Notes under the pieces: generated by a model | Seen by the model: the letters and a program-made list of their open reading frames with translations, nothing else | Database searches by the model: none | Told to the model about the DNA's origin: nothing | Origin: Clostridiaceae bacterium | GTDB taxonomy: Bacteria > Bacillota > Clostridia > Lachnospirales > Lachnospiraceae | Direction of reading: 5' to 3' | DNA length: 64,000 bases | NCBI GenBank assembly: GCA_902363735.1 | Contig: CABJBA010000002.1 | Location: 186,001 to 250,000 of the forward strand | Position numbers and translations under genes: made by a program | Shown here: positions 1 to 64,000 of the stretch, one piece after another | Numbering within the stretch: the first letter of the stretch is position 1 | How the letters are laid out: every line of letters begins with the position of its first letter

Positions 1-1064
1 TTTTGGAGAGCTGCGGCTACATGGCCAGAGTTGCATTTATCATGGACCGTATTTTCCGTAAATTCGGCCTTTCCGGTAAATCTTTCATTCCTATGCTGAT
101 CGGAACCGGCTGCGGTGTTCCCGGAGTTATGGCTTCCCGTACCATTGAAAACGACCGTGACCGCAAGATGACCATTATGACAACAACCTTTATTCCTTGT
201 GGTGCAAAGCTTCCTATTATCGCTCTGATTGCCGGCGCATTGTTTGACGGCGCATCATGGGTGGCTCCAAGTGCTTACTTTGTGGGCATTGCAGCAATTA
301 TCTGTTCCGGTATCATCTTAAAGAAGAGCAAAATGTTTGCAGGAGATCCGGCGCCTTTTGTTATGGAACTTCCTTCATACCATATGCCTACTGTAGAAAG
401 TATCTTAAGAAGCATGTGGGAACGCGGCTGGTCCTTTATTAAAAAGGCTGGAACTATCATTTTGTTATCAACTATTGTAGTATGGTTTGCTTCTTTCTTT
501 GGCTGGGTGGACGGCGAGTTCCGTATGCTTGAGAACCTGGAAATTGACAACAGCATTCTGGCTCGTGTTGGAAGCACCATCAGCTGGCTCTTTGCACCTC
601 TTGGCTGGGGAGACTGGAGATCAACAGTGGCTGCTGTTACCGGTCTGATTGCTAAGGAAAACGTAGTTGGAACCTTTGGTATTTTTTATGGATTTGCAGA
701 AGTGGCAGAAGACGGTGCTGAAATATGGGGAAATCTTTCCGGCAGCATGAGCACACTGGCAGCTTATTCCTTCCTGGTATTTAACCTTTTATGTGCTCCT
801 TGCTTTGCTGCTATGGGTGCTATTAAAAGAGAGATGAATAATACAAAATGGTTCTGGTTTGCTATTGGATACCAGACAGGGCTGGGCTATCTCGCTGCCC
901 TTTGCATTTACCAGATTGGTATGCTGGTGACAACAGGAACTTTTGGATTCTTCACTGTTGTTGCTTTTGCTCTGATTGCATTCTTTATTTATCTTCTGGT
1001 AAGACCGTCAAATGAAGGAAAGAGTTCAAAGGTTTCCTTAAGAAGCGTATCAAATACCAGATAA
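1..1064 (+). CDS. feoB: Ferrous iron transport protein B, C-terminal part (5' truncated by window edge)
   Basis: This is the membrane part of FeoB, the GTP-driven ferrous iron importer of the cytoplasmic membrane. The reading frame is open from the first bases with no start, so the N-terminal G domain lies outside the window. The visible part contains the hallmark segments GTGCGVPGVMASRTI and FIPCGAKLPI of the two FeoB gate regions, followed by several hydrophobic helices and a typical LCAPCFAAMGAIKREM segment near the C terminus. It is followed 43 bp later by a Cys-rich FeoB-associated peptide and then a Fur-like regulator, which supports an iron uptake operon. FeoA is not visible and would lie upstream. 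Confidence 0.95.
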   Translation, partial: LESCGYMARVAFIMDRIFRKFGLSGKSFIPMLIGTGCGVPGVMASRTIENDRDRKMTIMTTTFIPCGAKLPIIALIAGALFDGASWVAPSAYFVGIAAIICSGIILKKSKMFAGDPAPFVMELPSYHMPTVESILRSMWERGWSFIKKAGTIILLSTIVVWFASFFGWVDGEFRMLENLEIDNSILARVGSTISWLFAPLGWGDWRSTVAAVTGLIAKENVVGTFGIFYGFAEVAEDGAEIWGNLSGSMSTLAAYSFLVFNLLCAPCFAAMGAIKREMNNTKWFWFAIGYQTGLGYLAALCIYQIGMLVTTGTFGFFTVVAFALIAFFIYLLVRPSNEGKSSKVSLRSVSNTR

Positions 1065-1107
1065 CTGATTTTTAATTTGAAAGAGATGTGGAAAGGAGGC
1101 ACCGTAT

Positions 1108-1245
1108 ATGGGAACATTGGTTGTTTTAGCTGTTGTTGTTGGCCTTGTAGGGCTCGTTGTGAGAAGCATGATCAGAGATAAAAAGAAGGGGAAATCCCTT
1201 CAATGCGGAAGCGACTGCAGCCATTGCGGCGGTCACTGTCACTGA
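1108..1245 (+). CDS. FeoB-associated Cys-rich membrane protein (45 aa)
   Basis: A small ORF starting MGTLVVLAVVVG, with a strong AAAGGAGG ribosome binding site 8-10 bases upstream. Residues 2-22 form one hydrophobic membrane helix, followed by a lysine-rich stretch (RDKKKGK) and a C-terminal Cys/His cluster (C33, C37, C40, C44 with interleaved His). This architecture and its place right after feoB match the FeoB-associated Cys-rich membrane protein family, thought to assist FeoB-mediated iron uptake, perhaps by handing off Fe(II). The role is inferred from context; the domain layout is seen directly. Its 3' end overlaps only out-of-frame sequence upstream of the next gene. Confidence 0.85.
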   Translation: MGTLVVLAVVVGLVGLVVRSMIRDKKKGKSLQCGSDCSHCGGHCH

Positions 1246-1355
1246 GAGAAGATGGACAAAAAATAACGGTAAGCAGAGGTGCGCAGGTGGAAAGTCGGAA
1301 TAAGGTGAAGGAGGGGAGGAAGCTGCCCGACTCCAGGAACTATCACAGGACGAAA

Positions 1356-1778
1356 ATGCAAAAAGAACTTATTATTGAAAGGCTGAAGGAAAAGGGCTGC
1401 AGAATCACCAAGCAGCGCCTTGTGCTGCTGGACATCATACTGGAGTACGAATGCTCCAGTTGTAAGGAAATCTATTATAAGGCATCAAAAACCGATGGAA
1501 GCATTGGTGCAGCTACGGTTTACCGGCTGGTCAACACCCTGGAAGAAATCGGAGCAATCAGCCGTAAAAATATGTATAAGATTGCTTACTCAGAAAATTG
1601 TTCCATGGAGGATGCGTGTACGGTTGTCCTTGATGATACGACTACCTATCACTTGTCCGCAAAAAACTGGAATTCTGTAGTCAAAGCCGGCCTTATCGCC
1701 TGCGGATACTTAAATGATCAGAAGATTTCTTCTATTACTGTAAAACCTTGCCAGTGTGAGAGTGCAGATTGCTCTTAG
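1356..1778 (+). CDS. Fur-family transcriptional regulator (divergent)
   Basis: About 140 aa. The N-terminal winged helix has the Fur signature (RLKEKGCRITKQRLVLLDIIL, then SIGAATVYRLVNTLEEIGAI). Fur proteins repress iron or other metal-stress genes when metal-loaded. I chose the ATG at 1356, with AGGA just upstream, because the frame upstream to 1203 overlaps the Cys-rich gene and lacks Fur similarity. The C-terminal half is unusual: the normal His-rich metal motif of the dimerisation domain is not visible, and the protein ends in a Cys-rich tail (CQCESADCS). It may sense metal or redox differently from canonical Fur. Its position after feoB suggests it regulates this locus. Confidence 0.8.
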   Translation: MQKELIIERLKEKGCRITKQRLVLLDIILEYECSSCKEIYYKASKTDGSIGAATVYRLVNTLEEIGAISRKNMYKIAYSENCSMEDACTVVLDDTTTYHLSAKNWNSVVKAGLIACGYLNDQKISSITVKPCQCESADCS

Positions 1779-1782
1779 CCTT

Positions 1783-1810
1783 GGGCCAGCGATATAACGC
1801 TGGCCCTTTT
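1783..1810 (+). terminator. Intrinsic terminator after the feo/fur block
   Basis: Perfect 9-bp stem GGGCCAGCG / CGCTGGCCC with a 6-nt loop, followed by TTTT. It lies 5 bp after the Fur-like gene stop. Confidence 0.9.
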
Positions 1811-1870
1811 CCATCCCCAATTCTATTTTTTTTCAAAAACGATAAAATTTATCAATAAGCAGGGTTATAT

Positions 1871-1900
1871 TTGACGAACCGTTAATGCGACTGCTATGAT
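1871..1900 (+). promoter_or_regulatory. Predicted sigma-A promoter of the DUF6110/P-type ATPase pair
   Basis: TTGACG (1871-1876), an 18-nt spacer, then TATGAT (1895-1900), 48 bp before the next start codon. A near-perfect palindrome GATAAA-A-TTTATC at 1841-1853 lies just upstream and could be an operator, possibly for the adjacent Fur-like protein; that part is speculative. Confidence 0.6.
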
Positions 1901-1947
1901 GAATCAATCAGATTTGAAATTTTAACATATGAAGGAGGATTTATATC

Positions 1948-2238
1948 ATGATATGTAATATTTTTAAGCTTCAGAAAGCAGGTATCTTTTTAGGAGGCGT
2001 ACTCTTTGGAACTGCAGGAGTTAAGATCCTCTCAGGGCGCGACGCCAAGAAGGCTTATACAAACTGTACTGCGGCTGTTTTAAGAGCCAAGGACTGTGTG
2101 ATGAAAACCGCTACCACAGTTCAGGAGAATGCCGAGGATATTCTTGCAGAAGCAAAGCAGATCAATGAAAAAAGGGAAGCAAAAGAAACTGTTTGCGAGA
2201 CAGAAGAATGCTGTGAATCTGAAAACAGCGGAGAATAA
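1948..2238 (+). CDS. DUF6110-like small protein next to metal ATPase (96 aa)
   Basis: Starts with ATG after a good AAGGAGG site. It has a hydrophobic segment around residues 10-27 (AGIFLGGVLFGTAGVKIL), then an amphipathic helical stretch with paired Cys (NCTAAVLRAKDCV), and an acidic C terminus with CETEECCES. It looks like a small membrane-anchored protein with Cys that could bind metal. Members of this family commonly sit immediately before HMA2-type P1B ATPases, as here (18 bp gap), so it is likely co-transcribed and may act as an accessory or metal-delivery protein. No biochemical function can be read from the sequence. Family naming is from memory and moderately sure. Confidence 0.7.
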   Translation: MICNIFKLQKAGIFLGGVLFGTAGVKILSGRDAKKAYTNCTAAVLRAKDCVMKTATTVQENAEDILAEAKQINEKREAKETVCETEECCESENSGE

Positions 2239-2256
2239 ATACAGAGGAAAATAAAC

Positions 2257-4332
2257 GTGAAATTTATCATTAAGCATGAAATACCGGGAAGGATTCGGGT
2301 ACATTTTGCTCAGTCACGGATGACCTGCAAGGAAGCAGATACCCTGTTGTATTACCTTCATTGCCTGAAGAATATTACCGGTGTGAAGGTTTACGAACGG
2401 ACTGCAGATGCCTCTGTCTGCTATGTGGGAGACAGGGATCAGGTTATTGCTGAACTGCGCCGTTTTCAATATGATTCTGTCCAGGTGCCGTCAGGTGTTA
2501 TTGAACATTCCGGGCGTGAGCTGAATGCCAGTTATCAGGAAAAGCTGGTAAAAAGAGTGATCGTGCGGACAGTGGGCAAGTATCTTCTTCCCGCACCTTT
2601 GGGAAGTATTTTTATTGGAATTAAATCCGCAAAATACGTCTGGAAAGGTCTCAAAAGCCTTTTAAAAGGCAAGCTTGAAGTGGCAGTTTTAGATGCTGTA
2701 GCCATCGGAGTCTCCGTGGCACGGAGAGAAATGGGCACAGCAGGTTCTGTCATGTTTTTGCTTGGAATCGGAGAACTTTTAGAGGAATGGACCCACAAGA
2801 AATCAGTGGGGGATCTGGCCAGAAGCATGTCCTTAAACATCAGCCGGGTATGGCTCCTTGCTGATGGTCAGGAGGTACTGGTAGAGGCTTCTTCTATTGT
2901 TCCTGGAGATAAAGTGGTGGTTCATGTGGGAAATGTCATTCCGTTTGACGGAATTGTGGCTTCGGGAGAAGCCATGGTTAACCAGTCATCCATGACCGGA
3001 GAATCTCTTCCGGTGAGGAAAGAACCAGACGGATATGTATATGCAGGAACTGTGATAGAGGAAGGCGGACTGGTCATTGACGTGAAGGAGGTATCAGGCT
3101 CCACCAGATTTGAAAAAATCGTCACCATGATTGAGGAATCAGAAAAGCTTAAATCAGCCGTGGAGGGCCGGGCAGGACGTCTGGCTGATACATTGGTGCC
3201 TTATACTCTTGCAGGAACGGGAATTACCTGGCTTCTTACCAGAAATGTAACGCGGGCTCTGTCGGTGCTGATGGTGGACTTTTCCTGTGCATTAAAGCTT
3301 GCCATGCCTATTTCCGTGCTTTCTGCCATAAGAGAGGCCAGCATGTACCATATTTCTGTTAAGGGAGGAAAGTACTTAGAAGCGGTTGCAGAGGCAGGAA
3401 CCATTGTCTTTGACAAGACCGGAACCTTAACAAAGGCCAGACCCACCATGAAGGAAGTGGTGGTTTTCGGAGATGAAAATCCTGATGAAATGCTGCGGAT
3501 TGCAGCTTGCCTGGAAGAGCATTTCCCTCATTCCATGGCAAAAGCAGTGGTAAAGGCGGCAAAGGACCGGGGACTGGAGCATGAAGAGATGCATTCCAAG
3601 GTTGAGTATATTGTAGCTCATGGAATTGCTTCTTTTATCAATGGCAGAAAAGTGGTGATAGGAAGCTATCATTTTGTATTTGAAGATGAAAAGTGTATGG
3701 TAGATGACCAGTATCACCAGCAATTTGAAAGTCTGCCTGAGGACTGTTCCCATCTCTATTTGGCTATGGATCAGAAACTTTCTGCTGTCATCTGCGTGGA
3801 AGATCCTTTGCGGGAGGAAGCTGCTGCAGTAGTAAATTCCCTAAAAAAGGCCGGAATCCGCAAAGTGGTTATGATGACCGGAGACAGTGAGCGGACAGCC
3901 GCTGCTGTTGCCGCCAAGGTCGGCGTTGATGAATATTATTCTGAGGTGCTGCCTGAGGAAAAGGCACGTTTTGTAGAAAAGGAAAAGGCATCAGGCAATG
4001 TGGTTATTATGGTGGGAGACGGAATCAACGATTCTCCGGCTTTGTCTGCGGCTGATGTGGGAATTGCAATCAGCGACGGCGCCGAAATTGCCAGAGAAAT
4101 TGCAGACATTACCATTGCGGCAGACAATCTTTATGAGATTGTTACCTTAAAGCTGTTAAGCGACAGCCTGATGAAAAGAATTCATAAAAATTACCGGAAT
4201 ATTGTGGGCTTTAATACAGGCCTGATTCTGCTGGGAGTGGGAGGAATTATAACTCCCTCAGTTTCGGCTCTTCTCCACAACACCTCCACCCTGGGTATCA
4301 GTCTTGCCAGTATGCAGAATTTGCTGGATTAA
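2257..4332 (+). CDS. Heavy-metal-translocating P1B-type ATPase with N-terminal HMA2 domain
   Basis: 691 aa, GTG start. Residues 1-75 resemble an HMA2-type ferredoxin-like domain (EIPGRIRVHF start) without the classic CxxC. The actuator TGES loop is at about 247-250, the phosphorylation site D386 is in DKTGTLTKARPT, the nucleotide-domain HP locus is in FPHSMAKAV, and the hinge motif is MVGDGINDSPALSAADVG. The intramembrane transport motif is SCALKLAMP (S343-C344-A345) instead of CPC, so the transported metal is not predictable from the usual rules. It works in the membrane as a metal efflux or homeostasis pump. It follows the DUF6110-like gene by 18 bp, and a Fur-like regulator lies just upstream, so iron-related export is one option. 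Confidence 0.9.
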   Translation: MKFIIKHEIPGRIRVHFAQSRMTCKEADTLLYYLHCLKNITGVKVYERTADASVCYVGDRDQVIAELRRFQYDSVQVPSGVIEHSGRELNASYQEKLVKRVIVRTVGKYLLPAPLGSIFIGIKSAKYVWKGLKSLLKGKLEVAVLDAVAIGVSVARREMGTAGSVMFLLGIGELLEEWTHKKSVGDLARSMSLNISRVWLLADGQEVLVEASSIVPGDKVVVHVGNVIPFDGIVASGEAMVNQSSMTGESLPVRKEPDGYVYAGTVIEEGGLVIDVKEVSGSTRFEKIVTMIEESEKLKSAVEGRAGRLADTLVPYTLAGTGITWLLTRNVTRALSVLMVDFSCALKLAMPISVLSAIREASMYHISVKGGKYLEAVAEAGTIVFDKTGTLTKARPTMKEVVVFGDENPDEMLRIAACLEEHFPHSMAKAVVKAAKDRGLEHEEMHSKVEYIVAHGIASFINGRKVVIGSYHFVFEDEKCMVDDQYHQQFESLPEDCSHLYLAMDQKLSAVICVEDPLREEAAAVVNSLKKAGIRKVVMMTGDSERTAAAVAAKVGVDEYYSEVLPEEKARFVEKEKASGNVVIMVGDGINDSPALSAADVGIAISDGAEIAREIADITIAADNLYEIVTLKLLSDSLMKRIHKNYRNIVGFNTGLILLGVGGIITPSVSALLHNTSTLGISLASMQNLLD

Positions 4333-4351
4333 AAAGAGAACTTTAATTAGT

Positions 4352-4444
4352 AATCCTCTAATAAGAATGTTTACAAGATCATAGTCGTTTAGCCTATAGC
4401 CCAACGATTTCCGTTGAAGTGTAAATAATTTTTATTAGAGGATT
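4352..4444. repeat. Long imperfect hairpin (possible structured RNA or small inverted-repeat element)
   Basis: AATCCTCTAATAA (4352-4364) pairs perfectly with TTATTAGAGGATT (4432-4444). The stem continues with TTTACA (4370-4375) against TGTAAA (4420-4425), and the loop holds a further hairpin CAACG/CGTTG (4402-4406, 4412-4416). It lies between the ATPase gene and the convergent AraC gene. There is no clean U-tract, so a simple terminator is unlikely. The rest of 4333-4593 shows no convincing gene. Confidence 0.6.
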
Positions 4445-4593
4445 TGTTATATGCTAAGTTTGAAATTAAGTATAAAGATTTAATAAGGTATTGCAATAAG
4501 CATTGTATTTTTGAGAGTTTAGGTAAAAGCAAATGTTTAATAGACACGAAATTTAACAAAGTTGAGATCATTCATTAACTGATTGACGTTGAT

Positions 4594-5580
4594 TTATTTC
4601 AATTTGTTCCTGTATTCTTTAGGAGTATAGCCGTAAATTAATTTAAATTTGGTATAAAAATAGGTAGGATTTTTGATTCCGACCTGTTCCAAAATTTCAA
4701 GAATAGAAAGCCGGGTGTTTGTCAGCAGGAAATTAACTTCTTTCATTTGCTGTTCCAGCTTTAGATCAGAAAAGGTCAGGCCAATATTCTTTTTCAGTAA
4801 CTTATAAATGTAGCTGATAGAAAAGTGCATCTGTTCCGCAATATCATTGAGTGAGCAGGAGGTGCAATTTTCTTCAATGTATTTTAAAATTATGAATATA
4901 TTTTTTTGCTCATTATTGAGGCTGGGATATCCCTCACAATTATTTAGGGAATTAATTAATTCCAGAAACAGAATGGAAAAATAATGCTCTATAATACTTA
5001 TGCTGCTTATAGTTGGAAAATAGTACTCATATAGCATAAGATCAAAGACCTTACGAAATTTTTTATTTTTACCTGTATGAAAAATCAGATAATTGTCATT
5101 GGACTGATTGCTTGTTATTGCGTGAAGCAGGAAGGCCCCCAATACTCCTTTATCCGCAAACCTTGCCAGGAAATTTGTGGAAAAGAAAGATTTTCTAAAA
5201 ACAATATTAAAGATAATATCCTTTTCTTTCTTGTATTCAGCGCAATGTAGAACATCTGTATCAATGATGCAGATATCCCCCTTTTTTAAGCACAATTCTT
5301 TACCGTTAATCTGAAAAACACCTTCTCCGTCATAAACATAGCTAAATTCCATATCCCTATGAAAATGAAGTGGAATCTCCGTATATCTTGTTTCTTTCAC
5401 AATTCCGATATAATTTTCCTTTAAAGTATTAATGAAGTCAAATAAATAGCAATTGACACCGTTATGCTCTTGCAGCTTTAATTGATTATAAAATGGGCTG
5501 AGTCTTCCTGGGTTTTTTTTGTGCCATCTTTCACTTTCCGTTACTTCGTATATTTTATCTTCCAAACTTTCGCCATCCAT
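4594..5580 (-). CDS. AraC-family transcriptional regulator with N-terminal cupin domain
   Basis: 328 aa. The N-terminal half (about 80-180) is a cupin-type sensing domain (PLHFHRDMEFSYVYDGEG, then KKGDICIIDTDVLHCAEY). The C-terminal 100 residues carry two helix-turn-helix motifs typical of AraC (SLNDIAEQMHFSISYIYKLLKK and a TRLSILEILEQVGIKNPTYFYTKFK segment ending in YGYTPKEYRNKLK). It is transcribed divergently from the beta-glucosidase/PTS genes across a 115-bp region, so it most likely controls them in response to the imported sugar or its phosphate. Base composition is AT-rich like its divergent partner. Confidence 0.9.
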   Translation of the reverse strand: MDGESLEDKIYEVTESERWHKKNPGRLSPFYNQLKLQEHNGVNCYLFDFINTLKENYIGIVKETRYTEIPLHFHRDMEFSYVYDGEGVFQINGKELCLKKGDICIIDTDVLHCAEYKKEKDIIFNIVFRKSFFSTNFLARFADKGVLGAFLLHAITSNQSNDNYLIFHTGKNKKFRKVFDLMLYEYYFPTISSISIIEHYFSILFLELINSLNNCEGYPSLNNEQKNIFIILKYIEENCTSCSLNDIAEQMHFSISYIYKLLKKNIGLTFSDLKLEQQMKEVNFLLTNTRLSILEILEQVGIKNPTYFYTKFKLIYGYTPKEYRNKLK

Positions 5581-5695
5581 CTCAAAACCTCGCTTCCGTA
5601 CCGAATATGATAAAAAATTATAACAGATATGACATTTTTTTCATAGGGCATTATTGATATAATTATGCTAAATCATATGAGAAGGAGAATTGAGA

Positions 5696-7165
5696 ATGAC
5701 TAAACATTTATCTGATAAAAATATCCTTTTTGGAGGAGCAATTGCATGCTCCCAAGCCGACGGAGGTTTTCTTGAGGGAGGAAAAGGGATATCCACACAG
5801 GATTTAAGGTATTTAAATCCTTCCTGGAATCCGGAACAGATTGAAGAAAAGCACCAGAATAATCCATTTTCACGGGAAGAATACGAAACCGCATTGAAAG
5901 ATATGTCCACCGGCTTTTATCCCTTTCGCAGAGGGATCGGGTTTTATCATCATTACAAGGAAGACCTGGCACTGATGGCGGAAATGGGGCTGGAGATTTT
6001 TAGAACCTCCATCTGCTGGTCCAGAATCTTTCCCAATGGAGATGATGAAAGGCCCAATGAGGAGGGGATTCAGTATTATATTGATTTGTTCACAGAATGT
6101 AGGAAACATGGGATGAAAGTATTCGCTACCATGGTACATTATGACATACCTGTAAATTTAGTTATCAAATATAATGGCTGGAGGAACCGGAAAATCATTG
6201 ATTTTTTTGAAAAATATGCTACGGTCCTGTTTGAAAGGTTGGGAAATCTGATTGATTACTGGTTGCCTTTCAATGAAATTAATGCAGCTAGATTTTCTCC
6301 ATGGGATGGCGTCTGCCTGATTCCGGGAAATGAAGAGCATATGGACCAGGAAATATTTCAGTGCCTGCATCATCAGTTCCTGTGCAGCGCACGGGCTGTT
6401 CAGATAGGGCGCCGTTTGGTTCCGGGAAAGCCAGTTGGAGCCATGATTGCTCGTTTCGCCACATATCCTGCAACCTGTAAGCCAGAGGATAACTTACAGA
6501 CTGTTCAAGATGAACAATATTCTAACTGGTTTTATTTGGATGTAATGGCAAGGGGATATTATCCGGAATATATCCAGCAGTATTTTCACAGCCTGGGAGT
6601 AGATGTGAAGTTTGAAAAAGGGGATAAGGAATTACTGGCGGATGGTACGGTGCAGTTTGTTTCTTTCTCTTACTATTTCTCACAGGTGTCCACAAATGTG
6701 GAAGGCTGGGAAAAGACGGCGGGCAACCTGATTATTGGGAAAAAGAATCCGTATTTAAAGACTAGTGAATGGGGATGGCAGATTGATCCTATCGGGCTGC
6801 GAATTACATTGAATCAGGTTTATGACCGGTACCATCTTCCTATTATCATTGCTGAAAATGGGCTGGGTGCTTATGATAAATTAACTGATGATAATCAGAT
6901 TAATGATGTCTATCGGATTGCCTATTTAAAGGAGCATGTAAAACAAATAAAGAAAGCGGCTGAAGATGGTGTAGATATTATTGCCTATACTATGTGGGGA
7001 ATTATTGATATCGTTTCTTGCGGTCCATTGACTATGGACAAGCGTTATGGCGTCATCTATGTGGACTTAGATAATGGCGGTAAAGGAAGCGGAAAGCGGT
7101 ACAGAAAAGATTCATATTACTGGTACAAAAAATGTATTGAAACCAACGGCAATTACTTAGAATAG
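5696..7165 (+). CDS. Glycoside hydrolase family 1, probable 6-phospho-beta-glucosidase
   Basis: 489 aa from the ATG at 5696, chosen over a TTG at 5690 because AAGGAG ends 8 bases before the ATG. Cytoplasmic retaining hydrolase: the acid/base Glu is in WLPFNEINAARF (E194) and the nucleophile Glu in IIIAENGLGAYD (about E387). The C-terminal MDKRYGVIYVD segment corresponds to the loop that binds the 6-phosphate in the phospho-glycosidase subgroup. The gene is followed 22 bp later by a PTS EIIBC permease, so the likely substrate is a phosphorylated aryl- or beta-linked disaccharide delivered by that permease. It is divergent from an AraC regulator. The exact glycoside is unknown. Confidence 0.9.
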   Translation: MTKHLSDKNILFGGAIACSQADGGFLEGGKGISTQDLRYLNPSWNPEQIEEKHQNNPFSREEYETALKDMSTGFYPFRRGIGFYHHYKEDLALMAEMGLEIFRTSICWSRIFPNGDDERPNEEGIQYYIDLFTECRKHGMKVFATMVHYDIPVNLVIKYNGWRNRKIIDFFEKYATVLFERLGNLIDYWLPFNEINAARFSPWDGVCLIPGNEEHMDQEIFQCLHHQFLCSARAVQIGRRLVPGKPVGAMIARFATYPATCKPEDNLQTVQDEQYSNWFYLDVMARGYYPEYIQQYFHSLGVDVKFEKGDKELLADGTVQFVSFSYYFSQVSTNVEGWEKTAGNLIIGKKNPYLKTSEWGWQIDPIGLRITLNQVYDRYHLPIIIAENGLGAYDKLTDDNQINDVYRIAYLKEHVKQIKKAAEDGVDIIAYTMWGIIDIVSCGPLTMDKRYGVIYVDLDNGGKGSGKRYRKDSYYWYKKCIETNGNYLE

Positions 7166-7187
7166 ATAAGAATGGGGGTATTTATTT

Positions 7188-8579
7188 ATGAATTATACAG
7201 AGTCAGCAAAAAATATTGTAGAATTATTGGGGGGAAAAGACAATATCACGAATTATCTTCATTGTGTTACCAGATTGAGATTCAATCTTGCCGACGAAAA
7301 CCAGGCAGACTTAGAGCAGATTAATTCACTGGATGGAGTAATGGGGACACAGGTAAAGAACGGACAGTATCAGGTAATTATAGGTACAAATGTCAAGAAA
7401 GTATTTGACGAGGTAGAGAAGCTTTTGGGAGATACCCCTGTTAGGGAGCGGCAGGAAAGCATGAAAGGAAAAATGTTTCTGAATCTGATATTTGACGTTA
7501 TCTCCGGTATCTTTTCGCCAGTTCTGCCAGCGTTGGTAGCAGGAGGTATTTTAAAAGGAATTATAGCCATTATTCTCAGCTTTAATATAATTGCTGAGAA
7601 CAATAGCACAGTTGCTCTTTTCAATTTAATATCCGATATCCCGTTTTATTTCTTGCCATTTTTACTTGCTGTTTCTTCAGCAAGAAAATTTAAAGTCAAT
7701 GAATTTCTTGGGATTTGTATGGCAGGAGCCCTTCTGTATCCTAGTTTTGTGGCATCATTGGAGATGGGAGAGTCAGGGCTGACTCTGTTCGGCTTGATAA
7801 TTCCTGTTTTCAACTATGCTAACTCAGTATTTCCTGTCGTTTTAGGAGTCGGACTTATGGCTGTTATCTATCGGTTTGTGGATAAATTTATCCCTGATGT
7901 GCTGAAAATGGTTGTGGTCCCGGCAGTGACACTGATTATCGCGATTCCTGTATCCATGTTTATCATTGCGCCCATTGGCGCTTATGGAGGCATTTATCTT
8001 GCGGAAGGAATTGTCTGGCTATTCGATAAAGTAGGCATTTTAGCAGGTTTTTTATTGGGATTTTTTATGCCACTGATAGTTTTGGCAGGCATGCACCAAT
8101 CTACATCCCCAATCCAGATACAGAATATTTCCACACTTGGCTATGATTATCTGCTTCCCATTTCCTTCTGCCACAACATGGCGGAATCGGGGGCCGCACT
8201 TGGCGCTGCACTTCGGATGAAAGACAAGAAATTGCGCTCTGCGGCTATTTCCACCAGCTTTTCGGCTTTCCTGGGAATATCAGAGCCGGCCATGTATACG
8301 GTGAATGTTGTAAATAAAACGCCTTTTATCTGTGCGATGATCGCAAACGGTATAGGGGGTGCTTTAACTGTGATGCTAGGTACGAAATGCTTTGCATTTG
8401 TTATGCCTGGAATTACTTCATTGCCTGTGTATGCAGAACCTGGCGGTGGATTAGGAAATCTGCTTTTAATGACCATCTGCATTCTCACTACATTTGCTAT
8501 AAGCTTTATCCTATCTTTTCTGTCAGGAAAAAAAATAGCGGCTGGTATGAAGACGAGAAGCGGAAGCGAACGGCAATAG
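7188..8579 (+). CDS. PTS beta-glucoside-type transporter subunit EIIBC
   Basis: 463 aa. An N-terminal EIIB domain (residues 1-80) has the phosphorylated Cys26 in NYLHCVTRLRF. From about residue 100 an EIIC membrane domain of the glucose/beta-glucoside family follows, with many hydrophobic helices and the conserved GISEPAMYTVN segment. There is no EIIA domain, so a EIIA from elsewhere (for example a Glc-type EIIA) must supply the phosphate. It imports and phosphorylates the sugar that the upstream GH1 enzyme then splits. It is probably in one operon with the GH1 gene and controlled by the divergent AraC protein. A terminator follows 86 bp later. Confidence 0.92.
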   Translation: MNYTESAKNIVELLGGKDNITNYLHCVTRLRFNLADENQADLEQINSLDGVMGTQVKNGQYQVIIGTNVKKVFDEVEKLLGDTPVRERQESMKGKMFLNLIFDVISGIFSPVLPALVAGGILKGIIAIILSFNIIAENNSTVALFNLISDIPFYFLPFLLAVSSARKFKVNEFLGICMAGALLYPSFVASLEMGESGLTLFGLIIPVFNYANSVFPVVLGVGLMAVIYRFVDKFIPDVLKMVVVPAVTLIIAIPVSMFIIAPIGAYGGIYLAEGIVWLFDKVGILAGFLLGFFMPLIVLAGMHQSTSPIQIQNISTLGYDYLLPISFCHNMAESGAALGAALRMKDKKLRSAAISTSFSAFLGISEPAMYTVNVVNKTPFICAMIANGIGGALTVMLGTKCFAFVMPGITSLPVYAEPGGGLGNLLLMTICILTTFAISFILSFLSGKKIAAGMKTRSGSERQ

Positions 8580-8664
8580 ATTAAATTATATAAATATGAA
8601 TAAAGGCTAAGAGAGCTAGCAGATATAGCCATTCGACTCTAGCTTTTGACTGGAAAATGAATAA

Positions 8665-8706
8665 AAAACGAAGCTGAAGAGTAAAATTTTGAAGCTTCGT
8701 TTTTTT
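8665..8706 (+). terminator. Intrinsic terminator of the GH1/PTS operon
   Basis: AAAACGAAGCT (8665-8675) pairs perfectly with AGCTTCGTTTT (8693-8703), and a T-tract runs to 8706. Confidence 0.9.
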
Positions 8707-8982
8707 GCTCTCTCAAGGTTTAACATAGATGGTTTTTAAAGGAGAATGAGGTAAAAGTGTTTATTTGAAATTTAGACAAAACGGGGCAGTTAATCAAAGG
8801 CCTGACTGTTGCATAGGAAGCTTCTGTAAAAACACATTACACTTTCTGAAGTAAAATGATGAGGTTCTTCAGTAGGTATTGGAATCATCAATTCGCATAT
8901 AGCAGATAATCTGTTATCTATTTAAGATCAGGTCTACAAATAGTGGATCCGTTTTTTTTAATTATATAATCAGGTGAATTGC
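8707..8982. other. AT-rich intergenic stretch without a recognisable gene
   Basis: No coding frame, tRNA or repeat could be supported here. It separates the PTS operon terminator from the thiamine leader and may hold decayed sequence. Confidence 0.5.
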
Positions 8983-9102
8983 ATGAAGCCAGTATCCATA
9001 ATTAAAAAGGCACCAGGAGAAGATGATAAGATTTATCAGATTCAGCATAAGGCCGGGATTGACATTCCCATTTCCTTGTTGTATACTTGCTATGACAATT
9101 AA
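8983..9102 (+). CDS. Possible 39-aa ORF or gene remnant upstream of the TPP riboswitch
   Basis: An ATG with AGGTGA six bases upstream opens a frame reading MKPVSIIKKAPGEDDKIYQI and ending with LLYTCYDN at the start of the riboswitch. No family is recognised. The sequence has reasonable amino-acid composition, so it could be the surviving start of a truncated gene or a chance ORF. Confidence 0.2.
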   Translation: MKPVSIIKKAPGEDDKIYQIQHKAGIDIPISLLYTCYDN

Positions 9103-9103
9103 A

Positions 9104-9192
9104 AAGGGGCGCTGGAAGACAGTCCGGCTGAGATAAAGCACTTTTGTTTTAAACCCTGTAACCTGATCTGGATAATGCCAGCGTAGGAAACT
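9104..9192 (+). promoter_or_regulatory. TPP riboswitch (thi box)
   Basis: The conserved thi-box elements are present in order: GGGGCGCTGG, CGGCTGAGA, an ACCC segment, AACCTGATCTGGATAATGCC and AGCGTAGGAA. It binds thiamine pyrophosphate in the nascent RNA. An intrinsic terminator hairpin follows 21 bp later, so control is by transcription attenuation of the downstream thiamine uptake operon. Confidence 0.95.
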
Positions 9193-9212
9193 TTCAGGCC
9201 CAGCCTGTTCAC

Positions 9213-9239
9213 CCGCCAGTATATCCCGGCGGTTTTTTT
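9213..9239 (+). terminator. Riboswitch-controlled terminator
   Basis: CCGCC (9213-9217) and GGCGG (9228-9232) form a stem followed by seven T residues. It sits between the TPP aptamer and the first structural gene and is the expected expression platform. Confidence 0.85.
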
Positions 9240-9262
9240 ATTACAAGAAAAGGAGAGAATAT

Positions 9263-9559
9263 ATGAATGCAAGTGTAGCAATCCAGACCTTACCTGAGGC
9301 AAAAAATGATGAAGAATTAATCCGTATTGTTGATGAGGTGATAGATTATATTAAAAGCACAGGGCTTAATTGTTATGTTGGGCCTTTTGAAACAGCTATT
9401 GAAGGCGATTACGATGAACTGATGGATATTGTCAAGGAGTGCCAGCATATTGCGATCCGGGCAGGAGCGCCTTCTGTGGCCGCATATATTAAGGTGACCT
9501 ATAAGCCGGAAGGAGATGTGCTCACCATTGAAAAGAAAGTCACAAAGCATCACCAGTAG
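9263..9559 (+). CDS. Thiamine-binding protein, MTH1187/YkoF-like (98 aa)
   Basis: A small cytoplasmic protein of the thiamine-binding (former DUF77) family: MNASVAIQTLPEA start, GLNCYVGPFETAIEGDYDELMDIVKECQ middle, and a conserved AGAPSVAAYIKVTY segment. It folds as a ferredoxin-like dimer that binds thiamine or pyrimidine precursors. It has an AAGGAG site and is the first gene behind the TPP riboswitch. Its 3' end overlaps the permease gene, which implies translational coupling in a thiamine uptake operon. Confidence 0.88.
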   Translation: MNASVAIQTLPEAKNDEELIRIVDEVIDYIKSTGLNCYVGPFETAIEGDYDELMDIVKECQHIAIRAGAPSVAAYIKVTYKPEGDVLTIEKKVTKHHQ

Positions 9560-10289
9560 GCTTTGGTCCTGGTCAGCCATTGTGCTGATTCTGATCTTGT
9601 GGCAGGCAGTGACTTCTTTTGGGTTGGTGGATTCTTTTCTTCTCCCTTCTCCAATTAGTGTGGGAAAAGCCTTCATAAAAGAATTTCCAGCATTGGCGGG
9701 ACATGCCAGGATCACCCTTACAGAGGCTTTTGCAGGGCTGTTTCTGGGGGTGGCAGTAGGCTTTGGAATGGCAGTGGTTATGGACCATTTTGAAGGACTT
9801 TATAAGGCATTCTACCCTTTGATTGTCCTGTCACAGACTGTTCCCACAGTGGCTATTGCACCGCTGCTGGTTTTGTGGTTTGGATATGAGATGACGCCGA
9901 AGGTGATTTTGATCGTCATAACCACTTTCTTTCCCATTACAGTAGGCTTGCTTACTGGCTTTAAGACCGCAGACCCAGATGCTGTAAACCTTCTTAAAGC
10001 GATGGGAGCGGGAAGGGTGCAGATATTCCGCTATATTAAGTTACCGGGGGCTATGGGTCAGTTTTTTGCAAGTCTGCGGATATCGGCTTCGTATGCAGTG
10101 GTGGGGGCGGTTATTTCCGAGTGGCTGGGAGGTTTTGGAGGGCTTGGGGTTTATATGACCAGGGTGAAAAAGGCATTTGCATTTGACCGGATGTTTGCAG
10201 TTATTTTTCTTATATCAGTTATCAGTCTTTTGCTTATGAAAGGCGTGGAATTGCTTTCGAGAAAATGTATGCCATGGGAACATAAATGA
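9516..10289 (+). CDS. thiX: ABC transporter permease for thiamine/HMP precursor (ThiX-like)
   Basis: About 257 aa, with 5-6 membrane helices and the permease EAA-like loop (AVNLLKAMGAGRVQIFRYIKLPGA). It belongs to the SsuC/TauC-type binding-protein-dependent permeases, and its place behind a TPP riboswitch between a thiamine-binding protein and ThiY/ThiZ homologues points to uptake of the thiamine pyrimidine precursor. The start overlaps the previous gene. The ATG at 9516 sits directly against the AAGGAG, so the TTG at 9528, 12 bases further and giving MKRKSQSITS, is a credible alternative. Confidence 0.85.
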   Translation: MCSPLKRKSQSITSRLWSWSAIVLILILWQAVTSFGLVDSFLLPSPISVGKAFIKEFPALAGHARITLTEAFAGLFLGVAVGFGMAVVMDHFEGLYKAFYPLIVLSQTVPTVAIAPLLVLWFGYEMTPKVILIVITTFFPITVGLLTGFKTADPDAVNLLKAMGAGRVQIFRYIKLPGAMGQFFASLRISASYAVVGAVISEWLGGFGGLGVYMTRVKKAFAFDRMFAVIFLISVISLLLMKGVELLSRKCMPWEHK

Positions 10290-10302
10290 GATAACATAAT
10301 CA

Positions 10303-10461
10303 GAGGAAGCGCCCAGGGGCATACCATTATGCCCAGTAAACTTGGGCGGAAAAGAGGAAGCGCCCAGGGGCATACCATTATGCCCGGAAAACTTGGGCGG
10401 AAAAGAGGAAGCGCCCAGGGGCATACCATTATGCCCGAAAAACTTGGGCGGAAAAGAGGAA
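10303..10461 (+). repeat. Three tandem 51-bp palindromic units ending in the thiY ribosome binding site
   Basis: Units 10303-10353, 10354-10404 and 10405-10455 are nearly identical, and a fourth unit begins with GAGGAA at 10456 and serves as the Shine-Dalgarno of the next gene. Each unit has two GCCC...GGGC hairpins separated by ATACCATTAT. The same core occurs before other genes in this window (50746, 59971). The units are contiguous with no spacers, so this is not CRISPR. Confidence 0.9.
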
Positions 10462-10464
10462 ATT

Positions 10465-11532
10465 ATGAAGAATAGAAGCTTAATCATATTGACTGCATTG
10501 GTTGCAGCTGCTGCACTGACAGCCTGCGGCAGCAAAAGCAGCCAGACAGGCGGCAGTACAGCAGCCGGCGAAACAGGAAGCACAGCTGCCGTTGAAACAA
10601 GCGGTACTGCAGAGAATAATACACAGGATTTAAAAAAGGTTACATTTGTTCTGGACTGGACCCCTAACACCAATCACACCGGGCTTTACGTTGCACAGGA
10701 AAAGGGATACTTTAAAGATGCAGGTCTGGAAGTTGAAATTGTTCAGCCGCCGGAGGACGGGGCTGAGGTACTGGTGGCATCAGGCAAGGCACAGTTCGGT
10801 ATATCTTTTCAGGACAGCATGGCTCCAGCTCTGACAGGAGAGGCTTCCCTGCCTATTACAGCAGTTGCGGCAGTGATCCAGCACAATACCTCCGGAATTA
10901 TTTCCAGAGAGGGAGAAGGAATGGACTCTCCCAAGGGGTTAGAGGGAAAAAAGTATGCTACCTGGGATTTACCGGTGGAAAAAGCGATGGTTGAAGACGT
11001 TATGACAGCTGCTGGAGGGGATTTTTCCAAGGTTCAGCTCATTCCTAGCACAGTGACCGATGAGGTCTCCGCTCTTCAGTCAAAAAGCGTAGATGCCATC
11101 TGGATCTTTTACGCCTGGGCAGGGGTGAAGATGGAGGTGGAGAATTTTCCTACCGATTACTTTGCCTTTGCTGACATCAATCCTGTTTTTGATTATTACA
11201 CCCCAGTGGTCATAGCTGGAAATGAATTTCTAAAGCAGGATCCGGAGACGGCCAGAGCATTTTTAAGTGCTTTGAGCCAGGGATATGAGGATGCCGTAAA
11301 TAATCCGGAGGAGGCAGGCAAGATTCTTTTAAAAGCGGCTCCGGAGTTGGATGAAGAGCTGGTACTGGCCAGCCAGAAATATCTGGCCGACCAGTATAAG
11401 GCAGATGTGGATGTATGGGGGTACATGGATCCGGAACGCTGGAACCGTTTTTACGGTTGGCTAAATGAAAAAGGCCTTTCAGAAGAAATTCCTGAAAATA
11501 CAGGCTTTACCAACGATTATCTGCCACAATAA
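10465..11532 (+). CDS. thiY: ABC transporter substrate-binding lipoprotein for thiamine precursor (ThiY-like)
   Basis: 355 aa from the ATG at 10465, preceded by AGAGGA from the repeat; the frame continues upstream through the repeats but that part is not protein-like. A lipoprotein signal ends at the lipobox LTAC (Cys22). The mature part begins with the NMT1/ThiY signature FVLDWTPNTNHTGLYVAQEK, then GLEVEIVQPP and FGISFQDSMAP, which match formylaminopyrimidine/HMP binding proteins. It captures the precursor outside the membrane and delivers it to the permease encoded upstream. The repeat array between permease and binding-protein genes may tune relative expression. Confidence 0.9.
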   Translation: MKNRSLIILTALVAAAALTACGSKSSQTGGSTAAGETGSTAAVETSGTAENNTQDLKKVTFVLDWTPNTNHTGLYVAQEKGYFKDAGLEVEIVQPPEDGAEVLVASGKAQFGISFQDSMAPALTGEASLPITAVAAVIQHNTSGIISREGEGMDSPKGLEGKKYATWDLPVEKAMVEDVMTAAGGDFSKVQLIPSTVTDEVSALQSKSVDAIWIFYAWAGVKMEVENFPTDYFAFADINPVFDYYTPVVIAGNEFLKQDPETARAFLSALSQGYEDAVNNPEEAGKILLKAAPELDEELVLASQKYLADQYKADVDVWGYMDPERWNRFYGWLNEKGLSEEIPENTGFTNDYLPQ

Positions 11533-11550
11533 GAAAATCAGGAGAATACC

Positions 11551-12291
11551 ATGGCACATTTGAAGGCAGAGGACATAGCCAAGTCCTTTGATGGAAGAAC
11601 CATTATAAAAGGAGTTTCCCTGGAGCTTGGGGAGGGGGAGCTGGTATCTCTTTTAGGAGTCAGCGGAGGAGGGAAGACCACTCTGTTTCATATTCTGGCA
11701 GGTATCAGCCTGCCGGATGAGGGGCATGTATATCTGGATGGACAGGATATTACCGGAAAGCCGGGACTTGTCAGCTACATGCTTCAAAAAGATCTTCTGC
11801 TGCCTTACCGTACTATTGTTGATAATGTGGCACTGCCCCTGATCATTAAAGGGATGAAGAAAAAGGAAGCCAGAGAAAAAGCAGGGACCTATTTTGAAAA
11901 ATTCGGCCTGGAGGGAACACAAAAGCAGTATCCCTCCCAGCTGTCAGGAGGTATGAGACAGAGAGCGGCTCTTTTGAGGACCTATTTGTTTTCCGGCAGC
12001 ATTGCTCTTTTAGATGAGCCTTTTTCCGCCCTGGATATGCTGACAAAGACCAGAATGCACGAGTGGTATTTAAACGTGATGGAGGAGATCAGGTTATCTA
12101 CTCTGTTTGTTACTCATGACATTGACGAAGCCATTTTGTTATCAGACCGAATCTGCCTTCTGACCGGAGTGCCCGGAACGATTACCAAAGAGATTATTAT
12201 AAGGGAGCCACGGCCAAGGGGAAAGGATTTTTCGGTTTCTACGGAATTTATGGAGTATAAAAGAGAGATTTTAAAATATCTGGAAGGATAA
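11551..12291 (+). CDS. thiZ: ABC transporter ATP-binding protein for thiamine precursor (ThiZ-like)
   Basis: 246 aa cytoplasmic ATPase of a SsuB/ThiZ-type importer. Walker A is GVSGGGKTT, the ABC signature LSGGMRQRAALLRTYL, Walker B IALLDEPFSALD and the switch His is in FVTHDIDEAI. It lies 18 bp after the binding-protein gene and is followed by a terminator, closing the riboswitch operon. It powers the upstream permease. Confidence 0.9.
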   Translation: MAHLKAEDIAKSFDGRTIIKGVSLELGEGELVSLLGVSGGGKTTLFHILAGISLPDEGHVYLDGQDITGKPGLVSYMLQKDLLLPYRTIVDNVALPLIIKGMKKKEAREKAGTYFEKFGLEGTQKQYPSQLSGGMRQRAALLRTYLFSGSIALLDEPFSALDMLTKTRMHEWYLNVMEEIRLSTLFVTHDIDEAILLSDRICLLTGVPGTITKEIIIREPRPRGKDFSVSTEFMEYKREILKYLEG

Positions 12292-12304
12292 TAATTGAAA
12301 TCTG

Positions 12305-12336
12305 ATGCGGACTTTTTTATAAGTCCGCATATTTTT
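12305..12336 (+). terminator. Terminator of the thiamine uptake operon
   Basis: ATGCGGACTT (12305-12314) pairs perfectly with AAGTCCGCAT (12321-12330), followed by ATTTTT. Confidence 0.9.
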
Positions 12337-12443
12337 GTGCAAAATGTGTTAAGAAAATATCAAAAACCTTATTGTAAGTATCAAGTTTATTTTGTATAAT
12401 AAATATATAAAATAGGTCATATCAGTGATAAGGATTGATTAAT

Positions 12444-13298
12444 ATGATAAAAATGACAAATATTAATGTTAAGAAAATGACGATTGGAGAAATGGCTAAG
12501 ATCAATCATATATCAGAACAGACCCTGCGGCTTTATGACCGGGAGGGGCTGTTGTCTCCGGTGCACCGGGATGAAAATACGGGATACCGCTATTATGACA
12601 TCCGGCAAAGTGCCCAGCTTGACATGATCCGGTATATGAAGGCTCTTGGGATGCCCCTAAAAGAGATCCGGGTTCATATGAAGAAGTGGGATATGGGCCG
12701 GGTCAAACAGCTTCTTAGGGAGAACCGGGATGCCATAGACCAGAAGATCGTAGAACTGAATATGCAAAAACGCGCCATAGAACGAACCCTTGACAGCTAT
12801 GAGCGCTATGAGGCTGCTCCTCCTGATGGGGCCATTGTTTTAGAATACATACAAAAACGGCAGATGTATGTGAAAAAGACAAAAACAAATTTTTACGATT
12901 ATGAAATTGATGAGTATGAACGCCTTCTGCGCAGCTTAAAAGAGGACATGGCGGCCCGCAGTATATCTTCATTTTATTTTGCAAATGCAGGGACAATTAT
13001 GAAACAAGATAATTTTATGAGGCGAAATTTGTATTCCACGGAAATATTTGTGTTTGTGGACCAGGATTGTGTGGAGGAAAAGCTGATTACAGTCATACCT
13101 GCAGGTTCCTATCTCTGCATTTACTGTGACCGTTTTTTTAAAGAAAAAGAATACATTGACCGGCTGCTGGCAACTATACAAGAAAATCGGTATACGGTAA
13201 CAGGAGATTATATCTGTGAAGTCATTGTAGAAATGCCCTTTGACTACAAGGAAAGAGGAATGTTTCTTCGTTTGCAGGTGCCGGTCCGTATGTCCTGA
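12444..13298 (+). CDS. MerR-family transcriptional regulator with C-terminal effector domain
   Basis: 284 aa from the ATG at 12444 (AAGGA 9 bases upstream). The N-terminal winged helix is clear: MTIGEMAKINHISEQTLRLY, DREGLLSPVHRDENTGYRYY and an AQLDMIRYMKALGMPLKEI segment. A coiled-coil dimerisation helix follows at about 80-130. The C-terminal 150 residues look like a BltR/GyrI-type ligand domain, so it probably responds to a small molecule. Its target may be the following dehydrogenase gene 112 bp away or itself; this is inference from position only. Confidence 0.88.
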   Translation: MIKMTNINVKKMTIGEMAKINHISEQTLRLYDREGLLSPVHRDENTGYRYYDIRQSAQLDMIRYMKALGMPLKEIRVHMKKWDMGRVKQLLRENRDAIDQKIVELNMQKRAIERTLDSYERYEAAPPDGAIVLEYIQKRQMYVKKTKTNFYDYEIDEYERLLRSLKEDMAARSISSFYFANAGTIMKQDNFMRRNLYSTEIFVFVDQDCVEEKLITVIPAGSYLCIYCDRFFKEKEYIDRLLATIQENRYTVTGDYICEVIVEMPFDYKERGMFLRLQVPVRMS

Positions 13299-13410
13299 TT
13301 TTTGGTGATTTTGCTTTATTGACCTGATACTTCCTATAACCTTTATACTGTAAATATAAATAACCATTTCCCAATAAATCTTTTTACGAATAGAAAGGAC
13401 AATAATTATT

Positions 13411-14451
13411 ATGATGAATTACGAAAAGATTCGTGTGGTACAGTATGGATGCGGAAAGATGGCCAAGTATATTTTAAGATACCTTTATGAAAAAGGTGCA
13501 GAGATCGTAGGTGCCATTGATGTAAATCCTGAAGTGGTAGGAATGGATGTGGGTGAATTTGCCGGCCTTGGATTTAATATCGGGGTACCCATCCGAAGTG
13601 ATGCAGATGCAGTTCTGGATGAGTGCGATGCAGATATTGCCGTTGTGACCCTGTTCAGCTTTATGGATGATGTTTATCCTCATTTTGAGAAATGTGTTTC
13701 CAGGGGAATCAATGTGGTGACGACCTGCGAGGAAGCTATTTACCCATGGACGACAGCTTCCGCGGCTACCAACCGTTTAGACCGTATTGCAAAAGAAAAC
13801 GGCTGTACTATCGTGGGCTCCGGAATGCAGGATATATACTGGATCAATATGATCGGCTCTGTAGCAGGAGGCGTGCACCGGATCCAAAAGATTGAAGGCG
13901 CAGTCAGCTACAACGTGGAAGACTATGGTCTGGCTCTTGCCGAGGCACACGGTGCAGGGCTGACACCTGAAGAGTTTGAGGAAAAGATTGCACATCCAAC
14001 GACCCTGGAACCTTCCTATGTATGGAATTCCAATGAAGCTCTGTGCAATAAGATGGGCTGGACCATCAAATCCCAGACACAGAAATGTGTACCTTACTTC
14101 TATGATAAAGACTTATATTCTGCCACCTTAGGAACTGCCATTCCCAAGGGGAATTGTATTGGAATGAGTGCAGTGGTAACCACGGAAACCTTCCAGGGAC
14201 CTGTCATTGAAACACAGTGCATTGGAAAGGTATATGGACCAGAAGATGGAGATATGTGTGACTGGAAAATCATTGGAGAACCGGATGTAACATTCTTTGT
14301 CCAAAAACCGGCTACAGTTGAGCATACCTGTGCTACGGTGGTGAACCGCATTCCAACCATACTTAATGCTCCGGCAGGATTTATAACGGTTGAAAAACTG
14401 GAAAATGTTCAGTACATGACATCTCCCATGCACATGTATCTGGAGGACTGA
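13411..14451 (+). CDS. NAD(P)H-dependent amine dehydrogenase, 2,4-diaminopentanoate dehydrogenase-like
   Basis: 346 aa. The N-terminal Rossmann fold has [17 protein letters not shown] (GxGxM nucleotide loop) and an acidic end of beta2 (AIDVNPE). The overall pattern (dihydrodipicolinate-reductase-like N terminus, GSGMQDIYW segment, long C-terminal substrate domain) matches the family of 2,4-diaminopentanoate dehydrogenase, an enzyme of clostridial ornithine fermentation. None of the other ornithine-degradation genes are adjacent, so the true substrate is uncertain. It stands alone between a MerR regulator and a terminator. Confidence 0.75.
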
Positions 14452-14485
14452 TGAAACCCATGGGATACAAATAAGACAGAGTATA

Positions 14486-14528
14486 AGAAAATCCGCGTAT
14501 GAGCACCTGGCTATGCGGATTTTCTTTT
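14486..14528 (+). terminator. Intrinsic terminator of the amine dehydrogenase gene
   Basis: AGAAAATCCGC (14486-14496) pairs with GCGGATTTTCT (14515-14525), followed by TTT. Confidence 0.85.
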
Positions 14529-14642
14529 GTTCATAATAAAGGATTCACAAACCAGGAATCCTTTGACAATACAGGAAGTGATGATATAATCATGAGAGTG
14601 CCTTAAGAAAAGAAGGTTAATGAACAACAAAGGAGAAGAAAT

Positions 14643-15524
14643 GTGAAGGTTCTTGAAAAGCATCCCATGATTATGATTATTATTGGAGTAATAGGGATCT
14701 CTGTCTCTGCAATTTTTGTAAAGTATTCAGATGCGCCCTCCGTGGTGACGGCAGCTTACCGTCTTTTGTGGACGGTTGGCATTATGACTCCAGTGGTATT
14801 TGGAAACAAGGAGGTACGAAAGGAATTAAAGCAAACCAATAAGAAGACGATTGCTTTGTGCGGGGTGAGCGGTATATTTCTGGCTCTTCATTTTACTGCA
14901 TGGTTTGAATCCCTGAATCAGACTTCTGTGGCAAGTTCTACTGCAATTGTTTGCACTGAGGTGATCTGGGTCGCTTTAGGATTTATCCTGTTTTTAAAAG
15001 GAAAGATGGGACGGTCTGCTATTTTGAGCATAGCAGTTACAGTTCTTGGAAGCCTGTTCATAGCCTTTTCCGACTATTCAGCCGGAGGGGATCATTTGTA
15101 TGGAGACGGACTGGCTCTTGCCGCAGCTGTGTTTTCGGCCGTATATACTCTGATTGGACGTGAAGTGAGGAAGGGAATGTCAACCACCTCTTATACTTAT
15201 ATTGTTTATGTATTTTGCGCATTGATGCTTTGTATCTCTGCGGCAGCAGCAGGAATCCCTTTTACTGGATACGGCTCCCGCTCCGTGATTGTAGGGCTTT
15301 TGCTGGCAGTGTTTTCCACTTTGCTTGGGCACAGCATTTTCAGTTGGTGTTTAAAATTCCTCTCTCCTTCTTTTGTGTCAGCCTCCAAGCTTTGTGAACC
15401 GGCAGTGGCAGCTTTGTTTGCCGTTTTTCTCTTTGGAGAAATCCCTGCTCTTTTACAGGTTGCAGGCGGAGTGGTTACCATTGCAGGTGTGTTTTTATAC
15501 TCCAGGGTGGAGAAAAACCAGTAA
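14643..15524 (+). CDS. EamA/DMT-family transporter
   Basis: 293 aa with ten predicted membrane helices arranged as two EamA repeats (first about 10-135, second about 155-288). Conserved features include the early helix GISVSAIFVKYSDAPSVVTAAYR and the helix starting ALHFTAWFESLNQTSVASST. The start is a GTG preceded by AGGAG; the overlapping ATG is immediately closed by TGA in its frame. Members export or import small metabolites; the substrate cannot be inferred. It is convergent with the YesN-like regulator gene, with only 17 bp between the stops. Confidence 0.88.
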   Translation: MKVLEKHPMIMIIIGVIGISVSAIFVKYSDAPSVVTAAYRLLWTVGIMTPVVFGNKEVRKELKQTNKKTIALCGVSGIFLALHFTAWFESLNQTSVASSTAIVCTEVIWVALGFILFLKGKMGRSAILSIAVTVLGSLFIAFSDYSAGGDHLYGDGLALAAAVFSAVYTLIGREVRKGMSTTSYTYIVYVFCALMLCISAAAAGIPFTGYGSRSVIVGLLLAVFSTLLGHSIFSWCLKFLSPSFVSASKLCEPAVAALFAVFLFGEIPALLQVAGGVVTIAGVFLYSRVEKNQ

Positions 15525-15541
15525 AATATCCTGCGAGTTTC

Positions 15542-17110
15542 TTAATAGTGCTGAAATTCAGACGGTGATTTGCCGTAATATTTTTTAAATGCAGCACTGA
15601 AGTAAGCAGAGTTATCATATCCAGCCCGTGCGGAAATTTCATATATCTTTAAGTTGGTGTTTTCCAGCAGATTTTTTGATTTCTCCATCCTGATTTTAAT
15701 CAAATAGTCTGTGAAGGTAATACCCGTTTCATTTTTAAATACTGTGCTGAAATAGGAAGTACTCAAACATACGGTATTTGCCACTTCCTCAATGCAAAAG
15801 GAAGAATTGGTATAATGAGTCTGTATGTAAGAAAGCGCCTGGTCAATCAGCTTTCCGTACCGGCTGCTGTTGATGGCAATGCTGTCGCAAACCCGGTAAA
15901 GATGATTTTTTAAATTTTCAATTCCTGACTCCAAGGTAGTTGAGACAGTGATTTTTTTGAATTCTTCCATGGGATTCTCAAAGATATCCTGTAGATCGAT
16001 TCCGCATTCTCCCAGATCCTTTACCAGGCCCGAATAGAAATTTCCAATGGAAAATGTCATATAGAGATAGCTGTCGCTGCCTTTTTCATAAAGCCATCTC
16101 TTAAAATACATCAGTTCCCTTTCTATACTTTCCTTATCCCGTTCCTTAATATAGGGAATCAAATTAATATGAGGAACAGGAACTACCAGATCTTTTGTTT
16201 TTTCGCGGTAAACATAGGGCTTTACCTCCTTATAAAAGATGTCGGCATTAGGCCCTTTGATAAAATGAAGCTTTAAGGCTTCCGTACAGTCATGGATACT
16301 TTTATGGATTTCTGAAATTCCCTTATAAATATCTCCAGAAGCAATGACAATATCATAAATAGTCTTATCAGAGGGAAAAACCCTGCGGATTTCTTCCATC
16401 AGTATTTTTCTGTCAGAGACAAGACTTTCCCTGGAACCGGAAATCAGACATAAGGTGTAGCTGTTTTGGCTGCTTTCAAGAATATAGCAATTGTTCTTGT
16501 TGAAAACTCCCGTAAGAGAGGTGAACTTTCTTTCGATGAGATAGCGGGTCTGGTCTGGGTTTCTGGATAATCCATGGGGGTCTATTTCTGTTTGAAGAAT
16601 ACAGCAATAGGAATCTGCATCAATGTCCAGCTCCTGCAAACGATTCAGTATCTGCTGGGAAACGCCTTTGCGGGTGAGAATCATACGTAATATGTCTACG
16701 GCGGATATGCGTTTGTCATGGTGAAGCTGCCGGCAGCGGGACACGGCCTTTTCCAGCATCGCAGTAATGGATTCCAGATTGACAGGTTTTAAAATATAGT
16801 CAATGGCTCCAAGATGAACAGCAGTTCTGGCATATTTAAAGTCGTCATAGGCACTGATGATCAGGATGACCAGATTAGGATTTAGTTCCTTTGCTTTTTG
16901 GGAAAGCTCCAGACCGTCAATATAGGGCATTCGTATATCTGTAATCAGGATATCAGGAGATATTTTCTGGATCAGCTCCCAGGCACTCCTTCCGTTATCC
17001 GCAGTTCCTGCCAGCCTGATTCCAAGGTCATTCCAGTTGATTTGTCTGGAAAGACCTTCTAAAATTATTTCGTTATCATCACATAAGATTGCCTGAAACA
17101 AAGTCATCAT
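15542..17110 (-). CDS. Two-component response regulator, YesN-type with AraC DNA-binding domain
   Basis: 522 aa. The N-terminal receiver domain has the acidic pair D11-D12, phosphoacceptor D58 in DILITDIRMPYIDG and Lys in DYILKPVN. The C-terminal 100 residues form an AraC-type double helix-turn-helix (CIEEVANTVCLSTSYFSTVFK, then KIYEISARAGYDNSAYFSAAFKKYYG). The middle 250 residues are the low-similarity linker typical of YesN. It overlaps the upstream kinase gene by 32 bp, so the two are translationally coupled. The likely targets are the ABC transporter genes transcribed to the right at 21-26 kb. Confidence 0.92.
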   Translation of the reverse strand: MMTLFQAILCDDNEIILEGLSRQINWNDLGIRLAGTADNGRSAWELIQKISPDILITDIRMPYIDGLELSQKAKELNPNLVILIISAYDDFKYARTAVHLGAIDYILKPVNLESITAMLEKAVSRCRQLHHDKRISAVDILRMILTRKGVSQQILNRLQELDIDADSYCCILQTEIDPHGLSRNPDQTRYLIERKFTSLTGVFNKNNCYILESSQNSYTLCLISGSRESLVSDRKILMEEIRRVFPSDKTIYDIVIASGDIYKGISEIHKSIHDCTEALKLHFIKGPNADIFYKEVKPYVYREKTKDLVVPVPHINLIPYIKERDKESIERELMYFKRWLYEKGSDSYLYMTFSIGNFYSGLVKDLGECGIDLQDIFENPMEEFKKITVSTTLESGIENLKNHLYRVCDSIAINSSRYGKLIDQALSYIQTHYTNSSFCIEEVANTVCLSTSYFSTVFKNETGITFTDYLIKIRMEKSKNLLENTNLKIYEISARAGYDNSAYFSAAFKKYYGKSPSEFQHY

Positions 17111-18890
17111 CTCCTTTCAGTTTCGGTATTTTTAATGAGACCTCTGTTCCGAAACCTTCCTCGGAAGAAATGGTAAGCCCGTACTGGTTTCCGAACAATA
17201 TGCGGAGACGTTCATTGACGTTATACAGTCCGTATCCGGAATCCTGCCGGTCTGACCTTAAACCAGAGGCAAGCTGCCGCTGAAGGGCCTTTAATGCTTC
17301 CGGGGAAATTCCGGCACTGATGTCCTGGACGGACAGAATCAGGCTGTCAGAATCTTCATAAATCCGTATATAAATATAGATTTTCTGCCCTGGAAGAGGT
17401 TTTGCATGGACAATGGTATTTTCAGCCAAAGGCTGCAGCAGTAATTTTAAAGTTCTGAAAGAATACAGACTGGGGTCACATTCAGTCCGGTATTCTATTT
17501 TTTTGCTGTAAATCATGCTGGTGATAAATAAGTAACTGGACACATGCTGAAGTTCATCCCTAAGAGAGATGATTTCGTTTCCCCGGCTGAGGGAAATTTT
17601 AAATAAGGTGGAAAGCTCGGTCATCATTTTTTCGGCATCCCCATTTTTATTCATCCGCAGAAGCCAGATAACGGAATCCAGGGAATTGTATAGAAAGTGG
17701 GGCTGAATCTGGGCTTGAAGAGCCTTTAACTCGGAATTTTTCAGTTTCTTTTGCTCCTCATAAATCTGACTGATCAGATTCTGGGTCTGGTTCAGCATCT
17801 GGTTGAAGTTTCTTCCAAGTCTTCCAAATTCATCGGTATAAGTTTCCGCATAGCGCACAGAAAAATCTCCGCTTTCTACGGCCTCCATCATCTGGCACAA
17901 GGTTTGAACCGGCTTGTATACAGAATTGGATATTTTCATGGCAACATAGAGGGAGGAAAAAGCGATAATCAGCAGCAGCAATATAACAATTTTGGTGATG
18001 GAACGGCTGCTCTGAGTCAGGAAGCCTTTATCAATCACTCCTGCAATTCTCCAGTCTGAATTTCTCAGGGCCCGCCCTACAATAAGGTAATCGGGATCAG
18101 ATATCAAGGTAGATTTTTCTGTTTCATTCTGGGTGGAGCTTAAAATATTTTCAATCAGCTCCGGAGATAACTGGACGGAGTAATCCCTGTTGCTGCCTGT
18201 TGTGGAACAGAACAGAATGGAGCCGTCAGGGTCAAGGATGTAGATAACACCGTTGGATAAGCTATGCTGTATTTTCTGGGCAATGGCATCCTCTTTCATG
18301 TCAGCCGCCACAATTCCGCTTATCCGTCCTGAAGCCTTATCAATGACAGGAAGCCCCACTGTAATAAAGTTATCGGTAACAGAGCTTTTAACTACAAAGC
18401 TGCCTTTATGAGGCGGAAACCAGGAAGCCTCCTGATTGGAGATAATGGTCTGGAACCAGGATGAATTTCTTTGATCTTCTGATTTTAAGGAGTAATAGTT
18501 AGACTTATATCGCCCTCCGTTTTTTCCAAATACATAGACCCCGAATATATCTTTTCTGTAGGTGGAAATAGATGCTAAGTCCATACTTCCGGCCAGATCA
18601 TCAGAATATTGTTCAGAGATTGAGGAGTATGTTTTACGGAGGTATTTTTGTATTTTTATATCTCCGGTCAGCATGGAACATAAACTCCAGGTATCGTAAA
18701 AAAAGTCGTCAATATCATAGCAGACCATATCAATGGTTTCAATAGACGACTCCTCAGTCGTGTGAAAAATAAAGTTCGTATATAAATGATAGGCGGCCAT
18801 ACCTGTAAGCAAGACAGGAAGAAACGAAAGAGTAACGAAAGAAACTAATAATTTTTGATGAAAGGTGAGCCGCTGTATTAATTGTTTCAT
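17079..18890 (-). CDS. Sensor histidine kinase, YesM-type
   Basis: 603 aa. Transmembrane helices at about 13-35 and 299-318 enclose a long extracytoplasmic Cache-like sensor domain (40-298). A HAMP linker (about 320-372) leads to the His_kinase domain with phosphoacceptor H398 in QIQPHFLYNSLDS, and a C-terminal HATPase_c domain with N box PLAENTIVHAK and a GYGLYNVNERL G box. It autophosphorylates and passes phosphate to the overlapping YesN regulator. A membrane-anchored sugar-binding-like protein is encoded directly upstream and probably presents the ligand to the sensor domain. Confidence 0.93.
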   Translation of the reverse strand: MKQLIQRLTFHQKLLVSFVTLSFLPVLLTGMAAYHLYTNFIFHTTEESSIETIDMVCYDIDDFFYDTWSLCSMLTGDIKIQKYLRKTYSSISEQYSDDLAGSMDLASISTYRKDIFGVYVFGKNGGRYKSNYYSLKSEDQRNSSWFQTIISNQEASWFPPHKGSFVVKSSVTDNFITVGLPVIDKASGRISGIVAADMKEDAIAQKIQHSLSNGVIYILDPDGSILFCSTTGSNRDYSVQLSPELIENILSSTQNETEKSTLISDPDYLIVGRALRNSDWRIAGVIDKGFLTQSSRSITKIVILLLLIIAFSSLYVAMKISNSVYKPVQTLCQMMEAVESGDFSVRYAETYTDEFGRLGRNFNQMLNQTQNLISQIYEEQKKLKNSELKALQAQIQPHFLYNSLDSVIWLLRMNKNGDAEKMMTELSTLFKISLSRGNEIISLRDELQHVSSYLFITSMIYSKKIEYRTECDPSLYSFRTLKLLLQPLAENTIVHAKPLPGQKIYIYIRIYEDSDSLILSVQDISAGISPEALKALQRQLASGLRSDRQDSGYGLYNVNERLRILFGNQYGLTISSEEGFGTEVSLKIPKLKGDDDFVSGNLM

Positions 18891-18911
18891 AAATCAGCTC
18901 CTTTTGCAGTC

Positions 18912-19925
18912 CTAGTATGCAGTAGATAAATAAGAATCTGCATTTTCGGCTGTAATAATTTTATAAGGAATCAGAACTGTGGGGAAAGGCTGAACGCCGC
19001 GCCTGTCCTGCTGGATCAGAGCTTCTACAATGAAACCCCACCGGGGATTGCTTTCCACAGTTCCCAAGTATTCTCCGGCAATAATAGCCTTGCACACATC
19101 CTGGATTCCATTGATGGAAACAATGGAAATGTTTTTCGTGTCGATTCCTGCGGCCTTGACAGCCTGGAGAGCTCCCAGCCCGTCTTCATCGCTGTGGGCA
19201 AATACCGCATCAATGGACTGGCCGTTATTGGCCGCCTTGATCAATGCATTTTCCATGGCTTTCTGAGCCACAACCCGGTCGAAGTTTCCGTATTCCACAT
19301 CAATGACCTGCAGGTTAGGATAGGCCTTTAAAGCCTGATGAAAGCCTCTGGAGCGGGCCAGAGCGCCTGGAGAGGTCTCTGTTCCATAGATTTCCACAAT
19401 TTTACAAGATTTCCCATTGAATTTTTCTGCCAGCATGGCTGCACAGAGTTCTCCTTCCTTGCGGTAATCCGCAGAAATCAGAGACATATAGTACATTTTA
19501 TCAATGGTTTCTGCGGACTGGTCAATGAGTATGACCGGAATTCCTGCTTCTCTTGCGCTTTCCAGTGCAGGACTTAAGGAGGTAATATCTCCGGGAACAA
19601 TGACCAGGTAGTTCACCCTTTGGCGGATTAATTCCTGAATATCCTGGAGCTGCCATTTAACGGTATACTCCTGGGGTTCATGATAGATGAACTCCATATT
19701 ATTGGGAATCAAAGCTTCCCGGAGGCTGTTGATCTGAGCGGTTCTCCAGGGGTTGTCCCGTTCTATCTGTGAAAATCCTACTTTTAAATTTTGACTTTTA
19801 ACCGGCTCCTGGCTATGAAGTTCAGTGCGTCCGGAGATGTGGTAAGTATCGTATAAGGTGGCGGCCAGAAGGCAGAAGAGAAGCAGCAGGACAAGCAGAC
19901 ACCAGTTTTTTTTCAGAAAGCCCAT
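18912..19925 (-). CDS. Membrane-anchored sugar-binding-like protein, probable ligand co-sensor of the YesMN pair
   Basis: 337 aa from the ATG at 19925, which has AGGTGAC at good spacing; a GTG at 19958 would overlap the upstream gene. One hydrophobic segment (about residues 6-24, LLVLLLLFCLLAAT) with no lipobox anchors it in the membrane. The rest is a ribose-type periplasmic binding fold (Peripla_BP_4): VGFSQIERDNPWR, YLVIVPGDITSLSPALE, IPVILIDQS and AVFAHSDEDGLGALQA. It precedes the kinase gene by 21 bp. The permanent anchor and gene order favour a sensing role over transport. The true transport binding protein is a separate lipoprotein at 21.8 kb. Confidence 0.85.
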   Translation of the reverse strand: MGFLKKNWCLLVLLLLFCLLAATLYDTYHISGRTELHSQEPVKSQNLKVGFSQIERDNPWRTAQINSLREALIPNNMEFIYHEPQEYTVKWQLQDIQELIRQRVNYLVIVPGDITSLSPALESAREAGIPVILIDQSAETIDKMYYMSLISADYRKEGELCAAMLAEKFNGKSCKIVEIYGTETSPGALARSRGFHQALKAYPNLQVIDVEYGNFDRVVAQKAMENALIKAANNGQSIDAVFAHSDEDGLGALQAVKAAGIDTKNISIVSINGIQDVCKAIIAGEYLGTVESNPRWGFIVEALIQQDRRGVQPFPTVLIPYKIITAENADSYLSTAY

Positions 19926-19942
19926 GGAAGTCACCTGCCGTC

Positions 19943-20617
19943 TTACAAAACAGCCCACATGGTTACAGGAGAACTGTCAATTCCTTCGATAAACATAGGA
20001 ATGGCAGATACTCCCTTTAAAAAGCCCTGGGGAAGATCTTTCATATTAACATCCTCAATGATGCAGAAAAAGTGGGAATGAAACATTCCCAGCATATATT
20101 GATGGGCCAGTGTTCCGTCATTCTGGTCGCTGTAGGAAGCCAGGGACACAAAATCAAGGGCGATTGCCTTTAGGTTTTGAACATGTTCCTGAAGATATAT
20201 GGCACATTCGCTGCTAACGGCAGGGCCTGTTTTTTCATAAGTTTCAGGATCAGTAATCCGGGTTTTCCAGAAACCGGTTCGGATTAAAAGCAGATCAGCT
20301 TGTTCCAGTTCCGCTGCATAAGGCTCTAAGTCAGAAGGCATGACTTTTTCACCTTTCTGTTTCGGAATATCCAGAAGCAGAGGTCTCTCATAAATAAATT
20401 GTTCAAGGGGAAGGGAGTCTAAGGTTTTTCCCTTTGCATAAAAATGCCGGGGGCCGTCTATATGGGTCCCATAGTGGTTAAACAGATGAATCAATGCCGT
20501 ATTGCAAGAATCTCCTTTTCCGATAGAGGAGTGGGGTTCCAGGTAAAAACTGGGATTGCCCGGCCAGGTTGGCTGATCCTGACTGACTGGATAAGAAATC
20601 AATTGATATGTGGACAT
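19943..20617 (-). CDS. Cyclase-family hydrolase (kynurenine formamidase-like)
   Basis: 224 aa. It contains the family metal-binding motif HYGTHIDGPRHF (HxGTHxDxPxH) and the conserved LLIRTGFW and ALDFVSLASY segments. Relatives hydrolyse N-formylkynurenine or other cyclic or amide compounds using Zn or Mn. The downstream sensor genes are on the same strand, and an amidohydrolase is divergent, so it probably acts on a compound taken up by the ABC transporter of this locus rather than on kynurenine. The exact substrate is unknown. Confidence 0.85.
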   Translation of the reverse strand: MSTYQLISYPVSQDQPTWPGNPSFYLEPHSSIGKGDSCNTALIHLFNHYGTHIDGPRHFYAKGKTLDSLPLEQFIYERPLLLDIPKQKGEKVMPSDLEPYAAELEQADLLLIRTGFWKTRITDPETYEKTGPAVSSECAIYLQEHVQNLKAIALDFVSLASYSDQNDGTLAHQYMLGMFHSHFFCIIEDVNMKDLPQGFLKGVSAIPMFIEGIDSSPVTMWAVL

Positions 20618-20794
20618 AAAATAAATCCCTCCCGTTCATGTATTTATATGGATAATTAAAACATGAATTAAATACTCCGTCAATGAGATTGAATGAAATC
20701 AAAAGATATTCCAATGGAATCATATATACAGGGAAAGAACGGAATAGTATACTGGAAAAATCAAAAAACATAAAGGTGATGAGAGGAGAAGAAC

Positions 20795-21700
20795 ATGAAA
20801 ATTATTGATATCCACGCCCACGTCTATGAAAAGATTGCCGGTATTACGGAAGGGCAGCCCATGTCTTCCACAGCAATGGGACGTGTTACGGTAGGAAACC
20901 AGGAGCGTCAGCTTCTTCCTCCGTCTTTTGAATACAGCCGGAGTACCGGGGAGATGCTGATTGCTCATATGGACTGGTGCGGCATTGAAAAAGCTCTGTT
21001 AATGCCAAACCCTTATTACGGCTACCATAGCCGGTATTTTGTGGAAAATATTTTAAAATATCCAGACAGGCTAAAGGGTGTGGCCCTGGTTGATATTTTA
21101 AAAGGAGAAAAAGCAGCCAGGGAGTTGTCCAGATATTATGATGACGGTATTTTATTTGGAATGAAAATTGAAGTAAACAGCACCTTTCAGTGTGCGCCGG
21201 AAACCAGGATGTCCGATGATAAGCTTACACCGGTATGGGACTGCTGCAACCAGTACAGACAGCCGGTTTTTCTTCATATGTTCAGGACTGAAGACATTGA
21301 AGATCTGAAGTTCTTGACAAAGAATTATCCTGATATTGTTTTTGTTATATGCCATATGGGAGCGGACTCCTGTTTTGGAAAAGGGATGCCCAAAGACAAC
21401 TATGAAGAAGTGTTAGAAATTGTAAAACAGAATAAAAACGTTTATATTGATACATCAACGGTTCCTGTATATTTTGAAGAGGAATATCCATGGACGTCTT
21501 CAGTCAGAATCATAGAAGATTGTTATTACAGGGTAGGGCCTGAAAAGATGATGTGGGCTTCGGATTATCCCGGAATGCTTAACCATGGAACCATGCAGCA
21601 GTTAATTAATCTTGTGGTAACAGGATGCACTCATATTCCGGATTCCCACAAGGAACTGATTATGGCTGAAAATGCCAGAAGGCTGTTTTGGAATAATTAA
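20795..21700 (+). CDS. Amidohydrolase family protein (TIM-barrel metal hydrolase)
   Basis: 301 aa. The N-terminal metal motif is MKIIDIHAHVYE (HxH), with later PVFLHMFRTED, FVICHMGAD and a final MMWASDYPGM aspartate, which together give the amidohydrolase-2 barrel pattern. Members hydrolyse or decarboxylate small organic acids and lactones. It starts after GAGAGGAG at good spacing and is transcribed divergently from the cyclase gene, leading into the ABC transporter genes. Together with the cyclase it suggests catabolism of one imported cyclic or acylated compound. Confidence 0.85.
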   Translation: MKIIDIHAHVYEKIAGITEGQPMSSTAMGRVTVGNQERQLLPPSFEYSRSTGEMLIAHMDWCGIEKALLMPNPYYGYHSRYFVENILKYPDRLKGVALVDILKGEKAARELSRYYDDGILFGMKIEVNSTFQCAPETRMSDDKLTPVWDCCNQYRQPVFLHMFRTEDIEDLKFLTKNYPDIVFVICHMGADSCFGKGMPKDNYEEVLEIVKQNKNVYIDTSTVPVYFEEEYPWTSSVRIIEDCYYRVGPEKMMWASDYPGMLNHGTMQQLINLVVTGCTHIPDSHKELIMAENARRLFWNN

Positions 21701-21761
21701 GGGGTTACTCTTTTGGAATGAATATTCCGGAAGATCCAATATAAAAAAGGAGAAGAAAAAT

Positions 21762-22838
21762 ATGAAAAAATGGTTGACAGTTGGCTTTGCAGCAATGACA
21801 GCATTAAGCCTTGCAGCGTGCGGAACGCAGAAAACAGCGGAAACAGGAGCAGTGTCAGAATCTGCAAAGGAGGAACAGGTTTCAGCTGAAAAAACACAGG
21901 ATGGAACAGGTTATGTGGTGGCCCTGTGCAACTATTCCATTGGAAATTCATGGAGAGCACAGATGGAGCAGGAGTTTATTGCAGAAGCAGAAAGGCTGAA
22001 GGCTGAAGGAGAAGTAAGTGAGTATTATATTACAAATTCCAATGAGGACATCAGTAAACAGATCAGCGATATGCAGGATCTTATAACTAAAAAAGTGGAT
22101 GCGATTATTATTACTGCAGCATCTCCTACTGCCTTGACCCCGGTTGTGGAAGAAGCGACAGAGGCAGGAATCAAGGTTATTTCCTTTGATAATGTGGTAG
22201 ATACAGAGGAGCAGGTTGCCACGGTTGGAATTGATGAGAGTGAGTTTGGACGCATCAGCGCAGAATGGCTTGCAGACAAGCTGGAAGGAAAGGGAAAGAT
22301 TGTTGTATTAAACGGAATTGCAGGTACAGCTACAGATTCCAAGCGTTGGGGCGGTGCTGAAGAGGTGTTTAAAAATTATCCTGACATAGAGGTTCTGGGG
22401 TCTGCTAATGCTTCATGGGATTATGCTCAGGGAAAGGCTGCCATGGAGTCCATGCTTTCCGCATACCCCGAAATTGACGGTGTATGGTCACAGGGTGGAG
22501 CTATGACTCAGGGTGCCATTGATGCCTTTTTGGCAGCGGGACGGAGCCTGGTGCCCATGACAAGTGAGGGAAATAACGGAGCTATCCGTTCATGGATTGA
22601 AAATAAGGACAAAGGACTGTCCTGCATCGCTCCATCCAATCCCACTTACACAAGTGCAGAGGCACTTCGTACGGCAATGAAGTCCTTAAAGGGAGAAGAG
22701 GTTCCCAAGGAAGTTGTTATGGATATTGCCACAGTAACAGAGGATAATGTGGACCAGTATTACCGCAAAGACATGCCGGACAGCTTCTGGGTATTGACAG
22801 AATTAAGTGACGAGGTTCTTCAAAAGTTATACAAATAG
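21762..22838 (+). CDS. Sugar-type ABC transporter substrate-binding lipoprotein
   Basis: 358 aa from the ATG at 21762 (AAAGGAG upstream). The lipoprotein signal ends LSLAAC (lipobox Cys about residue 20), followed by a low-complexity Glu/Ser/Ala linker. The mature fold is Peripla_BP_4: YVVALCNYSIGNSWRAQME, VDAIIITAASPTALTPVVEEA, GKIVVLNGIAGTATDSKRW and IDGVWSQGGAMTQGA. It is the capture component for the ATPase and two permeases that follow. A hairpin plus T-tract sits just after it, so it is probably made in excess over the membrane parts. Confidence 0.92.
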   Translation: MKKWLTVGFAAMTALSLAACGTQKTAETGAVSESAKEEQVSAEKTQDGTGYVVALCNYSIGNSWRAQMEQEFIAEAERLKAEGEVSEYYITNSNEDISKQISDMQDLITKKVDAIIITAASPTALTPVVEEATEAGIKVISFDNVVDTEEQVATVGIDESEFGRISAEWLADKLEGKGKIVVLNGIAGTATDSKRWGGAEEVFKNYPDIEVLGSANASWDYAQGKAAMESMLSAYPEIDGVWSQGGAMTQGAIDAFLAAGRSLVPMTSEGNNGAIRSWIENKDKGLSCIAPSNPTYTSAEALRTAMKSLKGEEVPKEVVMDIATVTEDNVDQYYRKDMPDSFWVLTELSDEVLQKLYK

Positions 22839-22847
22839 GAAATGCGG

Positions 22848-22885
22848 AAAAAGGGCTGTTACATGAAAGATGCAACAGCCTTTTT
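22848..22885 (+). terminator. Mid-operon terminator/attenuator after the binding-protein gene
   Basis: GGGCTGTT (22853-22860) pairs with AACAGCC (22874-22880), flanked by an A-run and followed by TTTTT. It lies between the binding-protein gene and the ATPase gene of the same operon, which fits differential expression. Confidence 0.8.
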
Positions 22886-22917
22886 ATAAGGCTTTATAAG
22901 ATTAAAGGAGGAAAATT

Positions 22918-24441
22918 GTGGCGGAAGAAATATTAAAAATGATAGATATTACAAAACGTTTCTCTGGAGTCACAGCCCTTTGTCAGGTACAGTTTTCATG
23001 TAATAAAGGTGAAGTACACGTTTTGGCAGGAGAAAATGGGGCAGGAAAAAGCACCATTCTTAAAATGCTGGCAGGAATCCATCAGCCCGATGAGGGGAAG
23101 ATTTATTTCCATGGCAGGGAAATTTGCTTGAAAAGCCCTGAACATGCCCAGAAAATGGGAATTGCCATGGTGTTTCAGGAGCTGACCTTAGTTGGGGAAA
23201 TGACTGTGGCGGAGAACATCTATCTGAATCAGGAACCTGTAACAAAGTTTGGCCGTGTGGACAAGAAAGAAATCAGGAAAAGAATCAGTTCCATTATGGA
23301 AAAGTATGAGATTCACATAGATCCTGATGCAACGGTAAATACCCTTCCCGTGGCACAGCAGCAGATGGCGGAAATCCTTAAAATTCTGGTCAGAGATCCG
23401 GAGCTGATTATCCTGGATGAGCCAACTTCAGCTCTGGCAAAAAAAGAAGTGAAGCAGCTTCAAAAAATTATGGAAAATCTGGTCAAGGCCGGAAAAACTA
23501 TTATTTTTATCTCTCACCGAATGGAAGAGGTTTTTGAATTAGGAGACAGGATTACGGTATTTAAAGATGGAACTTACATAGGAACCTGCAATATAAAAGA
23601 TATTACGGAAGAGGACTTGATCCGCATGATGGTGGGAAGATCTTTGGAAAACATATTTCCGCCCCCAATATGCCAGGTGGACCGCAGTCAGCTGGTATTT
23701 GAAGTACAGGAGCTTTCTGACTTTAAAAATAAGCTGAATGAAATAAGCTTTCAGGTATATAAAGGAGAAATCCTTGGAATTTCCGGCCTCCAGGGACATG
23801 GACAGACTGAACTTCTCAACTCCATCAGCGGGCTTTACCGTTTGAAAAAAGGGACATTCAAGATCAATGGAGAAGAGGTATCGGTAAAACATGCAGGACA
23901 GGCCATAGAAAAGGGAATTGCCCTGGTTCCGGCAGACAGAAAAAGCCAGGGGCTGATGCTTGAACTTTCCTGTCGGCATAATCTGGCTGTTTCCAGTTTG
24001 AAAAAGCGGATGAAGGGTTTCTTCATTGACAGGAGAGCGGAGCGGGATTTTACAAAAGATATGGTATCACGGCTTTCCATTAAAATGGAGAATCCGGAAC
24101 TCCCGGTTTCCAGTCTTTCCGGAGGAAACCAGCAGAAGGTGGTTCTGGGAAAGGAACTGGCCACTGAGCCCAAGGTGATTTTGTTTGATGAACCTACCAG
24201 AGGAATTGATGTGGAAGCCAAGAGGGAATTCTATCTGATTATGCATCAGCTGGCAGCTCAGGGAGTAGCAGTTATTATGAATTCAAGCGATATGATGGAA
24301 GTTATGGGAATGAGCAGCAGAGTGCTCGTCATGTATGAAGGAAGAATTTCTGGAATTCTTGAAAAAGAGGAGCTGTCAGAGGAACTTTTGATGCAGATGG
24401 CTATGGGAATAGAAAGAAGAAAGAAGGAGGATGGAGAATGA
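22918..24441 (+). CDS. Sugar ABC transporter ATP-binding protein (RbsA-type, two ABC domains)
   Basis: 507 aa, GTG start behind AGGAGG. Two fused ATPase domains: the first has Walker A GENGAGKST and Walker B LIILDEPTSAL with its signature degenerate (LPVAQQQMAEI). The second lacks a good Walker A (GLQGHGQTE) but has signature SLSGGNQQKVVLGKEL and Walker B VILFDEPTRGID. This asymmetry is normal for ribose/galactoside-type importers. It overlaps the first permease gene by 4 bp (ATGA), so the products are translated in step. Confidence 0.93.
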   Translation: MAEEILKMIDITKRFSGVTALCQVQFSCNKGEVHVLAGENGAGKSTILKMLAGIHQPDEGKIYFHGREICLKSPEHAQKMGIAMVFQELTLVGEMTVAENIYLNQEPVTKFGRVDKKEIRKRISSIMEKYEIHIDPDATVNTLPVAQQQMAEILKILVRDPELIILDEPTSALAKKEVKQLQKIMENLVKAGKTIIFISHRMEEVFELGDRITVFKDGTYIGTCNIKDITEEDLIRMMVGRSLENIFPPPICQVDRSQLVFEVQELSDFKNKLNEISFQVYKGEILGISGLQGHGQTELLNSISGLYRLKKGTFKINGEEVSVKHAGQAIEKGIALVPADRKSQGLMLELSCRHNLAVSSLKKRMKGFFIDRRAERDFTKDMVSRLSIKMENPELPVSSLSGGNQQKVVLGKELATEPKVILFDEPTRGIDVEAKREFYLIMHQLAAQGVAVIMNSSDMMEVMGMSSRVLVMYEGRISGILEKEELSEELLMQMAMGIERRKKEDGE

Positions 24442-25391
24442 ATATAAGTGTGGATAAAAAATTTTGGCGCAGACAGGGAACCACTCTTACTATTTATGGA
24501 TTTCTTCTTGTACTGATGATTGGTGTCAGCCTGTTTAATGAGGATTTTTTTACGGTTGGGAATCTGAAAAATCTTCTCCGTTCTTCTTTTCCTCTTCTGA
24601 TGGTAGCTCTCGGTCAGACTCTTGTTATTCTGACGGGAGGAATTGACCTTTCTTTAGGCGGTATTGTAGCTTTAAGCAATGTGGTATGCGTAATGGCCAT
24701 GAATCCGGAATCCCCCGCAGGCTTTGGACTTCCCCTTTTTCTTGCCCTTTTTACAGGACTGGCCTGTGGATTGATAAACGGTGTTTTAATAACCAAAGCC
24801 CGTCTGGCTCCAATTATTGTGACCATAGCGACCACTGCTGTTTTTGACGGAGCGGCACTGCTTTTGATGCCTAATCCGGGAGGTGCTGTACATAAAGGGT
24901 TTGCCAAATTTATTACCAGAGGCTGGAGTGGGGCCGTTCCCTTGCTGCTTTTTCTTGTTATTGTGCTGGCAGTACGGAATTTAGCCTGCAGCACGCCTTA
25001 CGGAAAAGCTTTAAGAGCCATAGGCGGAAGCGAAAATGCGGCTTATTCCACAGGAATTAAAGTGGCAAGAGTGAAGCTGGCAGCCTACTGTCTGGCTGGG
25101 GTGCTTTGCGCAGCAGGAGGAATCTTTTTAAGTGCTCAGATGAATTCGGCAGATGCAACCATTGGAAAAAACTATGCCATGAATGCAATTACAGCAACAG
25201 TGGTTGGCGGGACTGCCATGACAGGAGCAGTAGGAGATCCACTTGGAACAGTTGCAGGTGTATTTATTATTTCGATTATCAATAATATGTTAAACCTGTT
25301 TGGCGTTTCTTCTTTTTATCAGTTTATATGCCAGGGTGCGATTCTGATTGCAGCTCTTTCGCTGAGCGCAGTGCATAAAAGGAGTTCATAG
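24438..25391 (+). CDS. Sugar ABC transporter permease 1 (RbsC-type)
   Basis: 317 aa, about 8-10 hydrophobic helices. Family motifs include LMVALGQTLVILTGGIDLSL near residues 55-75, the GLINGVLITKARLAPIIVTI segment, and TATVVGGTAMTGAVGDPLGT near the C terminus. The start overlaps the ATPase stop. It forms the membrane channel with the second permease encoded 25 bp downstream, a two-permease arrangement seen in several rhizose/ribose-type systems. Confidence 0.92.
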   Translation: MNISVDKKFWRRQGTTLTIYGFLLVLMIGVSLFNEDFFTVGNLKNLLRSSFPLLMVALGQTLVILTGGIDLSLGGIVALSNVVCVMAMNPESPAGFGLPLFLALFTGLACGLINGVLITKARLAPIIVTIATTAVFDGAALLLMPNPGGAVHKGFAKFITRGWSGAVPLLLFLVIVLAVRNLACSTPYGKALRAIGGSENAAYSTGIKVARVKLAAYCLAGVLCAAGGIFLSAQMNSADATIGKNYAMNAITATVVGGTAMTGAVGDPLGTVAGVFIISIINNMLNLFGVSSFYQFICQGAILIAALSLSAVHKRSS

Positions 25392-25416
25392 ACCAGGGAA
25401 GGATAGGTGAGATAAG

Positions 25417-26403
25417 ATGGAAGGACAAAAAATAAAGCAGCTTTCAGTGCTGCAGTCCCTGAAAGGATATAGAGGAAGCTCCCAGGTAATGGTTTATGTT
25501 ATTTTAGTATTTCTTCTGATGCTGGCTGAAATTTTGCTGCCCGGATACTTAAAGCTGACCCACGTTGCAGGTATATTGCGGCTGGCCTCCTTTATGGGAA
25601 TTGCTGCAATCGGGCAGAATCTGGCCATACTTACGGGAGGTATTGATTTATCCATAGCCAATACCATTACTTTTGCCAATGTCATTGCGGCTCAGATCAT
25701 GATGGGAAAGAATGAAAACATGTTTGCTGCTCTTTTAGCAGTGACATGCATGGGGATTTTAGTGGGTCTGGTCAATGGAATCGGTATTCAATGGCTGAAA
25801 ATACCTCCCTTTATTATGACCCTGGGAGTTGGAACCGTTATACAGGGGATTTTCCTGATTTATACAAAAGGAGCGCCAAAGGGGAACGCTGCACCGCTTC
25901 TGCGGTCAATCTGCGGACAGAGCTGGCTGGGAATCGGTTCAGGAATCATGTTTATATGGATTTTCATGGCTGTTGTAACGGCAGTAATATTGAAAAGAAC
26001 TCCTTACGGACGCAAAATATATTCTGTTGGAATTAATGAGGAATCAGCCAGATTTTCTGGAATCCACGTGGGACGTCTGATTTTTTCTGTATATCTGATT
26101 TCAGCAATAATCGCTTCTGTTACGGGATTTTTGCTGGTAGGATATACGGGAACCAGTTTTCTGGATGTAGGTTCCAGTTATAATACAAAGACAATTGCTG
26201 CGGTTATTATCGGAGGCACAGCCATCACCGGAGGTAAGGGAGGCTATATTGGAACCGTTGCAGGAGCTGTTATTATGACCATTCTGGATGATTTTCTGAC
26301 CATTGTAAGTATTCCGGAAGCAGGACGCCAGATCATGCAGGGAATTATTATTGTGCTTTTGGTGCTGATATACAGCCGTGATAAAAAGAACGGTGCAAGA
26401 TAA
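25417..26403 (+). CDS. Sugar ABC transporter permease 2 (RbsC-type)
   Basis: 328 aa, RbsC-like membrane protein with the same motifs as its neighbour: GIAAIGQNLAILTGGIDLSI, LVNGIGIQWLKIPPFIMTLG and AAVIIGGTAITGGKGGYIGT. It completes a heterodimeric permease. A strong terminator follows 26 bp after the stop, marking the end of the operon that begins with the amidohydrolase or the binding protein. Confidence 0.92.
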   Translation: MEGQKIKQLSVLQSLKGYRGSSQVMVYVILVFLLMLAEILLPGYLKLTHVAGILRLASFMGIAAIGQNLAILTGGIDLSIANTITFANVIAAQIMMGKNENMFAALLAVTCMGILVGLVNGIGIQWLKIPPFIMTLGVGTVIQGIFLIYTKGAPKGNAAPLLRSICGQSWLGIGSGIMFIWIFMAVVTAVILKRTPYGRKIYSVGINEESARFSGIHVGRLIFSVYLISAIIASVTGFLLVGYTGTSFLDVGSSYNTKTIAAVIIGGTAITGGKGGYIGTVAGAVIMTILDDFLTIVSIPEAGRQIMQGIIIVLLVLIYSRDKKNGAR

Positions 26404-26428
26404 TTCTTTAAATAATAAGAATATAGAG

Positions 26429-26462
26429 AAAAGCTTCCGGATATTGGTCACGGAAGCTTTTT
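26429..26462 (+). terminator. Terminator of the sugar ABC operon
   Basis: AAAAGCTTCCG (26429-26439) pairs with CGGAAGCTTTT (26451-26461) with a short T-tract. It may serve both strands because the convergent gene ends at 26486. Confidence 0.85.
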
Positions 26463-26485
26463 GATGTCTTAAAATCTTCGGATGT

Positions 26486-27010
26486 CTATGGCATTTGCTC
26501 AGGTGAGCAGAATACAACCACCTTGGAAGGGGTGGTAATAGCCGGAATGCTGCGTGTGGTAAACATGTAAAGGACTAAAAGATAATGATTCCCCGGCGGG
26601 TAGAAAAAGAACTGGCCATTGGAAAGCAGAATCTGAGTATCATAATTATTGGTCAGATTCAGTTTCAGGGTGTTGTCCGAGTTCACCAGGTTTTCGTCAA
26701 AGTAATCAAATACAGCCTGGCGCCCATCCGTATCCCGGACCAGTGCAATGGCTGTAAACTGCGGAGGATAAATGAGGGGAACAGGGGCCATGGTGTCATA
26801 AATGGCAACGATGGAATCACCGGATTTGAAAGTATGCTGCTCCAGAACGTAGGTCTGAGAATTGACGATTAAATTGACCTGCCCCAGACTCTGGCTCATC
26901 ATGGAAAGCATCAGAGAGCATTTGGCATTGTCATGGGAGGTCCTTAAGGGAGTAACGGAACTTACTGTTCCGTAAATAGAAGCATAACGTGTCATAGAAA
27001 CCTTCTGCAT
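26486..27010 (-). CDS. Conserved hypothetical protein (174 aa), beta-rich
   Basis: No family is recognised. The first 90 residues alternate hydrophobic and polar positions with an SIYGTVSSVTP start and SGDSIVAIYDTMAPVPLIYPPQFTAIALV, which resembles a small beta-barrel (OB-like) domain; the second part is also beta-rich. There is no signal peptide or membrane helix, so it is probably cytoplasmic. It starts with ATG at 27010 (a second ATG at 26995 is possible). It is convergent with the ABC operon and divergent from the L,D-transpeptidase gene, with no operon partner. Confidence 0.6.
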   Translation of the reverse strand: MQKVSMTRYASIYGTVSSVTPLRTSHDNAKCSLMLSMMSQSLGQVNLIVNSQTYVLEQHTFKSGDSIVAIYDTMAPVPLIYPPQFTAIALVRDTDGRQAVFDYFDENLVNSDNTLKLNLTNNYDTQILLSNGQFFFYPPGNHYLLVLYMFTTRSIPAITTPSKVVVFCSPEQMP

Positions 27011-27165
27011 TATTCTTTATCCTATCTTATGAAGACAGGAGGAGCCGTAATACAAATCGTAATAAAAAAGTCAAGAAATATACCATAAATATTTAGACAT
27101 ATTTTGCATATATACGTTATAATAAACTTTGATTATGAAAAGTATAGCAAAGAGGTAGGAAATTG

Positions 27166-28866
27166 ATGGAAAAGAGAGAACCGCGCAGCAGAAAGAAAAA
27201 AACGTTTGGCTTAAAGGGATGGGCAGCAGTATCCGGCATTACTGTGGCAGCGGCGGCATTGATCGGAACGTTGGTATACATACAAATAGGAAAACAATAT
27301 GAAACAGTATTTTTCCCCAATACAACCATCAATGGCATGGATGCTTCAAAAAAATCTGTGGATGAAGTAAAGGAGCTGATCTCCAGAGAAGCCCGCAGTT
27401 ACGTTTTATCAATCAGGGAAAGAGGGGGAAATGAGGAACAGATTAATGGAAGCGACATTGGCCTGGAACCTGTTTTTGACGGAAAGCTGGAGGCTGTTTT
27501 GTCAGAGCAGGAGCCTAATCAGTGGTTTCAGCACCGGAAGACACCTCAGACCTTTGACATAGATACTATGATCCAGTTTGACCAGGATAAATTTCGGGAA
27601 ATGATTGACCGCCTGCCCTGCTTTCAGGAAGAAGGAATAGAAAAACCTGAAAGTGCTTACATATCCGGCTATGAGACGGGAAGGGGATATACCATTGTGG
27701 CAGCAAAGGAAGGAAACCAGCTTGACCAGGAAAAAGCGGTGTCAGCTATTTCCCAGGCTGTTTTGGCCTTAAAGCCTGAAATTTCCTTAGAGGAAGCTGA
27801 GACCTATATGCGCCCTCAGGTCCCTACCGATGATCCGGAGCTGGTAAGCCGGGTACAGACCATGAACCAGTATACAGGAACCACCATAACCTATAACTTT
27901 GGAGGAGAAAAAACGGTTTTAGACGGCGATACCATTTCCCAGTGGATTAAAACAGGAGAGGATGGAAAGGTGTATTTAGACAGCGGAGCAGTAACTTCTT
28001 TTGTAAAGGGGCTGGCATCCAAGCGTGATACATATAACAAGGCTAAAACCTTAAAGACCTCTTACGCCCAGACGGTCAGGATCACAGGCGGCGTTTTCGG
28101 CTGGAGAATTGATCAGAGCGCTGAGGCAGATGAGCTGGCACAGCTGATCCGTTCGGGGCAGAGTCAGGAGAGAGAGCCGGTTTATAAGCAAAAGGGAGCC
28201 AGCCACGGAGAAACGGATTACGGCAATACTTATGTGGAAGTTAATCTCACTGCCCAACAGTTGTTTTTCTACAAGGATGGAAAACTTGTGGTAAAAACGG
28301 ATTTTGTATCAGGAAATGAGTCAAAGGGCTGGTCCACTCCGGCAGGAGTATATTCCATATCTTATAAAGAGCGGAATGCAACCTTAAAAGGAGAGAATTA
28401 CAGAACTCCCGTGTCTTACTGGATGCCATTTAACGGAAACATTGGTTTTCACGATGCATCCTGGCGAAACACCTTTGGCGGAACTATTTTTAAGACCGGA
28501 GGTTCCCATGGATGTGTTAACCTTCCTCCGGCATCAGCAAAGATTATTTTTGAAAATATAGCTTCTGGAGTTCCGGTTTTGTGTTATCATCTTCCGGGAA
28601 CAGAGTCAAAGGCAGCTTCAGGCGAAACAGCAAAGCCGGAAGAGACAAAGCCTGCTGAAACAAAGCCGTCACAGGGGACAACAGCGCCTGCCACAGAGGC
28701 TCCTAAGCCCACAACAAGTGCGCCTGTACCGACAACAGAAGCAGTGACTAAGGCCCCTGAGACAGAGCCTTCTACAAGTGCCTCTTCTCCTGAAAATCAG
28801 GAAAAAGGACCAGGCGCTTCCAGTAATACTGGAAAAAAGGAAGTAGGGCCGGGAGTGGTGCGCTGA
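27166..28866 (+). CDS. L,D-transpeptidase (YkuD) with VanW/PG-binding-4-type domain and Pro/Thr-rich tail
   Basis: 566 aa from the ATG at 27166. A basic N terminus and one membrane helix (about 20-40) anchor it outside the cell membrane. Residues about 55-330 resemble the putative peptidoglycan-binding domains found before YkuD domains. The catalytic domain follows at about 350-475, with the motif HDASW...GGSHGCVNLP holding catalytic His and Cys. The last 90 residues are a disordered Pro/Thr/Glu/Ser tail that can span or stick to the wall. It makes 3-3 cross-links in peptidoglycan. A small ORF follows 20 bp later. Confidence 0.9.
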   Translation: MEKREPRSRKKKTFGLKGWAAVSGITVAAAALIGTLVYIQIGKQYETVFFPNTTINGMDASKKSVDEVKELISREARSYVLSIRERGGNEEQINGSDIGLEPVFDGKLEAVLSEQEPNQWFQHRKTPQTFDIDTMIQFDQDKFREMIDRLPCFQEEGIEKPESAYISGYETGRGYTIVAAKEGNQLDQEKAVSAISQAVLALKPEISLEEAETYMRPQVPTDDPELVSRVQTMNQYTGTTITYNFGGEKTVLDGDTISQWIKTGEDGKVYLDSGAVTSFVKGLASKRDTYNKAKTLKTSYAQTVRITGGVFGWRIDQSAEADELAQLIRSGQSQEREPVYKQKGASHGETDYGNTYVEVNLTAQQLFFYKDGKLVVKTDFVSGNESKGWSTPAGVYSISYKERNATLKGENYRTPVSYWMPFNGNIGFHDASWRNTFGGTIFKTGGSHGCVNLPPASAKIIFENIASGVPVLCYHLPGTESKAASGETAKPEETKPAETKPSQGTTAPATEAPKPTTSAPVPTTEAVTKAPETEPSTSASSPENQEKGPGASSNTGKKEVGPGVVR

Positions 28867-28885
28867 TAAATGGGAGGAATGAAGG

Positions 28886-29158
28886 ATGTTGGTAAAAGAA
28901 AAGTTTGTACCCCTCCAGTTTTTTAAGAAAGAAGCTTATACTGGAAGCCGGAAGGGAATGCGTTACCGGGTGGCAAAAGCAGAAGACAGCCTTGAGGCTG
29001 TGGTTTATCCGGGGCCTTACTGCTATGAGGCAACAGAGGAAGAAAAGAAGACCAAAGCTGTCTTTCCTTTTTCAGATGAGGGACTTGGACTGGCGATAGA
29101 CTGGATTAATGGGCAGTATGAGGAACGAAAAAGCGTCTGGAATGCGGTAAGAAGATAG
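28886..29158 (+). CDS. Conserved hypothetical protein (90 aa)
   Basis: A good GGAGG-type site precedes the ATG. The sequence is mixed charged and aromatic (KFVPLQFFKKEAYTGSRKGM, VVYPGPYCYEATEEEKK, SDEGLGLAIDWINGQYEER) with no signal or membrane helix. No function is recognised. It is probably co-transcribed with the L,D-transpeptidase, and a terminator follows 28 bp after its stop. Confidence 0.65.
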   Translation: MLVKEKFVPLQFFKKEAYTGSRKGMRYRVAKAEDSLEAVVYPGPYCYEATEEEKKTKAVFPFSDEGLGLAIDWINGQYEERKSVWNAVRR

Positions 29159-29186
29159 AATATAAGCCGGTTATATAAAATGGATG

Positions 29187-29215
29187 CGGTGCAGCTCAAA
29201 TGCTGCGCCGTTTTT
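29187..29215 (+). terminator. Intrinsic terminator
   Basis: CGGTGCAGC (29187-29195) pairs with GCTGCGCCG (29202-29210) with one G-U pair, followed by TTTTT. Confidence 0.85.
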
Positions 29216-29378
29216 GCTTGGTAAAGATATTTACCCCTTTTCGAAACGTCTGAAATATGGTATGATAATTTATTATGAAAATAAAAAGCTGTCATCATAA
29301 TCGGATGGACTGCAGGAAGTGCAGCCCTTTTAGTGGAGAGGCATTTGATTGGAATGACTTACATGGAGGAAGAGAGAG

Positions 29379-31052
29379 ATGGAAGACATCAAAGAGGAAG
29401 TAATTTCCAAAAACTTTATTGAACAGGAGATAGACAGAGACCTTGCAGAAGGCGTTTACGAACATGTTCAGACCCGGTTTCCACCGGAGCCAAACGGCTA
29501 TCTGCACATCGGACATGCAAAGTCTATTTTGCTCAACTATGGCCTGGCTCAGAAGTATGGCGGAAAGTTCAACCTCCGTTTTGACGATACAAACCCCACA
29601 AAAGAGAAGACTGAATTTGTGGAATCCATTATGGAAGATGTAAAGTGGCTGGGTGCTGATTTTGAAGACCGTCTTTTCTTTGCGTCTGATTATTTCCAGA
29701 CCATGTATGACTGCGCTGTTCTTTTAATTAAGAAAGAGAAGGCATTTGTCTGTGATCTGACTGCGGAAGAAATCCGGGAGTACAGGGGAGATTTTAAGAC
29801 TCCGGGAAAGGAAAGTCCTTACAGAAGCCGAAGTGTGGAAGAAAATCTAAAACTGTTTGAAGAGATGAAGGAAGGCAGATACAAAGACGGGGAAAGAGTA
29901 CTCCGTGCCAAGATTGATATGGCCTCTCCCAATATCAACATGCGTGATCCGGTCATTTACCGTGTGGCTCACATGACCCATCACAATACCGGAGATCAGT
30001 GGTGCCTTTATCCCATGTATGATTTTGCCCATCCCATTGAGGATGCCATTGAAAAGATCACCCATTCCATCTGTACCCTGGAATTTGAGGATCACAGACC
30101 GCTGTATGAGTGGGTGGTAAATGAATGTGAATTTGAAAATCCTCCCCGCCAGATTGAATTTGCCAAGCTTTATCTTACCAATGTAGTGACCGGAAAGCGC
30201 TATATTAAAAAACTGGTGGAGGACAATATTGTAGACGGTTGGGATGATCCCCGCCTGGTTTCTATTGCAGCCTTAAGAAGACGGGGCTATACCCCCGAAG
30301 CTCTGCGCATGTTTGTCAATCTGGTAGGCGTATCAAAGGCTAACAGCTCGGTGGATTATGCCATGCTGGAATACTGCATCCGGGAAGACTTAAAACTGAA
30401 AAGGCCCAGAATTATGGCTATTTTAGACCCTATTAAGCTTGTGATTGATAATTACCCAGAAGATACCATAGAGTACTTAGACGTAGCCAATAACCTGGAG
30501 AATCCGGAACTTGGAGACAGAAAGGTTCCATTTGGAAAAGAGCTTTATATTGAAAGAGAAGACTTTATGGAAGAGCCTGTTAAGAAGTATTTCCGACTCT
30601 TCCCAGGCAATGAAGTACGGCTGATGAATGGTTATTTCGTAACCTGTACAGGCTGTGAAAAGGATGAGAACGGCAATGTGACCGTAGTTCACTGCACCTA
30701 TGATCCTGAGACAAAGAGCGGTTCCGGCTTTGAAGGCAGAAAGGTAAAGGGAACCATTCACTGGGTGGCTGCTTCTACTGCAGTGCAGGCAGAGTGCCGC
30801 TTATATGAAAACATTGTGGATGAGGAAAAAGGGAAGCTTAACGACGATGGAAGCTTAAATTTGAACCCCAATTCTCTGATCATCTTAAATAACTGTTATG
30901 TGGAGCCTGGACTTGAAGGCGCAAAGGCCTATGACAGCTTCCAGTTTGTCAGAAACGGCTTTTTCTGTATTGACTGCAAGGACAGCAGGCCGGAGCATCT
31001 TGTGTTTAACAGGATTGTTTCATTAAAGAGTTCATTTAAAATAACAAAATAA
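29379..31052 (+). CDS. glnS: Glutamine--tRNA ligase
   Basis: 557 aa class I synthetase charging tRNA-Gln in the cytoplasm. The class signature is clear: [17 protein letters not shown] (HIGH), [22 protein letters not shown]-like region ([15 protein letters not shown]) and [16 protein letters not shown], which is where the KMSKS-type loop (MSKRKL in E. coli) should be. Here that loop reads VTGKRY, retaining only the GKR core. The C-terminal anticodon-binding beta-barrels run to [11 protein letters not shown] start after GGAGGAAGAG. No T-box leader was found upstream. Confidence 0.94.
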
Positions 31053-31080
31053 CCGTAGCAGGCCAAGGCTTGTTAAGATA

Positions 31081-31123
31081 AGAAATGCTGCATGGCTTGG
31101 ACAAAAGGACGTGCGGCATTTCT
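31081..31123 (+). other. 12-bp stem-loop in the leader of the MocR-type regulator gene
   Basis: 31081-31092 (AGAAATGCTGCA) pairs fully with 31112-31123 (TGCGGCATTTCT) with one G-U pair and a 19-nt loop. No T-tract follows, so it is not a normal terminator. It lies about 40 bp before the start codon at 31164. Confidence 0.55.
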
Positions 31124-31163
31124 GCACCCTCAGGAGATGCAGCTGAAAAGGAGGCCTTTTCTC

Positions 31164-32588
31164 ATGGAGCTTATGATACCTTTAAGAAACTGTCCGGGCT
31201 GGCCTTATTACAGCCAGATTTACAGCTATATCAAGGAAGAAATCAAAAAGGGAAGCTTAAGACCTTCCACCCGACTTCCTTCCACCCGTCTGCTGGCTGA
31301 TCATTTAAAGGTAAGCCGCAGCACCACCCAGATGGCTTATGAGCAGCTTCTTTCAGAAGGATACATTGAATCAATACCCTGCAAAGGTTACTATGTCTGT
31401 ACCATTGATGGACTGGTTCACACCGGACAGGTACAGGGCGTGGGGATATCTTCCCCTGCAGGTCCTGCTTTTGGTGGAAAAAAGACGTCTTCCAGGAAAT
31501 GGAATGTGGATTTTTCTCCAAGAGGAATTGATCTGGAGGCATTTCCTTTTAACACCTGGAGAAAAATATCAAAAAACACTCTTGTAGACGATAATAAGGA
31601 GATGTTTGCAACAGGAGACCCTCAGGGAGAACAAAGCCTGAGGGAAGCCATCAGGATATACCTTCATTCTGCCAGAGGGGTAAATTGCCAGGCAGAGCAG
31701 ATTATTGTGGGAGCGGGAAGCGAATACCTGTTGATGCTGCTGTCCCAGATTCTGGGAACAGGGCAGGTCATTGCCATGGAAAATCCAACCTATAAACAGG
31801 CGTACCGGGTATTTGACAGTTTAAAATACCGGGTGGTTCCGGTTTCCATGGACCGGTGGGGAATGAATGTGGAACTTTTGGAGAAAAGCGGAGCCGATAT
31901 TGCCTATGTAATGCCTTCCCATCAATATCCTACGGGAATTGTCATGCCGGTGAAGCGGAGGCAGGAGCTTCTGGCATGGACTTATGAAAAAGATGGGCGA
32001 TATCTGATCGAGGATGATTATGACAGTGAATTCCGCTATAAAGGAAAGCCTATTCCTGCTCTCCAGGGATTAGATGGAAGAGAGCGTGTCATTTACTGCG
32101 GAACCTTTTCCAAATCCATTGCTCCAGCTATCCGTGTAAGCTATATGGTTTTACCGGGGCCTCTTCTTGACATCTACAGGGAACGGGTGAGTTTTTATGC
32201 CTCCACCGTATCCCGTATTGACCAGAACATTATTTACCAGTTCATGTCAGAGGGCCATTATGAACGCCATTTAAACCGGATGAGATCGGTTTACAAATCA
32301 AAGCATGACGTTCTCACTGCCGGACTTAAGTCCTTTGAAGATGATTTTACCATCAAAGGAGAGAACGCAGGACTTCATCTGCTTTTGACTGATAAAAGAG
32401 AAAGACCTGAAGAAATGCTGATCAAAAAAGCGGAAGAGGCAGGGGTAAGAGTTTACGGCATGTCGGGATATTTTATCCACAAAAAGCATAACACCTATCC
32501 ATCTACCGTTGTTCTTGGATTTGCCCGCCTTACGGAGAAGGAAATAAGGGAAGGGCTGGAGCTTTTGAAGCAGTCCTGGGATTTATGA
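31164..32588 (+). CDS. MocR/PdxR-type regulator: GntR helix-turn-helix fused to aminotransferase-like domain
   Basis: 474 aa from the ATG at 31164, which has AAGGAGG nine bases upstream; earlier in-frame starts lack a site. Residues about 10-75 are a GntR winged helix (YSQIYSYIKEEIKKGSLRPS, LADHLKVSRSTTQMAYEQLL). From about 110 a fold-type I PLP domain follows, with the PLP lysine in GTFSKSIAPAIRVSYMV and the RYLIEDDYDSEFRY aspartate motif. Such proteins sense pyridoxal phosphate or amino compounds and control vitamin B6 or amine genes. No pdx genes are adjacent, so the regulon is unknown. Confidence 0.9.
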   Translation: MELMIPLRNCPGWPYYSQIYSYIKEEIKKGSLRPSTRLPSTRLLADHLKVSRSTTQMAYEQLLSEGYIESIPCKGYYVCTIDGLVHTGQVQGVGISSPAGPAFGGKKTSSRKWNVDFSPRGIDLEAFPFNTWRKISKNTLVDDNKEMFATGDPQGEQSLREAIRIYLHSARGVNCQAEQIIVGAGSEYLLMLLSQILGTGQVIAMENPTYKQAYRVFDSLKYRVVPVSMDRWGMNVELLEKSGADIAYVMPSHQYPTGIVMPVKRRQELLAWTYEKDGRYLIEDDYDSEFRYKGKPIPALQGLDGRERVIYCGTFSKSIAPAIRVSYMVLPGPLLDIYRERVSFYASTVSRIDQNIIYQFMSEGHYERHLNRMRSVYKSKHDVLTAGLKSFEDDFTIKGENAGLHLLLTDKRERPEEMLIKKAEEAGVRVYGMSGYFIHKKHNTYPSTVVLGFARLTEKEIREGLELLKQSWDL

Positions 32589-32600
32589 GTAAGGTGAATT

Positions 32601-32634
32601 TGTCCGAAGGGCAAAGAGAAGACCCCTGGGGGTC
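32601..32634 (+). repeat. Single double-hairpin repeat of the window-wide family
   Basis: It contains CCGAAGGGCAAAGAGAAGAC followed by CCCCTGGGGGT. It matches the element upstream of the GerA gene (57240-57274) and the AGAGAAAGC-CCC junction of the tandem copies at 10.3 and 60.0 kb. It lies 16 bp before the next start codon, in sense orientation. Confidence 0.7.
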
Positions 32635-32649
32635 ATGAGGAGGGATTTT

Positions 32650-33465
32650 GTGAAGGAAAATAAACGAACTCTGGCGGCCATTGGGCTGAGCACTGTTTTA
32701 TTGCTTGTCCTGGGTGCTGCGGGAAGCGCAAAGAATGAGAAGGCTGCGCTGAAAAGAGAAAGTCAGAAGGAGACCTTTGCGGTTTCTGCAGCCAGGGAGG
32801 CTTTAGCTGAGATTTCTCTAACTCCGGAGGAAAAGGAATTTCTGGATCAGCTGACAGCGCAGATGGACAGCGGAGATTTAGAGGGAGCAGCCAGGACTTT
32901 AAGCGGCTATAAAATTCCGTGGAACGAATTTCCCTGTATGTATGACGGAACGGCCATGACGGCAGAAGTTTCTGAGGGAAAAGGGCTGGTATTTATAAAG
33001 GCATCCACAGTTTTTTACGGAGATTTTGAAGAAGGAAGTCCTCAAGGAAACTGTACGGCTCTTCAGGTTTTGGAGCTGGAAGAGGGGAAGCGTTATGATT
33101 ATTCCTTTGGAACCTGGGATAAGGGAAAGATGGCGGGAGAGGGAGAGAGCGGTTACAATTATTACGATGGAGTGACAGCAGATGTTACCAAGATGAATAT
33201 AAAAAAGGGCACATTTCAGGAGGATCTGATGGAGGGTGGAGTTACCTACACCAGTATCAATGCGGCAGGAGAAGAGACAATCTGGCAATTTCAAGTAAAT
33301 GGTGGAGTAATTGTTCCTGATGATAAGTGGATTATGGAAACGGATGGTTCAGGAGCTGCTGTTTACAGGCTTATGGCAGAGGGAGAAGAAGTTCATGCCT
33401 ACACCTTAAGCCAAAGTGCCATGGGAGAGAGCCGGTGGAAAAACATGATTGTCTATGAAAACTGA
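32650..33465 (+). CDS. Exported hypothetical protein with N-terminal membrane anchor (about 271 aa)
   Basis: The GTG at 32650 has AGGAGGG five bases upstream; an ATG at 32635 is the alternative but lies against the repeat. A basic start and a hydrophobic segment (TLAAIGLSTVLLLVLGAAG) act as signal anchor. The rest is extracytoplasmic, with an acidic helical part (LTPEEKEFLDQLTAQMDSGDL) and a beta-rich part with repeated G-x-[YF]-x-G-like strands, somewhat like MORN-type repeats (VFYGDFEEGSPQGN, YDYSFGTWDKGKMAGEGESG). No function is recognised. It is followed 21 bp later by an AraC regulator. Confidence 0.65.
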   Translation: MKENKRTLAAIGLSTVLLLVLGAAGSAKNEKAALKRESQKETFAVSAAREALAEISLTPEEKEFLDQLTAQMDSGDLEGAARTLSGYKIPWNEFPCMYDGTAMTAEVSEGKGLVFIKASTVFYGDFEEGSPQGNCTALQVLELEEGKRYDYSFGTWDKGKMAGEGESGYNYYDGVTADVTKMNIKKGTFQEDLMEGGVTYTSINAAGEETIWQFQVNGGVIVPDDKWIMETDGSGAAVYRLMAEGEEVHAYTLSQSAMGESRWKNMIVYEN

Positions 33466-33486
33466 ACGGCAGGAGGCTTATAAGGG

Positions 33487-34449
33487 GTGAACCAGGAGAT
33501 TATAGACCGTTTGGGAGTTATTACAGACGAGGAGCGGGAAATACTGGGAGGACGAACTGAGATTGACCGGAAGAGATACACGGAAGGGCAGGAACTGGTC
33601 ATTGACAGTAAAAAGATGCTGGACCATGGAAAGCTGATTTCCATAAGACCTCATACCCGGTTTGTTCATTTCCCAAAGCATAAGCACAATTATATTGAAG
33701 TAACTTATATGTGCGATGGGGAGACAATTCATATTATTGACGGAGAAAAGGTGGTTTTAAAAAAGGGGGAACTGCTGTTTTTAAACCAGCATGCCACCCA
33801 GGAAATTCTCCCGGCAGGGGAGAATGACATTGCGGTAAATTTCATTATTCTTCCCGAGTTTTTTGATACGGCCTTTGAAATGATGGGGGAAGAAGAAAAT
33901 CTGCTGAGAGATTTTCTGGTAGGCTGTCTTTGTTTTGATCCCCGCTATGCCAGCTATCTTCATTTTAAGGTGGCAGAGGCTTTGCCGGTGCAGAATCTTG
34001 TGGAAAACATGGTGTGGACCTTGCTTGGAGACCAGCCTAATAAAAGGAGTATCAATCAGATTACTATGGGGCTTATGTTTCTCCAGCTCATGCATTATAC
34101 AGATAAGATCAGCCATTCTTCTGAAAGTTTTGAACAGAAGCTGATTTTTCAGGTTCTGGCTTTTATTGATGAGAATTACAGGGAAGGGGAACTGACGAAT
34201 CTTGCCGGGGTTTTAGGATATAATATTTACTGGCTGAGCCGGGCCATTAAGCGGCTGACCGGGCGGACTTTTAAAGAACTTCTGCAAATTAAACGGTTAA
34301 ACCAGGCTTCTTTTCTTCTTTTAAATACCAGACTGACCGTGACGGATATTTCCATTGCTGTGGGATATGACAATACCAGTTATTTTCATCGGATTTTTCG
34401 GAAATATTATGGGGTTTCTCCTAAGGAATACAGAGATTCAGCTTCTTAG
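33487..34449 (+). CDS. AraC-family transcriptional regulator (candidate rhamnose-locus regulator)
   Basis: 320 aa, GTG start behind AGGAGG. The N-terminal cupin domain has HFPKHKHNYIEVTYMCDGE and VVLKKGELLFLNQHATQEI. The C-terminal 100 residues hold the AraC double helix-turn-helix (ELTNLAGVLGYNIYWLSRAI and TVTDISIAVGYDNTSYFHRIFRKYYG). If the 11-kb element at 34.9-46.0 kb is removed, this gene lies about 1.7 kb from rhaBMAD with only one small gene between, so it is a candidate rhamnose regulator. That link is inference from position. Confidence 0.88.
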   Translation: MNQEIIDRLGVITDEEREILGGRTEIDRKRYTEGQELVIDSKKMLDHGKLISIRPHTRFVHFPKHKHNYIEVTYMCDGETIHIIDGEKVVLKKGELLFLNQHATQEILPAGENDIAVNFIILPEFFDTAFEMMGEEENLLRDFLVGCLCFDPRYASYLHFKVAEALPVQNLVENMVWTLLGDQPNKRSINQITMGLMFLQLMHYTDKISHSSESFEQKLIFQVLAFIDENYREGELTNLAGVLGYNIYWLSRAIKRLTGRTFKELLQIKRLNQASFLLLNTRLTVTDISIAVGYDNTSYFHRIFRKYYGVSPKEYRDSAS

Positions 34450-34617
34450 GGATGAGGGAGAACGATTTTATAAATCTTTAAAATCATTGGATTTGATAAA
34501 AATTTTGTTTGAAAGGTTAATGAAAAAACAAGTTATAAAGTAATAAACAAACGGAACTTTACATATACTTGGTAATATATGGCTGATATAAAATATTTTA
34601 TAAAGGAGAGGACCATT

Positions 34618-34851
34618 ATGCCAAGAGGAGTAAGAAAAACACCGCTTGAAAAGCTTCAGGAAGAGTTGAAAGAGGTGCAGGAATCCATTCAGCAGTATAA
34701 AAACTGCCTTGTTACTTTAACCGAAAAAGAAAAAAACATTCAGGATAAAATGAAGCTGGAAGAATTTAAGGAAGTATCATCAATATTGGACGAGCATGAG
34801 ATGTCAATTATGGATTTAAAGGAATTGCTGATTTCATCAAAAGCAGAATAA
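34618..34851 (+). CDS. Small coiled-coil protein with PRGVRK N terminus (77 aa), host copy
   Basis: The ATG at 34618 has AAAGGAGAGG upstream; an in-frame ATG at 34579 has no site. The protein starts MPRGVRKTPLEKL, then forms a charged heptad-like helix (LQEELKEVQESIQQYKNCL) and ends with a conserved EEFKEVSSILDEHEM...LKELL segment. The basic start resembles an AT-hook-like DNA-contacting tip, but this is a guess. A paralogue sits 312 bp downstream inside the mobile element. The left attachment repeat lies 25 bp after its stop; the element has replaced its terminator. Confidence 0.75.
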   Translation: MPRGVRKTPLEKLQEELKEVQESIQQYKNCLVTLTEKEKNIQDKMKLEEFKEVSSILDEHEMSIMDLKELLISSKAE

Positions 34852-34876
34852 ATAAGCCTTCAGATGTTTGATGCAT

Positions 34877-34907
34877 CCGTGCAAATAAGGACGCAGTTTT
34901 AATTAAA
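34877..34907 (+). repeat. attL: left copy of 31-bp attachment repeat
   Basis: It is identical to 45988-46018 and contains the left arm and loop of a terminator whose right arm is missing here. Confidence 0.93.
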
Positions 34908-34947
34908 ATACGACATTATAAATTTGTATCACTAAAAAGCATAGATT

Positions 34948-35053
34948 ATATCGTATTTACGGGAAAAATATGAATCTGCATCTGCAAAATTTGTCATTCC
35001 ATATCGTATTATTTCGTTAGAAACCGTACTAGTTTGGGGCAGAATTTGGGGCA
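34948..35053. promoter_or_regulatory. Candidate integrase/Xis arm-type sites at the left end
   Basis: ATATCGTATT occurs at 34948-34957 and 35001-35010, with an inverted AATACGA at 34907-34913. TTTGGGGCA occurs at 35033-35041 and 35045-35053 (12-bp spacing). Related TGGGTCA and TGGGGCA lie at 45911-45917 and 45922-45928, just after the integrase gene. The rest of 34908-35163 has no gene. Confidence 0.55.
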
Positions 35054-35163
35054 AAATAATTACAATCAAAAATAATTAAGTATATGTTGTTTTGGTATTG
35101 TATATGACATTAAATATGTGATATACTCAATAATATCACAGAGCCATATGAGGAGGTCATCCA

Positions 35164-35409
35164 GTGCCAAGAGGAGTTCGCAAATCACCAACGGAAAGAC
35201 TTAAAGAAGAACTTGTCAAAACCAAAGAAGAAATTCAAAACTATAAAGACACCATAAAGTCACTTCAAGAAAAAGAGAAACAGCTTGAATCCGAGATACA
35301 AATAGAAGAACTCAAAGAAGTATCTTCTATCCTTGAAGAAAAGAACATGACCGTTGCAGAATTAAAAGAGTTTTTAAACGCAGCAGAAGCAAGTCCCAAA
35401 GATGAATAA
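35164..35409 (+). CDS. Small coiled-coil protein with PRGVRK N terminus (81 aa), element copy
   Basis: GTG start behind AGGAGGTC. It reads MPRGVRKSPTERLKEELVKT, then a charged helix, then EELKEVSSILEEKNMTVAELKEFL, and so matches the host gene at 34618 along its whole length (same start motif, same KEVSSIL block). It is the first gene inside the mobile element. Function is unknown; a DNA-binding or structural dimer is plausible from the basic tip plus coiled coil. Because the element destroyed the host terminator, read-through from the host copy could reach this gene. Confidence 0.75.
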   Translation: MPRGVRKSPTERLKEELVKTKEEIQNYKDTIKSLQEKEKQLESEIQIEELKEVSSILEEKNMTVAELKEFLNAAEASPKDE

Positions 35410-35464
35410 TGCAATAGGCCGGTTCCCTTTGTGGAATACGGTCTATTTTTTTTGATAAAAACCA

Positions 35465-35503
35465 GAACATATGTTTGATTTTCTTAGTGTAATATGATAT
35501 AGT
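35465..35503 (+). promoter_or_regulatory. SOS box overlapping the promoter of the lexA-like gene
   Basis: GAACATATGTTT (35465-35476) fits the Gram-positive LexA operator CGAACRNRYGTTYG at 13 of 14 positions when flanking bases are counted. It overlaps the -35 TTGATT (35475-35480), which is 17 bp from TATAGT (35498-35503). The site is 49 bp before the start codon. Confidence 0.8.
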
Positions 35504-35524
35504 ATTACAAGAGGTGGTGATGAC

Positions 35525-36157
35525 ATGAAAGACAAACGTAAATTATCAGATAGACAAGAACATATTTTGGAGTATATAAAAAAGACAATACTTGAAAAGG
35601 GTTATCCTCCTACTGTTAGAGAAATTGGAGAAGAAGTAGGCTTAAATTCGCCTTCTTCAGTACATGGACAATTAGAAGCCCTAGAGAAAAAGGGATATAT
35701 AAGAAGAGATCCTACTAAGCCTAGATCAATAGAAATTATGGACGATTGTTTTAGTTTGACAAAACGTGAAGTAATTAATGTGCCTGTACTAAGTGCCATA
35801 ATCTCCGAACAATCTTTGTATGATGAAGAGTGCATTGAAAGTTATTATCCTATACCTACGGAACTCTTACCTAATGCTGAGACTTTTATGTTTAAAATTC
35901 ATGATGACAGTATGAAAAAAGCAAAGATATTAAAAGATGATCAGGTTATTATAGAACGACTGACTGATGCAGAAAATGGTAATATCATAGCAGCTATTGT
36001 TGACGATAACGCTATCGTCAGGAGGTATTTTAAAGAAGGTGGACTCTATCGTTTGCAATCGGAGAGTGAGAGTGGTTCAACAGAAATAATCTTTGCAAGT
36101 CAGGTGAAAATTTTAGGAAGGGTAATTGGATTGTTCCGAGAAGGAATTCACAATTAG
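35525..36157 (+). CDS. LexA-family repressor lacking autocleavage site and catalytic lysine
   Basis: 210 aa. The N-terminal winged helix is a standard LexA DNA-binding domain (LSDRQEHILEYIKKTI, GYPPTVREIGEEVGL, NSPSSVHGQLEALEKKGYI). The C-terminal S24-type domain keeps the nucleophile Ser (S129 in DDSMKKA), but the Ala-Gly cleavage dipeptide is replaced by Ser94-Glu95 (SAIISEQS), and the catalytic Lys of the VKR motif is Arg166 (AIVRRYF). It should bind SOS-type operators yet not self-cleave. A near-consensus SOS box lies in its own promoter. Alternatively it has a different release mechanism, such as a partner protein. Confidence 0.9.
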   Translation: MKDKRKLSDRQEHILEYIKKTILEKGYPPTVREIGEEVGLNSPSSVHGQLEALEKKGYIRRDPTKPRSIEIMDDCFSLTKREVINVPVLSAIISEQSLYDEECIESYYPIPTELLPNAETFMFKIHDDSMKKAKILKDDQVIIERLTDAENGNIIAAIVDDNAIVRRYFKEGGLYRLQSESESGSTEIIFASQVKILGRVIGLFREGIHN

Positions 36158-36171
36158 ATAAAAATAACAAT

Positions 36172-36522
36172 ATGGTATTTTATATCAACAAACAGGCAAT
36201 AGAAATTAAATCAAGATTTGAAAATGCACCCCTGACATCAACTAATGAATGTTGTTGCGTTGTAGGTATTTTAGCTAAGATATATGGTTTACCAGTGCCT
36301 GTAAAATTTAACACGGTTGAAGAGATGTGCAACGATATTCATAGACAAATTGATGGAAAGCCAATACCATCGAATTACGCAGCTAAGATTATAAAACTTC
36401 TTGATGAGTATTTCAAACCGGGTGACATAACGGATGAATTGTATGAATTATTGAAATATGCTTACAATGAACAAATAGGGGTTGAACCAGCATATAAAGC
36501 TCCAAATTATAATAAACTGTAG
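36172..36522 (+). CDS. Hypothetical protein (116 aa) between lexA-like and polymerase genes
   Basis: It starts MVFYINKQAIEIKSRFENAP, has a double-Cys patch (NECCCVVGI) and a helical C-terminal half (IHRQIDGKPIPSNYAAKIIKLLDEYF). No clear ribosome binding site precedes the ATG, 14 bp after the lexA-like stop, so translation may depend on coupling. No family is recognised. Its fixed position in a repair cassette makes a repair or regulatory accessory role possible, which is inference only. Confidence 0.65.
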   Translation: MVFYINKQAIEIKSRFENAPLTSTNECCCVVGILAKIYGLPVPVKFNTVEEMCNDIHRQIDGKPIPSNYAAKIIKLLDEYFKPGDITDELYELLKYAYNEQIGVEPAYKAPNYNKL

Positions 36523-36561
36523 AGGGAGGCAAATTGCTTCCTTTTCTTTCCACTACCAAAA

Positions 36562-36582
36562 GAACATACATTCGATTATAAT
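36562..36582 (+). promoter_or_regulatory. SOS box and -10 element before the Y-family polymerase gene
   Basis: GAACATACATTC (36562-36573), with flanks AG... and ...G, matches the Gram-positive LexA operator at 12 of 14 positions. TATAAT follows at 36577-36582, 20 bp before the TTG start; the -35 is poor. Confidence 0.72.
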
Positions 36583-36601
36583 TGCTTTAGGAGGTGACAT
36601 T

Positions 36602-37867
36602 TTGAGAAAAATAATTTTTCACATTGATGTGAATTCCGCCTTTCTAAGCTGGGAAGCGGTTTATAGGTTGCATCACCTGGGTGGAACACTCGACTTACGA
36701 GAGATTCCTTCAGCGGTAGGTGGGGATGTGTCCAAGCGACATGGTATTATATTGGCAAAAAGTATACCGGCTAAGAAATATAAAATCCAGACTGGAGAGC
36801 CCGTAACCGATGCTTTAAGAAAATGTCCGGATCTTATACTTGTGCCTCCAAATTATAACTTATACCAAAAGTCATCCAGAGCATTTGTTAATATATTAAA
36901 ACAATACAGTCCAACGGTAGAGCAATACTCCGTAGACGAATGCTTTGTCGATATGACGGGAACTGAATCATTATTTGGAGATCCAATGATTGTAGCAAAT
37001 ACAATTAGAGAAAGAGTATATAATGAGTTAGGTTTTACTGTTAACATTGGTATATCAGATGTAAAAGTGCTGGCTAAAATGGCTTCTGACTTTAAAAAGC
37101 CCAATCTCTGTCATACATTATGGAAGAGCGAAATAAAAGACAAGATGTGGACATTACCCGTCTCTGATCTGTTTTTTGTTGGTAGAGCTACCACTAAAAA
37201 ATTATATAGTATTGGTATTAAATCAATAGGAGAGTTGGCGCAAACCAGTTTACCTATTATCAAATCACATCTTGGTAAGCACGGAGAGGTCATTTGGTCA
37301 TTTGCTAATGGATTGGATTTTTCGGCAGTTGAACCCATTCCTCCACCCAACAAGGGATATGGCAACAGTACAACAATTGCATTTGATGTAACAGATGCAA
37401 CGAATGCAAAGCTTGTATTGTTATCATTGGCAGAAACTGTATCGGCAAGATTGAGAGATGACAATGTTAAGATTAAGTTGGTGTCTGTTGGGATAAGAGA
37501 TTATAACCTCAGATATTACAGCCATCAGAAGAAGTTAACAGCAGCTACGAATATTACCCAAGAGATTTACGAATCAGCCTGTCAGATATTTGATGAGGCT
37601 TGGGATAAGATACCAATTCGACATTTGGGAATCCACACCAGTCATGTAGTGGCAGAAAATGAATCTAGGCAACTTAATCTATTTGACAATTTAGACTACG
37701 AGAAATTGGAACGATTAGATAAGTCAATTGATAACATTCGTAAAAGATTCGGAGTAGATTCCATTGTAAGAGCAAGTTTCATTAAGTCAGATAAAATTGA
37801 TCATATGAGTGGTGGAATTAGTCGTGAAAAGAGAACAGTGAATTATGATAAGCAAAATATATTGTAG
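36602..37867 (+). CDS. Y-family DNA polymerase (DinB/UmuC-like) with beta-clamp motif
   Basis: 421 aa from the TTG at 36602 behind AGGAGGTGAC; in-frame codons further up lack a site and the family start. Palm catalytic residues: D9 in FHIDVNSAF and D112-E113 in QYSVDECFVDMTG. Residue F14 occupies the steric-gate position. The little-finger domain is at about 255-350, and a clamp-binding QLNLF is at 357-361. It should copy damaged DNA (translesion synthesis). Its own SOS box and the downstream SRAP, Ku and ligase genes suggest damage-induced repair. An end-joining gap-filling role is inference. Confidence 0.93.
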   Translation: MRKIIFHIDVNSAFLSWEAVYRLHHLGGTLDLREIPSAVGGDVSKRHGIILAKSIPAKKYKIQTGEPVTDALRKCPDLILVPPNYNLYQKSSRAFVNILKQYSPTVEQYSVDECFVDMTGTESLFGDPMIVANTIRERVYNELGFTVNIGISDVKVLAKMASDFKKPNLCHTLWKSEIKDKMWTLPVSDLFFVGRATTKKLYSIGIKSIGELAQTSLPIIKSHLGKHGEVIWSFANGLDFSAVEPIPPPNKGYGNSTTIAFDVTDATNAKLVLLSLAETVSARLRDDNVKIKLVSVGIRDYNLRYYSHQKKLTAATNITQEIYESACQIFDEAWDKIPIRHLGIHTSHVVAENESRQLNLFDNLDYEKLERLDKSIDNIRKRFGVDSIVRASFIKSDKIDHMSGGISREKRTVNYDKQNIL

Positions 37868-37876
37868 GTGGCAGAT

Positions 37877-38188
37877 ATGGGGATTTTTGGAATAGACACA
37901 AATACAAAGGATATAGACAGTGGCGATATCAGAGGAAAAATGTATCATGTGGCTTGTAAGGTGTGGTTTACCGCTAGTTGTAGTCCTAGACCACTGAGCT
38001 TTAAGTTTGAGGGTGACGATGGTATAATACAAACGGTATCAGATATATGTATTAAAAGCAGTGAGGATAAAAATTATTCCGGTATTCCATCAAAGGAGTT
38101 CGTATGTGAGTCAATTATCGGTGGTTTCCTCAGAGAGTTTAAGTTGATATTTTTTATTGAATCCTGTAAATGGATTATGGTAATATAA
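37877..38188 (+). CDS. Small hypothetical protein following the Y-family polymerase (103 aa)
   Basis: The ATG at 37877 has AGGTGG five bases upstream; a GTG at 37868 is the alternative. The sequence is beta-rich (KMYHVACKVWFTASCSPRPLS, FKFEGDDGIIQTVSDICI, EFKLIFFIESCKWIMVI) with a Cys in several strands and no signal peptide. Position right after a translesion polymerase recalls YolD/UmuD-type partners in Firmicutes, but I see no clear YolD motif. It may be a polymerase accessory protein; this is inference. Confidence 0.6.
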   Translation: MGIFGIDTNTKDIDSGDIRGKMYHVACKVWFTASCSPRPLSFKFEGDDGIIQTVSDICIKSSEDKNYSGIPSKEFVCESIIGGFLREFKLIFFIESCKWIMVI

Positions 38189-38262
38189 TTGATGTAATCT
38201 GTCGAGCTGGATATAATACAATCGGAGCTAAAATGTTGATAATTAGAAAATGAGGTATTTAA

Positions 38263-38826
38263 ATGTGTGGGAGATATTACATTGAAATAGACAACGAGGA
38301 ATTGCAATCCATTGTTGCCGCTGTAGAAAATAAAACGGCGATAAAAACAGGAGAAATACGTCCAACCAATACTGTACCTGTATTATCTCCTACTGGAAAC
38401 ATGACAGCAATGCGTTGGGGTTTCCCGAAGCACTATGGTAAAGGCGTGGTCATCAATGCCAGAAATGAGACCGCAACAAAGTTAGATTCATTTTGGCGCC
38501 CGATGATTGATGATAGATGTTTAATTCCTGCAAGCTGGTACTTTGAATGGAAAGAACATGAATCCAAAAAAGTTAAATACTCTTTTTTCTCTCCAGATAA
38601 AAGCCCTCTATGGCTGGCTGGCCTTTCACAAACAAACCATGAAACAGGAGAATCATTGTTTGTAATTTTAACTCGTCCTGCCTGGTCAGGTATTTCGTTT
38701 ATTCATGATAGAATGCCAGTAATTCTTCCCAAGGAAAAACATGATGAATGGTTAAACGGTAATAATCCTGTGGTTACAATGAGTAAGTCCGTTAACGAAG
38801 TCAATTATGAAAAAGCAGAGGTATAG
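38263..38826 (+). CDS. SOS response-associated peptidase (SRAP/HMCES/YedK family)
   Basis: 187 aa. All family residues are visible: Cys2 right after Met (MCGRYY), the NARNET motif (N65), Glu95 in SWYFEWKE and His148 in IHDRMPVIL. SRAP proteins form a thiazolidine bond from Cys2 to abasic sites in single-stranded DNA and protect them from cleavage. The start must be the ATG at 38263, since Cys2 becomes the N terminus. It belongs to the SOS-linked block behind the Y-family polymerase. Slightly short for the family but complete. Confidence 0.93.
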   Translation: MCGRYYIEIDNEELQSIVAAVENKTAIKTGEIRPTNTVPVLSPTGNMTAMRWGFPKHYGKGVVINARNETATKLDSFWRPMIDDRCLIPASWYFEWKEHESKKVKYSFFSPDKSPLWLAGLSQTNHETGESLFVILTRPAWSGISFIHDRMPVILPKEKHDEWLNGNNPVVTMSKSVNEVNYEKAEV

Positions 38827-38858
38827 AGCCTTTATGGCAGTAGAGTGGCATAAACACT

Positions 38859-39047
38859 TTAATTAATTTTGTTCTGATCCTCTGGAATTGCTGGAATTAT
38901 CACGATCATGTCACCGAATATCATTTCTTGCAGAACTTGTCCCTTTTGAAAATTTGTACCAGACATATAGGTACCACTTAGATTGATAGATGATCCGTTA
39001 TAACGGGTTAGATTAATTGTTTTAAGATTTTTGTCATTATTATTCAT
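38859..39047 (-). CDS. SymE-like/AbrB-fold small protein, antisense to the repair block (62 aa)
   Basis: It runs opposite to its neighbours with GGAAGG upstream of its ATG. Residues 12-52 (INLTRYNGSSINLSGTYMSG, then NFQKGQVL and GDMIVIIPA) match the pattern of SymE toxins (Pro/Ile-rich strand, LSGxx, xGFxxGxxL, xIVI), which have an AbrB-type fold. In E. coli SymE is SOS-induced and silenced by an antisense RNA. Here + strand transcription from SRAP would run antisense over the whole gene to the terminator at 39117. Toxin assignment is inference and needs structure comparison. Confidence 0.5.
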   Translation of the reverse strand: MNNNDKNLKTINLTRYNGSSINLSGTYMSGTNFQKGQVLQEMIFGDMIVIIPAIPEDQNKIN

Positions 39048-39116
39048 GTGGCCGTCCTTCCTACCACTCTACCTTGTAATCATAACATAATAAAAAGAAT
39101 TTGAAAAGCCCTTTTG

Positions 39117-39145
39117 AGGCCGTCCATTATCTGAGACGGCCTTTT
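39117..39145 (+). terminator. Intrinsic terminator between SRAP/SymE-like region and ku
   Basis: AGGCCGTC (39117-39124) pairs with GACGGCCT (39135-39142), followed by TTT. On the + strand it ends the SRAP transcript after crossing the antisense gene. Confidence 0.75.
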
Positions 39146-39231
39146 GTATATAATTTAATATTTTTCATAACCATCGCAGAATGCATAATTTCCCTCTTTT
39201 ATCAAACACTATTTCAAAAGGAGGTGTTAAT

Positions 39232-40008
39232 ATGGCCGTAGCACATAAAAGTGCAATTAGTGTAGGTATGCTCTATATACCAGTTGGATTATATAAAACA
39301 ACCAAAGACATATCAGTGAGTTTTAATCAGCTTTGCAAAGACACTCACGAACGTGTTAAATATCAGAAAATATGTCCCTCTTGTAACAAAGAGGTAAAGC
39401 CAGACGGAATCATTAAGGGATATGAATATGAAAAAGGTAAATATGTGACCTTTCAAGAGGATGAGCTTGAACGTATTAAAACAAAGAAAGATAAGACGAT
39501 ACACATTGAACATTTTGCAAAACTGGCTGATGTGGATCAGATATTTTATGAAAAAAATTATTATGTTGTGCCAGAACCGGGAGCTGAAAAGGCATGTGAA
39601 TTATTACGCCAGGCAATGCTTTCTCAGAAGAAGGTGGGCATAGCAAAAACTGTTATCGGATCAACAGAAAATTTAATGGTATTGTATCCGACTAAAGACG
39701 GGATTATAGCCAAAACTTTATTTTATCAAGCAGAGATCCAAGCAGTACCCGTCGCAGTAACTAAAGCTGATGTTACAAAACCAGAAGTAGATATGGCTAA
39801 AACCATGATTGAATCTATGACCCAAACCTTTGACCCCAGTCTCTATCATGATGAATATCAAGAGAAATTAAGACAAGCCATTGAAGGTAAAATAGCCGGC
39901 AAAGAAATTGTAAATGCCGATAATGGTGCACAAAACAACATCATTGACCTTATGGAGGCTATGAAGAAAACCGTTGAAATGGCGAAAGGAAATAAAGGAT
40001 TAGCATGA
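39232..40008 (+). CDS. ku: Ku protein, non-homologous end joining
   Basis: 258 aa from the ATG at 39232 (AAGGAGGTG upstream). Bacterial Ku core: it starts AHKSAISVGMLYIPVGLYKT, then YQKICPSCNKEVKPDGIIKGYEYEKG, and a central FYQAEIQAVP region. Ku homodimers ring-bind double-strand ends and recruit the ligase. The C-terminal tail is short (VEMAKGNKGLA) and lacks the long Lys-rich extension of some species. It overlaps the ligase gene by 4 bp (ATGA), so a Ku-ligase pair is made in step. It is located inside the mobile element, not in a core locus. Confidence 0.95.
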   Translation: MAVAHKSAISVGMLYIPVGLYKTTKDISVSFNQLCKDTHERVKYQKICPSCNKEVKPDGIIKGYEYEKGKYVTFQEDELERIKTKKDKTIHIEHFAKLADVDQIFYEKNYYVVPEPGAEKACELLRQAMLSQKKVGIAKTVIGSTENLMVLYPTKDGIIAKTLFYQAEIQAVPVAVTKADVTKPEVDMAKTMIESMTQTFDPSLYHDEYQEKLRQAIEGKIAGKEIVNADNGAQNNIIDLMEAMKKTVEMAKGNKGLA

Positions 40009-40931
40009 TGGATATTTTTGATACAAAGAATATTAGTCCTATGCTTATATCTGAAATGCAAGACCCATTTGATTCACCCGACTATATTTATGAAATAAAA
40101 TGGGACGGTATTAGATGCGTGTCCTTCTTGGGCAATGAAACAGATATACGGAATAAGAGAAACAAACTTATGTCCCATATATTTCCCGAACTGGAAAACC
40201 TGCATAAGCAAGTCAAAACCAAATGTATTCTTGACCATGAATTGATAGTTATGAAAAACGGGAAACCAGATTTCTACGAGGTGCAAGGTCGATCCATTAA
40301 GACAAATCCATTTAAAATCAAATTAGCTTCAGATAAATTTCCCGCCAGTATAGTCGTCTATGATATTCTATACTACAAAGACAAAGATATAACCATGCTA
40401 CCCCTTGTGGAGCGAAAGAAATATCTCGAAGAAGTAGTAATAGAAGATGGTAGTATTTCAGTTTCTCGTTATGTGGAGAATGATGGAATCGCACTATTCA
40501 ATCTAGTAAAGGAACAAGAGTTAGAAGGAATAGTTGCCAAAAGAAAAGATAGTCTGTATTGGCAAGGAAAAAAGTCAAAAGACTGGATCAAGTGCAAAGT
40601 AATGTCTACAGACGATTGTGTCATCTGCGGATATATACCAAAAGCCAATAATATGACAAGTCTTGTACTAGGGCTATATGATAATGAGGTTCTTGTGTAT
40701 AAAGGACACGTGACTCTTGGAGTAAGTCTTAGAATTTTAAATCAGCACAAATATAAAGTGATTGATTACTCCCCTTTTGGATATGTCCCGGAAGGTAATA
40801 ATGATGCTGTATGGCTTGTTCCGGAATTAGTTTGTATTGTAGAATCTATGCCTACCGAAAAAGACAGTTTTAGACAACCGGTTTTTAAAGGTATCAGAGA
40901 TGATAAGTTGGCGAAAGAGTGCATTGTTTGA
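40005..40931 (+). CDS. ATP-dependent DNA ligase (LigD-type ligase domain only)
   Basis: 308 aa. The nucleotidyltransferase motif I is EIKWDG with adenylated Lys32; other motifs include VYDILYYKDKD, ELEGIVAKRKDS and KDWIKCKV. A C-terminal OB domain follows. There is no polymerase (primase-like) or 3'-phosphoesterase domain, which are fused in full LigD, so end processing must come from other proteins. It is translationally coupled to ku. It seals double-strand breaks held by Ku. The neighbouring Y-family polymerase could supply fill-in synthesis; that is inference. Confidence 0.93.
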   Translation: MMDIFDTKNISPMLISEMQDPFDSPDYIYEIKWDGIRCVSFLGNETDIRNKRNKLMSHIFPELENLHKQVKTKCILDHELIVMKNGKPDFYEVQGRSIKTNPFKIKLASDKFPASIVVYDILYYKDKDITMLPLVERKKYLEEVVIEDGSISVSRYVENDGIALFNLVKEQELEGIVAKRKDSLYWQGKKSKDWIKCKVMSTDDCVICGYIPKANNMTSLVLGLYDNEVLVYKGHVTLGVSLRILNQHKYKVIDYSPFGYVPEGNNDAVWLVPELVCIVESMPTEKDSFRQPVFKGIRDDKLAKECIV

Positions 40932-41020
40932 TGAAATTACAGATACAACATATAGTGAAAAAGTGTTTTAAAAACACAATATATAGTGATAAAATCCCGA
41001 TGAAAGTCAGATTTTATCGT

Positions 41021-41064
41021 AAAAAATAGGGAATAGTTGAGCTTAATACTCCTCTATTCCCTAT
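41021..41064 (-). terminator. Terminator of the phage tail remnant (minus strand)
   Basis: On the minus strand ATAGGGAATAG pairs with CTATTCCCTAT, followed by TTTTT. It ends the XkdX-like gene transcript and separates it from the ligase gene. Confidence 0.8.
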
Positions 41065-41080
41065 GAAGTTTTATATATTA

Positions 41081-41215
41081 TTATTTATATTCTTCTCCGG
41101 TGATCTCCTGGTATTCTTCTGCTGTGATCCAGCGGCTTACGGCATTCCAAGTCATTTTGAATGACCATAATTTGTCATTATAGAACTCCTTTACCAGATT
41201 AAAATTCTTACTCAT
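41081..41215 (-). CDS. XkdX-family phage protein (44 aa)
   Basis: Reads MSKNFNLVKEFYNDKLWSFK, then WNAVSRWITAEEYQEITGEEY, the typical short XkdX pattern found downstream of phage tail-fibre genes. The start overlaps the upstream 92-aa gene by 8 bp (TGA/ATG coupling). It is the last gene of the phage tail fragment; a terminator follows immediately. Confidence 0.8.
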   Translation of the reverse strand: MSKNFNLVKEFYNDKLWSFKMTWNAVSRWITAEEYQEITGEEYK

Positions 41216-41486
41216 TGATTTCGCCCTCCATTTCCACTCCAGACATCATGGTTAAGTACGCAACCTGGGCACGTAACTCTTTTACTTCTTTTTCTAAAGC
41301 GCTTTCTTTGGGTGGATTAAATACAACCTTGTGATTTTCCGAATCCGATACATCAACGTTTGTGATTAAAGCTCCCTCTGGTAGATCAAATACTTTACCT
41401 TTTATTTCTTCTGGGGCGCTCTGATCTTCCCCATATCTCACAGCATGAACACTGCCCGTTTCATCATAAATTACATATACTTTCAT
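41208..41486 (-). CDS. Phage tail-region protein (92 aa)
   Basis: Acidic small protein: MKVYVIYDETGSVHAVRYGE, a middle beta-rich part, and a C-terminal heptad helix (ALEKEVKELRAQVAYLTMM). Proteins of this type commonly lie between the tail fibre gene and XkdX in Firmicute prophages. ATG start with AGGAGG at good spacing. It is part of the minus-strand tail remnant. Confidence 0.65.
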   Translation of the reverse strand: MKVYVIYDETGSVHAVRYGEDQSAPEEIKGKVFDLPEGALITNVDVSDSENHKVVFNPPKESALEKEVKELRAQVAYLTMMSGVEMEGEINE

Positions 41487-41499
41487 TATTTAACCTCCT

Positions 41500-42027
41500 T
41501 TAGGTTGTTGAAAAGTCGATTCTTTTTACGATAAATCCAACACCGTCCTCAGCGTATACGTCTGACCGAACGGGATCGGGTATTATTACGAAATAAGCTT
41601 GTTCGTTTATGTCGCTAATATCTATCGACATGGATGTAATACCACTGTCAAACGTTTGACTTTGGCTAGTTTTGATTACAGTGGTGTGATTGGACTTATA
41701 AAAGGCAACTTTTAAATTTGCCAATTCAAAATTAGCTCCTCGGTAATAACGACTATGCCCATGTATTATTAACCCTTTAAATGGTGACATGTTTATGGAA
41801 GTCCTGTTACACACACGCGCCGATGAGGAACCCATGCTCCCATCAGCGGTGCGAAGGTGTAGACCATTGGCATTAACAGAAAATAGAGCATAAGGATCTG
41901 AATTATAATAATTTCGCACCCCTCCGGTCAAGACCCCCGAAAAGGTGCCATTTAAAAAGACGTTTGACCCGTTGCCAAGTAACTGTAATCTACAGCAGAT
42001 CCTGTCAGTTTGATCCCGTTTACCCAT
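41500..42027 (-). CDS. C-terminal half of split phage tail protein
   Basis: Beta-rich, tail-fibre-like sequence (LNGTFSGVLTGGVRNYYN, FSVNANGLHLRTADGS, AYFVIIPDPVRSDVYA). The ATG at 42027 has no good ribosome binding site. It overlaps the upstream tail gene in the -1 frame, and the upstream frame ends in TAA right after a run of five T. It most likely was one gene with the 41952-42506 ORF, broken by a frameshift or joined by a -1 slip; a tail-related protein either way. Confidence 0.55.
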   Translation of the reverse strand: MGKRDQTDRICCRLQLLGNGSNVFLNGTFSGVLTGGVRNYYNSDPYALFSVNANGLHLRTADGSMGSSSARVCNRTSINMSPFKGLIIHGHSRYYRGANFELANLKVAFYKSNHTTVIKTSQSQTFDSGITSMSIDISDINEQAYFVIIPDPVRSDVYAEDGVGFIVKRIDFSTT

Positions 42028-42506
42028 GCCGTATACCCGCTCAAAATCCTTGGTGCTGTAGCTGTACCCACTGTCTGACTTGCCAGACTGTTTGCCGTAA
42101 CCTTTCCTGAACCGTTGTGGTATCCCGCAGGAACCATATAACTTCCTCCAGCATTAAGTGAGGAAGTAACCGCTCCTCGATTCACAACGGCACCATCTAA
42201 TTTACTCTTTGCGTTTGTATTGTAGAATGTATAACCCTCTATTACTTGATTCGGAGTGGCGGTACCAGTCAGTTCAAGAGTTCCAGTCAGTTTACTTTTC
42301 GCGTTTGTATTATAAAATGATGAATCTTTTAAAACGTCCCCAATGGTCGCAGTTCCTGTTAATTCAAGTGTGCCGGCTCCGATTTCATCATCCGAATCTG
42401 AAGTTACTGCCGTACATCCTTTTAAGACATCGCTGAGAGTTGACGTAAGCTCATCAGAACCGATTCCGCCACCGCCCCCAATATTAGTAATTCCGCATTT
42501 AGCCAT
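41952..42506 (-). CDS. N-terminal half of phage tail protein with repeated GTLELTGTAT modules
   Basis: It starts MAKCGITNIGGGGGIGSDEL, typical of Firmicute phage tail proteins, followed by repeated modules (AGTLELTGTATIGDVLKDSS, then FYNTNAKSKLTGTLELTGTA). It ends at an early TAA with SYLATGQTSF. The next 500 bp continue in the -1 frame with tail-like sequence, so this looks like the front part of a longer gene. It overlaps the start of its upstream neighbour by 1 bp. Confidence 0.65.
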   Translation of the reverse strand: MAKCGITNIGGGGGIGSDELTSTLSDVLKGCTAVTSDSDDEIGAGTLELTGTATIGDVLKDSSFYNTNAKSKLTGTLELTGTATPNQVIEGYTFYNTNAKSKLDGAVVNRGAVTSSLNAGGSYMVPAGYHNGSGKVTANSLASQTVGTATAPRILSGYTAWVNGIKLTGSAVDYSYLATGQTSF

Positions 42507-43126
42507 TATTTTCTCACCACCTCTACATAATCAATATTCAAATTACTTTTAGGAAGTTTATTTGCTTTTAAGACAAAATTTCCTTCACCAGTGTTACTCT
42601 TGACATAAATAAATGCCTTTGAAGCATTCAGTTTACTGTCATCAGCAAAATATATTAAGACTCTGTCATCTTCTAAAATATCATTTGAGTGATAAGTAAA
42701 CTCTAAATTACTGTCCCAGTCTTCCAATGATATTGTAATATTATCCGCAATCATAACTCCTGTTAAAAATTCTGTCTTTTCAGCAGAATATGCATTGGTT
42801 TTCTTTTCATCTCCAACGGCATCATCTTTAATTCCAATAGTATGTTGTGCAACCTCAATAATCATTGCATCAACATCGTCTTTAAAAAACTTCTGCGTAG
42901 ATTTCATTTCGTCTAAAAGTACGTTAAATTTATCTGCGTTAAATAGCGATTTATCTAAATTGGGATATTGTAGTTTAAGTTGCGCCATTTTATCAGTATT
43001 ATTATTTTCCCAAGCTTCGTTGTACTGATCTACAATTGGTCTGAGAGTTGGAGATACATCTTGCATATTTGGCATTTCACATATTTCCTCTGGGAAATTA
43101 CTTTTTGGATATTCAGGATAAGCCAT
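42506..43126 (-). CDS. Phage tail/baseplate-associated hypothetical protein (206 aa)
   Basis: It starts MAYPEYPKSNFPEEICEMPN with AGGAG upstream. The N-terminal part is helical (LRPIVDQYNEAWENNNTDKM, LLDEMKSTQKFFKDDVDAM) and the C-terminal part is a beta sandwich-like region (NITISLEDWDSNLEFTYHS, KAFIYVKSNTGEGNFVLKA). It lies between a DUF5048-like gene and the tail-fibre gene, so it is a tail or baseplate upper protein. Specific function is unknown. Confidence 0.65.
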   Translation of the reverse strand: MAYPEYPKSNFPEEICEMPNMQDVSPTLRPIVDQYNEAWENNNTDKMAQLKLQYPNLDKSLFNADKFNVLLDEMKSTQKFFKDDVDAMIIEVAQHTIGIKDDAVGDEKKTNAYSAEKTEFLTGVMIADNITISLEDWDSNLEFTYHSNDILEDDRVLIYFADDSKLNASKAFIYVKSNTGEGNFVLKANKLPKSNLNIDYVEVVRK

Positions 43127-43141
43127 TTAATCAACTCCTTT

Positions 43142-44311
43142 CTATTTATTTTTTCTGTCATAAACATAAGAAAAACTCTCCAGAAATTTATAGAGAGTTA
43201 CATTCATAACACCTTCACCTGTTGACCAATTTATATTTTTAATAATGTATTGGTTAAGCGTTTTATTGTATCTGGGCGTATATTCAACTTTTGTGTTCAC
43301 CTCAAGCCATGGCACGACTAGCATGGTTAAATTCAACGTGTCCATCATAGCAGTGGATTTATAAGTCAGATATTCGGCTTGGTTGTAGCAAGCTGCATCA
43401 TCTGATAAATTGTCGTAATCAACTGTATTTATAATCTCATATCCTAAATTTACTACCGAGAACGGACACTCTACGGATTCTTCAACATAACGTCCGTAAC
43501 ATTGAAATTGACCCAATAAAAAAAGAGCATTTTGCTCTGTATTTATTCGCCTATATCTAAAGACGTATATATTATCTGCTTTTAGCACTCCTGATTTTAA
43601 CGTATTTCCGTCACCATCATAAATAGGAATTGAAGATAGTTCGTTGATAGAAAATGTGGGATCATCTACGTTTTCAGTCATGATTTTAAATGCAATCTGG
43701 GTCAGATTATCTACATCTTGCCACGATGAAACCATATCTAAAGTGATATTATATGTATTGTTTGAATATGTCGACGCATCAGCATATCGGTCTGAATTAT
43801 CCAATTCCAATACCTTTCCCCACACCTCAGTCACGTTATATATGCTACTGAAATTTGTGTCAGCATTTTCATCTTTAACAATACTCTGCATCAACTTATC
43901 ATCTAACACGATTGGTTCTTGTAAGCCAGTGGGAATCTGTCTCCATACAAAAGTACCGTCAACATCAAAATAAAACTCCCAAGAATCATATAAATCTCGG
44001 ATTTTCGTCCAAACGTCTGCATAAGTTGCTCCCGTAGAGAATGTTAAATCATATGGTGTAGGTTTACCAATATCTTCGACGATGTATTTGGTTATACCTG
44101 CCGATTTTAAAGTTCCGATTATTGACAATCGTATATCTTCACCCGCAGGAATTAAAAGATTCTTAACGGCATAATCGGGAGCGTTAGGAGTAGAACCTTT
44201 CCCATGCAGTTGTCCGTTTAAAGTACCATCATATAAAGACATTAAATCCCCACATGTAAGTGTTAAAGATGTAGTGTTCCAGAAAAAACAATATTCAAGC
44301 GTGGCAGACAA
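43142..44311 (-). CDS. Phage tail protein (DUF5048-like), N-terminally truncated
   Basis: 389 aa visible from a TTG at 44311. It has the DUF5048-like block LTLTCGDLMSLYDGTLNGQL and ends with MNVTLYKFLESFSYVYDRK. Immediately upstream in frame is a TAA, and the normal longer N terminus is missing. It therefore appears cut by a deletion whose edge lies near 44275-44311, next to the integrase end of the element. No ribosome binding site fits the TTG. Probably a non-functional remnant of the tail module. Confidence 0.6.
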   Translation of the reverse strand: MSATLEYCFFWNTTSLTLTCGDLMSLYDGTLNGQLHGKGSTPNAPDYAVKNLLIPAGEDIRLSIIGTLKSAGITKYIVEDIGKPTPYDLTFSTGATYADVWTKIRDLYDSWEFYFDVDGTFVWRQIPTGLQEPIVLDDKLMQSIVKDENADTNFSSIYNVTEVWGKVLELDNSDRYADASTYSNNTYNITLDMVSSWQDVDNLTQIAFKIMTENVDDPTFSINELSSIPIYDGDGNTLKSGVLKADNIYVFRYRRINTEQNALFLLGQFQCYGRYVEESVECPFSVVNLGYEIINTVDYDNLSDDAACYNQAEYLTYKSTAMMDTLNLTMLVVPWLEVNTKVEYTPRYNKTLNQYIIKNINWSTGEGVMNVTLYKFLESFSYVYDRKNK

Positions 44312-44468
44312 AAATTATTACAGAGAACCAACTGAAAACGATTGGTTAAATGCTAAGTGGGTACTTGAAAATGGAAGTATATTACCTGGACACGTAATCT
44401 ATCAATCAAAAGGTAGACAAGGTAGAGGAGTTTATTTGAAAACTAAGTGGCATCAGTATTGCTATTAA
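44274..44468 (+). CDS. Short ORF at the deletion junction
   Basis: The first part overlaps the phage gene antisense; the plausible part is from about 44301 (ADKNYYREPTENDWLNAKWV, then a Gly/Lys-rich end). It has no convincing start or site and no family match, so it is probably the 3' remnant of a deleted gene. Confidence 0.25.
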   Translation: MFQKKQYSSVADKNYYREPTENDWLNAKWVLENGSILPGHVIYQSKGRQGRGVYLKTKWHQYCY

Positions 44469-44486
44469 TATAAGAGGAGGGATAAT

Positions 44487-44666
44487 TTGAAAGTATTAAC
44501 ACAAAAAGATCTCTTAGAAATATTACCGTTTGGCAGAACAAAGCTAAATGAATTATTAATGTCAAACGTTTTACCAGTAACTAAGATTGGAAGGGATTAT
44601 ATAACAACAGAAGAAAGATTGAATGAATGGATACAGGAAAATATTGGGAGAGAGATAAAGTATTAA
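44487..44666 (+). CDS. xis: Xis-like/MerR-type helix-turn-helix protein (59 aa)
   Basis: TTG start behind GAGGAGG at six bases. The sequence MKVLTQKDLLEILPFGRTKL, LMSNVLPVTKIGRDYITTEE, RLNEWIQENI is the pattern of small excisionase/AlpA-type DNA-binding proteins. It lies 83 bp before the integrase gene, the usual place for a recombination directionality factor. It likely promotes excision together with the integrase. Too short for most ORF listings. Confidence 0.8.
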   Translation: MKVLTQKDLLEILPFGRTKLNELLMSNVLPVTKIGRDYITTEERLNEWIQENIGREIKY

Positions 44667-44670
44667 AATA

Positions 44671-44699
44671 TTGAAACAAGACACAATCGGTGCTATAAT
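44671..44699 (+). promoter_or_regulatory. Predicted promoter of the integrase gene
   Basis: TTGAAA (44671-44676), 17-bp spacer, TATAAT (44694-44699), 50 bp before the integrase ATG. Confidence 0.75.
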
Positions 44700-44749
44700 C
44701 AAGTAACTTAATTATTTTGATTGTAGCACTATTTTTAGGAGGATTGTAG

Positions 44750-45901
44750 ATGAGTGTTACAAAAAAGCAAAAACGAAACTCGTGGCATGAAGGGAGTGTT
44801 CGCCAAAGATCAGATGGTAGATTTGAAGGAAGAGTTACTTTCAATGGATTAACCAAGTATACTTATGGCAAGACAGAAACGGAATGTAAAAGAAAACTAA
44901 AAAGCATCATTAGGGATTATGATGATGGATTGATAAATCCAAGAACAGCTACTCTTTATGATTATTGTAAACAATATATTAATCAAAAGAAAAATTCGAT
45001 TGAACCATCTACATCGGATAGGTTAAATATTATCACCGAAAAGCAAATAGGTGAATCAAAAATAGCTAACAAGCAATTTGGTGCGCTAAAATCGGAAGAG
45101 TTACAAGAATTTTTTTTATCTCTATCATCACAATATAGCTACGGTACAATTAAGAATGTATACAACTTTGTTTCGAGTGTATATAATCACGCTATTGCAA
45201 ATAAAGACGTAAGTTGCAATCCAATGCTAACAACATCTATGCCGAAGGAAAAATTATGTAAAAAAACAAAAGAGACGTTTGCTTTATCACCGGGTCAAAT
45301 TGCAGAACTCAAATCTTCTTGTTTAGAAAAGAATAAAAGCAATGGATTATACAAATATAGATATGGATTAACTCTTCTTTTAATCTTAAATACCGGTATG
45401 AGAATAGGAGAAGCAATTGCGTTGGAATGGAGCGATATTGATTTCGACAAAAGGTTGATTAGGATTAGTAAATCAATGCAGTATTATGTAAAAGTTGAAA
45501 ACAGTGATCGTAGAGAATCATTTGTTAAATCACCAAAAACAAAGAACTCTAAGCGCATCATACCCATTAATAATGAAATAGAATATGTTCTCGGTGAGAT
45601 AAAAGAATTGAATTCTGGAATTGAATCAGATATAGTATGTTGTAACGAAAATGGTGGATATGCTCTTGCTAGAAGTATTCAACGAGCACTAACAATGATT
45701 GCCAAAGATACAAATATTCCTTATATTTGGGTTCATCTTTTAAGGCATACATTTGGATCAGAATTAATCCGTAAAGGAGTGGATATATCTATAGTAAGTA
45801 GATTAATGGGGCATAGTAATGCAACCACTACTTATAATAGTTATATTCATGTATTAGAAGAAGAAGCGGCCAAAGCAATGTCGTTACCAATGATTAGTTA
45901 A
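44750..45901 (+). CDS. int: Tyrosine site-specific integrase
   Basis: 383 aa. N-terminal arm-binding part (HEGSVRQRSDGRFEGRVTFN), core-binding helices, then the catalytic domain with Arg in NTGMRIGEAIALEWSDID, HxxR in HLLRHTFGSELI, His in RLMGHSNATTTYNSY and the nucleophile Tyr in YNSYIHV. ATG start behind AGGAGG with its own promoter. It lies 86 bp from the right attachment repeat and is expected to recombine the 31-bp repeats. Likely arm sites lie just after its stop. Confidence 0.95.
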   Translation: MSVTKKQKRNSWHEGSVRQRSDGRFEGRVTFNGLTKYTYGKTETECKRKLKSIIRDYDDGLINPRTATLYDYCKQYINQKKNSIEPSTSDRLNIITEKQIGESKIANKQFGALKSEELQEFFLSLSSQYSYGTIKNVYNFVSSVYNHAIANKDVSCNPMLTTSMPKEKLCKKTKETFALSPGQIAELKSSCLEKNKSNGLYKYRYGLTLLLILNTGMRIGEAIALEWSDIDFDKRLIRISKSMQYYVKVENSDRRESFVKSPKTKNSKRIIPINNEIEYVLGEIKELNSGIESDIVCCNENGGYALARSIQRALTMIAKDTNIPYIWVHLLRHTFGSELIRKGVDISIVSRLMGHSNATTTYNSYIHVLEEEAAKAMSLPMIS

Positions 45902-45987
45902 TCGAATTAATGGGTCAAATATGGGGCAGACAATAAAACATCACAATATTGCATCAAAAAACACTGTAAATACGTACTAAATAAGAG

Positions 45988-46018
45988 CCGTGCAAATAAG
46001 GACGCAGTTTTAATTAAA
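45988..46018 (+). repeat. attR: right copy of 31-bp attachment repeat
   Basis: It is identical to 34877-34907. Here the left arm and loop are joined to the native right arm, so the host terminator is intact at this end. Confidence 0.93.
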
Positions 46019-46035
46019 CTGCGTCCTTATTTTTT
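45994..46035 (+). terminator. Strong intrinsic terminator reconstituted at attR
   Basis: A 17-bp perfect stem (45994-46010 with 46016-46032), 5-nt loop and a T-tract. Its left half is the attachment repeat, so this was the terminator of the small host gene now at 34618-34851. It now ends the integrase transcript before the rhamnose operon. Confidence 0.93.
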
Positions 46036-46135
46036 GTCTCCATATCCGTTATGATGGATGCAGAAGTATCCTTAAGGTTTTTTGTATGCCTGAGAAGTAT
46101 GGGCAGAAAAAGGGAAGGAATGGAGAGTGGTTTAT

Positions 46136-47572
46136 ATGAAAAGGTACTATCTTGCCATAGACATCGGTGCCTCCAGTGGCCGTCATATTCTGGGCTCTGT
46201 AAAAGAAGGAAAGATAGTCTTTGAGGAGATTTACCGGTTTGACAATGGCATGACAACCAAAGACGGACATTTGTGCTGGAATGTAGAGTCCTTATTTGCA
46301 GAAGTCAAAGAGGGCATGAAGCAGTGTAAAAAACTTGGAAAAGTTCCGGTTACCATGGGGATTGATACCTGGGCAGTGGACTTTGTTCTTTTGGATGAAG
46401 AAAACCGGATGCTGGGAAATGCAGTGGCATACCGGGATGACAGGACAAAGGGAGCGGATGATAAGGTATATAAGATCATATCTTCAGAGGACTTATATGT
46501 GAGAACGGGAATTCAGAAGCAGATTTTCAACACCATTTATCAGCTTACAGCTGTAAAGGAAGAAACACCTGAACATTTGGAAAAAGCCGATTCTTTCCTT
46601 ATGATTCCCGACTATTTTCATTATCTTCTGACAGGGGTAAAGACGCAGGAGTATACCAATGCCACCACCACCCAGTTGATGAACCCGGAAACAGGAAACT
46701 GGGATTATGAATTGATTGGGAAACTGGGACTTCCAGAGAGACTTTTTGGTCAGCTTTCTATGCCTGGAACTTCAGCAGGAACATTGAAGCCGGAAATAGA
46801 AACAGAATTAGGATTTAGCTGCAAAGTGGTTCTTCCTGCCACCCATGATACAGGTTCCGCTGTTATGGCTGTTCCGGTGACGGAAGGCAGGGGAAATTCC
46901 ATGGAGGATATTCTTTACATAAGCTCAGGAACCTGGTCTCTTATGGGGACAGAACTGGAAAAGGCAGATTGTTCTATGGAAAGTATGAAAGCTAATTTTA
47001 CTAATGAGGGCGGTTACGATTTACGGTTTCGTTATTTGAAAAATATTATGGGACTGTGGATGATTCAGTCTGTAAGGAAGGAATTTGCAGATGAAGGGCA
47101 GGATTATTCCTTTGCCAGGCTGTGCAAGATGGCTTCAGAGGAGACCATTACTTCTATTGTAGACTGTAATGACAGCACATTTCTGGCACCGGAGAGCATG
47201 GTAAAAGCAGTGCGGGATTTTTGCCGCAGATCTGGAGTACAGGTGCCTGAAACGGCAGGAGAAGTGGCAGCTGTCATTTATAACAGCCTTGCCGCCTGTT
47301 ATAAGAATACAGTTGATGAGCTGGAAGCTATTACAGGAAAGGCTTACTCCTCTCTTTATGTGGTGGGCGGAGGCTCCAATGCAGAGTATTTAAACCAGTT
47401 GACTGCAAACAGTACAGGCCGTACTGTCTATGCCGGACCAGGGGAAGCTACGGCCATCGGCAATCTGCTGGCCCAGATGCTGGCAGCAGGAGAATTTGAA
47501 GATTTAAAATCAGCAAGAGAGGCAGTTTACCGTTCTTTTGCCATAACGGCATACAAACCAGATCATAATTAA
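46136..47572 (+). CDS. rhaB: Rhamnulokinase
   Basis: 478 aa from the ATG at 46136 (GGAGAG upstream). FGGY carbohydrate kinase: an N-terminal phosphate loop YYLAIDIGASSGRHI, GIDTWAVDFVLLD and TTTQLMNPETGNWD, with a C-terminal ATP part ISSGTWSLMGTE and LYVVGGGSNAEYLNQL. It phosphorylates L-rhamnulose to rhamnulose-1-phosphate in the cytoplasm. It is the first gene of rhaB-rhaM-rhaA-rhaD. It lies directly right of the mobile element, and promoter elements could not be pinned down in the 100 bp between. Confidence 0.95.
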   Translation: MKRYYLAIDIGASSGRHILGSVKEGKIVFEEIYRFDNGMTTKDGHLCWNVESLFAEVKEGMKQCKKLGKVPVTMGIDTWAVDFVLLDEENRMLGNAVAYRDDRTKGADDKVYKIISSEDLYVRTGIQKQIFNTIYQLTAVKEETPEHLEKADSFLMIPDYFHYLLTGVKTQEYTNATTTQLMNPETGNWDYELIGKLGLPERLFGQLSMPGTSAGTLKPEIETELGFSCKVVLPATHDTGSAVMAVPVTEGRGNSMEDILYISSGTWSLMGTELEKADCSMESMKANFTNEGGYDLRFRYLKNIMGLWMIQSVRKEFADEGQDYSFARLCKMASEETITSIVDCNDSTFLAPESMVKAVRDFCRRSGVQVPETAGEVAAVIYNSLAACYKNTVDELEAITGKAYSSLYVVGGGSNAEYLNQLTANSTGRTVYAGPGEATAIGNLLAQMLAAGEFEDLKSAREAVYRSFAITAYKPDHN

Positions 47573-47593
47573 TGAGAAGAGAGGGGGACTTAT

Positions 47594-47908
47594 ATGATAC
47601 GGAAATCATTTAAAATGTTTCTGAATGAAGGAATGGCCCGGGAATATGAGAAGAGACACAATCTGCTTTGGCCTGAAATGAAGGATATGATTCATCAGTG
47701 CGGGGGACATAATTACTCAATTTTTCTGGATAAGGAAACAAATGTCCTTTATGGCTACATAGAGATCGAAGATGAGGAAAAATGGGCTGCATCGGCAGAT
47801 ACGGCCATTAACCGGAAGTGGTGGGACTTTATGGCGGATATTATGAAGACCAATCCGGACAACAGTCCGGTTTCCGTGGGATTAAAGCCTGTATTTCACC
47901 TGGATTAA
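47594..47908 (+). CDS. rhaM: L-rhamnose mutarotase
   Basis: 104 aa, ferredoxin-like fold of the RhaM/YiiL family: FLNEGMAREYEKRHNLLWPE, NYSIFLDKETNVLYGYIEIE, RKWWDFMADIM. The His in KRHNLLW and the paired Trp are family positions. It interconverts anomers of L-rhamnose, feeding the isomerase encoded next. It sits 21 bp after rhaB and 26 bp before rhaA with a GAGAGGGGG site, which supports a single operon. Confidence 0.93.
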   Translation: MIRKSFKMFLNEGMAREYEKRHNLLWPEMKDMIHQCGGHNYSIFLDKETNVLYGYIEIEDEEKWAASADTAINRKWWDFMADIMKTNPDNSPVSVGLKPVFHLD

Positions 47909-47934
47909 ATCAAATTAATAGAAGGAGACAGATT

Positions 47935-49185
47935 ATGACAATAAAAGAGCGGTATGAAGCAGCGAAAGAAATATATCATGAAGCTGGTGTTGATGTGGAG
48001 GCGGCGGTAGAGGCCTTAAAAAGAATTCCCATTTCCATGCACTGCTGGCAGGGAGATGACGTAAATGGATTTGACCGGGAAGGGGTTTTATCAGGAGGAA
48101 TCCAGGCCACAGGCAATTATCCGGGCCGGGCAAGAAATTCACAGGAGCTGATGGCAGACATGGATAAGGCCCTTAGTCTGATTCCAGGAAAACATAGAAT
48201 CAACCTTCATGCCAGCTATGGGATTTTTGAAGAGGGAGAATGGGCTGACAGGGATGAGCTGAAGCCAAAGCATTTTAAAAAGTGGGTGGAGTTTGCAAAG
48301 AAAAGAGGAATTGGCATTGATTTTAATCCTACACTGTTCTCTCATCCCAAGGCTGAGAATGCCACCTTATCAAGTGAGGATCCTGATATCCGCAGTTTCT
48401 GGATTGACCATGTAAAAGCATGTATCCGTATATCCCAGTATCTTGCAGAGGAACAGGGATCTCCCTGTACCATGAATATCTGGATTCCTGACGGACTGAA
48501 GGACATTCCTGCCGACCGGATGGCTCCAAGAGCAAGGTTGAAGGACTCTCTTGATCAGATTCTTTCTATGGATTATGACAAGAGCAAGGTATATGTGGCA
48601 GTGGAATCCAAGGTGTTTGGAATAGGTATGGAAAGCTATACCGTAGGTTCCCATGAGTTTTATATGAATTATGCTTCTAAAAAGGATATTCTATGTCTGC
48701 TGGACAGCGGTCATTATCATCCCACAGAAGCAGTATCCGACAAGATTTCTTCCATGCTTCTGTTCTTTGATAAGGTGGCTCTTCATGTTACAAGGCCCGT
48801 TCGTTGGGACAGCGATCATGTGGTATTGTTTGACGATGAAACAAAGGAGATAGCCAAGGAAATTGTGCGGGGAGGCTCTGACCGGATTCTTTTGGCTTTA
48901 GACTTCTTTGATGCAGGTATCAACCGTTTAAGCGCCTGGATTGTGGGAATGCGCAACATGCAAAAGGCCCTGCTGAATGCTCTTCTTCTTCCTAATGAAA
49001 GGCTGGCTAAATTACAGGAGGAGCGTAATTTTACAGAGCAGATGATGGTTCAGGAGGAAATGAAGCTTTATCCAATCGGTGATGTGTGGAATTATTTTTG
49101 CGAAATAAATGAAGTTCCCGTAAAAGAAGATTGGTTTAAGGAAGTCCGTGCCTACGAAAAAGAAGTGCTGATTAACCGGAAATAA
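47935..49185 (+). CDS. rhaA: L-rhamnose isomerase
   Basis: 416 aa from the ATG at 47935 (GAAGGAGAC upstream). Characteristic RhaA segments: ISMHCWQGDDVNGFDREG, GIQATGNYPGRARN, INLHASYG, IDFNPTLFSHPKA and CLLDSGHYHPTEAVSDKIS. It uses Mn and Zn to turn L-rhamnose into L-rhamnulose in the cytoplasm. The next gene begins 11 bp later. Gene order rhaB-M-A-D is consistent with catabolic use of plant or bacterial rhamnose. Confidence 0.95.
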   Translation: MTIKERYEAAKEIYHEAGVDVEAAVEALKRIPISMHCWQGDDVNGFDREGVLSGGIQATGNYPGRARNSQELMADMDKALSLIPGKHRINLHASYGIFEEGEWADRDELKPKHFKKWVEFAKKRGIGIDFNPTLFSHPKAENATLSSEDPDIRSFWIDHVKACIRISQYLAEEQGSPCTMNIWIPDGLKDIPADRMAPRARLKDSLDQILSMDYDKSKVYVAVESKVFGIGMESYTVGSHEFYMNYASKKDILCLLDSGHYHPTEAVSDKISSMLLFFDKVALHVTRPVRWDSDHVVLFDDETKEIAKEIVRGGSDRILLALDFFDAGINRLSAWIVGMRNMQKALLNALLLPNERLAKLQEERNFTEQMMVQEEMKLYPIGDVWNYFCEINEVPVKEDWFKEVRAYEKEVLINRK

Positions 49186-49196
49186 GGAGGAAGAAT

Positions 49197-50024
49197 ATGA
49201 GAATGTTAGATACAGAATTTGTAAAAGGATTTATCCGCCTTTGTGACGACGGATTTCATCAAAACTGGCATGAGAGAAACGGAGGGAACTTAAGCTACCG
49301 AATCAAGCCTTCTGAAGTGGAGGAAATAAAAGAGGAATTAGAAAAAGAAACTCCCTGGCAGCCTATTGGCACCGCGGTAAAAGGTCTGGCAGGAGAGTAT
49401 TTTATGGTAACAGGAAGCGGTAAGTATTTCCGCAATGTAATTCTGGATCCTAAGGCCAATACCTGTATCATTGAGATTGATGAAACAGGAGAAAATTACA
49501 GGATATGCTGGGGGCTCATAAACGGCGGCCGCCCTACCAGCGAACTTCCTTCCCATCTCATGAACCACGAAGTAAAAAAGGAAAGCACAGAAGGAAGGCA
49601 CAGAGTCATTTACCATGCCCATCCTGCCAACATCATTGCACTTACCTTTGTACTTCCTTTGGAAGATAAGGTATTTACCAGGGAGCTATGGGAGATGGCT
49701 ACGGAGTGTCCGGTTGTATTTCCCTCAGGTCTGGGGGTTGTAGGCTGGATGGTCCCGGGAGGACGGGATATTGCGGTGGCAACCAGCCAGCTGATGAAAA
49801 AGTACGATGCAGCCATCTGGGCACATCACGGTCTCTTTGCCTCAGGTGAGGACTTTGACTTAACGTTCGGCTTAATGCATACAGTGGAAAAATCGGCGAA
49901 AATTCTTGTTAAAGTGCTTTCCATCCGGCCTGACAAGCTTCAGACCATAACAGCAGAAAACTTCCGTGATCTGGCAGTTGATTTCAAGGTGACCTTGCCG
50001 GAAGAATTTCTTTATGAAAAATAA
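49197..50024 (+). CDS. rhaD: Rhamnulose-1-phosphate aldolase
   Basis: 275 aa class II aldolase. Zn ligands and catalytic Glu are placed in GGRPTSELPSHL, VIYHAHPANIIALTF and AIWAHHGLFASG; the N terminus has HERNGGNLSYRI. It splits rhamnulose-1-phosphate to dihydroxyacetone phosphate and L-lactaldehyde. It is the last operon gene, and a terminator follows 17 bp after the stop. No propanediol microcompartment genes are visible nearby. Confidence 0.95.
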   Translation: MRMLDTEFVKGFIRLCDDGFHQNWHERNGGNLSYRIKPSEVEEIKEELEKETPWQPIGTAVKGLAGEYFMVTGSGKYFRNVILDPKANTCIIEIDETGENYRICWGLINGGRPTSELPSHLMNHEVKKESTEGRHRVIYHAHPANIIALTFVLPLEDKVFTRELWEMATECPVVFPSGLGVVGWMVPGGRDIAVATSQLMKKYDAAIWAHHGLFASGEDFDLTFGLMHTVEKSAKILVKVLSIRPDKLQTITAENFRDLAVDFKVTLPEEFLYEK

Positions 50025-50041
50025 TTTGTGACATAAAATAA

Positions 50042-50074
50042 AAAACCGTCGGAATCAGGTAGATTCCGGCGGTT
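50042..50074. terminator. Bidirectional terminator between rhaD and the convergent gene
   Basis: AAACCGTCGGAATC (50042-50055) pairs with GATTCCGGCGGTTT (50061-50074) with two G-U pairs; A- and T-rich flanks on both sides suit both strands. Confidence 0.8.
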
Positions 50075-50094
50075 TACCCTATGTTTTAAGGGGA

Positions 50095-50724
50095 TTATTC
50101 CATAATATCTTCCACAATGGTGGTGGTTTCTTCGGCCAGGTCTTTAAGGGCCTTTCCGGTGTCCTCTGCAGCATCTTTTGCTTTATCAACCGCATCCTCA
50201 GCCGTTTCTTTTACATCCTCAGCTGCCTCCGTTATAAAGTCTGCTGCCTCTACCGCCTTATCAGCCAGATAATCTGCTGCTCCGGCAGCGTAATCCAGGC
50301 CTCCGTCTTCCGTCATGTCTTCCTGGTCTAAGGCGGCTTTTGCCTGTCCTTTGGCAGAGTCAAATTTATCTCTTGTTGTAAATTTCATGGCAGATGCTGC
50401 TTCCTTCATCGTGTCAGTCACAATACCGGCCGCATCCTTTACCATGTTCTTTGCCGCATTGGCTGCATCTCTGGCAGCTTCTGCAGTATCAGAGGCTGCA
50501 ATCTTAAATTCATCCTTATTGGCATGTAACGAAACGTAATTGCGGTTCATGGTGCTGTCAATTTTGGTGATGTCATCGTCGTCATCTTCAAAGTCATGGA
50601 AGTTTTCTTCCAGTTCCTTGTGAAAGGATTTGTATTTTGTAAAGTAAGAGATGCCGGCGGCAGCAGCGCCTGCTATGGTGGCAAGTGCCACAAATTTCCC
50701 AAAACCATTACCTTTTTTTCCCAT
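50095..50724 (-). CDS. Ala-rich helical protein with N-terminal hydrophobic segment (209 aa)
   Basis: A start GKKGNGFGKFVALATIAGAA with one hydrophobic segment (about 9-27), then an acidic patch (FEDDDDDITKID), then about 120 residues of 11-mer-like Ala/Asp/Glu/Lys repeats (AARDAANAAKNMVKDAAG, ETAEDAVDKAKDAAEDTGK). This is the YtxH/LEA-like composition of amphipathic membrane-surface or desiccation-type helices. The function is unknown; envelope stress or surface association is possible. A repeat-family element lies directly in its leader. Confidence 0.75.
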   Translation of the reverse strand: MGKKGNGFGKFVALATIAGAAAAGISYFTKYKSFHKELEENFHDFEDDDDDITKIDSTMNRNYVSLHANKDEFKIAASDTAEAARDAANAAKNMVKDAAGIVTDTMKEAASAMKFTTRDKFDSAKGQAKAALDQEDMTEDGGLDYAAGAADYLADKAVEAADFITEAAEDVKETAEDAVDKAKDAAEDTGKALKDLAEETTTIVEDIME

Positions 50725-50745
50725 TTAAAACACTCCTTTCTTTTT

Positions 50746-50771
50746 GGGCATAATGATACGCCTGAAAGGCG
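50746..50771 (-). repeat. Repeat-family core in the leader of the Ala-rich gene
   Basis: On the minus strand it reads CGCCTTTCAGGCG then TATCATTATGCCC, about 22 bp before the start codon. CATTATGCCC is shared with the tandem units at 10303 and 59971; only the first hairpin is complete. Confidence 0.65.
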
Positions 50772-50902
50772 ATTTACTCTGTTTAATATTGTAATACTTC
50801 CAAAAGAAAAAATAAAGGTATATAATAAGAAAATTTCTATAAACTATGTAGATAAGGGCAAAAAACCCTTAAATTTGGGAAAAATGTAAAAAAAATATAA
50901 AG

Positions 50903-50945
50903 TTAGCACTCAACTCTTGACAGTGCTAATAATGAGTGATATAAC
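50903..50945 (+). promoter_or_regulatory. CIRCE operator overlapping the groESL promoter
   Basis: TTAGCACTC (50903-50911), 9-nt spacer, CAGTGCTAA (50921-50929); one mismatch from the CIRCE consensus right arm. The sigma-A promoter TTGACA (50917-50922), 17-bp spacer, TATAAC (50940-50945) overlaps it, so HrcA binding blocks transcription. Confidence 0.92.
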
Positions 50946-51024
50946 TTAGTATGTAAATAAAATAAAACTTCTTTAGGCAAGCCTGAAGAAAAAAAATAAC
51001 AAATGGCTATGAGGAGGAATTGCA

Positions 51025-51315
51025 ATGAAATTAGTTCCATTATTTGACAAAGTCGTTTTAAAACCGCTGGTTGCTGAAGAGACAACCAAATCAGGAATTG
51101 TTCTGCCAGGTCAGGCAAAGGAAAAACCCCAGCAGGCAGAAGTTATCGCAGTAGGACCTGGTGGTCTGGTAGACGGAAAAGAAGTCACCATGCAGGTAAA
51201 AGTGGGCGATAAAGTAATCTTCTCCAAATATTCCGGAACAGAGATTGAAACCGGAGAAGACGACGAGAAAATAGTTGTCGTAAAGCAGAATGACATTTTA
51301 GCAGTGATTGAATAA
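51025..51315 (+). CDS. groES: Co-chaperonin GroES
   Basis: 96 aa. It has VPLFDKVVLKPLVAEETTKS, the mobile loop SGIVLPGQAKEKPQQ and the C-terminal EKIVVVKQNDILAVIE. It caps GroEL in the cytoplasm. It has a GAGGAGGAAT site, is 54 bp from groEL and is controlled by the CIRCE element upstream. Confidence 0.97.
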   Translation: MKLVPLFDKVVLKPLVAEETTKSGIVLPGQAKEKPQQAEVIAVGPGGLVDGKEVTMQVKVGDKVIFSKYSGTEIETGEDDEKIVVVKQNDILAVIE

Positions 51316-51366
51316 CCAGCCAATCAGAACTTGAACTAATTTTTTAGAAGAAAACTGGAGGAATGA

Positions 51367-52989
<1,623 letters not shown>

Positions 52990-53003
52990 GCAATGAGCAG
53001 TGC

Positions 53004-53068
53004 GAAACAGGGCGTGAATAAATTTTTGTTGTGCTTGCACATAAGAAAATATGTTTACGTCCTGTTTC
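53004..53068 (+). repeat. 12-bp inverted repeat in the groEL 3' region
   Basis: GAAACAGGGCGT (53004-53015) pairs with ACGTCCTGTTTC (53057-53068) with one G-U pair and a 41-nt loop. No T-tract follows, so terminator function is doubtful. Confidence 0.45.
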
Positions 53069-53119
53069 ATAGGGCTTCCGTATATATCAGGCACGAAAGA
53101 GGAAAGGATCCGTTACCAT

Positions 53120-53629
53120 ATGAATGAAATGTATGCAGAATGTCTTGTAAAACGCAAATCCCCTGCTTATACCATGCTGTTGAAGGTCGTTATGGGAATC
53201 CTGTGTGTGATCGCATTTTTTCTTTCCATAACTCCGCTTTTAGGAGGCTTTGGAGTAGTTATTCTCTTTGCGGCCATTGGAGGAACCTATTTTGTATTCC
53301 GTAACAGTGAAGTGGAATTTGAATATCTTTTTGTGACAGGCAGCCTTTCCGTAGATCGGATTTACGGTAAGAGCAAGAGAAAGAAAGCCTGGGAAGGTTC
53401 CATGGAAGGAATCCAGATTGTTGCGCCTACAGGCTCTACAGAGGCCAGGGATCATGAGACAGGAAATATGAAGGTACTGGATTTTTCCTCCCATATGCCG
53501 GGAGCAAAGACATATACCTTGGTCAGCCAGTCTGGCGGAGAAAGGACCAAGATCGTATTTGAACCTGATGAAAAGCTGCTTCGATGTATGAGGATGACAG
53601 CGCCGCGGAAGGTGATTCAGGGAATATAA
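53120..53629 (+). CDS. DUF6106-like membrane protein (169 aa)
   Basis: Starting from the ATG at 53120 it reads MNEMYAECLVKRKSPAYTML, followed by two hydrophobic helices (about 18-60) and then a basic, beta-rich cytoplasmic-type domain (FRNSEVEFEYLFVTGSLSVD, KIVFEPDEKLLRCMRMTAPR). The upstream frame from 53051 lacks a ribosome site. It looks like the conserved Lachnospiraceae membrane protein family DUF6106; this name is from memory. Function is unknown. A strong terminator directly follows. Confidence 0.7.
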   Translation: MNEMYAECLVKRKSPAYTMLLKVVMGILCVIAFFLSITPLLGGFGVVILFAAIGGTYFVFRNSEVEFEYLFVTGSLSVDRIYGKSKRKKAWEGSMEGIQIVAPTGSTEARDHETGNMKVLDFSSHMPGAKTYTLVSQSGGERTKIVFEPDEKLLRCMRMTAPRKVIQGI

Positions 53630-53632
53630 CAG

Positions 53633-53679
53633 AAAACAGGAGCCAGGCAGTTCATTCAAACTGCCTGGCTCCTGTTTTT
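53633..53679 (+). terminator. Strong intrinsic terminator
   Basis: A long stem built from AACAGGAGCCAGGCAGTT and its complement, with a short loop and TTTTT. Confidence 0.93.
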
Positions 53680-53684
53680 GTCCG

Positions 53685-53713
53685 TTGACAACCCCTGTAA
53701 AATTTGTTAAACT
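53685..53713 (+). promoter_or_regulatory. Predicted guaB promoter
   Basis: TTGACA (53685-53690), 17-bp spacer, TAAACT (53708-53713), 70 bp before the start codon. No purine riboswitch is seen in the leader. Confidence 0.7.
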
Positions 53714-53761
53714 ATGTAACTAATAAGCAGGAAAGAAAGCTTAACAACGTACGAATCATAA

Positions 53762-55237
<1,476 letters not shown>

Positions 55238-55323
55238 GTATGATTTACTTAATGAAGGTAAGCAAAGCACAGCCTGAGTTTTGCCCAGAAGGCACGATGA
55301 GTAAATCAGAAGTTGTATAAACC

Positions 55324-55358
55324 AAAGGTGGAGATCATAAAAGATTCTCCACCTTTTT
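55324..55358. terminator. Terminator between guaB and the convergent DUF3842 gene
   Basis: AAAGGTGGAGA (55324-55334) pairs with TCTCCACCTTT (55346-55356), followed by TTT; the reverse strand also has a T-rich flank. The 3' arm lies in the end of the minus-strand gene. An additional inverted repeat TGATTTACT / AGTAAATCA lies at 55241-55249 and 55300-55308. Confidence 0.85.
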
Positions 55359-55739
55359 TATTACAAGGCCAATGGCCTCTGTTAAAGTCAGATTTTCGCA
55401 GCCAACTACGTGATGGTTGCATTTGTTCACCGGAATCAGTATTTTGTAAGCAGAGCTTTTCCCTATAGCCTCTGACATGGCTGGAGTGATTTCTCCCAGA
55501 AGAGAATCTGCAATGACAATTCCGATGGGTCCGATAATCAAATCTGCCTGCCGGCTGGCTACGATAACCGGATTTTGACCTGTTGCTCCCGCATCAGCTC
55601 CTGCCTTTAACATGGCAGAGGTGGCAATGGAATTAGTTCCCACGGCAGTGATGAAAAGCTCCGGATGAAATTTTTTTAGCTGAACAATGACGGATTGACC
55701 CATTTTTCCGCCCTGCCCGTCAATAATAACGATATTCAT
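55335..55739 (-). CDS. DUF3842 family protein (134 aa)
   Basis: Small Rossmann-like protein: MNIVIIDGQGGKMGQSVIVQ, LFITAVGTNSIATSAMLKAG, IIGPIGIVIADSLLGEITPA, IPVNKCNHHVVGCENL. The GQGGKMG loop resembles a nucleotide-binding turn, and the conserved C/H pairs near the end may bind metal. It is widespread in Firmicutes with unknown role. Cytoplasmic, single gene; the GerA-family gene is 74 bp upstream on the same strand. Confidence 0.85.
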   Translation of the reverse strand: MNIVIIDGQGGKMGQSVIVQLKKFHPELFITAVGTNSIATSAMLKAGADAGATGQNPVIVASRQADLIIGPIGIVIADSLLGEITPAMSEAIGKSSAYKILIPVNKCNHHVVGCENLTLTEAIGLVIKKVENLL

Positions 55740-55813
55740 GGCAATCCTCCTCGCCCTTTATTGTATTATAGGAAAGGAAAGAAATCAAGGGCTGGAAAAA
55801 AGGAGTGTATTGT

Positions 55814-57223
55814 TTATTTTTTCTTATGAGGAAGCCGTCCCCGGAAAAACCGCTTTTTCAGTTCTGAAAAATGGAAGGGAATCAAAGGATATATATAGCT
55901 CTTTCCTGCAATGGTTTTGTTAAATACAATTGCGCACACAGAAAGCAAAGCTCCTCCCGCAAAGCCCCAGTAATTAAACAGAGCTGTGGTAATCAGCATG
56001 ATCATTCTCATGAATTTAAAAGCATAGCCAAGTTCAAAGCTGGACTGGGAGTAGTTTGCAATCGTGACAAAGGCCATATAAAGCATGGTTTCACTGTTAA
56101 ACCAGCCGGATTTTACTGAATACTCTCCCAGTACAATACCGGCGATAACGCTTAAAGGTGTGGTCAGCATGCTGGGAGTGGTGACTGCAGCAAGTCTTAA
56201 GCCGTCAATGGCAAATTCCAGAATCAGAAGCTGGAAAACCAAAGGAACCTGGGGTATCTCTGACAACTGCGTAAACTGGAGCCAGGATGGAATTATCTCA
56301 GGGTTTTGCATGAGAAGCAGCCAGACTGGTGTCATGAACAGGGTCAATATGGCGATGACCAGCCTGGAAAGGCGAAGATAAGTGCCTGTAACAGGAGGAA
56401 AATAATAGTCGTCAGCTTCTTCGATGATATCAAATACTGACGAAGGAAGTATCATGGCAGCAGGAGAACTGTCTACCAGGATGATGATATTTCCTTCTAA
56501 AATAGATGCAGCAGCCGTATCAGGCCGTTCGGAAAATTTAAACTTTGGAAAGGGATTAAACCACTTATGAGGATAAAGGCATTCTGCAAGGCTTTCCTGG
56601 TTCATGGTCAGTGCATCCACCTCCAGCTTTGCTATGCGGTCCTTGATCATGGCAAGAAGCTTTTCGTCCACTCTTCCCTTAAAGTAGCAGATTGCAATAT
56701 CTGTGTGAGAGCTTTCTCCGGTGCTGGTGATTTCCATAGTGAGCTTCGGGTCCCGGATCCTCCGGCGGATGAGAGCGGTGTTAAAGATCAGGGTTTCTAC
56801 AAATCCGTCTCTGGAGCCTCTTAAAACCTTGTCTTTTTCCGGCTCCGACACCCCTCTGGAAGGATAGGTGCGGCAGTCCACGGTAATACAGGTATCATAG
56901 CCGTCAATAAACATACAGGAAATTCCCATTAAAAGCTGAACTATCATTTGTTCTTCATCTTTAATGAGCCCAACTTCACCGTAAGGCAGATATTTTTTTG
57001 AAAAGGTATGTGCATCAGGAGGCATATCTTCTTCCTTGATGGCTGCGAAGCCGGGAAGTAATTTTAGCCAGACCTCATCTTTTGTAAATCCGTCAATAAA
57101 ATAGATGCAGGCCTCTCTGCCCGCCATGTGTATGACCCGGTATACCACATCGAAATTTGATTGAACGTCCAGTTTTTCGTGGAGACGTTTTATGTTGTCC
57201 GATAACTTTGGGGAAAAATCCAT
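55814..57223 (-). CDS. Spore germination protein of the GerA/SpoVAF family
   Basis: 469 aa from the ATG at 57223, which has AAGGAG nine bases upstream; earlier ATGs are too close to the site. A soluble N-terminal half (about 1-270) contains the signature CRTYPSRGVSEPEKDKVLRG, RDGFVETLIFNTALIRRRI. The C-terminal half has 5-6 membrane helices (LSRLVIAILTLFMTPVWLLL, ITTALFNYWGFAGGALLS) and a basic tail. It acts in the inner membrane of spores in germinant response or SpoVA-linked function. No GerB or GerC partner is adjacent, so a stand-alone SpoVAF-like role is more likely than a complete receptor. Confidence 0.9.
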   Translation of the reverse strand: MDFSPKLSDNIKRLHEKLDVQSNFDVVYRVIHMAGREACIYFIDGFTKDEVWLKLLPGFAAIKEEDMPPDAHTFSKKYLPYGEVGLIKDEEQMIVQLLMGISCMFIDGYDTCITVDCRTYPSRGVSEPEKDKVLRGSRDGFVETLIFNTALIRRRIRDPKLTMEITSTGESSHTDIAICYFKGRVDEKLLAMIKDRIAKLEVDALTMNQESLAECLYPHKWFNPFPKFKFSERPDTAAASILEGNIIILVDSSPAAMILPSSVFDIIEEADDYYFPPVTGTYLRLSRLVIAILTLFMTPVWLLLMQNPEIIPSWLQFTQLSEIPQVPLVFQLLILEFAIDGLRLAAVTTPSMLTTPLSVIAGIVLGEYSVKSGWFNSETMLYMAFVTIANYSQSSFELGYAFKFMRMIMLITTALFNYWGFAGGALLSVCAIVFNKTIAGKSYIYPLIPFHFSELKKRFFRGRLPHKKK

Positions 57224-57239
57224 GGTGATCATCTCCTTA

Positions 57240-57274
57240 CCCCCCAGGGGGCTTTCTCTCTGCCCGTTGGGCAA
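57240..57274 (-). repeat. Single double-hairpin repeat upstream of the GerA-family gene
   Basis: On the minus strand GCCCAACGGGC, then AGAGAGAAAG, then CCCCCTGGGGGG, ending about 17 bp before the start codon. It closely matches the copy at 32601-32634 and the junction of the tandem units. Confidence 0.7.
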
Positions 57275-57418
57275 ATTCTCCTTGTGTCAAAAAAAATATA
57301 AGGATAGTATGTGCATTTTTTGAGAAAATATGTTCTGAGGTTTTCGGGATTATATATATAAAATTCCAGTAATGTTTCTTGTATACAAGGTGAGTTTTGG
57401 TAAAATACACTAAAAATA

Positions 57419-57447
57419 TTGACTTTCAAGGAAAAAAATGGTATTAT
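57419..57447 (+). promoter_or_regulatory. Strong sigma-A promoter of a candidate small RNA
   Basis: TTGACT (57419-57424), exactly 17-bp spacer, TATTAT (57442-57447). Confidence 0.75.
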
Positions 57448-57453
57448 CATCAA

Positions 57454-57579
57454 TGTGAGAAGCGTAAGGAATTGCACAGTTTTGACACATAAATTTTGGA
57501 AGCAGAAATTTTATAATGTGACGGCTTTAGAACGTGACAAAGGATTGCCTTCTGTGGGGGAAGGGCAATCCTTTTTTTT
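57454..57579 (+). ncRNA. Candidate small RNA of about 125 nt
   Basis: A near-consensus promoter ends at 57447 and an intrinsic terminator ends at 57579, with no open reading frame of note between. The next gene has its own promoter after the terminator, so this is not simply its leader. Known families (6S, SRP, tmRNA, RNase P, riboswitches) do not fit what I can see. The intergenic sequence left of it (57275-57418) holds nothing recognised. Confidence 0.5.
57539..57579 (+). terminator. Intrinsic terminator of the candidate small RNA
   Basis: AAAGGATTGCC (57539-57549) pairs with GGCAATCCTTT (57564-57574), followed by five more T. Confidence 0.9.
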
Positions 57580-57591
57580 ATCTGAAAAGTA

Positions 57592-57620
57592 TTGATATAG
57601 CGGAAAGAATTACATATACT
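57592..57620 (+). promoter_or_regulatory. Predicted promoter of the YitT-family gene
   Basis: TTGATA (57592-57597), 17-bp spacer, TATACT (57615-57620), 32 bp before the start region. Confidence 0.7.
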
Positions 57621-57651
57621 ATCATTTAGTGACAAGGAGGAAATGAAGCTT

Positions 57652-58524
57652 ATGTTGAAAAAAATGAGGAGAGACAAGTTCGGCAGAAATGTGATTACGA
57701 CTGTAGCTGTTGTGGCGGCCGCATTTTTACAAACATTTGTCATACAGACATTTATCAGGCCGTCGGGACTTTTATCAGGCGGTTTTACAGGAATTGCAAT
57801 TTTAATTGACCGGATTACTTCTCTTTTCGGAAGCAATTTTTCTACTTCTCTGGGAATGATCCTTTTAAACCTCCCCGTTGCCTGGGCCTGCAGCAAAAGC
57901 ATCAGCAAGAGGTTTACTTTCTTTTCCCTGCTCCAGGTTTTTTTAGCCAGCGGTTTATTAAATATTCTTGATTTTAAGCCGATTTTTGAAGATATCATAC
58001 TCAATGTGCTGTATGGAGGCGTGTTGTATGGATTTGCCATTGTCATGGCTCTCAGGGGAAATGCTTCCTCAGGAGGAACTGATTTCATCGCCCTGTATGT
58101 ATCCAATAAAACCGGAAAATCCATATGGACCCAGGTCTTTATGGGCAATGTGATTCTGCTCTCCGTTTTTGGGGCGATTTTTGGCTGGGACTATGCCGGT
58201 TATTCTATCTTATTCCAGTTTGTGACCACCATGGTCATCTCCACGTTTCATCACCGGTATGAAAGGGTCACTCTTCAGATCACCACTACAAAGGGTCCTG
58301 AGATGGCAAAAGAGTATGTTAAGGTTTTTCACCACGGTATTTCGTGCGTAGAGGCAGTGGGAGGTTACAGCGGAAGGGACATGTATCTGCTTCATACAGT
58401 AGTTTCCTCCTATGAAGTGCCCGATATGGTAACCTTGTTCCTGGAAGTGGATGAAAATGTGATCGTAAACATGCTGAAAACACAGCAGTTTTACGGCCGG
58501 TTTTACAGGGCTCCCATGGAATGA
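57652..58524 (+). CDS. YitT family membrane protein (DUF161 + DUF2179)
   Basis: 290 aa from the ATG at 57652; AAGGAGG is 11 bases before it and only 2 before the alternative ATG at 57643. Five to six membrane helices in the first 200 residues include the YitT motif FIRPSGLLSGGFTGIAILID and ASSGGTDFIALYVSNKTGKS. The last 80 residues form the soluble DUF2179 domain (RVTLQITTTKGPEMAKEYVK, CVEAVGGYSGRDMYLLHTVV). Members may be transporters; substrates are unknown. It is convergent with the MATE gene. Confidence 0.9.
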   Translation: MLKKMRRDKFGRNVITTVAVVAAAFLQTFVIQTFIRPSGLLSGGFTGIAILIDRITSLFGSNFSTSLGMILLNLPVAWACSKSISKRFTFFSLLQVFLASGLLNILDFKPIFEDIILNVLYGGVLYGFAIVMALRGNASSGGTDFIALYVSNKTGKSIWTQVFMGNVILLSVFGAIFGWDYAGYSILFQFVTTMVISTFHHRYERVTLQITTTKGPEMAKEYVKVFHHGISCVEAVGGYSGRDMYLLHTVVSSYEVPDMVTLFLEVDENVIVNMLKTQQFYGRFYRAPME

Positions 58525-58542
58525 TTTTTATTTCCGCCAGGA

Positions 58543-58576
58543 TCAAATACCCCGTAGTTTCCTATGGGGTATTTGA
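58543..58576. terminator. Shared hairpin between convergent yitT-like and MATE genes
   Basis: TCAAATACCCC (58543-58553) pairs with GGGGTATTTGA (58566-58576). The T-tracts are weak on both sides; the right arm lies in the MATE 3' end. Confidence 0.55.
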
Positions 58577-59959
58577 ATGGCCGAACCTGGGTAGCCGCAG
58601 TCTTTTTAAGGGGCTGAACCAGTTGAAATACACAATAAACAAAAGTGAGGTAATGACCCAGGTCAGAGGATAGCTGAAAATCATAGTCCGGATTCCCGGA
58701 CGTATGGGAACGGCCACAAGTATCCATATGATCCGGAGCACGCAGATTCCCAGAGCCGTAATGATCATGGGAATCCAGCTGTCTCCCACTCCCCGGAGAG
58801 AGCCGGAATAAATTTCAATGCACACATAGGTAAAGAATACAGGTGAGAGAAAATGGAGTATTTCCATTCCCTTTTCAATCACATCCCGGTCAGCAGTAAA
58901 TAATAAATAGATGTAGCTGCCAAAGTAATACAGCAAAATGCTTAAGACAATGGCGGAAATAAATCCCATGATCATACATATCCTGATCCCTTTGTACACC
59001 CTGTCCTTTTTTCCGGCTCCGTAATTTTGTCCTACAAAGGTGGTAACGGCGATTCCAAAGGCACTGATGATCATCCAGAAGATGCTGTCGATTTTTGAAT
59101 AGGCTGTCCAGGCGGCAATGGTATCGGTTCCCAGGGAATTGACTGCAGCCTGGATGATTACGTTGGAAGACGAGTACATTACCGATTGGAGGGCGGCAGG
59201 AAAACCAATTCTGGTCATCTGCTTTAACATGTTCTGGTCAATTCTGATGTCTTTTAGATTAATCCGGTAGGACTGGTCTGTTTTGAGCAGCACACGGGCT
59301 ACTAAGACGGCACTGACAAACTGGGAGATAACAGTGGCAATGGCGGCTCCTCCAACTCCCATGTGAAAGAAAGCCACAAACAGCAGGTCCAGCCCAATGT
59401 TGGTAAAACAGCTTACTATCAAAAAATATAGAGGCTGCCTGGAGTTTCCGGCTGCTCTTAAGATGCCGGCTCCCATATTATAAAACAGGTTTGGAATGGC
59501 ACCTAAAAAATAAATCCGCAGAAATAAAACAGAATATTCCATGATGTCGTCGGGCGTTCCCATTGCCTTTAAGGCAGAAGGCGCCATAAAAAAACCTACA
59601 AACATCAGCACAATGCCGCCTATGAGGGAAAAGGCGGCGGCAGTATGAACGGCCAGGCTTACCTGGCTTTCCTTTTTTGCTCCGTAAAACTGAGAGATAA
59701 TGACTCCAATGCCAGAGGAAAGCCCGACAAAAATCCCAATCAGTAAATTGATTAAAGTTCCTGTAGGACCTCCCACGGCTGCCAGTGCTTCCTTGCCAAC
59801 AAACCGTCCAACCACCACAGCATCGGCAGTGTTATAAAGCTGCTGGAAAAAGGTTCCGAATAAAATAGGAAAGAAAAACAGAAGAAGCTGCTTCCATATC
59901 ACTCCCTCTGTAATCTGATTCTGCCCTGAGGCATCAAGTGTCCTTCTGTGTCGATTCAT
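58562..59959 (-). CDS. MATE family efflux transporter
   Basis: 465 aa, twelve predicted membrane helices. The MATE pattern is visible in the first helix pair (FFPILFGTFFQQLYNTADAV, VVGRFVGKEALAAVGG) and again in the second half (FPAALQSVMYSSSNVIIQAA, TFVGQNYGAGKKDRVYKGI). It exports cationic drugs or metabolites with Na+ or H+. The ATG at 59959 takes its AGAGGAA site from the end of the tandem repeat directly upstream. Confidence 0.92.
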   Translation of the reverse strand: MNRHRRTLDASGQNQITEGVIWKQLLLFFFPILFGTFFQQLYNTADAVVVGRFVGKEALAAVGGPTGTLINLLIGIFVGLSSGIGVIISQFYGAKKESQVSLAVHTAAAFSLIGGIVLMFVGFFMAPSALKAMGTPDDIMEYSVLFLRIYFLGAIPNLFYNMGAGILRAAGNSRQPLYFLIVSCFTNIGLDLLFVAFFHMGVGGAAIATVISQFVSAVLVARVLLKTDQSYRINLKDIRIDQNMLKQMTRIGFPAALQSVMYSSSNVIIQAAVNSLGTDTIAAWTAYSKIDSIFWMIISAFGIAVTTFVGQNYGAGKKDRVYKGIRICMIMGFISAIVLSILLYYFGSYIYLLFTADRDVIEKGMEILHFLSPVFFTYVCIEIYSGSLRGVGDSWIPMIITALGICVLRIIWILVAVPIRPGIRTMIFSYPLTWVITSLLFIVYFNWFSPLKRLRLPRFGHSNTP

Positions 59960-59970
59960 TTAGTTTCCTC

Positions 59971-60070
59971 TATTTGCCCTGTTTTCTGGGCATAATGGTA
60001 TACCCGAAGGGTGCTTTCTCTATTTGCCCTGTTTTCTGGGCATAATGGTATACCCGAAGGGTGCTTTCTC
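59971..60070 (-). repeat. Two identical 50-bp palindromic repeat units before the MATE gene
   Basis: 59971-60020 and 60021-60070 are identical. In the minus-strand sense each unit has AGAAAGCACCCTTCGGGT, ATACCATTAT and GCCCAGAAAACAGGGC. These are the same family as the 51-bp units at 10303 and again end in an AGAGGAA Shine-Dalgarno next to the start codon. Confidence 0.92.
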
Positions 60071-60134
60071 ATTTAGGTAAGTATGTATTTTGCCTTCTCA
60101 TTATACAGTCTTAAAAGGGAAAATACAATCCCGA

Positions 60135-60575
60135 TTATTCACTTAACTGCGCTTTAAAAATGGCTTGGTCCACAGCCTTTAACAGCATCCCTGAGGTATA
60201 CCTGGTATCGGCAGAATAGGAGATGTTTTTGGTTGACTGGTTTTTGACAATCTGCTCTGATAAGTTACTCATGGCCGGCTGCATCAGAGGATACATGGTG
60301 GCTACGGTTTCGCTTAAAGGGACCAGGGCGACCGAGGTGATCTGTTTGGAATCGACGGTTACTTCCACGTTTGCCTCTTGATGGTTCAGCATGATGGCGG
60401 AGGTATAGACTCCCGGAACATAGATCACTGGGTCCCCGGAGGTCTGGAGAGAATCCCTCTTGGGGCGGAACATGACTAAAAACAAAGTGATGAGGAGAAT
60501 TCCAAGGCCCACAAAGATTGCAGTGTAAATGATTTCCTTCATTCGTAAAACAATGATTTTTGTTTTAGAGCTCAT
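60135..60575 (-). CDS. Membrane-anchored FMN-bind-like protein (146 aa)
   Basis: An N-terminal basic stretch and one membrane helix (about 15-36, IYTAIFVGLGILLITLFLVM) anchor it. The outer domain follows the FMN-bind pattern (VPGVYTSAIML, VEVTVDSKQITSVALVPLSE, IVKNQSTKNISYSADTRYTS, LLKAVDQA), but the usual SGAT flavin-attachment sequence is replaced by SADTRYTS; the Thr may or may not be modified. Probably a cell-surface protein of unknown function. It is divergent from addB. Confidence 0.7.
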   Translation of the reverse strand: MSSKTKIIVLRMKEIIYTAIFVGLGILLITLFLVMFRPKRDSLQTSGDPVIYVPGVYTSAIMLNHQEANVEVTVDSKQITSVALVPLSETVATMYPLMQPAMSNLSEQIVKNQSTKNISYSADTRYTSGMLLKAVDQAIFKAQLSE

Positions 60576-60766
60576 AAAAGAAGCCCTCCGTACAGTTTTG
60601 TTATAATGTATTATTGGGGTGGAAATTTCATTCCTAAGAATTCATTGTTGACGGGGGAAATCTGTGATAAAATAAGATGCGAACATGCGTTTGCAAGCCG
60701 GTGGATGTGGACACATATCTGCTTGGTTTATCAGGATAAAAAAATGGGAAAAGGAGTGAGTATGCT

Positions 60767-63700
60767 ATGTCCCTTCAATTTATATTAGGCGGCTCCGGTT
60801 CTGGAAAGACCCGGCGCTTGTATACGGAGCTGATCAGCCGGTCCATGGTGGAACCGGATACCAGGTTTATTGCCATTGTTCCGGAACAGTTTACCATGCA
60901 GACACAGAAGGAGATTGTCACCCTTCACCCCAACCACGGGGTTATGAACATTGATATTGTAAGCTTTATGAGGCTGGCCTACCGGATATTTGAAGAGCTT
61001 GCCATTGTAAATCCCCAGGTTCTTGACGACATGGGAAAGTCAATGGTGCTCCGGAAAGTGGCTGCAGGCAAAAAGAGGGAGCTGATTCTTTACAAAGAGT
61101 ATTTATCAAAAACCGGATTTGTTTCCCAGCTAAAGTCTATGCTGTCAGAGCTGTACCAGTACGGTGTGACGCCTGAGATGCTGAGCGGAGAAATGACGGA
61201 TCACGTAAGCCCTATGTTAAAGCAGAAGCTTTCGGATATTTCAGTGATCTATCAGGGGTTTAAGGATTATATTAAGGAAAAATACATCACTACAGAGGAA
61301 ATTTTAGATGTTCTATGTAGTGCCCTTCCAAGATCAGAGCTGATAAAAAACAGTGTTATCACCTTAGACGGATATACAGGATTTACTCCGGTTCAGTACC
61401 GGATATTAAAGTTGTTTCTCAGGTATGCCAAACAGGTCATTATCACTGTGACTATTGATCCGTCGGAAAATATGAACCGGAAAACCGGAGCCCAGGAACT
61501 GTTTTTCATGAGCCGACAGATGATATGGAAGCTTAATGAACTTGCAGGAGAAACAGGGACCTCCAGAGACGGAGATATTCTGCTTACGGACCACCCGGCA
61601 GTCCGCTACCATAGGGAAGAGGAACAGGAAACAAAAGGCCGGTGCAGCGGAGAAAATGATCTGGATTTTCTGGAACAGAATTTATACCGGTATAAGGGCA
61701 GGTCCTGCCAATCCATTCCCGGCTCTGTAGGTCTTGTAAAGGCTTTAAGTCCTTCGGAAGAAATTGCTTTTGTAATCCGTTCCATGGAGGAACGAATCCG
61801 GGAACAGGGTCTCCGTTACCGGGATATGGCTGTCATAACGGGAGATCTGGGTACTTATGCCAATGAAATATCCCATCAGTTTCCTTTAAGCGGAATTCCT
61901 TATTTTCTGGATGATAAAAAAAGCATTTTAAAAAATCCAATGGTGGAACTGATCAGAGCTGCCGTTGATATGGTGCAGAAGGACTTTTCCTATGAATCGG
62001 TGTTTCGTTATTTAAGGACCGGACTGGTGGCTTCAAAGGAAGATGGGCCTAAAACAGACAGGCTGGAAAATTACGTCATTGCTATGGGAATCCGTGGATT
62101 TAAACGGTGGAATAGTTTGTGGGAGGGCTGGTACCGGGGAGGGAAGGATTTAAACCTGGAGGAGTTAAACTCCTTCCGGGAGGAGATTATGACCCCCTTG
62201 AGACCTCTTTTGGAAGCCTTTCGTTACAAGGAATCCACGGTAAAGTCCATGACGTCGGGATTGACCACCCTTTTGATGGAACTGGGTATAGAGGAAAAGA
62301 TTCTCTCTTATGAAGCAGAGTTTCAGGAATTGGGAGAATTTGGCCTTTCCCGTGAATACAGTCAGGTATATGGACTGGTTATGGACTTATTTGACCGTTT
62401 GGCCGGGCTTTTGGGAGAGGAGCATGTAAGCCCCAGGGAATATGGGGAAATCCTGGATGCAGGTTTTTCTGAAGTCAAGGTCGGCCTGATTCCCGCTTCT
62501 GTCGACCGGGTAGTGGTGGGAGATATTACCAGAACCAGGTTAGACCACATCAAGGTCCTGTTTTTTGTGGGGGTAAATGATGGAATTGTTCCCGTAAAAA
62601 AGGATAACAAGAGTCTGCTCACAGACAGGGAAAGAGACTTTTTAGGAAGCCAGGCCATTGAGCTTGCCCCTACTGCCAGTGAGGAGGGGTTAAGACAGCG
62701 GTTTTACCTGTATCTGGCGCTGACAAAGCCGGAGCAGGAGTTAATATTATCCTATGCGGCTATGGATGGCAGCGGAAAAAGCCTGCGCCCCTCCACTTTG
62801 ATCGGAGAATTGAAAAAGCTTTTCCCCCGCCTGGTGGAAAAGGTCCCGGAGGACAGGGCTGTTCCCCTTTCCATGAGGGAGGCAAAGGACTGTCTGGTAA
62901 AAGGACTGCGGGAATATGGGCAAACAGGGGGAGATGAAAGATTTTTAGAGTTGTTCAGGGCCTTTCTTCGTTCAGAAGATCATAAGGATGAAGGAAGGAA
63001 ACTGGCGGAAGCTGCTTTTTATTCCTATGAAAAAAGAGGAATCGGAAAGATTGCAGCAAGAGCCCTTTATGGCCGTGTCATCAGCGGAAGCGTGACCAGA
63101 ATGGAACAGTTTGCTTCCTGTGCCTACGCCCATTTCTTGAATTACGGGCTGGAATTAATGGAAAGACAGGAGTTTCAGCTTGCAGCAATGGATATTGGAA
63201 ATTTATTCCATGATTCAATCGATCTGTGGTTTAACCGGATGAAGGAGGAAGAACGTGATTTCAAGACCCTTTCGGAAGAAGATAGGAAGGCTCTGGTCCA
63301 TGAATGCGTGACTGAGGTGACGGCAGAATACGGCAATACTATTTTAAAAAGTTCTGCCAGAAATGCCTATCTGGCGGGAAAGGTAGAACGGATCACCGAC
63401 AGGACGGTATGGGCGCTTTTGGAGCAGCTGAAAAAAGGAGACTTTACTCCTGTAGGGTTTGAGGTGTCCTTTTCTGCAGACGATCATCTAAAAGCCATGA
63501 GGATTCCCTTATCCGTGGATGAAGCTGTTCATCTTCGTGGAAGAATTGACCGTATGGACTTATACGAAGATGAGGATGCGGTCTATGTAAAGATTATCGA
63601 TTATAAATCAGGAAGCACTGCTTTTGACTTAACCTCCCTTTACTATGGCCTTCAGATGCAGCTTGTGGTCTATATGGACGCTGCCCTGGAAATGGAAGGA

Positions 63701-64000
63701 AGGCACCGCCCGGATAAGTCAGTGGTTCCGGCAGGAATCTTCTATTACAATATTAATGATCCGGTGGTTGAGCGGGAAGGGGACATGACGGAGGAGGATA
63801 TCAGCAGGCAGATGTTAAAGCAGCTTCGCATGAATGGCCTGGTTAACAGCGATTTAAATGCCATTTCTCATTTGGACCATGAGATTGAAACAGAATCAGA
63901 TGTTATTCCTGTTGCAATGAAAAACGGAATCATCCAGGAGGCCAGGTCCTCAGTGGCAGGAGGAAAGCGCTTTGATGCACTGCGTCAGTTTGTACGGGAG
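60767..64000 (+). CDS. addB: ATP-dependent helicase/nuclease subunit AddB (3' truncated by window edge)
   Basis: 1078 codons are visible from the ATG at 60767 (AAGGAG 10 bases upstream), open to the window end. Walker A is GGSGSGKT at residues 8-15. The C-terminal part has the RecB-like nuclease motif RGRIDRMDLYEDEDAVYVKI followed by IDYKSG, and FASCAYAHFLNYGLEL provides the first Cys of the expected Fe-S cluster; the other Cys would lie outside. AddAB processes double-strand ends for RecA. AddA is expected to follow. Full-length relatives are about 1150 aa, so only the last part is missing. Confidence 0.95.
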   Translation, partial: MSLQFILGGSGSGKTRRLYTELISRSMVEPDTRFIAIVPEQFTMQTQKEIVTLHPNHGVMNIDIVSFMRLAYRIFEELAIVNPQVLDDMGKSMVLRKVAAGKKRELILYKEYLSKTGFVSQLKSMLSELYQYGVTPEMLSGEMTDHVSPMLKQKLSDISVIYQGFKDYIKEKYITTEEILDVLCSALPRSELIKNSVITLDGYTGFTPVQYRILKLFLRYAKQVIITVTIDPSENMNRKTGAQELFFMSRQMIWKLNELAGETGTSRDGDILLTDHPAVRYHREEEQETKGRCSGENDLDFLEQNLYRYKGRSCQSIPGSVGLVKALSPSEEIAFVIRSMEERIREQGLRYRDMAVITGDLGTYANEISHQFPLSGIPYFLDDKKSILKNPMVELIRAAVDMVQKDFSYESVFRYLRTGLVASKEDGPKTDRLENYVIAMGIRGFKRWNSLWEGWYRGGKDLNLEELNSFREEIMTPLRPLLEAFRYKESTVKSMTSGLTTLLMELGIEEKILSYEAEFQELGEFGLSREYSQVYGLVMDLFDRLAGLLGEEHVSPREYGEILDAGFSEVKVGLIPASVDRVVVGDITRTRLDHIKVLFFVGVNDGIVPVKKDNKSLLTDRERDFLGSQAIELAPTASEEGLRQRFYLYLALTKPEQELILSYAAMDGSGKSLRPSTLIGELKKLFPRLVEKVPEDRAVPLSMREAKDCLVKGLREYGQTGGDERFLELFRAFLRSEDHKDEGRKLAEAAFYSYEKRGIGKIAARALYGRVISGSVTRMEQFASCAYAHFLNYGLELMERQEFQLAAMDIGNLFHDSIDLWFNRMKEEERDFKTLSEEDRKALVHECVTEVTAEYGNTILKSSARNAYLAGKVERITDRTVWALLEQLKKGDFTPVGFEVSFSADDHLKAMRIPLSVDEAVHLRGRIDRMDLYEDEDAVYVKIIDYKSGSTAFDLTSLYYGLQMQLVVYMDAALEMEGRHRPDKSVVPAGIFYYNINDPVVEREGDMTEEDISRQMLKQLRMNGLVNSDLNAISHLDHEIETESDVIPVAMKNGIIQEARSSVAGGKRFDALRQFVRE

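What the first reader, a model, noticed from the sequence alone, without database searches (positions are those of the whole stretch)
34877..46018. 11.1-kb mobile element carrying a Ku-ligase-translesion-SRAP repair cassette
Seen: one element bounded by a perfect 31-bp repeat encodes Ku, an ATP-dependent ligase (no LigD polymerase or phosphoesterase domain), a clamp-binding Y-family polymerase, SRAP and a LexA homologue. Known: Ku-ligase performs bacterial end joining; SRAP shields abasic sites; Y-family enzymes bypass lesions. Inference: together these form a portable, damage-linked end-joining and lesion-tolerance module in which the Y-family polymerase could do the fill-in normally done by LigD. 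I do not know of this exact combination being described, but cannot check.
Basis: partly seen in the sequence, partly recalled or inferred. Interest (0 to 1): 0.93.

Follow-up and report, generated by a model that had tools for sequence, protein, structure and literature searches.

The report
Prophage remnant with DNA repair genes
An 11-kb stretch of a Clostridia-type bacterium's chromosome looks like the leftover of a large virus genome that once inserted there, and it still carries a set of DNA-repair genes (break joining plus damage bypass) that related viruses carry too, next to predicted DNA-damage control sites.

Summary
A perfect 31-bp repeat (34877-34907, 45988-46018) bounds genes for a LexA homologue, Y-family polymerase, SRAP, Ku, a lone ATP ligase and an integrase. 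Four of 10 Lacrimispora relatives read have the site empty, so the segment was inserted. It is not a purpose-built element: the rest is tail genes, a tail protein lacking its first ~107 residues that abuts an endolysin stub, and an excisionase-like gene. It is a prophage remnant; two relatives with the module have terminase, portal and tape-measure genes, one terminase being SPbeta-like. The module recurs in L001, L009, L020 and L056 (SRAP only in L001). Its halves are separate units in the genus: polymerase-orf106(-SRAP), with a conserved SOS box, and Ku-ligase, without one. LigD-polymerase was not found in 25 genus genomes, so its absence here is ordinary. DinB-SRAP-LexA-Ku-ligase operons were published in 2013. 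Apparently new: the prophage setting; Ku-ligase directly downstream of an SOS-boxed operon in three relatives (a terminator-like hairpin intervenes here); a LexA lacking cleavage site and catalytic lysine, as in two relatives. Whether the polymerase replaces LigD-POL is open (15/22 vs 3/8, p=0.21).

The parts
34877..34907 (+). attL: 31-bp direct repeat, left copy
   Evidence: exact repeat; empty attB in L085-L088
45988..46018 (+). attR: 31-bp direct repeat, right copy, part of an intact terminator-like hairpin
   Evidence: hairpin -24.4 kcal/mol, z -8.0
35164..35409 (+). cc81: small coiled-coil-like protein (MPRGVRK...), first gene inside attL
   Evidence: no family match; homologues ahead of lexA in L001, L009, L020, L056, L123
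35464..35477 (+). SOS-type box upstream of the lexA homologue, 1 mismatch to a recalled consensus
   Evidence: such a box lies upstream of lexA in 6 of 6 loci scanned, window included
35525..36157 (+). LexA homologue; Ser kept, cleavage Ala-Gly replaced by Ser-Glu, catalytic Lys replaced by Arg
   Evidence: TIGR00498 3e-55; alignment to E. coli LexA and to 7 relatives
36172..36522 (+). DUF3837 protein
   Evidence: PF12939 4.8e-15
36561..36574 (+). SOS-type box upstream of the Y-family polymerase, 2 mismatches
   Evidence: a box at the like place in 13 of 13 polymerase loci scanned, window included
36602..37867 (+). Y-family DNA polymerase, TTG start after a good ribosome site; QLNLF clamp-type motif near the C-end (motif recalled)
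   Evidence: PF00817, PF11799; pol IV structures 2.8e-40; start read
37877..38188 (+). orf106: small all-beta protein, likely polymerase partner, possibly a stand-alone ImuB-C-like domain
   Evidence: 110 homologues; fused behind the polymerase in one 552-aa frame in L154; model pLDDT 85.5
38263..38826 (+). SRAP (YedK/HMCES family), begins MCGRYY
   Evidence: PF02586 5.4e-38; YedK structures 1.9e-14
39116..39143 (+). terminator-like hairpin between SRAP and Ku
   Evidence: -16.6 kcal/mol, z -4.7
39232..40008 (+). Ku
   Evidence: TIGR02772 2e-78; 92% identical to L001
40005..40931 (+). lone ATP-dependent DNA ligase (LIG only), overlaps the Ku stop
   Evidence: PF01068, PF04679; TIGR02779 199.7 bits, below cut-off; 1vs0
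41208..41486 (-). phage protein at the end of the tail block
   Evidence: 50% identical homologue at the like place in L001
41500..42027 (-). ORF within the tail block
   Evidence: position only; no Pfam match
41952..42506 (-). phage protein
   Evidence: phrog_13589, unknown function, 1.2e-20
42506..43126 (-). phage protein of the tail block
   Evidence: 45-71% identical in L001, L009, L056, L057
43142..44311 (-). tail protein lacking about the first 107 residues of its 493-495-aa homologues
   Evidence: phrog_1887, DUF5048
44292..44468 (+). C-terminal stub of an endolysin-like protein; it meets the truncated tail gene at about 44300-44320, the deletion junction
   Evidence: 48% identity over 54 aa to the C-end of L056:3277-3822, 6e-15; that protein matches lysis PHROGs weakly (5.6e-5)
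44487..44666 (+). excisionase-like HTH protein
   Evidence: HTH_17 7.6e-5, below Pfam cut-off
44750..45901 (+). tyrosine integrase, full length
   Evidence: PF00589 3.2e-28; 60% identical homologue in G005

Best explanation
The segment is a heavily deleted prophage of a large (IMG/VR records of 128-136 kb), SPbeta-related group found in Lacrimispora and kin. An integrase recombined attP with a terminator hairpin between a coiled-coil gene and rhaB (shown by empty sites). Nearly all the phage genome between a tail gene and an endolysin gene was then lost (shown by the two abutting truncations). What remains is the cargo module at the attL side plus xis-int. The module combines two units that are separate elsewhere in the genus: an SOS-boxed polymerase-orf106-SRAP operon and a Ku-ligase pair (inferred from trees and neighbourhoods). 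Most likely working (inferred): host LexA represses the SOS boxes; damage lifts repression; the polymerase with orf106 bypasses lesions at the clamp, SRAP caps abasic sites, and Ku-ligase rejoins ends without LigD-POL, helping lysogen and prophage survive damage. In three relatives Ku-ligase is directly downstream of the SOS operon; in the window a terminator-like hairpin intervenes, so Ku-ligase here is probably not, or only partly, damage-inducible. The phage LexA homologue probably cannot self-cleave and acts as a constitutive or otherwise controlled repressor.
For: Repeat and empty sites. Tail genes, truncated tail protein, endolysin stub, xis, int. Relatives with terminase, portal and tape measure in the same prophage, L009/G003 and L056/G006; terminase of L056 44-45% identical to the SPbeta-type rows listed; SPbeta has ligase yoqV next to SRAP yoqW. 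Order cc-LexA-Ypol-orf106-(SRAP)-Ku-Lig in L001, L009, L020, L056; the prophage with the nearest LexA (95%), L123, has the module without Ku-Lig. Host genes lie left of cc81 in L001 and L009. SOS-type box at the polymerase in 13 of 13 loci, none within 1.5 kb upstream of chromosomal Ku in 4 of 4. Gaps of 68, 58 and 57 bp in L001, L020, L056. L020's Ku falls in another well-supported clade than the others. dN/dS 0.03-0.12 for Ku, Lig, Ypol, orf106 and SRAP in the 6 pairs of these genes where it could be computed.
Against: No expression or phenotype data. dN/dS pairs are near saturation at synonymous sites, could not be computed for Ypol and LexA against L001, and mostly reflect time before the deletion. 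SOS boxes were scored with a recalled consensus; 0.78 hits of this quality are expected per 11 kb, so only position and conservation give them weight. Of the Ku-bearing cassettes only the window and L001 have SRAP. L009 too has a terminator-like hairpin before Ku. L020 is called a prophage on weak tail matches. The window itself keeps no gene that ties it to SPbeta.
Confidence: 0.65

Rival explanations
1. A self-standing integrative element specialised for repair: integrase plus repair cargo that moves as an 11-kb unit.
For: Perfect repeats and full-length integrase; empty sites in relatives. Two of 10 relatives read at this site (G002, G030) hold a 42-bp, 86% identical piece that encodes the C-end of Ku (blastn 1.4e-6), perhaps the trace of an earlier Ku-bearing insert there.
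Against: Tail genes, truncated tail protein and endolysin stub; the same module sits in prophages with head and packaging genes; no second copy of the 11-kb unit was seen: none among 50,697 phage records by megablast, though chromosomes were searched only by protein.
Confidence: 0.15
2. The Y-family polymerase with orf106 is the gap-filling polymerase of this end-joining pathway, standing in for LigD-POL.
For: LigD-POL found in 0 of 25 Lacrimispora genomes while Ku is over cut-off in 16 of 25; in 368 family genomes orf106 is in 18 of 30 with Ku against 54 of 338 without (Fisher 3e-7); joined to Ku-ligase in the window, L001, L009, L020, L056.
Against: Among Ku genomes orf106 is in 15 of 22 without and 3 of 8 with LigD-POL, p=0.21; kinship and genome size not controlled; in G194 a full LigD is itself beside SRAP and the polymerase; that is the only one of 28 family Ku loci read with the polymerase near.
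Confidence: 0.25
3. The LexA homologue is mainly the prophage's own maintenance repressor, not a damage switch; the repair genes are ordinary lysogenic cargo.
For: Cleavage site and Lys lost together in window, L123 and L009, 3 of 8 LexAs aligned, while Lys is kept in the other 5; dN/dS window-L123 0.077.
Against: Its DNA-binding domain still matches LexA and its own promoter has an SOS-type box; 4 of the 5 that keep Lys also keep Ala-Gly.
Confidence: 0.35
4. Pure decay: a dead prophage whose cassette genes are intact only because little time has passed.
For: Most of the phage genome is gone.
Against: The cassette ORFs are full length with low dN/dS, though that signal mostly predates the deletion.
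Confidence: 0.2

Closest known systems
SOS operons with DinB, SRAP, LexA, Ku and ATP-dependent ligase (Aravind et al. 2013, PMC3765255; abstract and passages seen)
   Same: Same partners in one neighbourhood, in elaborate versions with a small stand-alone domain (ImuB-C) next to DinB
   Different: Described as bacterial operons, with SRAP in SPBc2 and other prophages mentioned apart; the passages seen do not treat Ku-ligase in prophages or a LexA change
Bacillus phage SPbeta / SPBc2 (NC_001884)
   Same: Similar genome size, related terminase, adjacent ligase yoqV (LigB) and SRAP yoqW; Y-family polymerase in SPbeta-like phages such as phi3T and Goe11
   Different: No Ku match in any Bacillus phage record (70 records: 69 Mycobacterium, 1 unnamed); in the 7 kb read no polymerase or LexA is annotated beside yoqV-yoqW
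Non-conventional bacterial NHEJ (Ku with LIG but no POL), PMC7719229, passages seen
   Same: Ku plus lone LIG; over-represented in Firmicutes; C. saccharolyticum listed as a secondary gain
   Different: Words beginning 'phage' or 'prophage' do not occur in its text
Mycobacteriophage Ku
   Same: Phage-borne Ku (69 Mycobacterium records)
   Different: 26-29% identity in the Mycobacterium rows listed; no Mycobacterium phage among the 44 records matching the ligase

Membership tests
Integrated tyrosine-recombinase element | Direct repeats, integrase, empty site in relatives | tested here: met
Complete prophage | Head, packaging and full tail genes between att sites | tested here: not met
   only a tail block and an endolysin stub lie between att sites
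SPbeta-like phage group | Terminase homologous to Spbetavirus | tested here: inconclusive
   met for the relative L056/G006; the gene is missing from the window
Bacterial NHEJ (Ku-ligase) | Ku over cut-off with adjacent ATP ligase | tested here: met
Conventional LigD NHEJ | POL and PE domains with LIG | tested here: not met
   ligD_pol in 0 of 25 genus genomes; PE was not searched in genomes
Self-cleaving LexA | Scissile Ala-Gly and Ser-Lys dyad (as stated in PMC8565304, passages) | tested here: not met
   Ser kept; Ala-Gly is Ser-Glu, Lys is Arg
SRAP | SRAP domain with Cys2 | tested here: met
   sequence starts MCGRYY
Aravind DinB-SRAP-LexA-Ku-ligase neighbourhood | These five genes together, same strand | tested here: met
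ImuB-C superfamily (orf106) | Profile match to ImuB-C | tested here: inconclusive
   19 members gave no convincing Pfam match, best 0.05; no ImuB-C profile was built; fusion behind the polymerase in L154 fits
SOS regulon | Damage-induced expression | not testable with these tools
   boxes only

The most novel reading that the evidence does not exclude
A lineage of large Lachnospiraceae prophages captured host Ku-ligase, more than once or with later swaps, and placed it behind a LexA-boxed Y-polymerase operon, creating SOS-inducible end joining in which a translesion polymerase with a beta-domain partner replaces LigD-POL; some of these prophages also evolved an uncleavable LexA decoy that caps the host SOS response.
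Probability: 0.2. Interest if true: 0.72.

Novelty: new variant of a known kind. Interest (0 to 1): 0.45.

Why it matters
Bacterial end joining is usually discussed as Ku with multi-domain LigD, outside the SOS response (recalled). Here prophages carry Ku with a bare ligase, in three relatives directly downstream of an SOS-boxed translesion operon. That gives a natural system to test whether phages make end joining damage-inducible, which polymerase fills gaps where LigD-POL seems to be missing from a genus, and what an apparently uncleavable phage LexA does. It also suggests prophages as one route by which NHEJ is gained in Clostridia.

Tried and rejected
Fixed chromosomal locus: rejected as the general case. 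Of 28 Ku loci read from a 368-genome family sample (30 over cut-off; G002 and G003 read elsewhere; several of the 28 are cut by contig ends), 1 (G194) has SRAP and the polymerase nearby. Of 12 Ku loci read in the genus, none has an intact polymerase within the stretch; L195 (G005) has a broken polymerase-Ku-ligase copy 5.4 kb from its Ku, and L192 (G028) has cc81-LexA-DUF3837-orf106-ligase without polymerase and Ku 4.3 kb from its Ku. Known phage or plasmid copy of the segment: no megablast match in phages; plasmids were searched with Ku only. tRNA in the window or Rfam RNA in 34000-47000: none. orf106 fold comparison: not run, tool unavailable. Co-occurrence support for polymerase fill-in: not significant. 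The 'host' rows of the polymerase tree may include prophages: L125 is identical in polymerase to viral contig L145 and has an endolysin-like gene nearby. L124 and L147 were labelled phage on cassette likeness, IMG/VR origin or neighbours, not on head genes.

Counting choices. In one search the LigD-POL set was 8 genomes: 7 over cut-off plus G117 (210.3 of 214.7 bits); three weaker hits (G161, G292, G396) were counted as lacking it. Ku set: 30 over cut-off, weak G139 dropped. The Ku tree used the window and 33 of 60 loci, picked by hand; 'phage' there means linked to the polymerase module, so viral contigs L058-L060 were not labelled phage. Its forced minimum is 2 label changes, gains or losses, 4 in the best tree; 17 of 500 shuffles were as low. 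The first excisionase query was in a wrong frame and was put right.
Full report
1. The observation. A perfect 31-bp repeat lies at 34877-34907 and 45988-46018 and nowhere else in the window at up to three mismatches. Between the copies are, left to right: a small coiled-coil-like gene, a LexA homologue, DUF3837, a Y-family polymerase, orf106, SRAP, Ku and a lone ATP ligase (plus strand), a minus-strand block of tail-type genes, an endolysin stub, an HTH excisionase-like gene and a tyrosine integrase. GC inside is 33-39% against 43-46% in the nearest windows outside.

2. It was inserted. The right flank, rhamnulokinase (TIGR02627), matches 25 of 25 genomes of the genus of G002 (Lacrimispora xylanisolvens by locus L002) with best matches of 70-78% identity; the window's own genome is not held. 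I read the orthologous place in 10 of the 25. In four (L085-L088) the coiled-coil gene, the repeat core and rhaB follow within about 130-380 bases: the empty site. In the other six there are different small inserts or an extra coiled-coil copy. None of the 10 has the cassette, but two (G002, G030) hold a 42-bp piece, 86% identical, that encodes the C-end of Ku, perhaps the trace of an older Ku-bearing insert. The target is a terminator-like hairpin.

3. It is a prophage remnant. The tail protein at 43142-44311 lacks about the first 107 residues of its 493-495-aa homologues, and where its homology stops, at about 44305, the C-terminal part of an endolysin-like protein begins on the other strand (48% identity over 54 aa, 6e-15). 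Relatives with the module next to the same tail genes have terminase, portal and tape measure proteins further on (L009/G003, L056/G006). The terminase of L056 is 44-45% identical to those of the SPbeta-type Bacillus phages listed, and SPbeta carries ligase yoqV beside SRAP yoqW. In L001 and L009 host genes stand left of the cassette, so it begins at the prophage end there as in the window; in L056 an endolysin-like gene and a split integrase precede it.

4. How the cassette is built. A scan of chromosomal contigs with a Ku alignment gave 55 loci, 3 with the polymerase module intact (L001, L009, L020) and 1 with a broken copy (L012); a scan of viral contigs gave 5, of which L056 has the module and L057 starts inside it and has the same Ku as L009. 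In Lacrimispora a polymerase of at least 66% identity is in 22 of 25 genomes, and in a 23rd (G001) only as the copies linked to Ku. Twenty polymerase loci were fetched: 20 of 20 have orf106, 14 of 20 SRAP, 0 of 20 Ku; one of them, L123, is the prophage with the nearest LexA (95%). L144, viral, has ligase but no Ku. Ku is over cut-off in 16 of 25 genomes. In the Ku tree L020 falls in a different well-supported clade from the window, L001, L009 and L056, so the join happened at least twice or Ku was swapped. The polymerase tree groups 7 of 9 phage rows, with weak support (84/50). Viral contigs with Ku-ligase but no module also occur (L058-L060).

5. Regulation. With a recalled Firmicutes SOS consensus, a box with at most 2 mismatches lies within about 50 bases upstream of the polymerase in 13 of 13 loci scanned and upstream of lexA in 6 of 6, but not within 1.5 kb upstream of chromosomal Ku in 4 of 4. 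Such hits are expected 0.78 times per 11 kb, so the weight lies in position and conservation. From the SOS operon to Ku there are 68, 58 and 57 bp in L001, L020 and L056, but 405 bp in the window and 663 bp in L009, each with a terminator-like hairpin. So damage-coupled Ku is plausible in three relatives and doubtful in the window.

6. The LexA homologue. Against E. coli LexA the catalytic Ser is kept, but Ala-Gly is Ser-Glu and the catalytic Lys is Arg. L123 and L009 have also lost both; L001, L020, L056, L144 and L147 keep Lys, four of them with Ala-Gly and L001 with Ala-Ser. The window-L123 pair shows dN/dS 0.077. The features of self-cleaving S24 repressors are as stated in PMC8565304 (passages). 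I predict a repressor that does not respond to RecA in the textbook way; an Arg at this place in E. coli LexA is recalled to keep some activity under special conditions, so this is a prediction only.

7. orf106. It has 110 homologues and no convincing Pfam match, is predicted as an all-beta fold (pLDDT 85.5), and in one genome is fused behind the polymerase in a single 552-aa frame. This resembles the stand-alone and fused ImuB-C domain of PMC3765255 (passages), but membership was not shown.

8. Fill-in hypothesis. LigD-POL was found in 0 of 25 genus genomes. In 368 family genomes Ku (30) and orf106 (72) co-occur in 18 (Fisher 3e-7), but among Ku genomes orf106 is in 15 of 22 without LigD-POL and in 3 of 8 with it (p=0.21). 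Kinship and genome size were not controlled. All 8 LigD-POL genomes have Ku.

9. What is known. PMC3765255 reports DinB-SRAP operons that may include LexA, Ku and ATP ligase (abstract and passages). Ku in phages is known (PMC8136500 counts 11 phages; passages; 70 records here). Non-conventional NHEJ in Firmicutes is known (PMC7719229, passages). My paper searches listed none that, by title and start of abstract, describes this cassette in prophages; they cover only the open PMC library and those terms.

10. Verdict. A real and coherent feature, correctly read as horizontally gained repair cargo, but known in its combination and decayed in its carrier. Worth follow-up for the SOS-boxed NHEJ cassettes of the intact relatives and the unusual LexA.

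Noticed in passing
window 60680-60693: Box that fits the recalled SOS consensus without mismatch (CGAACATGCGTTTG), 87 bases upstream of an addB-like gene (TIGR02773, 888.5 bits, cut-off 903.7, gene runs off the window).
   Followed up: partly
window 34579-34851 and L089-L094: The site next to rhaB is a hot spot: 6 of 10 relatives carry other inserts there (AAA-type ATPase, S8-type peptidases, LysM protein; named by eye) or an extra copy of the MPRGVRK coiled-coil gene (4 of the 6); a paralogue is the first gene of the prophage, and two relatives keep a Ku C-end fragment.
   Followed up: partly
L192:12862-15730 and L195:803-2366: Prophage-type cassettes lie 4.3 and 5.4 kb upstream of the chromosomal Ku-ligase in G028 and G005: one lacks polymerase and Ku, the other is broken.
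   Followed up: no
L161:6786-12222: Chromosomal cluster Ku - LigD (811 aa) - SRAP - Y-family polymerase - weak orf106 in an unnamed family genome (G194).
   Followed up: partly
L060:6264-11706: 142-kb viral contig, identical in Ku to Konateibacter massiliensis L017, with Ku-ligase near its terminase and without the polymerase module.
   Followed up: partly
L189-L200: Chromosomal Ku-ligase pairs share neighbours only within two groups of genomes and stand at other places in G018, G014, G004, suggesting that the two-gene unit itself moves.
   Followed up: partly
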